Source: Liolophura sinensis
Taxonomy: Eukaryota; Mollusca; Polyplacophora; Chitonida; Chitonidae
Direction: 5' to 3'
Assembly (NCBI RefSeq): GCF_032854445.1
Contig: NC_088305.1
Location: 32,079,645 to 32,143,644 of the forward strand
DNA length: 64,000 nt
Under the pieces are notes generated by a model. It was not told the origin of the DNA. It saw nothing but the letters and a program-made list of their open reading frames with translations, and ran no database searches. Below are positions 1 through 64,000 of this stretch, one piece after another (the stretch's first letter is position 1; the number at the start of each line of letters is the position of its first letter). A program made the position numbers and the translations under genes.

Positions 1-10080: not shown

Positions 10081-10163
10081 GAGAATTGATGGCCAAGAGT
10101 TTAATGCGTTGAACTGGAAATCCAATGGACAATTCCCGCGCAGTTTCTAACCATACTGGCATC
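10081..10163 (+). pseudogene. Decayed tRNA-Ser-like sequence
   Basis: Recognisable D arm and anticodon arm (loop CTGGAAA) and a 3' half with T loop TTTCTAACC. Both internal promoter boxes are damaged. Confidence 0.5.
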
Positions 10164-10376
10164 GGTAGAATCTTTTCTAAAAGATATTTTTCGTAAAAAA
10201 AACATTTTTAAATTTTTTTTCTTGCAAGCTCACAGGTTGCGATTTTTTTATCGAAAAATACCTTTTTTTCCAACTTTCACCAGATTAATTTACCTTGAGC
10301 CCGCAGATAGGAGATGATTTTTGATAAAATGGTTTAAATACGATTAGTTAGAAAGTAAATCACATTTATCCTAACC

Positions 10377-10436
10377 GCCTCTGGCCTAATGGCCTCCTCA
10401 GCCGGGGATTGCAGGTTGGAATCCCGTCGGAGGTGC
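10377..10436 (+). pseudogene. Shortened tRNA-Arg-like pseudogene
   Basis: Lacks the segment between the D arm and the anticodon loop, the same lesion as at 6971 (opposite arm) and 11498. This argues that the lesion predates copying of the unit. Confidence 0.55.
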
Positions 10437-10661
10437 AAAAATCATACTCTGTCACTTTTAACTTCATTTTTCCAGCACTTACGACGTTAAATTAAACCGA
10501 CTGGAAAACATTTTATGTTTTGTAAAACATACTTTTATTTTTTTTCTTGCAAGTTCACAATCTGACATTTGTCATAGGAAACTTTACTGGCCTTGTTCCA
10601 TTCTCCCAAGCAAGGGAATGTTTTATCGAAAAATAAGTTTTTTGCAACTTTTAGACGATTA

Positions 10662-10743
10662 ACTGACCTTGAACACGCACATAGGGGAATTGACCTTGAA
10701 CACGCACATAGGGGAATTGACCTTGAACACGCACATAACGGAT
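10662..10743 (+). repeat. Spacer segment tandemly triplicated, unit 27 bp
   Basis: Three near-identical copies of a unit containing TTGACCTTGAACACGCACAT occur in the array spacer, where other units carry one copy. Confidence 0.8.
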
Positions 10744-10804
10744 GGTTTTTGATCAAATGGCTTAAACGCGATCAGCTAGAAAGTAAATCACATTTATCCT
10801 AAAC

Positions 10805-10877
10805 GCCTCCGTTGTTTACTGGATAAAGAACCGGCTTCCTCAGCCGGGGATTGCTGTTTGGAGTGCTGTCGAAGGTG
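10805..10877 (+). pseudogene. tRNA-Arg-like pseudogene
   Basis: Full-length layout, but with a damaged D arm (GTTGTTTACTGG) and T loop. The anticodon arm CCGGC/GCCGG is still paired. Confidence 0.5.
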
Positions 10878-10955
10878 CAGAAATCATACTCTGTCAAGTG
10901 TCACTTCATTTCTCCAGCAGCTAAGACGTTAAATGAAACTAATTAGACATACGCA

Positions 10956-11032
10956 GCTGTGATGGCTGTGTGGTTAAGGCGTTGGACTTGGAATGGGTAG
11001 TTCCCGCGTAGTTTCGAACCCTGCTCGCAGCG
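10956..11032 (+). pseudogene. tRNA-Ser pseudogene with anticodon-arm deletion
   Basis: Good acceptor (GCTGTGA/TCGCAGC) and T loop TTTCGAACC, but the 3' side of the anticodon stem is lost. Confidence 0.55.
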
Positions 11033-11179
11033 ATTTCTTTTTCCCTTTTGTCTTTGATAGACTTTACACATTTCAATGCTTTCCGTTAGGGTAGCTTCTA
11101 GTCAAATAAACCTAACTCAAACCTAAACCATAAGATCAATGCTCGCGAATAATGAATAGTTGGGTAGTGTCTTTTAAGG

Positions 11180-11252
11180 AGATTAGTGTTTTGCACTGGA
11201 AATCCAACAGACAATTGCCATGCAGTTTCTAACCTTATTGGCAGTGGTAGAA
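11180..11252 (+). pseudogene. Strongly decayed tRNA-Ser-like sequence
   Basis: Similarity is limited to the anticodon arm (CTGGAAATCCAA) and the 3' part. It parallels the 10081 and 7295 copies. Confidence 0.35.
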
Positions 11253-11497
11253 TCTTTTCTAAAGCATATTTTTTGTAAAACATAATTTCTTAATTCTTTT
11301 TTCTTGCTAGCTTACAGGTGTGCCATAGGAAACTTTCCTGGCCTTGCTCTCCCAAGGAAGGAAATATTTGATCGTAAAATAACTTTTCTTGCAGCATTCA
11401 CAAGATTAATTTACCTTGAACATGCGCATAGGAGATGATTTTTGATAAAATTTCTTAAATACGATCAGCTGTAAAGTAAATCACATTTATCCTTAAC

Positions 11498-11557
11498 GCC
11501 TCTGGCCTAATGGCCTCCTTAGCCGGGGATTGCCGGTTGGAGGCCCGTCGGAGGTGC
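11498..11557 (+). pseudogene. Shortened tRNA-Arg-like pseudogene
   Basis: Same internal deletion as the 6971 and 10377 copies. Loop region CCTCCTTAG. Confidence 0.5.
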
Positions 11558-11626
11558 AGAAATCATACTTTGTCACGTTTCACTGCATTTCTCCAGCAGT
11601 TAAGACATTTAATTAAACCGATTAGA

Positions 11627-11668
11627 CTGTGATGGCCGAGTTGTTAAGGCGTTGGACTTGAAATCCAA
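11627..11668 (+). pseudogene. tRNA-Ser(TGA) 5' half, cut after the anticodon stem
   Basis: CTGTGATGGCCGAGTTGTT... through CTTGAAATCCAA, then unrelated sequence that leads into a Tx1-like ORF2 remnant in the same orientation. Array spacer resumes near 12990. Confidence 0.6.
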
Positions 11669-12985
11669 AATATAAGAAGGTTACGGAAAGGCAGATGAGT
11701 ACTGATCAACAGTGTTGGGTTAGCTGTGTTATGGTTCGCTCTTCAGTGTACTGTCTTACAGGCAAAAAATTTAAGGCAAAGTACTTCCAGTGTTTTTCAA
11801 TTTCTTTGAGACAATAAGAATGGATGTGTTGCCTGAGAACTGTTGTGTGTAATTCTTTCTCTGTTGAGGTTCTTAATGTCCAGCATGTACAGTGTAAGGT
11901 TTTTGTTATACGACACCTTCTGAAATTGTTGTGTGGATCTTGCGCGGACTGGAGGTATTTTGACGTTTATTTGGCCGGTTTGTTTTTGTGTCATTTAGGA
12001 CCAATCTTTTATATACCTAACGTTTCGCATTCTGAGTACATACCATCATTTTATGGAGTTACTTACGATGAAATTTGTTTAGTTTCCGCGTGTTGTAATG
12101 AAGTTTGCTAGTTAGATTGGGATGTAATATGGCAACGGGTTTTCCATAAGTTTTTATATATAAAGATCATAGTTAAGCACCCCTGTAGTTTCACGGTGGC
12201 AATTTTGTACACATGCGATTAACGTTCTTCTGTATCAAAAGGGTGTAAAATTTGATTGGTTATGAACCGTGTGATTTTTTGGCTAATGAAAAAATGGTTG
12301 GAATCCCTGGGCTTTAATGATAACAGACATGCATTTTCATCTTCACTGGTTTTTGTGTGAAACAATGGCTTTACAAATATGATTCTGGTGTGAGCGGTGT
12401 TGACGCAGTGGGTGAAATTACTCCAAAAAACGTCATTTGGTATATATATCTCGAAGAGCGTTTTACATCAATATCGGATGTATCCTCCTCATACCACTTA
12501 TTACCTCCTGATACTCTGAAGGGTAAGTCGCTGCTACTTCTCGTACAAGGCAGCTTCCAACAGGTATTTATACGCATATTTCGTGCCATCCATGAATGTA
12601 AAACTGTTGATATATAAATCGTTTGCCCTGAATAGCCCAAGATATACCTGTCTCTTTGTGCGGTATTTGTACATCCAGATGCTTGGTGAATCGTAGCTGC
12701 AGCTAAGTCAGTCATCAGAACAAAGGTGCATGGAGATTTTCTTCGACTTTACCGTGAGATATTTTGTAAAATATGGTGTAAAAAGAGAGTACTCTGCAAT
12801 GTTGTCGACGATAAACTGCCCTGTTTGTTCAGTAAGTTACAAATATCATGTTATGTTTAGTTATATATCATAACTTGTACTAGTGATATCCTACAAGTCT
12901 CACAAAGCCAAATAGCTATCTGCCATATAATTTCTTTTACGCAGCAGCTTTGTGGAGTTAAATTATATTGCGCTGATTTCATGCA
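11669..12985 (+). mobile_element. Tx1-like LINE ORF2 C-terminal remnant inside a tRNA-Ser
   Basis: The frame 11824-12111 contains SCADWRYFDVYLAGL, matching EADWRYFTIYWLGI of the minus-strand LINE, and preceding residues also align. From 12131 to about 12985 no further protein similarity was recognised. It may be 3' element sequence. The left edge is the cut tRNA-Ser at 11668, and tRNA-array spacer resumes at about 12990. Confidence 0.55.
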
Positions 12986-13086
12986 ACCTGATTATGTTGT
13001 GAATAGACTATTTTTCGCCCCAAAAGTTATGCGTTTTTGACTCGGTGCTTGACTTCTTTCAACTGTTGAAAAGGCGTTGTATTTTT

Positions 13087-13104
13087 CACAACTGTGATGG
13101 CCGC
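13087..13104 (+). pseudogene. tRNA-Ser 5' fragment (13 nt of the gene) at a LINE junction
   Basis: CTGTGATGGCCG, then abrupt change to LINE-related sequence. The matching 3' part of a tRNA-Ser resumes at about 14386. Confidence 0.5.
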
Positions 13105-14385
13105 CCTACAGAAGTATGGGGATGACAAACCGGGGCCCTGTATAGTCAGTCAAGGTCAACAACTTAACGAAAGCTGCGAAACCGGCGCCCAATACAGTCA
13201 AGAACAATAAAACAGAGAAGGGGGCACAGAGCACGGGAATGGGGAATCGCTGAGCGAGGGGTAGCAAGTTGTCAGCACCAGGAAAAGACAGGTTACTCAT
13301 GCCCAGGAATGTGACAAAATTATTCCTGGCAAGTTTGGAGACAATGATGACAATTTAAGTCACAGTTCTAACAGCTCACGTAACACCAAGAGAAATTTGT
13401 TGGTTGGACAGAGATTTTCTGCACTGTTGTTAGGAGAGCTGTGAAATCAAATCGTTTTCTAACAAAATAGTTTCCTGTAAGTAAATCTGTGAGACAAACA
13501 AAGCTGTCCCATGTCCGCTTCGTTGTATGTTCTGCGCGCTCAGCCTCGTTTCCTTAACGAGTTGGGATCAAATCAAGGGAGTTGTTCCACGTTCGGAAAC
13601 AAAGTCACTTATTTTCCAACATGCGGACGACATCACCGTCGCGTTAGTGACACAAACTCGGTCAGACATGGGGTGAAATGTGTGAAAATCTATGATAGAG
13701 CATTAAATGCAAAATTTAACATTGAGAAATCTGAATTCGTTATTTTGCACATTCCCAAAAGTCTTGTTGTGTTTACCGATCTTTTACAAGGAAGTATTTG
13801 AAGACTTGGACGTCTTTCAGAATTGCACTGAACTGATGCTTTTCAACAATCATCAATTACTGTTACAACTTGTTTTCTATAATAAGAAAGTGATTATAAA
13901 TGGTTGCACAATGTAATTTTTACCAAAGGAAAACTGTCTGTGACACGTGTTAGGAGGATATAGAGGATGTGCGGCATCTTTTTGTGAAGTTCCAATCGTT
14001 ACAAAGTTTACATCTGTACCCGGGTAACATTGTTGAAACGCAGTTTGGTTTTGCCTCAGTTGATGTAGAAAAAGGGAGTAAATTATCAGCATCTGGTGCT
14101 CTTTGGGTATTTTCTAAAAACCACCCGGGCAAACCTGTTTCTTCTTAACAAGGTGTGCAGTCTGGCATGATTAGTTATTTTGAGAGATTGGAATATGTAC
14201 ATATATCACGGCGAAATAGTGTCGGTGGTGAATATGTTTAAAGCATTGTGGAAACCGAAAATTGTAGCTGTGTATATGTACGGTTATTTGAAACACAAGA
14301 GGGTGCATTTAGCGGCTGTCAGGAGAAATTAACTAAGCTCTGGACAACACTTGTGAGTGATGGATAGTTAGACTTGTGGATAGTT
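13105..14385 (+). mobile_element. Tx1-like LINE remnant with RT palm, inside a tRNA-Ser
   Basis: At about 13617-13665 a frame reads QHADDITVALVTQT, the RT catalytic block with the same His-for-Tyr form as the LINE at 2.5 kb. A neighbouring frame continues VKIYDRALNAKFNIEKSEF, typical of the sequence after the catalytic Asp pair. The remainder is too decayed to follow. It is flanked by tRNA-Ser pieces at 13087-13104 and 14386-14430. Confidence 0.6.
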
Positions 14386-14430
14386 AGGCAATGTGCACGC
14401 AGGTTCGAACCCTGCTTGCAAGGGTAGAAT
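14386..14430 (+). pseudogene. tRNA-Ser 3' half (variable arm, T arm, acceptor)
   Basis: Contains GCAGGTTCGAACCCTGC, a perfect T arm, followed by a drifted acceptor. It is followed by normal array spacer up to a tRNA-Arg 5' fragment near 14677-14698. Confidence 0.55.
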
Positions 14431-14718
14431 ATTTTGTAAAACGGATTTTTAATTTTTTTTTAATTCTTGTAAGCTCTCAAACTGAGATGCGGTATGCAGA
14501 AGTGTCATGGCGTTGTTTCATTCTCCCAAGCCTAGACAATATTTTATCAAAAGGCAACTTTATTTTGGAACTTTCACTAGATAAGCTTACATTGAATACA
14601 CACATAGATGGTGATTTTGTTTTCATAGGATCACTAAAGTATTATCAGCTATAGAGTAAGCCACCTTTGTCGTAGCTGCCTCCGTGGGCTGACGGGATTG
14701 TCTGGAAATATTTATCAA

Positions 14719-16340
14719 AAGGAGGTTTGGCTTTGCCTTCAGTGAGTGCGAACGTGTTTTCATGAGCTCTGAAAATTACATTGTGCTGTTGTTGACTTGA
14801 TCTGTAGTTCGTGGTGGAATCTACCTTTTCTGCGGAGTGATCTGAGGTTCGTGGTGGACTATCTTTTCTGTGACTGATCGACAGAGTAAAAGGACGGGTA
14901 TTGCACGTGGCGCGAGCGTGTAGAATGTCTCACCACGTGCAGCACAATTACCGAAGGAAAGTTGACAAGGCCTTGTCTGTGTGTTTGTCAACGGGATCAC
15001 TAGATACCTTCTCGAGTGTTTCCCAGGGAAACTGTATTGATTATCTAGTTCATGTGATTAATGTGAAAAAGGGCGTACCCTGCATTCAAAAGAATTGCTC
15101 CAGGCGATGTTTTTTTAATGGTGACTTTTACAGCACATCAGTCTTTGGTCGGAAAGCGTTGGTTGGAAAACTTGTAAGCTTGTTTGTAACAGGTTGTGGA
15201 GAGTGAGAGATCCCCCCTGCCAGTTCACGCTTCGTGAATGTCACCGTGCATTCGGCAGTGCAGAGTTACAGGACGCGGTGACGAGGCGGATTCTTTGAGA
15301 CCATACTGTGTTTGTGTGCGAAAGCCCAGATTTTCACAAAAGGAGTTCTCCCATCTTAGGACCGATATTTGCGTCATTCGTTTTCAGTGTCAAAAATTTA
15401 GATATGTGCAGAACTTTATTAACTTTTGAAAGTCATATCGAAATCTTCACTTTCCCGTGACGTGTACCTGGTTACAGGCGTTTTGGCCAGAGTAAGCACA
15501 AGGCCCCAGCTTGTAAAGTAATATCCTTCGATGATTGTAATGGCTTTTGTCCCCATGATCCCCACCCCAATACTAGTGAAAAGTACCCTGAGATTTTGCA
15601 TGTCATTCGAGCATAGCTGTACGCAACGTTTTTCTACACTCTCGTCGAGTGCAGCCAGTGTAAAGGGAGGGGTAATGCCAGGTCATTCGCATGCAGATCA
15701 AGGAGGGCCGGCGATGGAGCGCGTGCAACAGAATGAGAGGGATATTGACATCGAGGGGGGACCTGATCCATACCAGAGGAGGGGAATGTCAACAAATGGT
15801 CGTTATTCCGCCTGGTAGTGAGGGGTGTGGGAGATGGGCGTAGGAATCCAGCACAATCTCCCCTGAGGCACCCACTGAGCAGACATGTTATAGTTGACGA
15901 CCAAGGGGCTGAGGCTGACCCCCTGCCATTGAAAGCTGTGTGAATGAGTGTACCTTCCAGTGACGATTAACAGGCAAGACTGACAGGCCGATGGAGTTCT
16001 GCTTTGTCTGACTCCCATCGCTGGTGCTCTCTCGGTCTACCGTCAAAGGGCCACATCTGTAAGGACCAAACGGTAGAAGAAAGAAACACTATAAATAAGA
16101 TGATTGAGTTATTTAGTTGAGGTTTTACGTCGCACTCAAGAATATTTCACTGATATGACAGCAGCCAACATTATACCGGGTGACCGTTTCTGGGCCTATG
16201 ACGGTAATAGTGTGGGTGTAATAATACGCTATTTCGTTAACTGTAATGTTAGCGAAATTGTTAGATACCTTTTTGGCAGGAGTACTGTTGTGAATGCCAC
16301 ATTCGATAACGTTAACGTTAATCTGTTATGAATTGATATC
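14719..16340 (+). mobile_element. Tx1-like LINE remnant: ORF1 and start of endonuclease
   Basis: The 5' region (about 14744-14770) matches that of the 6.1-kb LINE. The frame 14901-15206 and then 15238-15429 give ORF1; the stretch KPRFSQKEFSHLRTDI parallels KPKFSQAEIAHVRTGI of the minus-strand copy. At about 16178-16330 the endonuclease piece RFWAYDGNSVGVIIRYFVN parallels RWAYGSTQSCGVGIIVRYS. Between these, 15430-16100 is decayed. The Nimb-type LINE at 16435 lies just downstream. Confidence 0.6.
16107..16176 (-). mobile_element. SINE family 1, 3' fragment
   Basis: TTTTACGTCGCACTCAAGAA and ATTTCACTGATATGAC correspond to the SINE core read from its tail. Only the 3' part is present. Confidence 0.6.
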
Positions 16341-16422
16341 TTTTTTCTTACTGTATTTTTTCTGTTCGTGTCGAAAAACAAGCTATTGTCAATGAGCATA
16401 CGTCGCTAAAATGCTTTCAAGG

Positions 16423-16434
16423 TCATTGACGGAG
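16423..16434 (+). repeat. Target-site duplication, left copy (12 bp)
   Basis: TCATTGACGGAG, repeated at 21231-21242 on the other side of the Nimb-type LINE. Confidence 0.85.
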
Positions 16435-16864
16435 CCCCTGCGTGGTCTCCCGGGTGAAAGAGGACCTCAGCCCTCTAGGCAAGCTTGTCGTATAAGGCGA
16501 CTAACCTAGAGCTCTCCCGTGTGGACCCGGTCAGCATTAGGCTCACATCTTCTCGGTTGAGTGAGAGGCAACCCGGGAGAGACCTGTTTGCCGTGGGCTG
16601 CGACTCGTAATCTCCGAGGACGGGATCCTGGTGGCTGAGGGCGTGTCGGTCTTGCGAGATTCTCATGTACATGTCTAATGTGTGACCTTATTTATTGGGT
16701 GGAAGACAGAGGAGTTTGTGGTGGGGAATTGGGTTTGCTCACTAAGGCCATCTAGCCGAGTATTCCTTGGTGCTTTTCCTGCTGAATATCCCCAGGTTAG
16801 GCATAGCAATTATTGGTGTAGTGGGCGGGGAACACGTGGGGTGAATCCTTATTATATATCTATT

Positions 16865-17770
16865 ATGTCTTCCTTAAACCTCTCGTCTAATGTATCAAAT
16901 GTATCCATGAGCTCTTTCTCTCAGGCGACTTCGGCAAGTGCTAACAAAAAGAGGAAGTTGGAAACCTTGTCGGACTTGCATGATAATAAACCGAACAGTT
17001 GGCCAGCTTTCATTGTTCTTTCAACGAAGAGTGAAGAAAAACTGGCCTCGAAAATTCATCCCTTTCGTTTAAAAAGGACTCTTCATGGCACGGAAAGGAC
17101 CGATGTAAGAATAAACTGGTTTGTTTCAGATGCGACAGTGAAGGTCTCTTCTAGGGACTGTCCGCTTTTCCTTATGGAAAAACAAATTATCAACTTGAAA
17201 ATTAAAACCAATATGTCTTATTTAGACGCTCGCAAATTGGTGTCACTCTCTAGTACTTCTCTACAGACTACCCTTGCCAATGTGGTCAAGCGAGTGGCAC
17301 CTGTTGCTACTCAAATCTCTTTAACTTGACCCATTGGAAACAACAAACCTGGTTCTATTTCTGTGCACCTTTCCGCTCAATCTGCGTTTAATTCTTGGTC
17401 AACCAAGACTACTTCAGCACAACAAATAAAACCAGTAAATATTACAGAACAACCCGATAAACCAGAACCCAATCCCCCTAAAAATAATGACAAAAATAAG
17501 TGCAATTACAAACCACAAAGTAACAGAAATAAAATTTAAAAACCTGGAGGACCCACAGAGCGTCCCTATAAGGCCACTAGGATCCTGTCCAAACATTTAA
17601 TAAGTTTGAATCGTTGGAGGACGTTGGTCCTTTAACATCAGATGCGGAGGTGATGGATATATCACCCGCACCAGGGAGATCTAACAGCCGGTCTCCAACG
17701 AAGTGTAGTCCGCGGTCCAAACATAAAAATAAATCTCCTATACGTCTACCTCCATATTGTCTGTATGTGA
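16865..17770 (+). pseudogene. Nimb-type LINE ORF1 (gag-like nucleic-acid-binding protein)
   Basis: Starts at the ATG giving MSSLNLSSNVSNV, with Ser-rich and KKRK segments. The frame is open to 17329 (155 aa from this ATG). The conserved central region (SWPAFIVLSTKSEE, KIHPFRLKRTL, VKVSSRDC) resembles ORF1 of Nimb/I elements. A separate frame 17614-17770 carries the usual C-terminal tail (MDISPAPGRSNSRSPTK). The part between 17330 and 17610 is out of frame, so the gene is broken. The ATG was chosen over the upstream one at 16682 because the 5' UTR of the related fragment at 35.1-35.4 kb aligns through that upstream part. Confidence 0.6.
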
Positions 17771-17939
17771 CAAAATTGTACGGTCGAACTGTCGATGTCT
17801 TAAGGTAATTTGTTGTTAAATAACACAGCTAGTTCAATCATAAAATGCTATTACCCTTTGTCTTCAGAAAACTCACCTGAAGATATGAGACAAAGAGAAA
17901 ATAACTCTTAAAATTATTCATTATGCGGCACTTATTCAA

Positions 17940-20900
17940 ATGAAGAAGCGCGAGCTGCAGACGGCTCCTCTATCTTCATAAATAACAATATTGTTCACAG
18001 CCCTGTTGCTCTGGATACAGAGCTTCAGGTTGTGGGTGTTCGTGTTTCATTGTCTCAAACAATAACATTATGTTCAGTGTATATTCCTCCTAACATTTCT
18101 TTGTCACCTTCCCTGTGCTATTTCAATGAGGGTTCTAATACCTATTTACATCCGGGTAAATGCGTTTGTTCAGCTATCGATCTCACTATCACCAATCCAT
18201 CACTTCTCCCTGATTTTTCTTCAGAGGTGCATGACGATCTTTGTGGTAGTGACCATTTTCCTATAATCCTAGAGCATATCACTTCTAATTCTTTAGAACG
18301 TGTAACAAGGTGGAAATTCGATAAAGCAAATTGGATTGCTTTTCAGATGTTCTGTGAGGCTGATATCACCTCAGAGACTCTCAATGCAGTCGATGATGCT
18401 ATATTAAAAATTAATGAGCTTGTTTGATGAGCCATACCTAAGACCTGGACAAATCTAAAAGTAAACCCTGGCACGACAATGATTGTAGTAAAGCCATAAA
18501 GGACCGGGAAAAAGCTGAATGCAGATTTAATCATTGTACTGCTGATAATTTAAACCAGGTTCGGGGGCTCAGTCGGTTAGCGCTCTAGCGCAGCGTAATA
18601 ACCCAGGAGCCTCTCACCAATGCGGTCGCTGTGAGTTCAAGAGCTGTGAGCTCATAGTGGCTTCCTCTCCGGCCGTAATGGGGAAGGTCTTCCAGCAACC
18701 TGTGGATGGTCGTGTGTTTCCCCCGAGCTGTGCCCGGTTTCCTCCCACCATAATGCTGGCCACCATCGTATGAGTGAAATATTCTTGAGTACGGCGTAAA
18801 ACACCAATCTAATAAATAAATAAACCAGGTTCGTTTTTTTAGAGCTAAAGGTCATCGATTACTTAAGTCCAAGAGACGATCTTGTTGGCGGAATTTGTTT
18901 CGGGCATTATGTCAAAAACACCCTTGCGTAAGGTCTGGAATATGGTTGAGAAACATAAAGACAAAAATAATAAAGCAAAAGTCCAGCATTTAAAAGATGG
19001 AGATAACATTTCCACCCAGTGCAGCTAATAAATTAGCTGAGACAATTTCGAAGAAATCTTATTCTGAGAATTATACTTCGAAAATTCAACATATTTAAGG
19101 CCAAAAGGATAAAGTTCAATTTTGTGGATGATTTCCTGATAAGCTACCGTGCTATAAACATAAATAACATCGAACGTCAATTGCAGCTTTGTCTCAATAA
19201 GATCGAGGAATAAGCAACTGAAAACAGTTTTAGATTTTCAAAGTCTAAAAAGGTTGGTATGCATTATTGTAATAAACCTAAACTTCATCTTGATTCCGAG
19301 CTTGATTTTCGTCGTGAACAGATTAAAATTGTTGGAGGTTATACCTAATTTTTTATGTATAATATTTGATAGTAAGCTATCTTTTATACCTCATATAAAA
19401 ATGCCTAAAGCTAAATGTACAAAGGCATTAGATGTTATCAAGGTCGTGTCTAGCACCGAGTGGGGTGCTGACCGATCTGTTTTAGTCAGTCTTTGTCATT
19501 CTCTGGTGAGGTCTATCTGCTGAGATTATCATTAACGGTTTTGCAGGAAGTCGTATATTAAAATGTGGGATCCTGTTCATTACCAAGATTTGTGACTCAG
19601 CCTTGGTGCTTTTAGAACCTCACCAGTAGAGAGTTTATATTTAAAGGTTAACGAGCCTTCTTTTTATAGCAGACGTATAAAACTGTGCCTTCAATGTGCA
19701 ACAAAGCTTAAAGTTCATCCAACAAACCATCCTGCCTATGACTGTTATTTGACATGGAATTCATTCACGGACTACGAATTTGAACTTTGATATGGAATTC
19801 ATGCCTGGAATATTCATTGTCTGCCCGGCATCATTGAAAATTGATGACCGCTTCTCTCTTGTGTGTTACCGGCTTTGTTTCTTATTTGTATAATTTCTTA
19901 CATACCTTTGTCTTCGGGGGTTAGTGTTAAACGTTGTTGTGGAAATGGATCTTGCGATTATCGACTTGGAACGCCCTTTACGGACTACGAATGGTATAGG
20001 AATGTCGGACTTGACGCTTATATTTTCAACCAAGCATATGTGGACAAATTTAATAAATGTCTTAACCAGATCCGTCCGTTTGGTCATCGTATACGGGACC
20101 ATATTGTAGAAGCTAACATCAAGCTAAAGTATATAGCTGCGGTGTCTTTCCCGGGGTCTCCTCCTGACTTCTTCCACAACCTAAACTAATATTTGATCTG
20201 CGTAACATAAAAAATCCAGTACAAATACTCTTATTATTCAGCAAGGTTTTGCTGAAATTAAGGCTAATTATCCGGATTGCAAATTTGTATACGCTGATGG
20301 GTCAAAGGATGGGGACAGGGTTGCGGCTGCGGCTGTCTTAGAACAGCAAGTCACTTCTCTTCGTGTTCCATACAACTAAAAAAAAATAAAAAATCCATTG
20401 ATACTTGAAATATTAGCCTTACGTAGAAAACAAATTAAGAGATATTTCATTCTGTTAGATGCCGAGCCATATTTGTATTCAGGGAAACACAATCGTAGAC
20501 AGGGAGGCAAAGGCTGCACTAAATAAATCCATACCAAAGTTTAAATCCGTATACGGATTTCCGACCGAACATTTTTAAATATATTCGTCGCCTATGGCAG
20601 GGTGAATGGGACATTCAGGTCCATAATAAATTGCATATTGTACAACTTGTCATTGGCTCTAATTTCTATGCTCACGGTATGTCTCGTAAAGATCAAGTAG
20701 GCCTAACTTTAACGAGGTGTCGTATTAGGCACTCTCGCCCAACTCATAGCTTTATTCTTGAAGAGGGCTCTGAGTCTGTTGGACGTGATGGTGATTACGG
20801 CATCAAACATATCCTGGTTGACTGTGTGAACTGTGCTCAGCAAAGATTCTACATAGTCAACTCTATGTATGATTTGTTTGGGAGCATCGCTGATTTATGA
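17940..20900 (+). pseudogene. Nimb-type LINE ORF2 remnant (endonuclease, RT parts, RNase H)
   Basis: Endonuclease C-terminal part at 17950-18427 (VVGVRVSLSQTITLCSVYIPP, GSDHFPI). Connector at 18835-18990 (SCWRNLFRALC, VWNMVEKHKDK). Post-palm region at about 19150-19500 (NIERQLQLCLNKIEE, LLVSLCHSLVRS). RNase H start at about 20289 (VYADGSKDG). C-terminal zone at 20600-20890 (RIRHSRPTHSF, IKHILVDC). The RT palm is absent and a SINE lies at 18564-18820. It cannot encode an active enzyme. Confidence 0.7.
18564..18820 (+). mobile_element. SINE family 1 nested in the Nimb-type LINE
   Basis: Head GGGGCTCAGTCGGTTAGCG (tRNA-like), body, conserved 3' core and (AAAT)n tail. Flanked by the 13-bp duplication TAAACCAGGTTCG at 18551-18563 and 18821-18833. 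Younger than its host LINE. Confidence 0.92.
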
Positions 20901-20904
20901 CAAT

Positions 20905-20988
20905 GGGATTTATGACAATTAAAATTTATGGCAGTTAAAATTTACATTTTAAGATAAATATAAATTTTAAATTGTCATAAATCTTTAT
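20905..20988. repeat. AT-rich hairpin in the LINE 3' UTR
   Basis: GATTTATGACAATTAAAATT at the left is repeated inverted at the right, with one base of slippage, around a short loop. Confidence 0.6.
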
Positions 20989-21230
20989 CGATAAAAATGT
21001 ATATACTTGTAGATTTTTTGATATACTCTTTTAAAATTTGCTGGTTTTCGAGTTTTAACTGGTTTGGTTTTTTCTTATCTGATTTTGAACTTGTCTGAAC
21101 ATTTTTGTTTCGTTTTTGATGTTCTTACTACCATATCGAAAACTCCAATCGCGTCGTGTTTCACCTTGTGTTCGCTACGATATGGCTGAAATATTTCTGA
21201 TGTGGCGTTAAGCCATAATCATTCATTCAT

Positions 21231-21242
21231 TCATTGACGGAG
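21231..21242 (+). repeat. Target-site duplication, right copy (12 bp)
   Basis: TCATTGACGGAG, identical to 16423-16434. Confidence 0.85.
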
Positions 21243-21329
21243 GAAGAATCCAAATGAAGGCTGGCAACTTCAGTAATGGGTGTGTCCACCACAAGTATCG
21301 ATGGCTTCTGTACATTTCCGTCTAACTGA

Positions 21330-21480
21330 TTTATTTGTTTGTTTGATTGGCGTTTTACTCAAATCGGCAGGGTATTGGCAGACCTCTCTATGTACGGGAG
21401 GAAGCCAGTATGAGCTCCTCTTGAACTCACAACGACCGCATTGGTGGGAGGCCTGTGGGTCATTGCGCCGCACTCAGTTG
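21330..21480 (-). mobile_element. SINE family 1, internally deleted and decayed
   Basis: Tail-side TGATTGGCGTTTTACTC and body GGAAGCCAGTATGAGCTCC are recognisable. The conserved core between them is lost. Confidence 0.65.
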
Positions 21481-21489
21481 TTGTATTAG

Positions 21490-22255
21490 GTTGGGACTTC
21501 CGTTATGTTAAGAACAACTGCAATACTTCACACGTGCCATATGTCAAATTCAAAACATTGCTAGGTAACCAAAGAGAACCATGAAGGAAGTGCTGAAAAA
21601 TTACAATGAAAACGACAGGTGCCCTCCGATCATCAGGATCGAGATTACCCCGTTTCCTGGGGCATCAGAATACACCAGAATACACCACGAATACAGTGTA
21701 ACCTAAAGTGAATGCTCTCACCAAGAAGTTGAAACATGTTCAATATTCTGAGTGAAACGGAACCCATGAGAGATAAAGTTTCTGCGACCAGCCTGAAAAT
21801 AGGCACCACATCGAAAGAATCCGCTGAATACCGTACGGAGCCGTGGAAGACAGCGAGGGAAACATTTGGAAAATCCGATCAGAAATTGCTTGACTTTGTC
21901 GAAAAGATCACTGTTACAGACAGACCCCAGAAAGAGACGAGGCGGCCTACACGACACAACAGGCAGCACAGGCTAAACCCCTATATCAGACAACACGGAA
22001 CAGAGAAAGCCGACCGCGTGACGACCGACCTCATTGGCGTTGCTAACAGCCAAAACTACTTCTGATTACGCACAGCCTATGTTCTTACTGAATCTAATCA
22101 ACGTTTGTGCGAAAGATGTAAAATTTGCAACACATTAGGCTTCTCTCCTGACAGAGGAGCTGTTTGACCACTAAGATTTTGGGTGGTTCTTGACTGGCAC
22201 AGGTTGTGTATTGCGTTCGCATGTGTTTCCATATCCTGCATTTCTGTGTAACAAA
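21490..22255. other. No recognised gene
   Basis: A 109-codon open frame at 21736-22065 (+) has no recognisable domain and no splice context. Nothing else was identified. Confidence 0.5.
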
Positions 22256-22259
22256 GCCA

Positions 22260-22524
22260 TTATTTATTTATTTGATTGGTGTTTTACGCCGTGCTCAAGA
22301 ATATTTCACTTATACGACGGCAGCCAGCATTATGGTGGGAGGAAACCGGGCACAGCCCTGGGTAAACACACGACCATCCGCAGGTTGCTGGCAGACCTTC
22401 CCACTTACGGCCGGAGAGGAAGCCAGCATGAGCTGGACTTGAACTCATAGCGACCGCATTGGTGAGAGATTCCTGGGTCATTACGCTGCGCTAGCGCGCT
22501 AACCAACTGAGCCACGAAGGCCCC
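22260..22524 (-). mobile_element. SINE family 1, full length
   Basis: Reads from the TTATTTATTTATTTGATTGG tail through the core CGCCGTGCTCAAGAATATTT to a complete tRNA-like head ending GAGCCACGAAGGCCCC. The flanking duplication is unclear (possibly AAGCCA). Confidence 0.85.
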
Positions 22525-23735
22525 ACGCGAAGCCAAAGCGGTTCGTATTTGTTCTTTTTGTTTGGTAAGGTGGTAGTTTTAGTGTAATTTTTGTGTTGTA
22601 TTAATTTATAAAAGATACGTAAAACAATTGTCTGTCTTTGTCACTGGTTCATATTGCACACTTGTTTATTCTGTTGTCTTGTCGATTTTGCGGAGCAACG
22701 AATAATAAACGGTTTCTATACCAGAAAACATATGTCGTTGAGTTTCTCCGGCCCGGTGGTCGATCCAACCGGGTGAAACGGGCCGCGGTTACAGTAAAAA
22801 CGCTTTGCATTGCCGACAGGCTGTGACGGTGCCGACGGTACGCGAGAGTGTTGTGGGTGCCTGCCGACAGACAACAGCAAATAATGGCTGTCTGGAGCAG
22901 GGATTACACAGTAAAGCCAAAATGTGACAGAACTTTGATGTAATTTACCGACAGAGTCTGCGGAAGTTTGCACGAAGTGATGATCCTGGTGAGAATGTTT
23001 TATTCCAACCCCACCCTGTGTTCAATCATGTCAACAGTACCCACCTCGACTGCTACTATGTAATCTGTTACTGGCTGAACTTTTATATAATTGCCAAGCG
23101 CGTGTGTAAACTGGGCTTCACATAAAATTGCACGCTTTATTCAGTACACACTAAAATCCTCTAGTGGCTACTGAGTTCCCAGGCATAACTTTATATCATG
23201 GACCTGAGATTTCCCATTTAGTCGTCGCTGAGAACAGTTTACTAACAGGGCAATGGACGTGGTGAACCTGACCAATAGTACCAGGCAGCTTCAAGACGGG
23301 CACCAAACCATTTTATTAGATTTTATTGAAGTTTGTTCGCTGACTGATAAATTGTGAAAGGAATCTTGCTAATGATATTCAGCAATATTTCATCTGGCGA
23401 CTCGGTCCTTCTTATGCCCTATGCTATTAATATACTGTATTGGACAGGCCTGCACCATATACTGATGTTGTAATATAGTATATCAGTGTCTTTTGAATTC
23501 CTACCCTTCCTTTCCTAAACAATATTAAAGCTATTTCTCAGCACAGCACTGTGGTATGCTGCCACAAATTTAGACCATGTGTTTCTTAATCCGCACTTAC
23601 CTTTGAGAATTTCAGTTCAATTTATTCCCGTCTATTTAACTGTTTAAAATATGGATATAAAGATACGGGTCATTCAAGCGTATTCACTTGGCAATAACGA
23701 GTAATTTATGTAGCAAAGTAAAGATTAGAGTTACA
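22525..23735. other. No recognised gene
   Basis: Scattered short frames only. A GC-richer patch at 22745-22865 was noted without any assignable function. Confidence 0.5.
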
Positions 23736-23739
23736 AGTA

Positions 23740-25261
23740 CACTCTTCAAAAAATGAAACGCAAAATGAAATTCAAAAATGATACTTACAATTTTGTACAC
23801 ATATGTTAACTCAAACAGTTTTGTAGGGTTGCACATTGTTACCGAAATGCTTCAAAAGATCATCCTTGACCAAACGCAACCAAAAATGATTTTGAACGGT
23901 TTTATCAATTAGGATTGTTATGGTGTGCGTTGATGTCGTGCAGCACGATGCTCAGGCACAATGATTGTTTGTCACGTGCAAAACATGAGTACAGCATGTG
24001 ACTATAAAAGATCCAAAGGAATCTCACAATTTTATCCAATATCTTTGCAAGTACTGTACACGAAAATGGGACGTCTCAACGCTGCTGACCGAAATCAGGC
24101 AATTGGACGATTGCAAGCTGGCGAATCAAAGAGTGAGGTGGCAAGGATCTTCAACGTTCATCCCAGCACAATAACCCGGTTGTGGGACCGATTTCGTCAA
24201 ACAAATTTGACAAATGACCGTCCAAGATCAGGAAGACCTAGAGTCACCACACCTGCCCAAGATCGGTACATCCGGGTAACCCACCTACGTGACCGCCATA
24301 GTACCGCCCGGGACACAGCACAAGAACAGTTTGGAGCCCGAAGAGTGTCCGATCAGACAATCAGGAACCGTCTCCGAGAAGTAGGAATACATGCCACACG
24401 TCCAAAAGTTGCCCCCTCCTTGACACGACTACATCGACGTCGACAACTGAGATGGTATACCACGGTGCTTCCATGGAACCTGGCAAACTAGAGGCGCATA
24501 TGGTTTAGCGATGAATCCCGTTATCTCCTCAGGCGATGTGATGGTAGAGACCGTGTCTAGAGACGACGTCATGAATGTTTTGCTCCTCACTGCATCAGAC
24601 AGGTGGACAGATTTGGTGGAGGGAGTGTTATAGTGTGGGGAGCGATCTCATACACCCGCAGATCGGAGCTTGTGCTTGTCCAAGGCAATCTGACGGCCAA
24701 TCGATACATCGACCAGATTCTACGCCCGCACGTCCTTCGCCTTGTTGACCTTCAACGGCAGCTCTTCCAACAGGACAACGCCAGGCCCCACATAGCACGT
24801 GCCACCATGGACTACCTGGCCAATAACATCAATACCCTTCCCTGGCCCTCCAAATCCCTGGATCTAAACCCAATCGTACACCTTTGGGATCAGATCGATA
24901 GACGGGTGCATCGACGTCGTATTCCACCACAAAATCTTCAACAGGTGTTCCACATGCTGCATGAGGAATGGAGAGGGATTCCACAACAAAACATCCAACG
25001 ACTGATTCGATCTGTACCCAGGAGGTGTCGGGCAGTGGTAGCAGCTGGAGGTGGTCATACAAGGTACTGACCTCAACACCACCTGGTGGACAGCAGTAAT
25101 GTCTGTGATGACTATTATTCTCATGAAATATGGACAACATAGCAATGCATTGCTCCACAAAATTTCATTCATGTATCTTTGTTTTCCGCTGATCTACACG
25201 TCCTTGAATAACATTAAATTTTCATTGATATTTGGATTTTGCGTTTCTTTTTTGAAGAGTG
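23740..25261 (+). mobile_element. Tc1-type transposon, complete ends, TA target duplication
   Basis: 1522 bp. Left terminus CACTCTTCAAAAAATGAAAC and right terminus (reverse complement) CACTCTTCAAAAAAGAAACG match over about 27 bp with one indel. TA dinucleotides at 23738-23739 and 25262-25263 flank it, as Tc1/mariner insertion requires. The interior holds one transposase frame. Ends look intact, so the copy could in principle be moved by an active relative's enzyme; its own gene is defective. Confidence 0.92.
24066..25070 (+). pseudogene. Tc1-family transposase (DD34E type), inactivated
   Basis: About 334 codons, the usual Tc1 length. The N-terminal paired-like HTH has MGRLNAADRNQAIGRL and VARIFNVHPSTITRLW, followed by a GRPR-type hook (RSGRPRVTT). 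Catalytic core: FSDES (first Asp, about 24504), FQQDNARPH (second Asp, about 24774). The third acidic residue is replaced: NPIVHLWD has Val (24876-24878) where the family has Glu. Two in-frame stop codons lie at 24489-24491 and 24558-24560; otherwise the frame is uninterrupted. It is dead both by the stops and by the missing Glu. The start was chosen at MGRLN because the upstream in-frame ATGs precede the conserved domain without family support. Confidence 0.9.
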
Positions 25262-25689
25262 TAATTGGAACGTAATGCTTAATATTAAATTTAAGGCTGA
25301 AATCATTCGCCCATTATCCGTGTATATCTAATTTAAAATTGTGGCTATATTTTCACAATCCTTGTGACCATATTGAAGCATTTTATCTTATTACTGATTG
25401 TATTACTGATTTACAACAATTGCCATGCATTAGAGTCGTGTCCTTTTAGAACTGAGCTACTGAGCAATTCTGCGGGTTGATAAACTTGAGCGGAACTTCC
25501 GTTCATCTATTACATCGTGGCGAAAATTGGCGACAAAATTTGAATTTATGTTGTCAGAATAAGCAGATATTTTGCCCTTGTAACGCGTTGCATAGAAAAT
25601 GTCACCACTGCTTATGAAAATCATCAAACGTTGCCGCCATGTGGTGATAAACGGGATCGATTTGTATGAGGTCACTAAATCTGACACTC

Positions 25690-27190
25690 ATCTTTTAGTT
25701 AAACAATGTTCAGAGAAATGTAAATGGTGCAAATATAGGGAGGTATGAGGTTCTTTGTTCCAAAAAGCATCCCACCTCCCTGCATGAGGATCAAATTAAC
25801 AAAGGTGGTAAAGCTGATCATACTATGGGTAAGATAAGTTTATATGACGATTATCTTACCTGTATTGGTGGTTGCAACAGTCCTGTGATCTTACCTGTTT
25901 TAGTCTCTCATGTAGACATTCCAAAAAAGGAAATGATCTTTTATGTATGTACCCATTCGGACACAACTCCTGTCTCCTGACGACAGGAAAATCCTTCAGA
26001 TTTCGTCGGGCACTACCCTTAAACATTGCCATTACGAAATGCCGCACCCACTGAGAAATGAATGTGTGTTGCTACCTGGCAATAAGTATATCGCCACCTC
26101 TCTGCTGATGCCGCTCAAGCGTCGTTTGTTGGCAAACACTCCATTTCTGAAAGATTACACCGCTTTTATGCGAAATATCATAGAGGGACATGCAGAAAAG
26201 GTCCCTGACGATGAGGCTGGCAGCAATCCTGGTAAGGTTTGGGACATTTACCAATCTAAAAAACTATCGAAAATACGCCTGGTGTTTGATTGTAGTGCCA
26301 AGGTACAAGGGGATGTCCTTGAACGATAATTTGTTACAGAATCCGGATTTAATCAATCGGTTACAGGGGGTTCTTTGCCATTTTTGACTTGAGCCTACAT
26401 CATCATGTATCATAACGTAGGCAAGTGTATCATCAGTGCAAGGTGACTGCTAAATATCGGCACTTGTTCCGTTTCCTTTGGTGGCCGGATGGTGACTTAA
26501 GGGGCACGGAAACTGAGCACCGTAAGACTGCTCATCTGTTTTGGGCTGTTTCCTCTTCCGTATATGCTAACTTTGGCCTAAAACGAGCAGCAGACGATCA
26601 AAGAGGTGAGTATGGAAGTACAGCAGTAAGGCGTAATTTTTACGTGGACGACAGCCTAATGTCAACTAGTGCCGTTAACGAAGCGATTGCTCTTATCTCG
26701 AGCAGAAACAGTCATGCGGGCTAGTCCTGCACAAAGTTGTCTCCTACTCCCCAGAAGTAATGTCTTCAATCCCGTCTAATGACAGAGCTATAGACGCAAA
26801 ATGATCTGACCTTATGCCAGAAATCTGATCTTATGATCGACGTAGGTTATTTTGGTCAGTAAGCAGTTTTTGCAGAAAATATGCCGAGAGGACTGATTGG
26901 GATGACCCTGTTCCTCCAGTGAGGACAATGGCGTTTAAGTCCTGTCAGTCTCAGAATGTTAAGAGTTTCATCGCTGCTTCAAAGTAAGTTTAGGAAAGTG
27001 AAGGGAGTACAACATTTTGCAGATAAGAAAGAAGGATCCTAGCAAAAGACTATTAAAAAAATCCGAACAAGCGATTGCCAAGTCCTCCATGAGGAACTTC
27101 TCCAATGCAGGTCTGGTTAAAGGTACTATCCCTCTCCTTGCCAAAGGCCTAGATACGCACAAAGATTCCTGCCAGAGGCATTATAAATGA
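25690..27190 (+). mobile_element. BEL/Pao LTR-retroelement fossil (pol fragment)
   Basis: A frame at 25943-26329 shows the BEL/Pao RT entry region (LPGNKYIATSLLMPLKRRLL, EGHAEKVP, KIRLVFDCSAK). A frame at 26425-26724 continues with the palm side (LFRFLWWPDGD, HLFWAVSSSVYANFGLKRA, RNFYVDDSLMS). A later piece near 26870-26990 fits the connection toward RNase H and integrase. No LTRs, gag or clear integrase were found, so this is a fragment with multiple breaks, probably old. Confidence 0.75.
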
Positions 27191-27546
27191 CCACGTTAAG
27201 TACGAAAGTAGCTTGAGAATAGCCATCCTCCACGAATGGAAAGCGTCCGCACTGCCACAAAGAAACGAAAGGCTAAATCTACCTTGTTGTCACCATTAGT
27301 AAGACCAAAACACTAAAAAAAACACTACTGTCGTCCTGGACCGCTCTTCCTACATCAAAGAAGCTGAAAGACAGACCTACGATGGTATACGCTATCAACA
27401 AATCAACAACATGGAAACACTCACACTGGCTCGCAACCTGGTAAATAAACTACAACACAAAGGTGTGGTCAGCCCCAGTACAAACAGTTATATCATACGT
27501 ACGAGAAGGTAAAACCTTCACTATACCTCCTACCTAAAATAGGGAG

Positions 27547-28319
27547 ACTGAAGTTAGCAGCGGGTTAGTTATTAATTATTCGTATAACTAATAACTAACT
27601 CAGCAGCGGGTTAGTTATTTGAATAACTAATAACTAACCAGCAGCTGGTTAGTTATTAGAATAACCAATATCTAACCCAGCAGCGGTGTAGTTATTCAAA
27701 ATCAGTTATTCGAATATAACTAATGACTAACACAGCAGTGGGTTAGTTATTTGAATAACCAATAACTAACCAGCAGCAGGTTAGTTACTGAATTAACAAA
27801 TATCTAACCCAGAAGCGGTGTAGTTTTTCAAAATCAGTTATTTGAATAACTCAAAATCAGTTATTTGAATAACTAATAACTTTCACAGCAGTGGGTTGGT
27901 TATTTGAATAACTAATAACTAAAACAGAAACGAGTTAGTTATTCGAACTAGCAGCGGGTTAGTTATTTGAAATTAGTTATTTGAATAACTAAAACAGCAA
28001 CGAGTTAGTTATTCGAACCAGCAGCGGGTTAGTTATTCCGATAACTAGTAACTAACCAACGGCGGGCTAGTTATTTGAAATCATTTATTTGTATAACTAA
28101 TAACTAACTCAACAGCAGTTATTTGAATAACTAACCTGCTGCTGGTAAGTTTTTAGCTATTCAAATAACTGACCCGATGCTGATTAGTTATTAGTTATTC
28201 CAATAACTAACCCGCTGTTGGTTAGCTATTAGGTATTCAAATAACCAACCCGCTGCTGAGTTAGTTACTAGTTATTCGAATGACTAATAACTAATAACTA
28301 ACCTGCTGCTAACTTCAGT
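27547..28319. repeat. Foldback element made of palindromic TTAGTTATT subrepeats
   Basis: Ends are inverted copies: ACTGAAGTTAGCAGC at 27547 and GCTGCTAACTTCAGT at 28305-28319. The interior consists of some 20 imperfect subunits around the palindrome TTAGTTATTCGAATAACTAA, joined by (A)CAGCAGCGGG. Subunits read GCAGCGGGTTAG in the left two thirds and the complementary CTAACCCGCTGC from about 28115 onward, so the whole block is a large inverted repeat. It lies within the Penelope-like remnant. No target duplication was found. Confidence 0.85.
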
Positions 28320-28908
28320 GTGCTACATACACAAGATCCGGAATTACTAGTTCAGGATCCCTGCATGTCATTCAGTGTTTCGGATTTTTTATATATCAGG
28401 AAGATTTATTACATCACAAAGTAGCTCACCATTGGAAAAAAATGAGAGATGTCTAGATTATTTTCTAGTACCCATTGTTAAAACTTAGACTGCCTATATA
28501 TGTCTTACACAAAAGAATTCATAAATGAAACTGAAAACTTGAATGCCTCCAGAAATACAGTATTTGCATCATACGATGTTGCTTTCCTTTACACCTATCT
28601 ACGGTTCGTTGAAATACTACACGGCTTAAAACTGGACTTGGAAACACATCCCAACCGCCCAGTGCACTGCTGATAGAGATGGCACCCCTTTATACTGACC
28701 AAGAATGAATTCAAACTGAACAGCAAATACTATCAACAAATAGTGGGAGCCCCGCAGGGAGCGGTCCCTAGACCTGAACCCTACGATATAGCTATATACC
28801 ACCACAAAAATCAGATAAGCGAGTATGCACATAAAAACAAACTCGTCTTTCACAAAAGATTCTGTGGTGACGGATGTATGTTTTTCACCTGGACTAACTG
28901 GAGGTGGA

Positions 28909-29240
28909 GTGAGTGAGTGAGTGCTTGGGGTTTAACGTCGTACTCAACAATTTTTCAGTCATATGACGACGAAGGAATCATTAGGGTGCATGCACGTGTA
29001 ATGTGCCTCCTTGTTGCAGGACGGATTTCCACCGCTCTTTTATTTAGTACTGCATCACTGAGACGACTTACCGAAGGCAAGTAAGCCGCCCCGCCCGAGC
29101 CATTATACTGATACGGGTCAACCAGCCGTTGCACTGTCCCCTTCATGCTGAACGCCAAGGTGTGACTCGACCAAGGATTGATCCTGGATCTACCGGTCCC
29201 GAAGCGGACGCTCTACCAACTGTGCTATCCGGGCCGGTCG
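28909..29240 (-). mobile_element. tRNA-derived SINE (family 2), full length with target duplication
   Basis: Reverse complement begins CCGGCCCGGATAGCACAGTT (A-box-like) with a B-box-like GGTAGATCCAGGATCAA, and ends in a (TCAC)n tail. Flanked by the 12-bp duplication ACTGGAGGTGGA at 28897-28908 and 29241-29252. Its 3' part (ACGTCGTACTCAACAATTTT, CATATGACGACG) resembles the 3' core of SINE family 1. Confidence 0.9.
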
Positions 29241-30144
29241 ACTGGAGGTGGAAGAATGTTTTATAATTGCTAACAATACCCACAACTTGCTGAAGTTAAC
29301 GCACGAAATGTCTTGTAGCCAGCTGAGTTCCTGGACACCTGCATATTTATAAGGCCCGAGATATATAAAAGAAGGTAAACTGGGTGTAACAATCCACAGG
29401 AAAGGAACTGAAAGAAACCTCCACTGAAACTTCTGCGGCCAGCCGAGTTGTTCTGAATGATTCATCATTGACGAAGATACAGATATGTTCGTAACTTCAG
29501 CTCGGAATTAACATACTTGGAAAAACTAAACTTATTCAAGGACGAACCGAAAACACGTGGATACCAAAAATAAACAAACAAGTATACATGTGCAACTCAA
29601 CTTAACAGGCATGAACAAACACAAACCAGCAAACCTAATCAAACAATACATGGATTTGTGTCCCTCAAGGACATGCTGTACTTGCTGTCGTGAGAAAAAA
29701 GAAAACCCAAAATTGTCTACCGACGTTGGAAAAAACATCAAATGAAATATTACAGCAACCTATTGCCTAAACATTTCTTGTCCGAATATATTTGCAAGAA
29801 GAATTCCGAAACACTGCACTTGACCATTAGGTCTCTACAAATTATAACACAGATAAGCAATAGTCACTACAGCTGAGCTGTCAAACTATTATCAAGAAAT
29901 ATGACACATACACGTGATGTTGAATCTGGTCAATTCAGACATGGAGTCGTGTATAAGGGATAATTTTATACACAAAGGCTGCGTGGAATAATTTGAAGCC
30001 AGTTATTGACACAACTGTTCTACAGAATAAAATGTCCTGGTTTATATAAAAATATTCCTGAGCATTTTTGATAATTAACATTTGTTAAGGAAGATTTATG
30101 ATTATGTAGAACAAAACGAGGTCTTAAAGCCTATTGTATTAATT

Positions 30145-30970
30145 TGGATCTGAAAACAGTTAGGATGCGAAAATTTATGGAGTGCATCTTGGAATAGATA
30201 AAGCAGAACTGAACTTTGATGGAATCCCGCAAAAGGTGAAAAGGAATGTTACATTACGGGCAGGTAGATTTTTAACACTTCGGGACAAGTCTGTTCTCAT
30301 TAACAGTGTGGCATTAGTAGTGTTATGGTTTACTGCTCAGTGTGTATGTTTACCCAGGTTTCCATGTTTTTATGGAAAAGCAACGCTCAATCTTTGAAAG
30401 CACTGTTGTGCACAATACGTCGATGGCAGACTAAATGTAACACACACAGATTGTAAGAGAAAAGCTTTAGCTGGTTCAAAGCAGATTTTGGCGTCCTTTT
30501 ATTGCCTGCGTTATAGTACATAGCCCAGTGCTCCATTTTGTTAAAGAAGTGTACTCAGCGTATGTAAATTTATTTGGTACGCAAAACCCGAAGGTATTAA
30601 AAGGTCAATTGTTTTATACATTTGATAGGCGCACAAAACATCTGTAACATTTTATGTAAACTGAATTTCTTCTCTTTTTTTGGCGGCTAAGTAGGTATTG
30701 AAATCACTATATGTTAAAGAGGCCAAGTGAGGTCATCTTGTTGATTATTGGCTGGGTATTTTTAAGGCAGGTTAAACCAGACTTGATCAGGCCTCACTCC
30801 GATGTCTGTTAGTTGCCAGAAGAATTCAGCTATCTACACATTTATTTCATTTACATAACACTGGACAACGGAATAAACTAGTACTTGATAATTTATGTGA
30901 AAGGTGAGGTTTCTGAGCCGTAATGTTTTGGGAGTGAATTATCTGTATATATCTCTGCCATACGGAGACA
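30145..30970 (+). mobile_element. Tx1-like LINE ORF2 C-terminal remnant
   Basis: The frame 30182-30397 reads RAGRFLTLRDKSVLINSVAL and VVLWFTAQC, aligning with KMRGRAVIINIVALSVLWYI of the 1-6-kb LINE. Near 30740-30790, GWVFLRQVKPDLIRPHSD aligns with WLGISLNQVKPEFARSS. Broken in several frames. Confidence 0.65.
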
Positions 30971-33400
30971 AGATGTACAGTCACTTATAGGTTATCGTGT
31001 GTATAATGCGTAGCCTAAAGAAATTCCACAGCGCAATACACAAGTCTGACAGGCCTAGATATCCAGTTACAGACTCATTATAATACACAATTATTATTCA
31101 TCATACCTAAGACCATAATAACATGGGTAACCGCAAACGCTCGTTGGCTCTGAGCACTAAGAAATTAGAGGAAGGAAACAGCACTTGTTGGTCTGGTGTC
31201 AGCAAAATGTGACTGGATAGGGTGTCTTGTCTGGTGTCTTCATAATGATACTTCAGTGAATAAAACATAAGTTCTTGAAAACAATATAACACTTTACAAT
31301 AATCGACTCTTAAAGAACGATTTGTAAATAATAACTATAACCTACTGCAATATACACAATAACAGATGTTTTATACTAAAAACATGTCTCTTACTCACAA
31401 GTATTGATAATTATTTACATCACAAACGCATTTCTTTTGACCCTCTCCCACCCCCCACCCCACCCCCACCAAATCTTCAGGTTCAGGAAATTACATATAC
31501 TTGTAACACAAACAGGCTCCTTCGCCGAATAGAACATCACAGTATTGCAAATATATTTTCTCGGTAAACTAAACATGGTAAACTGCAATTTTCCTAGTGT
31601 ACATTACTATTAGTGTACGGCCTACAGGATTTTTCAAACACTGTGACAGTGTCATGCTTACGGATTATGAATAGTTTGACCATACACCGTTTTAAGACAT
31701 TCTTTGTGTCTTTTTTGTGTTAACATTAATGACAATATTTTAAATGTTTAAACCAGACAACTAGAAACAAGAAACCATTAACTAGAGTTGCATACTGGAT
31801 ATTTTGTAGATCTAAGGACACAGTGGTGGTGTGTGTTATTTGGTAATCGTTTTAATAAGTTTAGTCTGCTTAACAATGTTTGGGAGGTCGTTAGTTTAAA
31901 AGAAAATAGAATATCAGCATGAAGTATGAATGTCTGAGAAAACTCCATGCAAAACTGTTGAAGAAACTGTTTGAATTTATTTTAGGGTTGTTTTTAACCG
32001 AGTAAAATGCATTTGTAGTATTTTTATATGGTGGCTCATAGGAGTAAATGACGTCAGGATCGGTTTTCTTTCCTCAAAGTAGTTTGCAATGAGGATCGGT
32101 CTAACAAAGCATTTATAACTGCTGCTTTATGTAGTTGTGAATAAATATATTTACTTGACAGAAACGTGCTGTACACTGGCACCTATTGTGTCTAATGTAT
32201 TCGCCTACTTGGAATGCAATTTTTCTCATGCGTTTTGCTTGGTTCCAAATAATTGAAATAAATCCAACCACCTGGATATTTTTCATGGACTTAGACATTT
32301 AGTTCATTTTATTGTTTTTCTTTCTTTTCATAATAGTTACTCAGCGTAGGCTGTTTTTGAAGTTCGATTGTTCATGCCACATTTAATGAAATAATGATTT
32401 TTTTAAATAGCAATTTGTATTTTCTGCATTCATGCAACAATGGCAGCAGTTGTCGTAAAGTTGTGAATTTTGATTATTTCTCAAAGATTTTGCTTTTCCA
32501 GATCCCATGATATAGTGTCACGAAGTTATACACACCTGTTTTTCCAAACTGATAATGTGCCAAAATTACATAGGTTTATGTAGGTTTGCTTCTTTTAACT
32601 TTCAGTACACATATAGAAGTAGCATATATTAGTATATACAATTCTCCCATGGAAGGGCAAATCATCTACAGTGTAATCTGACAGAAAAGTGGATTCATTT
32701 GTCTCCAAACACAGTCTTTCTTTCTAACTTAGTGACTGTGTTTTAATGCGAAGACGTTTCAGTTCTGTTCAGCCCAAAAGACAGAATAATTAATATATTT
32801 GTACAATATATGCAATCATCGGTGTTGAGTTATTTATTTCATTGAGGTTTATCGTCATTCCAAGATCATTTCACTTAGGACGGTTTGCAAGATTCATCAG
32901 TGAAGGAAAGATAAGTAACCGTTGTAACCACCGACTTTGGCTCGTTACTGACAATTCCCCTAAATCAGACGCACGCCTTTTGTCTGAGCCAAAGGCCTGA
33001 TCAAAAAGTATATGACATTGATTTCAATCGAAAGCAAGCCAGGGCGAATAGGCCGGCAAGTTTACCACCAAAGCACAGTAAAAACATATATGTTTCTTTC
33101 CACCGATTCTCCTCCATACGAGTTAAATGACTGTATCAGTCAATCTGCACCAACCTTTCCCCGACATGAAGTAATGTTGAATTCTGTATAAAGTGTTACA
33201 ATGTTCTTTGTTGACCCGTGGATCTCCAAGCAAAAGCGTCAACAGTTGAGCTAAACGTCTATCTCATTTTTTCAGGCAGGCTTTAATAGTTGGTACTTTC
33301 CGTCTCCCGGAAGTAGTTTCGGACCCGTAGAAAAACAGAAGATAAGATCTTCACTCTGAACCATATAATACTGAACCATATAATACTGAACCATATGTAT
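30970..33400. other. No gene recognised; AT-rich intergenic sequence
   Basis: Only short chance frames, a C-rich patch at 31441-31468 and a decayed SINE family 1 scrap (minus, about 32826-32895: TTATTTCATTGAGGTTTATC, ATTTCACTTAGGACGG). Confidence 0.55.
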
Positions 33401-33426
33401 CATGTTTATTACTGTTAAGAACGACA

Positions 33427-34118
33427 TTAGTATCACACAATATAGTATCAGACAATGCAGTATCAGACAATATAGTATCAGACAATGTAGTATCACACAA
33501 TATAGTATCAGACAATGTAGTATCAGACAATATAGTATCAGACAATATAGTATCACACAATATAGTATCAGACAATATAGTATCACACAATATAGTATCA
33601 GACAATGTAGTATCAGACAATATAGTATCAGACAATGTAGTATCAGACAATATAGTATCAGACAATGTAGTATCACACAATATAGTATCAGACAATGTAG
33701 TATCACACAATATAGTATCAGACAATGTAGTATCAGACAATGTAGTATCACACAATGTAGTATCAGACAATGTAGTATCACACAATATAGTATCAGACAA
33801 TGTAGTATCACAATATAGTATCAGACTATGTAGTATCAGACAATATAGTATCAGACAATATAGTATCACACAATATAGTATCAGACAATGTAGTATCACA
33901 CAATATAGTATCAGACAATGTAGTATCACACAATATAGTATCAGACAATGTAGTATCACACAATATAGTATCAGACAATGTAGTATCAGACAATGTAGTA
34001 TCAGACAATATAGTATCAGACAATGTAGTATCAGACAATATAGTATCAGACAATGTAGTATCACACAATATAGTATCAGACAATGTAGTATCACACAATA
34101 TAGTATCAGACAATGTAG
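33427..34118. repeat. 15-bp tandem repeat, about 46 copies
   Basis: Consensus TATAGTATCAGACAA with two alternating variant positions (TATAG/TGTAG and CAGAC/CACAC). The unit is five codons long, so open frames appear on both strands; they are not genes. Confidence 0.95.
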
Positions 34119-34232
34119 GAGAAATGAATTACCTGGGATTGGCCTCCACAGTCTTCTACACCAATCCTCGGTACGATGATCATCTCCGGGCTGTCATAAC
34201 ACAACTCGTAACCAGCACTGTGGAGGACTGCC
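34119..34232 (+). other. Possible isolated coding segment after the satellite
   Basis: An uninterrupted frame reads NYLGLASTVFYTNPRY and then DDHLRAVITQLVTSTVEDCH, with non-repetitive, protein-like composition, bounded left by the satellite (ending in AG) and right by CTG|GTAGAG, a possible splice donor. It is followed by a C run at 34246-34265. No family was recognised. It could be an exon or chance. Confidence 0.25.
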
Positions 34233-34265
34233 ATCTGGTAGAGCCCCCCCCCCCCCCCCCCCCCC

Positions 34266-35130
34266 ACCCCCCGCCATTTCCTCTATTTGAAACCGGATAA
34301 TACATTTACCACATCTCTATCAATGTACTTTTCAAAGTCCTTTGCCTTCGAGTGCCTGGCGAAAAGGACCGTCATTCTGGTTTCTCCTGTTGGCAATCAG
34401 TTTGTGCAAAGATTGAAATTCCTCTACAAGTGATAGGAAATGTTATTGTTGAAATACTGGTTTTAGGGCCATTTCCCTTTCAGATATACTGGCCCTTCAA
34501 ATCAGTGCTTTCATTAAAACATTTACACTGGTAATTTTTGTTTTTGTTTGTTTTACAATGCGAATTGTTTATTTACGTACGTACATTAATTTTAGGACTG
34601 CATTATTTTTTACAATAATACAATATTACATACTTGTATTATTGGAATGCATTCTAGAGGTCATTGCTCGGAGCATGACATCTGTAAATCAGGAATAACA
34701 ATTAAGTGTGTATAGAAGTAGAAATGTTGACAGATAATGGTCTCCGTGTTTTTGCACCTCACGTGTTGGTCGAGTGCTTTCGTCACTTTTACCGGACGCC
34801 GTCCAGGAGAAAACAGCGTACTGTGAGCCTGTGCCTGTGACAAGTACGATACATATTCCTGAGGAAAGAGGATGACAGTCCTCATCCATTTGAAAGTCCG
34901 ACAAGCGGGCCCACAAAGGGATGGCGTAATCTCAACATGGCCGTCCATTGCAAAAGACTTTAGAAATGGATCTACCGTTTAGGAGTTTTGTACCCGTGCG
35001 CATGTACTAGAGGCTTTGCGATGGTACAACCTGGGACAACGAACAGCTTAGACATGTGGATGGACAGATATGAATGTTCCATGGATGCCAGCATCAAACC
35101 TAGGAAAACAACACGGTAGGCTGGCAGAAT
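34266..35130. other. No recognised gene
   Basis: Minus-strand frames at 34661-34948 have weak splice-like edges (a CAG near 34861 and a GTAAAA near 34777) but no recognisable protein. Confidence 0.45.
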
Positions 35131-35139
35131 ACCGCTCCA

Positions 35140-35390
35140 ATGAGTAGGAAGAAGCTAGGGCTTAGCCTCTATAAATAATAATCTATGGGTTAGCCCGCTA
35201 GAGCTAGTGTGGGATGTGACCTTTTTCATGGCTTTCCATTTAGCCACCATATCCGAGTATACGTTTTGGAGTCCCTGGTGTGTTTCCTGCTGGGTACCCC
35301 CAAGGTTCAGACACGGCCCTCGTTGGCACTCCAGGGTGGTTGAGGCACACGTGGGGTGAATTTCTAAAACATATAATATGACTTATCTCA
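35140..35390 (+). mobile_element. Nimb-type LINE 5' UTR fragment
   Basis: Matches 16690-16860 of the complete element, including TCCTGCTGGGTACCCCCAAG versus TCCTGCTGAATATCCCCAGG and ACACGTGGGGTGAAT, in the same order. Confidence 0.6.
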
Positions 35391-35659
35391 GTATTCAAAT
35401 GTCTTAAAGAGGGAAGACTAGACATCACTACATATAGAAGTAGAAATTATTTACTTATTTTCCAGCCTTTCGAGTAATATCAAGTAGAAATGAACATAAA
35501 AGGGCAGTCAAAATAAGTCCATTTTTAATTTTAAAAAGACTGTAAACAAGTTAGGCAGGAAATTTGAAAACGGATCCAAATGATGAGGTCGGGTAATATT
35601 CTGTTAGAATGCTTTATGAAACTACAGTATATTAATTTAATGAATATTCATAAAACTGA

Positions 35660-35738
35660 ATAACAAGCAGTCACCCTATATATCCGTCGCCTTGGGCAGG
35701 GGCAAATGGAATTTACAGGTGCATAAATTAATTTAATT
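35660..35738 (+). mobile_element. Nimb-type LINE ORF2 scrap
   Basis: TATATCCGTCGCCTTGGGCA and the following bases match the YIRRLWQGEWD region at 20578-20620. Confidence 0.5.
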
Positions 35739-35739
35739 T

Positions 35740-38265
35740 AATGCTTTATTTATTTATAGGGGATTGCCCACAGCTAGTGGCCACGAGGGGCTTTTCCTCA
35801 ACGAGATTATTTACATTTAATTACAACGTTTGAAAAATAATATTTTTAAAATGATATCTGCTAACTTACAATTATATAGTAATAAAATAGAATAAAGTGA
35901 AATAAGCGCAAGAGAAGGTAAGCCTTACAAATATTCACAGTAAAAAATTTGACCGTTTACAGATTAAATGGTCAAATCTTTGTTTGGAATAAATAAATAG
36001 TATTGTCTGCATAACTAAATGTACCTGTACATATATGCATACTACCATATTAAGTAAAATATAACACCATTTGCGAACATCTTTTGTATTAATGGCTGAA
36101 TCAGTTGGTGACCAGGAGGTAATTGTGGATGGTTTGAAATATTTTATTGTTATCTAAAAGTACCAAATCTTTAGATCCGAAAAGTGACGCTTTATATAGG
36201 TATTTGGAAATGAGTGAATCAGCCAAAAGTAAATATTGGTGAACTCCTGGACGCATCATTTTTGCTATGTCTACAAGCATATGCTTCCTAGGAGCAACAA
36301 AGTGTGGGCACTCTACGATGAATTTCTGATGGTAGAAGATAAGTTGTTCCAGTCCTTTGTCTTTTGTGGGGAAAATGAGGATGAAAAGATATGTATCCTA
36401 CATTTAAAGAGGCGGGGGTCATTACGGTTTCTAAGCCTGTACGAATGGTCAGCATCATTATTTCTGACTGGACATAATTGTGGAAGATATGGGGGAGATA
36501 AGCCGTTAACTATTTTATAAAATATACGTAGCCTTTGCTTTCGGCGACGAACGTAAAGTTGTTCCCAACCTAACTCATCATTGAGGGTATTGTATGGGGT
36601 GAAATTGTTCTAATTTCTGAGTGAGGTTTATACTACAGTTGTCAAAAATAACATCAGTATATTCCATAGTTGATCGAACAGTACTGAAGTATAAATTAAT
36701 CAGGCATTTTCTACTAAGAGCTGCTTCAGTCCTGGTCATTATGCTTAAATCTGTTACTTTTGCAGATGATGTCTAAAACATGTTTGTCTCATTTTTCAAT
36801 TCTCCTGCAATCTTACAAGGGCTGTTTATGAGACTCAACGCTCTTCACTTCCACGCCATTCAAAATCAAATTAGGACGAAATGGATTTTTTCAGAGTGAA
36901 ACAAGTAGAGACACAGTTTTTAGGTCACTGGCCACTGATTTGACCACTTGATTTTAAGTTTAGAAAGAGTAATGTCATTTATAGGTTCAAAAAGAGACGT
37001 GTCCTCAGCAAATACATTTATTTTACATTCTATATCATTGTTTATATCATTTACAAATATAAGAAATAATAGTAGGCCAAGGACAGAGCCCTGTGGCACT
37101 CCAGAATAGATGTGTTGAGGATGAGATTCAGCTCCATTTACACATAAGTTAAATGATTTATTATTTAAACAGCTTTCTAGCCATTTTAGTAGGTCACCTT
37201 CGATTCCTATTTGTCTAAGTTTATACAGAAGTCCAGCGTGCCATACGTTATCAAATGCTTTACTGACATCTAAAAATATAAGGCACGCATCTTCACCTGT
37301 TAAATATTATGGACAACGTGAGTAAGCTTGTAAACAGTGGGGTCGTTTTCTTTGAAACCAGAGGTTTTCAGGAATAAGTAAGTTATTATCCTTGCAACAC
37401 TGGTAGAGTCTTTTGTAAACAACTTTTTCGAACAATCACACAAAACATGTTTGTTTTCTAATGAACAGTGGGACTTAGACGAGACCATTTCAACGCACAC
37501 GGAAATGTTCCTGTTAACAATGAAAAGTTCAATAATTTTGGGAGCCAAAAGGCAATATTTACGGAAGAGTGTTTTAACATAAAATTAGATACCATATCAA
37601 TACCACAGGCTTTTTTAACCTTCAGGCGTTAAAACACAATAAAACTTCAGATTCACTTGTCTGAACTAAACTTAAGCGAGAGTCAGTAACATATGAAAAT
37701 TGTGGTAAATCAGGCGGGTTTTTTAACCAGTGCAGATATAGAGGCGAACAATTTACATTTACTTTTCCCTGTCGTCAGATATATCTTAGTTGTTAACTAA
37801 GAGTGGAGGTATTTGGGGTTTTGCTTTAGAGTCGAGGACAGATTTCATTCAAATCCAGTAAGTCTTCGTGTCAACATTGGTTTCGGACAATTTCAACTTT
37901 ATAAAGTCGATGTATCTCCTAGTAGCATGGCGTTTTGTCACATTGGCTTCTCTTCTAACCAAAAGGAAAATGAAGTTAACATCATCCGACTTGGTGCGTT
38001 TAAACTTTTTGAACCATCTCTCCCTAATTCGAAATTTACGTCGGACGTCATTTGTCATCCAAGGCTTATCCCTTGGCCTTATTATAACTGTTTTGTTGGG
38101 ATAGTCTGGGCACAACACGAATGAAAAAATTCGGTCCATGCATAGACTTTATCGTCAATGGAATCGAACATGCCTATAAATAGGTCAAAAGTTGCACTTT
38201 TTAGTAGATTATTCAGTTCTTCTAGGTTAACTGTTTTGTAGTCACAGATATGTCTTTTGTATGCC
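35740..38265 (-). mobile_element. CR1/Jockey-type LINE remnant (RT and 3' end)
   Basis: On the minus strand, 38139-37849 gives the pre-RT region (TVIIRPRDKPWMTNDVRRKF, RERWFKKFK). Then 37290-36950 gives the RT palm: FLDVSKAFDNVWHAGLLYKL, SGVPQGSVLGPLLFLIFVND and VFAEDTSLFEP. The catalytic motif is AED instead of ADD. The 3' end near 35740-35830 shows a conserved tail ending in ATAAATAAA. Between 37840 and 37300, and from 36950 to 35830, it is decayed. The 5' part is missing; its edge abuts the Tc1 fragment. Clade assignment between CR1 and Jockey is uncertain. Confidence 0.7.
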
Positions 38266-38269
38266 TTAG

Positions 38270-39046
38270 GCCATTTGGTTCAGTGATGAGTCCAGATTCC
38301 TATTGCAGAGACGTGATGGTAGAAACCGGGTTTACAGACGTGCTCACGAACGTTATGCCCCTAACTGCGTACGCCAAGTGGACAGATTTGGTGGAGGGAG
38401 TGTGATGATGTGGGCAGCAATATCGTATACTGGTCGTACAAATCTTGTCCACGTTCAGGGAAATCTTACGGCCGTATGCTACCGAGACACCATCCTGCAG
38501 CCACACCTCTTACCTGTCATTAACGTTCAGCGGGAGTTGTTCCAGCAGGACAACGCCAGACCGCACACGGCACGTGTCACAAGGGACTTCCTCGCCGAAA
38601 ACAATGTAAATGTGCTACCTTGGCCGTCCCGTTCCCCGGGTCTTAACCCAATTGAGCATCTGTGGGATGAACTTGATCGACGTCTACGCCAACGTCAACC
38701 TCAACCCCAAACGCTTCAAGAGCAAGTTGCATGTTTGCAGGAGGAGTGGCAGAACATTCCCCAGGCCTCTATCCAGCGTCTCATCCAGTCTATGACAAGG
38801 CGTGTCAGAACTGTTATTCGTGCCCGTGGTGGTCGCAACAGATACTGACATTCCACTCAAGTGGGAGACTCATTGTGAGTGTCTTACCTCAAGTTGATGG
38901 CCTTGTTGTCTAGATATGGACCCTTCCTTAATCTGTGTAAAAAAATATTTGCAGAATAGCAATTCTTATTTAGTTATGCATAATTGAAAAGACTGCATCA
39001 CCTCCGCAAAAAACCGGGTTATGCGTTTCTTTTTTTGGATAGTATA
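38270..39046 (+). mobile_element. Tc1-type transposon fragment (3' half)
   Basis: Begins at WFSDESRFLLQRRDGRNRV of a Tc1 transposase and remains open to the natural C-terminus (RGGRNRY, stop at 38846-38848). All three catalytic acids are in place (FSDES, QQDNARPH, NPIEHLWD). The HTH half and left terminus are absent. A right-end terminus is recognisable at about 39024-39046 (ATGCGTTTCTTTTTTTGGAT). It belongs to the same broad family as the 23.7-kb element but is clearly a different lineage. Confidence 0.85.
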
Positions 39047-39059
39047 TCTTGAATAGACC

Positions 39060-39530
39060 AGGCAGTATTAACGAGTTTGAATTTAATTATGTATCATTAT
39101 TATTATTATAATCTTGATGGGGACAGTCATACCGAGTGTATTTGATGTCACGTTCGATACGACATCATACATATATTGGTTGACTATGTAGACTTCAAAA
39201 CCACATTTTATTTATTTGACAGCATTGCTGGCGATGCTGTCATCAGTGCGATGCCTTTTTATCATGTATAGGGCCTATAGATATATCCTATACACATACG
39301 ATTTTACAGATTATATATCATAAAAATATTACTGTTTTTGAGTTTTAACTAAGATTTGGTTCTTTTTAACTGTTTTTAAACATGTTCGTCTTCTTTTGTT
39401 TTATTTTTGCTGTTTTCATTCAATTGAAAGCCATTCACTGGCTCATCTTTTAAATTTATTCTCGCCACGATATGGCTGGAAAATTGCCGGTGTAGCGATA
39501 TTCCATCATCATTCATTTATTCATCCTACG
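39060..39530 (+). mobile_element. Nimb-type LINE 3'-end fragment
   Basis: Contains the terminal motif ACGATATGGCTGGAAAATTG and (CATT)n-like tail seen at 21177-21230, preceded by matching 3' UTR. It ends about 450 bp upstream of the transporter start codon. Confidence 0.75.
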
Positions 39531-39981
39531 CGTACTCGCCGAAGACTTCTACTTATGTATACAACCGGAAGTAGGCCTACAGGTCTATTTCCGGTTTCGT
39601 CTTTCCCTTTACTAAATCTTCTGCACTGTGTAAAACTGATTTTCCCAGATATATGTAGACCATGCAGATTTTTTTTATATATTTTTCCCTCATTTTTATT
39701 TATTTATTTCTATTTTTTACTTTTTCCCCCTTTGTTTTATTACCAAAAAACATCATGTTCTGACGATAGCTTTGGTAAAATTTTTGTTCGGCCAATGATG
39801 TCCCCAAACCAGCCCAACGGTACGTATTACTATTGTTCGGTCCAGTTCGCGGAACTATGGTTGTAGTGGCGCGCATGTCACATGGACACGGATGGTGCCA
39901 TTACCTCGTACTTCTCATGTGTGATGTTTTCACCACGAGAGGTCAGGTAAACATATGGTGTGTGATAGTGGGAGAGGAAAG

Positions 39982-40821
39982 ATGGACTCTAGACCCGCTG
40001 ATAGTGACCAGCAGTCCCGAACTCGTCCAGGGAGACCGGCGGAGGATGTAAGCTCGGCACTGAGTCCGCCTGCTCAGCCGGCAGGTGAACAGCCGAAATC
40101 TGGCGTGGAGACTAGCCCGAGAGCGCGAGCGGTAGAAGGCAGAATCTCCCGGCCCCTAGCCCTGGAGAACAGAGCGAAGGCTGGAAACAGGTTTCGCGAT
40201 CAGATCCTCCTTACGGCCTTCACTATGGCCACGTATTTCGCACTGGTAAGAATTAAACGCTACAAATTAGGTCGCCCCATTGACACATTTCCCTTAAATC
40301 ATTATTCAGGAGGAAGTAACTACACACAGCACGTATCACCCGCGGACTGGCTACTTATCTCCCCTGATTCATGGAACGTGTTTTCTGTTTGAATATAAGG
40401 TTTTGTGAAGATATGTTTTGTAAGATAATTCTAAAATATTATACTTGCCGACCGAAAGTTTTACAAATACCCCTGTTGTATGTTTTATATCCTATGTCCA
40501 GTTTTCGAGCAAGGGCTTCAATCACAAGGTAAGTCATTCCTACATGTCACATTTGGCAATCTTGATACATACCGATAACTTTTTTTTTCATTTAAATACT
40601 TCTGTACGTGGGAAGGTCTGTCAGCAACCTGCGGCTGTTCGTGGATCTCCCCCTGATACAACCCAATTTTCTGTAAGCATAATGCTGGCAGCGGAAGTAT
40701 AAGTGAAATATTCTTGAGTACATCGTAAAAGGCCAATCAACCAAATCAACAAATAAGAAGAAAGTATTTATTTATTTATTTGTTGGACTAGTGCTTTATT
40801 TACTGCCGAATATTTCGCTTG

Positions 40822-40903
<82 letters not shown>

Positions 40904-42619
40904 TCTCTCTCACACAGGGTCTAATGCCATCCCAGACCGGGGTGTCGTTCTTAGACTTGATTCAGAGCGTGGAGGCTGACATAAAGCAGGGCTCGCTGAT
41001 TTTCACGCTCGGTTCACTAGGATACATGATCGGGTCGATGGTTGGAGGATTTCTTCTGGACAAGTTTGACAAGGAACTGATATTTGGCACATGCGCACTG
41101 CTGGCTGGCCTACTCACAGTTACGGTTCCGTGGTGTAGATGGGTCGAACTGATGATTACGACAGTGTTTGTCAGAAGTCTTTTCACTGGAGCAATGGACT
41201 CGGGTAAATACACGTGTAAACAATTTCGCCTGCTTGATGCAAATTTTCTCATATTTATCTTGCCTCTTGGTGTATTTATTTGGTGAAGTACACTGCTACG
41301 TCGATTTGCTGCCTACGCTTTCTGCACCCTTTAACCTAATGCAGCACTCACAGGTTAGAGTGAAAAGAACAGGCCTGGATGCCCAGGTGTATTCACACTC
41401 ACAGAACAACTCCTCGTTCTCACACGACATAATTTTTTAAGTACGAAGTGAAACCTCCAAGCATACATACGTTCTTTAACTTAACGCTGTATATAGATTT
41501 AAGATCTTTGATTAAGTCAGTCAGTGATGTGTTCGCTTGGCGCCCAGCACTTAGAGGTTAAAGCAATGAAAGGGGATTTGTTGGTTCTGTATCTGGGCGT
41601 GATGTCATTTCTGGTGTGTTTGGCGTGATTCTTTTATTCCCGATGGGAGCAGTGCTCCCGAGTGTATTAGATGTGATATCAACACGGCATCAAACATGCC
41701 CTTGTTGACTGTAGACTTTGCCCATGTTTGGCAAAGGTTCTACACAGTCGACTCTTTCTTCCATTTATTTGACGGCATTGCTGGCGATGCTGTCATTAAA
41801 TATTTTGAGTTTATCCCATAATTTGCCCGTGTCTTCATGAAATGTGAAAAATAACAAAGGTTGGTGAAAGGAAATGAACTGGTCTGCAACTGATGTACCT
41901 CAACATTATTCTTAGATCTAGTCTGTTTGCCACATGGAACACGGTAATTGGTATCACTGAGACCATTTGATTCAACATCACGTCTACCATCACACGGAAA
42001 TCTCAAAATAGAACCAAAACCAAGCCTTTTGAAACATCGTAGACACCGTTTTGTTGCATTCCCCAAGTTCCATGTTGGTTAGTAAGACCAGCAAATAAGA
42101 GTTGAGGCGAATTGTTCGCGTTAAAAGCCTGTATTTGAATATTTCATTCAGTATGATTTTCAAAATCAGCGCTTCTCGAACACTGCAAGTCATCGTGTGA
42201 CGTCTTGGAAATATGACATAGATTTTAGGCCACAGTTTTGGTCCCAAATTTGTCGATAAATGATCAGTTATGAATACTGATATTTTCGAACAAAGCTCCT
42301 GGTCATATAACACACTAATGGATTGTGTTATGTTTTATGTTCAGCGATTTTCTCAATGTTTTCTAAAACTGTATTTAGTTAAATGTGTGGTTCAGCTCCA
42401 ACCGTTTCACATATATCGATATCAGTATGCATCTCATTTACATACTTGTCAAAACAAACAGACATTTTCTTCTCTAGCAACCACCTGTGATAAGTAGGAT
42501 ATACAATTCGTGACCCATTACATCAAATGTGTTAAACTCGTGGGGAAATTTCCCTTTCTTCGCCGCTAAAAGCTCGGAACAAATGAAAATTACACCACTC
42601 GTTTATATATACATATATA

Positions 42620-42650
<31 letters not shown>

Positions 42651-44114
42651 ATAGATGTGTGTATAAATATGTTATAAAATATTATGGTTGTGGACTTTTA
42701 ACTAAGATTTGGTCTTTTCAACTGGTATCAAACATGCCTGGCGGTTTTATTTTAGTTCGGATGTTCTCATCTCTCAGATTCCTGACTTAAATGTGTTAAA
42801 GTTAGGAATGGCTGAAATATTGCCGAGATGGCGTTAAACCATAATCATTCAATCGGCATGATGCTTCAGCGGTGGCAGCAGTTTGGCGGCACTGACTCGC
42901 CCTGCGTCTAGAAGACTCAGTACATGTGCACACATCTAATTACTCCTCGTCGTCATATGACTGAAAAATTAAGTACGACCTAAAACTCGAAGGATGCGCA
43001 CATGCAGTAATATGTGTTCTTATTCTGTCTTCGCCTAGGCGGAACTGTCATACTGCTGACGATCTGGGGAACAAAGGCAAATCCATACATGCAGGCACTC
43101 CACTTCACGTTCGCTCTGGGCGGAGTGTGCTCGCCGCTGCTCACCGAACCGTTTCTGATGCCACTTCCGGAAGAGAGTTCCATGCAGAACATAACGGAGA
43201 TTGGAGCGAACATCTCGTCTCACGGTATGAGTGTTTACACGGAGCCCGCCAGGTGGACTACACTGGATATCCGGTCATCTACAGGTCACGTAACATTAGC
43301 CAATTCGACCGATGTCGCAGCATTACCTTCACCGTTCACAGTATCCCGTGTCTACATACCACATATATTTGTGGGAGGGTACACTTTTCTTACCTCTGTG
43401 CCATTTTTCGTTATTTTTTTTATGCGGAGTGGAAAATCCTATGCCGTAACAGCGGCTGGGGCGGAAGCAGAACCCTCGGTAAAAACTGCAAAGCGTGCTC
43501 ATTCGCTGTATTTCATTCTGTTCGGGTTATTTTTCCTGGGATACGGCTGTACGGAGGAAGTGTACGCGGCATTTCTGATGCCGTACGTCGTCAAGTACTT
43601 ACCCTTGGAGAAGGGGCGAGGGGCGGGGGCGAACTCCGTGTACTGGGGGACTTTTGCTGCTGGTCGGTTCATCGCTATATTCATAGCCCGATTTGTCAAC
43701 GTGCGGAATATGATTCTCATGGATTTTGTTTTGATCGTTGTGGGACTTGTGGGTTTCCTTTTCGGCGCGAACAGATCCGATGTCGTCATCTGGATCAGCG
43801 ACGCTGTGATTGGCCTTGGTACGGCTTCCGTCTTCGCTTCTTCCGTGTCCTGGTTGGATCAGAATCTCACGAGAATCTCGGGGAAGCTGGCGGGATTTAT
43901 CGTCGTGTGCATGGCAGTGGGGACGATGTCCAACATGGCTCTGCTGGGCTATCTGTTTGAGATGGTCTCTGGGCAGTGGTTTGTTTACTTGATACTAGGT
44001 AACACTTCTGTCTCCTTGGGCATTTTCGTGCTGATGTCTTTTTTGCACTACTTCAGAGGAAGCAAACACACCCCACAAGATCTCCATGTAGAAATGACAT
44101 CGCCAGAGACTTAA
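39982..44114 (+). CDS. MFS transporter, MFSD4 / sodium-dependent glucose transporter 1-like (3 exons, 541 aa)
   Basis: Exons: 39982-40245 (phase 0 end, CTG|GTAAGA), 40918-41203 (CACACAG|GGT to G|GTAAAT), 43039-44114 (CGCCTAG|GC to TAA). The joined reading frame is 1626 nt, 541 residues, with no internal stop. Residues 1-70 are hydrophilic and probably cytosolic; TM1 begins in TAFTMATYFAL and continues across the first junction into GLMPSQTGVSFLDL. The loop GGFLLDKFDKE is an MFS loop-2/3 signature. Exon 3 holds MQALHFTFALGG and LTEPFL, diagnostic of the MFSD4/NaGLT1 group, plus a large extracellular loop and the C-terminal six helices (LFGLFFLGYGCTEEVYAAFL). The likely role is plasma-membrane sugar or related solute transport; the substrate is inferred from the family only. 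The ATG at 39982 has purines at -3 and +4; an in-frame ATG at 39955 has a weaker context. Confidence 0.88.
40598..40755 (+). mobile_element. SINE family 1 3' fragment in transporter intron 1
   Basis: Contains TACGTGGGAAGGTCTGTCAG and the core TGAAATATTCTTGAGTACAT with an AATCAAC-type tail. Decayed. Confidence 0.7.
40827..40900. repeat. (TA)37 microsatellite next to a 3' splice site
   Basis: 37 TA units end 17 bp before transporter exon 2; only TCTTCTCTCTCACACAG separates them. Confidence 0.97.
41560..41815 (+). mobile_element. Nimb-type LINE ORF2 C-terminal scrap in transporter intron 2
   Basis: CATCAAACATGCCCTTGTTG and TTCTACACAGTCGACTCTTT match the 20800-20870 region (IKHILVDC...). The segment GACGGCATTGCTGGCGATGC is shared with 39220. 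Confidence 0.6.
42600..42655. repeat. (TATA)n and (TG)n microsatellite
   Basis: A short TATATACATATATATG run passes into about 13 TG units. Confidence 0.9.
42660..42856 (+). mobile_element. Nimb-type LINE 3'-end fragment in transporter intron 2
   Basis: ACTAAGATTTGGTCTTTTCA and GGCTGAAATATTGCCGAGAT plus ATAATCATTCA match the 3' UTR and tail of the complete element. Confidence 0.7.
42940..42990 (+). mobile_element. SINE family 2 3'-core fragment
   Basis: CGTCGTCATATGACTGAAAA followed by TTAAGTACGACCTAAA is the 3' core of family 2 read in its sense direction. It sits just upstream of transporter exon 3. Confidence 0.55.
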
Positions 44115-44125
44115 ACTGAGTTTGC

Positions 44126-44131
44126 AATAAA
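44126..44131 (+). terminator. Polyadenylation signal of the transporter gene
   Basis: AATAAA 12 nt after the stop codon. This is the first canonical signal and implies a very short 3' UTR unless a later one is used. Confidence 0.55.
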
Positions 44132-44325
44132 ACTGCCCGGATTAAAAAAGCAAATATTTAATCTGTTTTCCTTGTTAATCGGTAATGTGGAAATAAATAT
44201 AGGTGCATCCTCCATAGAGCGTACTTGATGAAAAGACACCACTTAACCTTGAAATTCGTTTGTTAACTGTTCATTTGCCAATAATCACACAGTTGCCGTT
44301 GTATGTCTGTTTTCACTCTCTGTGA

Positions 44326-44596
44326 GGGGCCTTCGTGGCTCAGTTGGTTAGCGCGCTAGCGCAGCGTAATGACCAGGGAGCCTCTCACCAATGCGGTCAC
44401 TGTGAGTTCAAGTCCAGTTCATGCTGGCATCCTCTCCGGCCGTACGTGGGAAGGCCTTCCAGCAACCTGCAGATGGTCGTGTGTTTCCCCCGGGCTCTGC
44501 CCGGTTTCCACCCACCATAATGCTGGCCGCCGTCGTATAAGTGGAATATTCTTGAGTATGGCGTAAAACACCAATCAAATAAATAAATAAATAAAT
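44326..44596 (+). mobile_element. SINE family 1, full length
   Basis: Head GGGGCCTTCGTGGCTCAGTT (A box), B-box-like GAGTTCAAGTCC, conserved 3' core (TATTCTTGAGTATGGCGTAA) and (AAAT)n tail. This is the cleanest full copy in the window. Confidence 0.93.
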
Positions 44597-44840
44597 CATG
44601 ATATTGAAAATCATTCCACTCTTTATGATATGACCAAGTATGACCAAGTAAACAAATGAACTACTTATGAAAGATTTATGTATTTATTGTTCATTATTGT
44701 TTACTGGCATACTGCACAATTTCTTATACCCACCGTGGCGGTCAGTTCTACGGACGGAGAAAACCGAACTGCCCGGCATTTACAAACGATTGTTTTGCAC
44801 TTGTAACCTACTTTCAGTAGATATTTTTGGTCTTCAAATA

Positions 44841-45045
44841 CATTTATTTGATTGGTGTTTTACGTGGTACTCAAAAATATTTCACTTATACGACGGCGGC
44901 CAGCAGTGTGGGTGGGAGGAAACCAGGCGGAACCCGGAGGAAACCCACGACCATCTGCAGGTTGCTGTCAGACCTTCCCACTAACGACCAGAGAGGAAGC
45001 CAGCATGTTTTGGACTTCAACTCACAGCGACCTCGGAACTGGCCT
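44841..45045 (-). mobile_element. SINE family 1, head truncated
   Basis: Tail and core (TTTTACGTGGTACTCAAAAA) through the body GGAAGCCAGCATG to ACTCACAGCGACC. The tRNA-like head is missing. Confidence 0.8.
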
Positions 45046-45193
45046 CACGATATCAAGACTTCATTCTCCCCCATCTTTCGGATGGACAATTCTTTCAAGC
45101 AGTTGAGAGGAAAATCGGAAGATGTGCGGCCAAAAACTCTCCGACTGAACTAACAAAACTATTTAAAGATATCAACAGCGTAGGAGTTTTCAG

Positions 45194-45390
45194 TCCTATA
45201 TATGTGCTCCAAACGAATGCAGGCCAATAATCTCTGCCGCATTGCTGGGATATTTCATGATGGATGGAATGCTGATGTGGATATGCACATATCAATCGTG
45301 ACCAGTGGAGGCAAGCTATGTAAGCGTAGAAATGCCTATGGTGCCCATGAGTCAACCATCGAAATGTGGTTTGATTGCCAACGTTTGTGA
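45194..45390 (+). other. Possible terminal exon of an unidentified protein
   Basis: After a good acceptor (GGAGTTTTCAG) a phase-1 frame runs 64 codons to TGA. It contains four Cys (MCSKRM, NNLCRIAGIFHDGW, GKLCKRRNAYG, MWFDCQRL) and a protein-like composition. No upstream exon was identified between here and the SINE at 44.84 kb, and no family was recognised. It could be the relic of a secreted protein gene. Confidence 0.3.
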
Positions 45391-45884
45391 CGTTAGGGGT
45401 GCATGGGAATTAACTGAAGAATGAGCCCAGCCCCTCCAATTTTCTTTTCTTTAAGCTTAAATTAAACTAACAGGGTCGTGAATAGAACTGTTTATATACG
45501 AAAGCCTGTTTTTATTCAAGGTCTGACGACCCTGCCTTCCGTCAGCTAACACAGATCTCAGCAGGTTGGCGATCAGCTGCCAGACATAGAGCTGACAAAT
45601 CCAAATGGACAATAACTTCATAAAATGTCGCCTTTCCGTACAGACTTTTTAAAAAAAACCTCTAACTGTGTACAGGTAATGTCTCATTTATAATGCAAAC
45701 AGGTTACACTAGTACCCAGCCAACTACGTGAATTTTTCTGTGGTTCAATATTTTCAAACATTTTGACACCCTGCTGACTTGCAGTTACATGGATACTGGA
45801 AAGCTCATTTATAAATAAAAAAAAGATCCATCGATCATGAAGTTAGTCCTGACATTTTATCTGCTGCATAAGTATTTCGCTCTA

Positions 45885-45955
45885 GTAGAAGAATGTTCAA
45901 GGAATTTTACTTATATGACGGCGTGCGGTTATTGATGGAGGAAATCAGAGGCGAA
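45885..45955 (-). mobile_element. SINE family 1 scrap
   Basis: Only the core (TTTTACTTATATGACGGCG) is recognisable. Confidence 0.4.
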
Positions 45956-46221
45956 TAATTTGTCCATGTATAAACATTAGCTTAATCAATAACACAAAAA
46001 TGTCCTGCTTTGTCAGGCAAAGGACAAACTTCCTGAAGTGATGGACTGTAAAAAAAAAATATCTGAAAAAAGAAGAAAAACACTATTTTCCACACGATCT
46101 GGCACAGGGAAACTGCGACCAAAGACCATACAAGGCAGCCAAAGAAAGCAAATCATTTCAAAAACGTCTTCTAGTCTCCTAGTTAATTTTACTTTACCTC
46201 CCAGAGCAGAAGTGAGAAGAC

Positions 46222-46350
46222 CTTCTAGTACATGTTAGTCAACCAGAACATGTTAGTCAACAAGTACATGCTAGTCAACCAGCACGTTAGCCAACCAGTA
46301 CATGTTAGTCTACCAGTGCATGTGAGCCAACCAACACGTTAGTCAGCCAT
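46222..46350. repeat. Imperfect ~21-bp tandem repeat
   Basis: Units of the form ACATGTTAGTCAACCAGT, with drift, about six copies. Confidence 0.7.
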
Positions 46351-46669
46351 TTCTCCCATACAGAAAGTCCAGAAGAAGCAAGGTAGAGCCCAGAAAATCC
46401 GAGGATGAGGCCAAGAAACATGAACCAAGTAATACATGTTTACATGTGACACACATTTACATTTTGAAACTTCCGGGAATATATGTTGTTTACTGATATC
46501 TACAAATCCAGCCTTGTGATCACCTCACATGGCTTCTATCAACTAAAGTTGTTGTCCAGTTCAACACTGTGTTAGCAATATATAGAACAACATGGTATGC
46601 TTGAATGTCCAGTCCTGATCCTGCTGGCTGCCTGACAAGGGGGACCACTCTTGTGGTCAAAACCACAGT

Positions 46670-49600
46670 TTATATAGGAGGAGGTAATCCACCGCCACCA
46701 ATACCATTGCCTTTATGTGACATCACTGCAACACAAAAAAAAAATAACATTAACTTGTATAGTGTTCCAGGCATTGCATTTACATAAACATTTTACATTA
46801 TGTAGTTATCCATTTCTTACAAATTAAGAAATTTCAGAAATATGGTTCGACAATGTCATATATTTGAATCTATCACTCATTATGTATACTTTAAAGCATA
46901 CATTGTCCAGGAAGATTTCTTTATTTTGGTGAATCGTGTTAGTGCAATGTGATACATGGCACGGATAATCGACCAACTCTGAACGTAATCATGGCGCTTA
47001 GGCAGTTAGGGGATTTCGTTGTCACACTAGTCTTGATTGTTCCAAACCACTTCCTTTTAGGACTGATTAATTCATTTGATTGGTGTTTTTACGCCGTACT
47101 TGCGTAGCGTCGTTTTGCTTGTGGAGATGGTAAACTCAGGATACTAACGTGTATTGTTTAAACGTGGAGACCACAGAGTAGATACACGTGTGGTTTAGAG
47201 GATACCTCTACGTAGATACACGCGTTGTTCAGAGGGAACCTCCACGCAAATACACGCGTTGTTCAGAGGGAACCTCCACGTAAATACACGTGTTGTTCAG
47301 AGGGAACCTCCACGTAAATACACGTGTTGTTCAGAGGGAACCTCCACGTAAATACACGTGTTGTTCAGAGGGAACCTCCACGTAAATACACGTGTTGTTC
47401 AGAGGGAACCTCCACGTAAATACACGTGTTGTTCAGAGGGAACCTCGACGTAAATACACGTGTTGTTCAGAGGGAACCTCCACGTAGATACACACGTTGT
47501 TCAGATGGGACCTCCACGTAGATACACGTGTTGTTCTGAGAAAACCTCCACGTAGATTCATGTGGTGTTCAGAGGAGACCTCATGACGGAAACACCTGTC
47601 CCGAAGGCAGAGACCTCATGACTGATGTACGTCGCGTAGGCAATGGACCTCATGATTGATACACGTATCGCGTAGGCAGAGACCTCATGATTTACACAAG
47701 TGTCAGGCATATGGACGTCATGACCGAGACACGTGTCGTGTAGGCATGAGAATGTCATGATCGAAACACCTGTCGCATAGGCAATGGGACGTCATGACCG
47801 AGACACGTGTCGTGTAGGCATGAGGACGTCATGACCGAGACACCTGTCGCATAGGCATGGGGACGTTATGAACGAGACACGTGCCGCGTAGGCATAGAGA
47901 CACGTGGGCAGGCAGCGTGCCGCGTAGGTATAGAGAAGTTGAGTGTTTAGATAAGGAGACCTCTCTTCCTTGTTATTTAGACACGTACGCTCAGGGTAGA
48001 TACACATGTTTAGAAAAGGAATCTTCAGGTCAGAGGCAGCCCTGAAAACCTCGAGAATAATACATACATTTCTACTGTCAGGGTTTGGCGAATTTGCTTG
48101 TATCTTCAAGGCCACAAATTTGTATGTAAACCGTGAAAATAACTCATTTGCTTTTCACATCCTAGAGTAGGATCTGACTGACCTTTTGTGGGACCTAGCA
48201 TTCAGTAAGTTTTAGTACTGTATGTTAGTAATTCACATAATGTCACATACTGAAACCACACGATTAAGGGTTTGGCTGGTCAAGTCGAGACGTCAAGAAA
48301 TAAAATCTTATCCCTTTGTCTTGAATTTACTCTTTTTAATAAATTTTCGGAAATCAAGAAAGCAATGTAGGGCGCAAGATTAAAAGTTCTTAGCAGAAAA
48401 CAGAAAGTCTAGATAGCCTCGATTGGGGATCAGAAGGTAGGCGAGGGTGTCAGCAATGTGGCCTCTACAGTAACAGTCTCACCTTTGAAAGCTGCTCTCC
48501 TACATATCTCCTCACCAGCCACAGAGAAGTGGGTGGACAGCAGTTTAGCGCAGTAGTCGTCAAAGGGTTCGCTAACCCACGCCGGAATGATCATTTCACA
48601 AAAATCCGCATTCTTTAGGGTCCAACCAAACGAGCAAGACGATGCTGTGAGGCAGAAATTGCAACAAATGAAAAAATGCAGCTTCGTGTAAAGTAAGAGT
48701 AATGGTGAAAGGGGTTTTGGGAAAAAAATAGTGTTCTGATTTGTGTTTCTCCGCGTACCGTGATTGGCTGGGTAATGTCAGTTGCCCCTGAAGGTTCCTC
48801 AACCATCTGGATGGGGTGGGGTGTGTGTGTGGGGGGGGGGGGGGGGGGAAAGGGGGGGGAGTTCAAATCCGGGCGTTAAAACTAACTAAAATTGCGCATA
48901 GCTTGACGTAAACTGCTATTGAAAAAAAAACAAATATAAGTAGAACTCTTTCATATACTAAAAACTAAGTGCCTTGGGCCTATATGGAGAGTGTTTATGA
49001 TTTAATTATGACCTCTGGTAAAATTTAACAAAGGTAAAATGGCTTCCTTCTGGTAGACTCTGACACGATACAAACAGCATTCTTAAGTTTTATTTACTTA
49101 TTTGACCGACTTCTGCTTTGGAATATGTGGACTGATATAACTGGTGATTTTATCATTTGTTTATATATTTGACAGTATGAAATGCTGACGACTTTTCTCC
49201 CTCGTCTATAACGTGCCACACTGATCAGCATAATGACTGAAGCCCCTGTAGTAAACCTAGGGACGTATCCCATGTACACAACAAGCCTCCTTACTTAAAT
49301 GCAAAGAAAACACTAAAATAAAGTATTTGTCAGATGAAAGACCTTTAAACTAAAATAAGTTGAATATTTCTTTAGAATTTTGCTGACCGACCAAAATGCA
49401 TTTAAAACATAGGATTCTATTGTGGCCTGTAGATAACCCAGAGGTTATCAGTGATTGTAGATAACCCAGAGGTTATCAGTGATGTCACAGCACTAGTCTT
49501 GATTTGAAATCGTTTCAAGGTCCATTTGCTGAATGCATTCATAGTTCTAAATGAAGATTCATAGTAAATGATGAGATATATCAATCTTTGTGTGTCAAGT

Positions 49601-52386
49601 GGCAAAAAATTAAAATGATATCACTGATCCCAGTATGGTCAGAAAAGGTTATAGTGGAATTCAAAGTTTTAAATGGATTTTACTAGGTCAAAAACTATTG
49701 TAAAAAAAAATTAAACTATTTTCCCGGACAATATTTAATAGTCTTTCATCTGACATGTACTTCATACCAGTGCGTTCTGGCCTCTAAAACCTCAGCTGTA
49801 CCAGCGATAAGCAAGTTAAAGCTCGCGACTTCAGCGGCCAGAGAACGATCTGATGCATGGAAAAGAACGTTACAGGTTATCGAGTCACTTCCAACTGTAC
49901 AGGATGGTAACATCTTGTGGATAGGAATGTAGTGTGCGGCATATAATTACCAGATCAGGTGTCCGTAAATAAATATGTATGTCGTCATGACCGAAGATAT
50001 TCATGGAAGTTAACGACAACAACAAAATTGCCGACTGGGATTATTGATATTGTGACTAGTCGCTACTCACACTTCAAGTCCGAAGAACATTATGAGTTAA
50101 AGGCGTAATCTACAGCAGAGAGAGTAAAACCAGAGCAGCGACGACAGTGTGATAGACGTACAGCATAGGGAGTAAAACCAGAGCAGCGACGACAGTGTGA
50201 TAGACGTACAGCATAGGGAGTAAAACCAGAGCAGCGACGACAGTGTGATAAACGTACAGCAGAGAGAGTAAAACCAGAGCAGCGATGACAGTGTGATAGA
50301 CGTACCACATATACAGTAAAACCAGAGGAGCGACAACAGTGTTACAGACGTGCAGCATAAAGAGTAAGACCAGAGCAGCGACGACAGTGTGATAAACGTA
50401 CAGCAGAGAGAGTAAAACCAGAGCAGCGACGACAGTGTGATAAACGTACAGCAGAGAGAGTAAAACCAGAGCAGCGGCGACATTGTGATAGACGTACAGC
50501 ATAGGGAGTAAAACCAGAGCAGCGACGACAGTGTGATAGACGTACAGCATAGGGAGTAAAACCAGAGCAGCGACGACACTGTAATAAACGTACAGCAGAG
50601 AGAGTAAAACCAGAGCAGCGACGACAGTGTAATAGACGTACAGCATAAGGAGTAAAACCAGAGCAGCGACAACAGTGTAATAGACGTACAGCATAGGGAG
50701 TAAAACCAGAGCATCGACGACAGTGTGATAAACGTACAGTATAGAGAGTAAAACCAGAGCATCGACGACAGTGTGATAAACGTACAGTATAGAGAGTAAA
50801 ACCAGAGCAGCGATGACAGTGTGATAAACGTACAGTATAGAGAGTAAAACCAGAGGAGCGACAACAGTGTTATAGACGTGCAGCATAAAGAGTAAGACCA
50901 GAGCAGCGACAACAGTGTGGTAGACGTACCGCATATAGAGTAAAACCAGAGCAGCGACGACAGTGTTATAGACGTACAGCATAGACAACAGTGTTTGGAT
51001 GAACAGCATAGGGAGTAAAAGCAGAGCAGCGACGACAGTGTGATAGACGTACCACATATACAGTAAAACCAGAGGAGCGACAACAGTGTTATAGACGTGC
51101 AGCATAAAGAGTAAAACCAGAGGAGTGACAACAGTGTTATAGACGTGCAGCATAAAGAGTAAAACGAGAGGAGCGACAACAGTGTGATAGACGTACCGCA
51201 TAGAGAGTAAAACCAAAGTAGCGATGGCAATGTGATAGCAAATGATTACACGTAACCGGTGTAAATGCTTAAATGATAGCAAATAACACGTCCCTATGAT
51301 GTTAACAGCAATTTATCAGACGTTAATGGTCTATGATGACTCGAAGCGCGGTGTTGCCGTCACATTTAACATACAATCACGTTAAAAACATTGCAAAAGG
51401 ACCAGGCCTTTTGCTGGATGCTTAGCCCACCAGCAGAATACTCGTTCATGCAGGGACGCATTAACACGTACACGTATGTATGTAGGCCTACACGTTTTAG
51501 CGATATAAAACTCTATTTAACCATATGCTTTCAGTCCATTTACTCCATGCGCCCTTCTTTCCTTCGCCGATAAAGCGTTATCGCAGTCATATAAGTAAAA
51601 AGCTTTTGAATACGGCGTTTAACACAAAACAGTTAATCAATTTAATGTGTGTCCCACAATATCACACTAAAAATTAAACACCCAAGGACGGTTCGATTTC
51701 CGGTAAGTTGTCTAATTCAACACCCCGTTCTCTGATGTAACACTTCCTTAACGACTATTAAAGAAAAATAGATTATAAGAATTGTCTTCGATTCAACGTG
51801 AATTTGGTTTATTGTGAGTACTAGATGTAACCGTTTTTGTTGTTAGTACCAGATGTACCATGTTTGTATTAGTACCAGATGTAACCGTCCTTTTTGTTAG
51901 CACTAGATGCAACCGTGTTTGTTGTAAGTACTAGATGTAACCCTGTTTGTTGTAAGGACTAATTGTTTGATGTAAGTGCTGGACGTAACCGTGTTTGTTG
52001 TAAGGACTAGGTGTTTGTTTTAAGTGCTGGATGTAAACGTGTTTGTTGCACGTACTAGATGTAACGGTGTTTGTTGTAAACATTAGATGTAACCGTGTTT
52101 GTTGTAAGGACTACATGTTTGTTGTAAATACTAGATGTAAACGTGTTCATTGCACGTACAGGATGTAAGGGTGTCTGCTTACCTTTCAGCTCTACCAGTG
52201 TTTGTTGTAAACATTAGATGTAACCGTGTTTGTTGTAAGGACTACATGTTTGTTGTAAATATAAGATGTAAACGTGTTCGTTGCACGTACAGGATGTAAG
52301 GGTGTCTGCTTACCTTTCAGCTCTACCAGAGGTATTTGCGTAAACAGGAGCGCCGCACACATAATGTATACACTTGATCGCATCAT
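46670..52386 (-). CDS. Small secreted Cys protein with C-terminal GGGGLPP motif, gene B (3 exons, 96 aa)
   Basis: Exons on the minus strand: 52386-52314 (ATG to AAAG|GTAAGC), 48644-48483 (TGCCTCACAG|CATC to AAAG|GTGAGA), 46725-46670 (TGTTGCAG|TGATG to TAA). Both introns are phase 1 and the joined frame has no stop. Residues 1-24 form a signal peptide (hydrophobic VYIMCAALLF), start chosen at the first of two adjacent ATGs. Mature Cys are at 28, 40, 56 and 72 (spacing x11, x15, x15). The tail is GNGIGGGGLPPPI. A TATA box and initiator lie upstream. The same exon plan, phases and GGGGLPP tail occur in gene A at 59.6 kb, on the other strand. The family is unrecognised and the function unknown; secretion is inferred from the signal peptide. 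Introns are 3.7 and 1.8 kb and filled with minisatellites. Confidence 0.75.
47071..47103 (-). mobile_element. SINE family 1 tail scrap
   Basis: ATTTGATTGGTGTTTTTACG and the start of the core only. Confidence 0.5.
47160..47580. repeat. 35-bp minisatellite with a CACGTG core, intron 2 of gene B
   Basis: About 11 units. Each carries TACACGTGTTGTTCAGAGGG or a close variant followed by AACCTCCACGTAAA. Most units contain the palindrome ACACGTGT (an E-box, CACGTG). Confidence 0.9.
47580..47935. repeat. ~38-bp imperfect minisatellite, intron 2 of gene B
   Basis: About nine drifted units of the form GACGTCATGACCGAGACACG plus TGTCGCGTAGGCATG. Different in sequence from the preceding array except for the ACACGTGT core present in several units. 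Confidence 0.8.
48815..48862. repeat. (TG)n/G-run tract in intron 1 of gene B
   Basis: TGTGTGTGTG followed by two long G runs on the plus strand (C runs in the gene's sense), about 170 bp before the exon 2 acceptor. Confidence 0.9.
48870..50100. other. Intron 1 of gene B, no other gene seen
   Basis: Contains a 27-bp direct duplication (GATAACCCAGAGGTTATCAG type, 49430-49482), itself holding a small palindrome. No coding similarity. Confidence 0.5.
50117..51215. repeat. 48-bp minisatellite, about 23 copies, intron 1 of gene B
   Basis: The unit contains AGTAAAACCAGAGCAGCGAC plus GACAGTGTGATAGACGTACA and GCATAGGG. The length is 16 codons, so long frames arise on the minus strand (repeating LLWFYSLCCTSITLSS). 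These are low-complexity artefacts rather than exons: no splice sites are placed to include them. Confidence 0.93.
51820..52067. repeat. ~28-bp imperfect tandem repeat
   Basis: Units of the form TAGATGTAACCGTGTTTGTT plus GTAAGTAC, several copies of uneven length. Confidence 0.75.
52068..52329. repeat. 131-bp tandem duplication covering the exon 1 splice donor of gene B
   Basis: Copies at 52068-52198 and 52199-52329 are nearly identical. The right copy contains the last 16 nt of exon 1 and the donor GTAAGC; the left copy therefore carries a second, identical exon end and donor (exon-side base at 52183). Confidence 0.9.
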
Positions 52387-52474
52387 ACTTGTTGGTCCGA
52401 CACGAAGAGCGACCAATAAGCCTATCGTGACCTATCGATAACACCACGCCGTAAGTCGCAGCTGGCCACTGTAC

Positions 52475-52507
52475 TGAAAACTTGCACCCGGCGGCCGAAC
52501 ATTTATA
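52475..52507 (-). promoter_or_regulatory. Core promoter of gene B (TATA box and initiator)
   Basis: On the minus strand TATAAAT at 52507-52501 is followed by TTTTCAGTAC with an initiator A at 52475, 32 nt downstream, the canonical spacing. This predicts an 89-nt 5' UTR before the ATG at 52386. Confidence 0.65.
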
Positions 52508-53324
52508 CATCCTGTTCACCCTATTCTCTGGTCTTCTTTAGATGCACGGCGGTGTGATAAGGCCAATTGAAGAGGTCATTTTGTGGCATGTCGAAGCTTA
52601 GTCCCTCCTTAAACACCATTGTCCTCGAGGGCACAATTGTATGCGAATTTTGCTCTGTACATGTATAATGTTTCACTGCGTAGGCTGGAACATCAATGGA
52701 ACGATTCAAGTGGATCGTGTTTTTGACGTATTTCGTTCACTAAATTTCAATAAAATTATGCACCGAGTGAGCGTTCATTCCTCAAAGTTAACATTTGAAA
52801 GCTTATCTTTAAGCGTCGTATACTATATCTTTGTACAAAATTCGGGCGGAGAAATTTCTCGTGACCTTATAGTCTAATAAGACAGACGACGAAATGTTCA
52901 AAAAGAAATGTCTTCGCACTAAGTTTTAGGAAGGTTACACTGAGCTTTTGGGCAACGATTTTTAGTTTTAAAAACACGGGGTATTTTTGGATAAAATAAG
53001 GCAAACAGCTTTTATTTACGGACATCATTTGTAAGTGATTCTTCACACAGCTGAAGCTTACCCTATAATAATTTCTACTACCACTGCTATGAAATCTTCA
53101 GCGATTTGGCTTTCAGTCCATTGATTAAAAAGTTAATCTTAGAAAAAAATCATAATAATGAATACTATAATATAAAATTGTGAATGATTTCATAAGTGGG
53201 ATATCTGTTTTCATGATTTGTTCGTGATAAATCGTCTGTATAGTTTCCTCGCTGGGAGGGCCAAGTGCTGGTCTATTACGTGTTAACATTTCTATATTCA
53301 TTTATTGATTTACTGATTTATTTA

Positions 53325-53500
53325 TTTATATACATGTGTTTACTGATTACTTTTTTGACGTCGTACTCAGAAAGTGTTACTTATATACGATGGCGACCAG
53401 CTTATGGCTTGAGGAAACATGAATGTCAGAAGTGAACCACTGACCATTGGCGATTAACTGACGAACCTACCCACGTATGACATACGCGTTATTGATTGAA
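53325..53500 (-). mobile_element. SINE family 1, decayed
   Basis: TTTGACGTCGTACTCAGAAA and ACTTATATACGATGGCGACC keep the core; the body is strongly drifted. Confidence 0.55.
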
Positions 53501-55849
53501 GGCGGGTAGTCTAGTTCATGATAGATCATACCAGAGAGCACCATCAACTACTTCTTGCCAAAGAAAATGAGTGATAACTATAAATATGTTCACATTAAGA
53601 TTGTCTTGTCATTAGAATAAAACGTCGTGAAATGACCAAATAAATAAGAGTAAAAATGACAAAGAAGGAGTTGTCCATTTCGAAAATTATCTCTGTTATA
53701 TGTTATATTTGCCATCTGATATAACAACCATGAAATGTAATTACTGACATCTCTCGAACACGACCGGTGAAGCAGTGGCAACGGTGTGGCCACTGACATA
53801 CAGACGCACCCATACTATGAAGCAGTGGCATGTGTAATGATTGACGTCTGGTCTTGCATAGCCGGTGCCTCACCGTCACCAGTTGCTGAAGGACTGTCAT
53901 TAGGAACACTATGAATAAGGAAAATCACATTTCCCCCATAATATAAATGTCCTCAGTATGGACGTGGAGAACAGTGCTGTTACGTCTCTGACGAAAGACA
54001 ATTTTGCCACATTCCACTTGTCATTAAATAGGATCTTCACTTTTGTCGCAAATCCCTACTATTTTCTCCGTTAGCAAAAAAACAAAAAAAACTACTAGTG
54101 TTACAAGGCCATCCAGAGATTTTGTTAAGCTACATAAGTGTTCAGCGATGCATGAATTCACAGCCCGTCTGCTTAATTTGTTTCCATCCGTTTGATGTAG
54201 TCGCACAGTTTGGTACCTGATATATTTGACTTACCAGTCAATAAATGTCTAATCCATTTGGCCTGTGTCCTCAGTTCTTCTTAAAGGAAGAGATCGCTAA
54301 AAGTTAAAGTACATGTAAGCGTCACTAGATAGACCACTTATAGAGGTCAGTAAATTAGTTTCACTGACTTGTTCTACATTTTTGTTCAAGAGAGAAGGCA
54401 ATCAAACGTATGAATTGTGTAAGGTGAGTTTAGGAACTCTGGCGTCATGGGAAGGTTTTCTAACTATAAACAAGGCGTTAAATGTAGTAATAAATATTTT
54501 TCCACCCGGGTAACAGATTCCTTTCTTCTGGTGAACTTAACAAGGAGATGTAACATTTGAATGTCTTTAACATTCTTCAAAGCATTAAAAAAATAAATGA
54601 CATTATTTTTGTGCATAATTTTCAGTTCTCATGAACCTTACCCTTATTTTAGTGGGAGAATCCAACGACATTTTACATTATAAATTGTTCCTTCAAATCA
54701 TATGAAGATTATACTTGGTAACTCATTCCCTAATAAAGTGTATTTGCCACGTGTGCTACTGTCATAATTTAACGATAAGAACACCACTAGTAGTTTCTCA
54801 TTTACTTCCCTTTCCTTCGTCACCTCGCGCGACATTAACCATTGGAAGACACGATCTGATTCACCGAGATGACCAATCTTACCTTTGGAGCAAAAAAGTT
54901 CATCAGCCCATCAGAATCCCCCCCCCCCCCCCCCCCACCACCACCATTAGGCTACTCTTACTTTAACCTACAGCCAATACAATCAATACTTGTAATTATG
55001 GAGATTCCTGGCACCTGTCAACTTGAAGATGAATCATATTGGTTTAGCAACTGGAAGAACGGGTCGGTGTGAACTCGCGCGCGATAAACGGCTGAACAGC
55101 TGTACGGACGGTACAAAGCCTGTCACATACCCGATTGTGCTGACGAAATTAGATTGAGTACTCTCACAATTACTATCTTTGATTTTCTACAGAAGTAAAG
55201 ACTTCGATATGCAAACTTTAGCAAATGTCTGGTGACGTCAAAATGTACGATATCTGAGCCACTAAGGAAAGCAAGTACTTCTGTCCGGATGTCCTCAATG
55301 GATTGACAGATTGATTCATTGGTCTATTGATTGTTTGATTGACATTAAAGAGACCTCCCTTTTTTCCCAGTGTTATTTTCTGTATTTCACCCCAGCCTGC
55401 AAATAGGCAAACTTACAAGCAAATAAAGGCCTGAAAATGCTATTTTTGAAGAAATTAAACCTCAAAAAACTTTTAGTGACCCTGTTAGGTGGATCAATCT
55501 GTCAATATCAAGTAAAACTTCAGGTGAATTACACTATGCACAAGTGCCATCGTAACACATATTAGGCCGCAGTGATAGATGTAGTAGCGATAAATATATC
55601 ATGTTAGTGTCAGAATCACCCATCGGCACAGGCATGGACAGATAGGGGTAGTAGAGATAAATACAACATCAGGCTAGGTCTCAGAATCGCATGAACAGAA
55701 AGGAAACATTTCATATTCGCAAACACTTGTTTTGTTACTTGAAATTAGCAACGATATCGCATTTATAACAACATAATAACATGACTTAAACGAAACAGTG
55801 TTACCCGAAATAACACTGTTCACTGGGAGTAAATGAGAATAATTGTATT

Positions 55850-55957
55850 TATTTATTTATTTGATTGGTGTTTTACGCCGTACTCAAGAATATTTCACTT
55901 ATACGACGGCGACCAGCGTTATGGTGGGTGGAAACCCACGACCATCTGCAGGTTGCA
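55850..55957 (-). mobile_element. SINE family 1, 3' part
   Basis: (ATTT)n tail, TGATTGGTGTTTTACGCCGT and core, then a body stub ending ATCTGCAGGTTGCAG. The head is absent. Confidence 0.85.
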
Positions 55958-56490
55958 GCCCTGTTTCAGAAACTGTCGTGTATGAAATTGTTTTAGTATT
56001 AGTATAATATAGCCTTATTAAATGAAATCTATCTGATCTCTTGTGGTTGTATGACCCCATGACAGTATGGCATCAGAATTCGATGTTATGAAATTCTGAA
56101 TACGAATACGACGTAGTCTTTTTGTGGAGATGGTAGTGTGGGCTCTGTGCGGAGTTCGTTCTAAACGCATGAGGCGCTTCTCTCCAAAATGCCACTGTTT
56201 TTTTTTTCTTCAAATAATTATGACATCATCCGAGGCAATGACTTGTTGGTGTGCAAAAAAAGGCATATGGAGTTATTTTATACATTATAAAGTTCTAATT
56301 GCATGGCAGTTCAAAGTACCAGTGCGTAGAGCTTGTTTTACGTGTCACTGACAAAGGCCAATTTTGGTTCAGAGTTGGACTGATTTTATAGATAGCCTAG
56401 ACGAAAATATAGACGACAATTTAATAGAAACAGTCTAGACATGTAGGCGCAATTATGTAATTGTAAGATGCTGATACCACACAAACACGC

Positions 56491-56595
56491 TGGGGGCCTC
56501 CATGGCTGGTGCGGCGCAATTCGCGGAAGCCTCTCACCAATACGGTAGCTATGAATTCAAGTTCAGCTCATGCTGGCTTCCCCTCCGGCTCTCAG
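56491..56595 (+). mobile_element. SINE family 1, 5' part
   Basis: GGGGGCCTCCATGGCTGGTG head through GCTCATGCTGGCTTCCCCTC. The 3' half is missing. Confidence 0.75.
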
Positions 56596-58220
56596 ATCAG
56601 AGGCATCTAATTTAACATGAGTGTGTTTTTTGTGTGTTATCTTATTCTGCGTGGATAATGGTGCCATGTAGGGTATCGACTTTTTTAATTATTTACACTA
56701 ACAGTTAAAATAAAATCTAAACTGAAGTAAACTGAGAAGAAGCCGGGTTTCGCCTGTTGGGTGTGACCACTTGCCAGCAATCACACTGTCGCTATTGCTT
56801 TGGTTTTACTCTCCATTCTTTAATCTTTTATATTTCATTATAAATAGGTTTAATCATATGGAAGATCGTGAATTTCTTCTTGTAGAAGCGCCAATGCTAG
56901 CCTAGTCTAGCTATGTCATGTTGTACGTCTGAGCCACTATATATACATTGCTATACGAATGTCATTGACACTGTAATCTTGTACCATTCATCTTGAAACC
57001 AGTGCTATGGGTATTAGATGAATATTGTCAACATTTTCCATCCCATCACTTTAAAAGAAGACCATTTTACGCGCATTGTATAATTGTATCTCTGTTGGAT
57101 GAACTCTAAGGATGAAAGAAGTGGGTATATTGTCGTCTAATGAACGGTAATGTCGTTTTGATGATTTATATGTTCACCGCTTTCTAGTTGTCCACTGAAG
57201 CGATAAGTCTCGACTTTGAGCTCTTTTTGCTCAGATTTCTTTGACTTTTATTCCCATTTTTTTACATAGGAGAATACACACACAAACCTTTTTTTTCGTA
57301 TAAGTCGTATTGGATAAAGAAATGAATGATGCGACGGAAAATATAAATCTAGAATGTATGCTGAATACATTGAGTATCTGATCATTCTCCTACACGGTAA
57401 AATCAAATAAATGGCGGCCAATCTTTGAGTACGTATGCATGATTAAAAAAAAACCCCAAAAAACAAAAACAAATATAATTAGAAATTTAGTTTAGTGTAG
57501 TTAATTAAATCATTCTTATGGAGGGCATATATGGATTAATTGCAGAGTTAATAACAGCGTGTACAACAGAACACGTGTGGGACATTACAAAAACTCAAAA
57601 TACCTGAAGCCGAAATACAACAGGCGTGTTAAGCAGAAATATGATAATACAAGGATCTAAAAGGCTGCATAAAATAACTGGGTGGTTTAAAGGACACAGT
57701 TAAAGGTAACACATGCGCAATTCGGGAAATTGGGTGCAAGATTTGCCTCTAAACTCAAGAGTGAAGGAGCACTGATTGGATAATACTGCCAAACAGACAT
57801 TGTAGGTTGTTTATACGCTATAAATTTCTACACTGGTGTTTTGCACCTAGTTAAAATATATCAGAATTTTGTCTGCTTCGGATAGAACTGACAACTTTTT
57901 GCCCAGCAAAACTTAGATGATATATATTTTGGAGGTTGAAGTGGACAAAATTTATTACATAAATAATAAGGAAATCAGTGCGTTGGTATCAACTATAAAC
58001 ACAGGTATCAAAATGGATGTGTAGCGTTACTGAAAGGGGTTTCATTAGACTAAGGATATCTTAACCTGAATTACCGTGACACCGTTGTCAAAGAAGATAA
58101 ATTATAGCGCTGAAAGGAAACTAATAATAATTGCACTTTAAAAGGTATTTAATATTTCATTACACTGAAATGATGTGAGGAATGTTACCATTATCATTTA
58201 TATACATTAAACTGTAGAGA

Positions 58221-58485
58221 TTTATTTATTTATTTGATTGATGTTTTACTCCTTACTCAAGAATATTTCACATATACGACGGCTGCCAGCATTAGGTGGG
58301 ATGAAGCCGAACAGAGCCCGGGGAAAAACCACGATCATCCGCAGGTTGATCTTCCCACGTACGGCCGGAGAGGAAGCCAGCATGAGCTGGACTTGAACAA
58401 AACAGCTAAACAAAAACGCATTGGTGAGAGGCTCCTTGGTCATTACGCTGCGCTAGAGCGCGTACCAACTGAGCCACGGAGGCCC
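58221..58485 (-). mobile_element. SINE family 1, full length with target duplication
   Basis: Tail to head (GAGCCACGGAGGCCC). Flanked by TAAACTGTAGAGA (58208-58220) and TAAACCGTAGAGA (58487-58499), a 13-bp duplication with one mismatch. Confidence 0.92.
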
Positions 58486-58968
58486 TTAAACCGTAGAGAC
58501 AAGTTGAAATTCAGCAGCCCATCAATTAGGCATGGAAGCAGTTGCCTGCACTGCTGTTTTAAACTGTGAATGATGCGTAAACTCGATGACGGATGTTGCA
58601 GAAATATTGTTAAACACAGACTGACGTGGAACAGGCCTTTCCTGACCAAAACTCGACAGAATGGAGGATAAAACAGATGTTTGGATTTAGATGAGCGGAA
58701 ACATAAGCCAAAGGCAATCTGGAGAATTACATAATACAGGTTATTGCACTATGTGCACAGCTGTGTAAAGGCATGTCAAAATGTTTACGTCCGGTGTCCA
58801 ATATTGGCAGATTGAACTGTTTACATAGATTCGTGAACATAGCAGTGAACGTAATGGTGATATGCATGTTGGATACAGAAGGTTTAAAGAACAAGAATTT
58901 AATGAGTTCGGACGCCGGCGTCATATAATACACACTCTAAGCGTTTTCGAAGTAGGCCAATGTACAAG

Positions 58969-59083
58969 TTATTTATTTATTTATTTATTTATTTATATAT
59001 TTATTTCATTGGTATCTCGTGCCGTTCTCAAGAATACTTCACTTATACAAAGGCGGCCAGCATTACGGTTGGAGGAAACAAAT
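58969..59083 (-). mobile_element. SINE family 1, 3' part
   Basis: Long (TTTA)n tail, core CGTTCTCAAGAATACTTCAC and the start of the body. Confidence 0.75.
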
Positions 59084-59560
59084 GTAAAAGCATCACTAGG
59101 CACTTACATATACGTTGTTGGCAGTACATTCGTTTACATATTCCTCACATTTTAAAGGCGGTCTTAACTACCTTTAGTAAATGCTTGTCTTTGCTGACTG
59201 TCGTTGATTATTGGCATCTTCTCTGCTTTCGAACGGCTTCCAATCTGCTAAATGGAATCACCCAAGATTAATTCAAACATGAAACTTTCTTTTCACCTGT
59301 AAATGGCATAGGGATTCATTTTAAATGTGTTTAATTAAGCGTGCAACTCCTGCAAAAATACGTCTCTGATCGACAAGGTTTTGAACTTATCTGCAAGCCA
59401 GCATCAGGCAGGATAATAAACCCACGGGGTTTCTTTGAAGCCTTTGAACGTTGTGTTATCGTTTCGGTGTCATTAGCTTGATCCTCGGATAATCTGAGGA
59501 TTGATTTGACACAACCTGTTACATCTATTCCTATAGCCGGTTCTTTTGTCAAGGCTGGCT

Positions 59561-59568
59561 TATATATA
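59561..59568 (+). promoter_or_regulatory. TATA box of gene A
   Basis: TATATATA 75 nt before the ATG at 59636. A start about 30-40 nt downstream would give a 5' UTR of roughly 35-45 nt. Confidence 0.55.
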
Positions 59569-59635
59569 CTGTTGTAGTAATTTGCTTGTGGAACACATCT
59601 CACAAGGCAGTTGTCGAAACATCAGGACCGTCAAC

Positions 59636-62600
59636 ATGGCTCCTCTCAAATTTTGTATTGCCTTACTTCTACTGGTCCCTCTTAGCCTAGGTAAGTTTTT
59701 GCGCCTGCGTCCAGCTTATTTGTGTTATGTTTGTACTACAGTTAAAAAAGTGCTTTGAAAATGTAGAAAAAGGTTGAAATGACAATTTCACTTACATTGT
59801 GGTGATTTTCCCTTCAATATAGACGTGGTAGAACGTCGTAGAACGGAAATATTCTGGAGTATGGTGTTAGAATATCCAATTCCAAAAAGAAATAAACATT
59901 GTTTTCTTGGCTGTCATTGGTTTACATGTATCTAAATATGTAAAATATATGTGCGCCACCCTGCCCGAATAAACACGATGGATCGTATACGACATGTTCC
60001 TTTTTTCTTAAGTTTAGTAACTTTATCTTAGGTTTCCGAATAGATGAAAAGGTTTTTACCTGGGCGGAAACAGTTCACTCGTGGGAAGTGAAAACATTTC
60101 TACCCAGATCGAAACATTTTCACGCGGGTGGAAACTCACCAGTAACAGCCAGTTTAAGGGTTCGGTTACGTACAGAAAATAGCAAAATTTACGGGGACAC
60201 TGTATCGGAAGATACTCGTTCTTTCTATGTGAAGTCTTTCTGCGTCATCTTCAGTTTACGGCCTGGGAAGCAAAAACTAGGTTTCACCCAGATGGGAACC
60301 TTTTCACCCAGTTGGATACCTTTTCACCCAGGTGAGAACTGTTATGATACAGGTAAAAACCTTTTCGCCCTGGTGAAAACATAATAAATAGTTACAAAAC
60401 TAAAAAAATTATGTGTCATACGTGAGCCACCGTAATTAAAATCTACAAACTTAATCTGGATTCGTATACCTTCAATAAGCCATGCCCAATGCAGATAGAC
60501 TAAGTACCCGCGTTGTCACACTCCTCTTACGTCAACTAGCACACAAATATTACAGTAAAGGTTCATCTAAAACTCCATACTTTATATTTTCTTTTTCCGG
60601 ATTCAGACTGCAAAGCAGCATATGCAGTGCCAGCAGACACTGTAACGGCATTAGCTAAGCCATCTATAACTTCATAACTATGAAGTAAGTGTTGTGTATT
60701 GTATGCGCGGGTGTGTGTGGACGTCAGCTCTAACCGTGATGCATAGGTTGCTGCGGTGACAGGTGGGGGACACGACCGTCTATTGTCAGTGCTATACAGA
60801 TCCCACCCCCGTCATAATCCCCTCGGTATCGATGCTGGACGTTGTATGATTTATGTAGCAAAGACACGACCGCAGCTTCAGCGAGAGCAATCGATTATAC
60901 GAGTTCTCATTCTACATCAAAAGAAACCTTTAACGTGACATGGTTGCTCAAAATTTGGATTTGTAAACATATTCTGATTGCGACGTCTTAACAAGGTTAA
61001 ATCTCTCACGTTAAAATAAAAATATCCATTGAGTATGTACCTTGCACGAGCCCGGAGAAGTCCTGCCGTTGTTAGAATTCAACAGGAAGACGACGGGCCG
61101 TTTTGCCTCATTAGCATCCAACCGGAACGGGCCGAGGCATATGCGCAGCGTTCGGAAATTTGCTGTCAAAGCAAACATGTCAAGTGAGGTATGTGTGGGT
61201 GACAGAAACATCGGCAGTGTGATCTTTCCTACTCAATCGATATTGTTCCATCTAAGTATTATACCGAAGATATACATATTGTACCATAACCGACATGCAA
61301 TAAAAATAGGAAGCTTGGCTAAAATTGCTACTTATAATAGAGTTTTAAGGCCAAGCGCAGTTGTCCAAGACGTAAGCTGCAGGTAAGTGGCAAACTCAAC
61401 AAGCATTAGCTAAGCAACATCTTCGTGAGACCCTTTTCTTTCTTGAATGTTCTCCAGTGTTCAAACTGACCACCAGTTACAACTCCAGACTTGCTCGTCA
61501 ACCCGTGGAGCTCTTTTTTACGCCTCATTTTGACCGACCCTGTCACGAGCGAGCTGTATGTCCTTCTTTCACGTGTGTAATCAGTCATGTTTGCTTCCAT
61601 TCGAAGTTCACCGAGCGCTGTGCGCATGCTCCATTTCCACTGAATTGACAGCGCCTCATTTAAATATTCTGGCAGTTTTCTCATTTTTTGTCATTTTAAA
61701 CATTCATTTAACGTACAATGCTTCATGAAACCGGTCTCTGGTCCGTTGAATTACAAACTGATGCTGCACAAGTGAAGTTTACTTGAGTTTGTTGTAATCA
61801 ATAAAAGAAATATCAATCAAATATATAAGTAAATAACAATCATTTTTTGTCATACAGGAGCGGAGATTGCCAGCATACGTGTTCTTGGCTGTCCCGAGAC
61901 CTGCACGGACACCTTCCCACTAGAGGAGCTGATGTGCGCAATAACCACCCAGACGAGGGACCCCCAAGCATTCTGTGACACGGTGATCACAGGGGCACGA
62001 TATACCGTGCTTAGTCGCATCAACATCTGCCAGTGGACAGAGCGTAAGTCAGCGCAGAAGTTTTTATATCTGTCATTATCTCTATCTCTGATTAACGGTC
62101 ATTATTTCGTGAGATCAACATCTTCAAAAGAGAGTCACGGCGTTAACTGAGTATCTGCATTTAATCATTTTGATGATTAAAATAGCGAGTATGTACATTG
62201 GACGTGTATGAACACTAAATAGAAAATGAAAACTGGTACAGCTTGAGCGGAACAAACTAAATAGTAACAATTTAAATACCCAAATAAATACAATTTGGGA
62301 AAGAAATGTTTTCACAGAGGTCATGTCTCTGGAACAGATGTTACACAAGGCCCAAGTAGAGGCATACGCCGTTACACCTCAAGCCGTGGTTTAATTGGTA
62401 TGTGATCACACATAACGATTGACTTCCACTGAGGGTGGAGGAGTAGTTGTTTTCCTTCTTAAGAGTTTTATTAAATAAATACTCGCAAAGGATCTAAAAT
62501 TTAAAGAGGTTTACAACCTTTGTGTTATTAATATTTCTGACGCTCGCAAGAAAATGCCTAATGTTATTCTGAATTGTTCGGCCATACTTCTAGGTAAGAG

Positions 62601-63665
62601 TGACCTGCAAGTTTGGTCCATCAGTATATCACAATTACATTTAAGCTCAAAAACCATGACTTTTTTGGTCCACGGCAGGTCCAAATTTTAATAAACATCT
62701 TATGTCTAGTTTATGGCAGTAGTATAGTGATGATAACTGACTGATTGTATTGAGTAACATGGAAAGTGAGCGAGGGAAAGGCATGTTCATGGTCATGGTG
62801 TCGCAAGTTGAAAGTATTTCTGTGACCTATATTAACATCAGTTACAGTAATAGTTATATGTGACCTGTTTCCATCAGTTACAGTAACAGTAATGCGTGTC
62901 CTGTTATCACCAGATACAGTAACAGTAACGTGTGACCTGTTACCATCGGCTACAGTAACAGTAATTTGTGACCTGTTACCATCAGTTACAGTAATAATTA
63001 TGTGTGACATGTTGCCATCATTTACAGTAACAGTAATATGTAACCTGTTACCACCAGTTACGGTAATAGTTATATGTGACCTGTTACCACCAGTTACAGT
63101 AACAGTAATGTGTGACCTGTTACCATCAGTTACAGTAACAGTAATGTGTGACCTATTACCTCCAGTTACAGTAACAGTAATGTGTGACCTGTTACCTCCA
63201 GTTACAGTAATAGTAATGTGTGACCTGTTACTATCAATTTCAGTAACAGCAATGTGTGACCTTTTACCAACAGTTACATTAACAATTATGTGTGACCTGT
63301 TATCACCAGTTACAGTAACAGTAATCTGTGACTGTTACCATCCATTTCAGTACCAGTAGTGTGTGACCTTTTACCACCAGTAACATCGAGCAGTGAGTTC
63401 GGTGAAGTTCGAACAAAACATTCAACACAATATTCGGCAGAGTACAGCGGCAGTGCAGCGGCAGCTACGAATATGGAGTTGAACGGTGTGTTGGGATCTT
63501 CTGCTAACCTCACCGAGCTCCAGGTTCCACAGTCTCGCGCGCTAGTCTGCTTTGACGTCATGTGGAATCACAGTAACACCTAAACTGTTTGATTTTTGTT
63601 CCCCAGGTCACGTGGCTGCCTCTGGGGGAGGCCGATGCATGGGTGGAGGGGGATTACCCCCGTGA
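59636..63665 (+). CDS. Small secreted Cys protein with C-terminal GGGGLPP motif, gene A (3 exons, 99 aa)
   Basis: Exons: 59636-59690 (CTAG|GTAAGT), 61858-62043 (GTCATACAG|GAGCGG to GAGC|GTAAGT), 63607-63665 (CCCCAG|GTCACG to TGA). Introns are both phase 1 and the joined frame is open. Residues 1-19 are a classic signal peptide (FCIALLLLVPLSLG, cleavage before AEIA). Mature Cys are at 30, 34, 45, 58, 76 and 91; the run 34-45-58-76 (x10, x12, x17) parallels the four Cys of gene B. The end GGGRCMGGGGLPP parallels GNGIGGGGLPPPI. The extra pair C30/C91 could bond. The stretch DPQAFCDTVITGARY faintly recalls the start of a TIMP/NTR domain, but the protein is too short for one. The family is unrecognised and the function unknown. 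Confidence 0.8.
60050..60385. repeat. Imperfect ~23-bp repeat in intron 1 of gene A
   Basis: Repeated motif CTTTTCACCCAGNTGGNAAC (N variable), about eight drifted copies, clearest at 60287-60385. Confidence 0.6.
61090..61645. repeat. Diverged inverted repeat in intron 1 of gene A
   Basis: About 50 bp near 61139-61190 (ATGCGCAGCGTTCGG, AAGCAAACATG) recurs in reverse complement at about 61585-61635 (GCGCACAGCGCTCGG, AAGCAAACATG). Could be ends of an old foldback or MITE. Confidence 0.35.
62826..63385. repeat. 36-bp minisatellite, about 15 copies, intron 2 of gene A
   Basis: The unit contains CAGTTACAGTAACAGTAATG plus TGTGACCTGTTACCAC. Length is a multiple of three, which opens frames on both strands; it is not coding. 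Confidence 0.93.
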
Positions 63666-63786
63666 TAACAAACGACTGGAGGACCCCCCACATCATATAC
63701 AGATTGTTTATCGCCATGTCTTACCTTCACTCCGTGTACTCTTTGCTGCAGTCACTTCAGACAAAAAAGATGGATTGACGGACATA

Positions 63787-63792
63787 AATAAA
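63787..63792 (+). terminator. Polyadenylation signal of gene A
   Basis: AATAAA 122 nt after the stop codon in exon 3, the first canonical signal downstream. Confidence 0.55.
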
Positions 63793-64000
63793 TAGCTAGT
63801 CTTTGACCTCATTTCTGGCTTGTCACATTTGACATCCTTGTCTAGATATAACCTGATTTCGTAATATATCAGTACCATGTTTCTCAGAATATCTTGTTCA
63901 AAGCAAAATAGCCAGATAAATGACCAGTCAGAATCACGAGCGTGGATAAAGTGCCATCTGACGTCAATTCTTAACAAAACAAAGACTGCACATATCTATA

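Follow-up and report, generated by a model that had tools for sequence, protein, structure and literature searches.

The genome of the chiton Liolophura sinensis contains at least five genes that very probably form one paralogous family and encode small, putatively secreted proteins of a common design: a hydrophobic leader exon, a core exon with four spaced cysteines, and a short, separately encoded tail that carries the residues G-G-L-P near its C terminus. Two of these genes, A and B, are located in the 64,000-nucleotide stretch of DNA analyzed here (hereafter, the window), and the other three, C, C' and D, are located on the same chromosome 13.6 Mb away. The species appears as Liolophura japonica in the paper describing the assembly (PMC11068029), which also provides RNA-seq data from digestive gland, foot, gill, gonad and heart, and was renamed L. 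sinensis in a later correction paper (PMC12441733).

Gene A (59636-63665, plus strand), its exons read from the window, is a complete three-exon model of 99 aa. The first exon (59636..59690) encodes the leader MAPLKFCIALLLLVPLSLG and ends in phase 1 at a GTAAGT donor, the second (61858..62043, phase 1-1) encodes the Cys core, with protein Cys at 30, 34, 45, 58 and 76, and the third (63607..63665, stop included) encodes the tail HVAASGGGRCMGGGGLPP. The mature protein has six cysteines: to the common four, spaced x10/x12/x17, are added C30 and C91, a pair with one member 5' of the core and the other in the tail. A TATA-box-like TATATATA is found at 59561..59568 on the plus strand, about 70 bases 5' of the ATG, and an AATAAA resembling a poly(A) signal at 63787..63792 on the same strand, 121 bases 3' of the stop.

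Gene B (46670-52386, minus strand) is likewise a complete three-exon model, of 96 aa with four cysteines after the leader. Its exon 1 (52314..52386) encodes the leader MMRSSVYIMCAALLFTQIPLVELK and ends in phase 1 at a GTAAGC donor, exon 2 (48483..48644, phase 1-1) the Cys core with spacing x11/x15/x15, and exon 3 (46670..46725) the tail VMSHKGNGIGGGGLPPPI and the stop, all on the minus strand. A TATA-box-like TATAAAT is present at 52501..52507 (minus), about 115 bases 5' of the ATG, with a TCAGT about 30 bases further on; neither AATAAA nor ATTAAA occurs in the roughly 670 bases 3' of the stop. All four junctions of the two genes are GT-AG, and every intron is in phase 1. The first-pass annotation of this DNA had described A and B in just these terms, as three-exon genes with phases 1/1, products of 99 and 96 aa and the cysteine spacings given above, and all of this was confirmed at base level. 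Two details required correction: the tail end GGGGLPP that it assigned to both proteins is that of A, whereas B ends in GGGGLPPPI, and the four cysteines that it listed as common do occur at those spacings, but in a mature A that has six in total, compared with four in B.

Several other features of this DNA were recorded in passing. A 131-base unit present in two copies (97%) at 52067-52329 overlaps the end of gene B exon 1, and the last 16 bases of that exon are duplicated together with the splice donor in the intron, at 52183-52198. The introns of B and A hold long tandem arrays (50111-51238, 47178-47582 and 62832-63385, with units of 48, 34 and 36 bases). Elsewhere in the window, open frames at 40792-44114 resemble by eye a multi-pass membrane transporter; for the frame at 43047-44114, Pfam gave nothing at E up to 0.001. 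Pieces of transposable elements are found at 1124-4728, 24561-25070, 36920-37306 and 38270-38848, and comprise a LINE-like endonuclease with zf-RVT, a reverse transcriptase piece and two DDE transposase pieces.

A and B had been presented as two divergent paralogues, but by themselves they fail as proof of a family. In shuffle tests, their middle exons aligned no better than shuffled sequence (global z 0.41, local z 0.24, with z from 0.05 to 0.57 over the tests), and the z of about 5 obtained with the tail included is owed to the low-complexity tail itself. The chance-level alignment of the cores would suit a reading in which A and B are unrelated, or are not genes at all, and merely have a low-complexity tail in common; in tblastn searches, chance G-rich stretches indeed score about as well as the tail does. 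Because the A and B middle exons align at shuffle level, any relationship between the two has to be carried by further members.

Such members were found by way of the tail. The genome searched comprises 609,464,459 bases in 632 contigs, and the window lies on contig C11. Codons specifying GGGG-(L/F)-PP occur at 21 genomic places, versus 8 for the reversed pattern, and one of these, C11:18490369, was judged by eye to be the sole match besides A and B with the look of a short terminal exon behind a phase 1 acceptor. This tail led to gene C independently of its core, and a four-Cys phase 1-1 exon is located some 1 kb 5' of it. With the leader exon found further upstream, the model of gene C has exons at C11 18487009-18487087, 18489167-18489349 and 18490343-18490419 and encodes 112 aa. 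A genome-wide search with the C core returned itself, gene C' (18471571-18471649, 18473517-18473699 and 18474336-18474412), which is a 97% copy of C, and gene D (18480609-18480540, 18479225-18479040 and 18478178-18478123; E = 3.7e-5), a 36% relative on the strand opposite to C. The D core in turn recovered C at E 7.3e-6 and C' at 7.6e-5, together with one place on contig C13 at E 0.79 that we examined and judged to be a chance match. The B core recovered B alone; as it missed even C, relatives at the distance of B from C are beyond the reach of such a search. These genome-wide core searches covered B, C and D, and closer relatives of A may exist.

All three additional genes share the plan of A and B. 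Outside this genome, no relative was found. Phase played no part in locating the core exon of any of the five genes or the last exon of C or C'. For the tail exon of D and the first exons of C, C' and D, the search itself required phase 1, and their phases are therefore no independent evidence. Exon 1 of gene C was not recovered by a stricter scan, and the tail exon of D was chosen from 25 listed candidates by its acceptor and its Gly/Pro content. The tails end in GGGGLPPPPPPPPPGL in C, GAGGLPPPPPPPPPGL in C' and LNGGLPGR in D. As in A, the stop of C is followed by an AATAAA, in this case after 128 bases, and an ATTAAA follows the stops of C' and D after 128 and 147 bases. The two loci are also alike in arrangement: at each, a minus-strand gene is followed head to head by a plus-strand gene, with B and A 7.2 kb apart and D and C 6.4 kb apart.

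We measured relatedness among the cores in pair tests with the cysteines fixed in place, using 2000 shuffles per pair and counting those that reached the real local and global scores. Not one shuffle did so for C-D or for C-B by either score, and the local and global counts were 16 and 3 for D-B, 5 and 6 for D-A, 287 and 13 for C-A, and 867 and 571 for B-A. The C core compared with B gave z between 4.5 and 5.9, both with and without the cysteines held fixed. In profile tests (4000 Cys-fixed shuffles each) with core and tail combined, no shuffle reached the score of B against C, C' and D, of C against B and A, or of D against C, C' and B, and 14 reached that of D against B and A. Gene A scored above all 4000 shuffles against the other four members, by a narrow margin (15.6 bits versus 14.7 for the best shuffle); against B, C and C', with D left out, 11 shuffles did as well. 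With the core only, the counts were 1 for B against C, C' and D, none for D against C, C' and B, 143 for C against B and A, 68 for D against B and A, and 51 for A against the four-member profile, rising to 559 for A against the profile of B, C and C'.

Judged by these comparisons, the grouping of B, C, C' and D into one family is solid, and the case for A, which depends on D, the tail and the common plan, is weaker; we nevertheless regard A as a likely member. The earlier claim of a pair of paralogues thus gives way to at least five genes, with B firmly placed beside C, C' and D, and A less so. That A and B share nothing beyond a low-complexity tail is now very improbable, and for B it is largely refuted: the link of A to the others through D, tail and plan alone would still suit that reading, but C, C' and D tie the family together, firmly in the case of B and moderately in that of A.

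The agreement between A and B also goes beyond chance. We scanned 224 kb including the window for phase 1-1 exons with a loose Cys pattern and good acceptor and donor signals, and obtained three exons, namely those of A and B and one dissimilar exon; the same DNA reversed gave none, which further argues against a chance origin. The same scan of the 21 kb cluster gave three exons, those of C, C' and D. The dissimilar exon (C11:32221850, window-relative +142206) has four cysteines and good splice signals, and starts with DRVKRRSCREG. By shuffles it has no similarity to the family and was rejected as a member, and none of the 12 top-scoring candidates for a short last exon within roughly the next 9 kb has a tail of the family type; possibly it belongs to another small secreted protein gene. 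A tblastn search, which also fails to align A with B, identified no third copy in these 224 kb. As for the tail, a six-frame scan of the window for GGG-x-[LIVM]-PP matched nowhere but in the two last exons. A looser pattern, GxGG(L/F)PP, has 79 matches genome-wide versus 40 reversed. Of its 22 new Leu-codon matches, 19 were inspected by eye, the other three belonging to one repeat array on contig C10, and none of the 19 had the appearance of a short terminal exon preceded by an acceptor in phase 1.

Across the five models, three coding exons with both introns in phase 1 are found in every case, as is a four-Cys core spaced x10-12 / x12-15 / x15-17 (counted by hand). A hydrophobic leader exon is likewise present in all five, identified by eye in A and B and by a hydropathy scan in C, C' and D, with that of B the least typical. 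The number of cysteines after the leader is even in all five proteins. Beyond the cysteines, the cores of B, C, C' and D are alike, and that of A shows a weaker likeness, to D only. After the core exon come 18 to 25 residues consisting of Gly, Pro and polar residues. Cysteines aside, what the five proteins chiefly have in common is the G-G-L-P of the C-terminal tail, which aligns throughout, the tail exon of D having been picked partly by its Gly/Pro content. Its conservation in all five suggests that the tail end is a working part of the protein. In AlphaFold2 models of single cores, B has three helices at a mean pLDDT of 59.7 and A has two at 41.9, values too low to support a fold, and the cores are perhaps helical.

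The family is apparently undescribed, as far as searches of Pfam, NCBIfam, the PDB, a large protein collection and the literature go. NCBIfam gave no matches for A and B, PDB sequences gave none beyond chance (best E 0.82 to 1.5), and a collection of 5.8 billion proteins, with molluscan coverage unquantified, gave none at E 10, the candidates scored numbering 4 for A, 1 for B and 2631 for the five-member alignment. The tail strings were not found in the literature searched. With three more genes of the same plan found, the first-pass suggestion of an apparently undescribed family with a single exon plan, old or fast evolving, is supported. The closest likeness that we considered is to the receptor activity-modifying proteins (RAMPs), Pfam PF04901, which also combine a signal peptide, four or six cysteines, roughly similar first Cys spacings and a helical structure. 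Unlike RAMPs, the family proteins have no transmembrane segment after the core, and have the Gly/Pro tail in its place. Profile searches did not bear the resemblance out: no Pfam family matched any of the five proteins at E up to 10, a range in which the HMMER filters drop most matches above ~0.1. More generally, taxonomically restricted small secreted Cys proteins often combine a leader exon with a single Cys-rich exon, have introns in phase 1 and occur as clustered divergent copies; the present family differs from this pattern in its separate last exon, which encodes the conserved G-G-L-P end and prolines in varying number.

The near-identical pair C and C' offers a view of more recent change. 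They differ at 12 of 339 coding bases, with 8 replacement differences (251 sites) and 4 silent ones (85 sites), for an uncorrected replacement/silent ratio of ~0.7. By hand count from the codons, 3 of the 183 bases of the middle exon are changed and 7 of the 77 bases of the last exon; 5 of these 7 changes count as replacements, all of them 5' of the L-P. The glycine linker differs between the two copies and GGLPP is unchanged; the longer aligned genomic blocks, exons included, are ~4 to 10% different outside gaps. From few differences, the pattern suggests a core that is held and a linker that is loose. The first-pass annotation likened the pair to host-defence, venom or reproductive peptides, which is a guess; for host-defence or reproductive proteins under rapid change, the very low identity among clustered paralogues with a fixed Cys plan would fit, as would the 8 replacement differences against 4 silent. 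We nonetheless consider this reading doubtful: 12 differences in one pair are no test, the ratio of ~0.7 is below 1, and the 5 replacements in the linker, out of 8, may simply reflect that looseness.

For the function of these proteins we propose, at roughly even odds, that they are secreted disulfide-core proteins with a glycine hinge and a Leu-Pro docking tip that act as a ligand or inhibitor. The leader exon would direct secretion of a small protein, the four-Cys core would probably fold into helices that two disulfides hold together as a compact head, and the glycine stretch of the separately encoded tail would serve as a flexible hinge. The exposed Leu-Pro(-Pro) end, which in C and C' includes a run of nine prolines, could then form an extended tip that docks on an extracellular partner, with the whole acting as a secreted ligand or inhibitor. 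We infer expression, secretion, disulfides, helical core and docking tip alike, and hold the assignment of the tail as a docking tip more tentatively than the proposal as a whole.

Under a different scheme, the protein would be a precursor: its Cys core would serve as a spacer or binding module, and its tail would be released by cleavage as a linear peptide of its own. Directly 5' of the tail, at the same aligned place, are RPAR in C and C' and RKAR in D, and under the motif rules for convertase cleavage and amidation, a furin-like cut there would free a Gly/Pro peptide of ~19 to 25 residues; the tail has its own exon, and the LPGR end of D could be trimmed and amidated. We think this unlikely, given that R-x-A-R is present in three of the five, with A having only ER and B an RR further upstream, that the extra Cys pair of A might tie its tail to the core, and that the tail ends of A, B and C have no amidation signal.

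Gly- and Pro-rich tails are also well suited to matrix proteins, and the family could instead be structural, a secreted component of the mucus, the cuticle, the shell plates or the radula in which the Gly/Pro tail cross-links or packs with other matrix proteins. The chiton radular teeth matrix protein 1 (RTMP1), described as a protein of 539 aa with Gly/Ser repeats and W/F- and H-rich regions, is comparable in being a secreted chiton protein without known relatives and with a glycine-rich part (PMC6351634). The same description (PMC6351634) sets RTMP1 apart from the family in length and composition. The family proteins are short and have a single tail, and a matrix role seems to us improbable.

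If our preferred reading of a hinged, secreted ligand or inhibitor is extended further, the family might represent chiton- or mollusc-restricted ligands, with a disulfide head and a hinged Leu-Pro tip, whose polyproline docking signals would form a new extracellular class; the tip would be tuned among paralogues, with LPG or LPP at one end of the range and nine prolines at the other. We regard both the restricted ligand class and the tuning of its tip as long shots. Small restricted secreted proteins of this kind are easily overlooked, with short exons, few common core residues and empty standard searches. The handle that led to at least five genes here was the conserved tail exon and not the core, and a separately encoded G-G-L-P tail with a variable number of prolines is a concrete and testable design.
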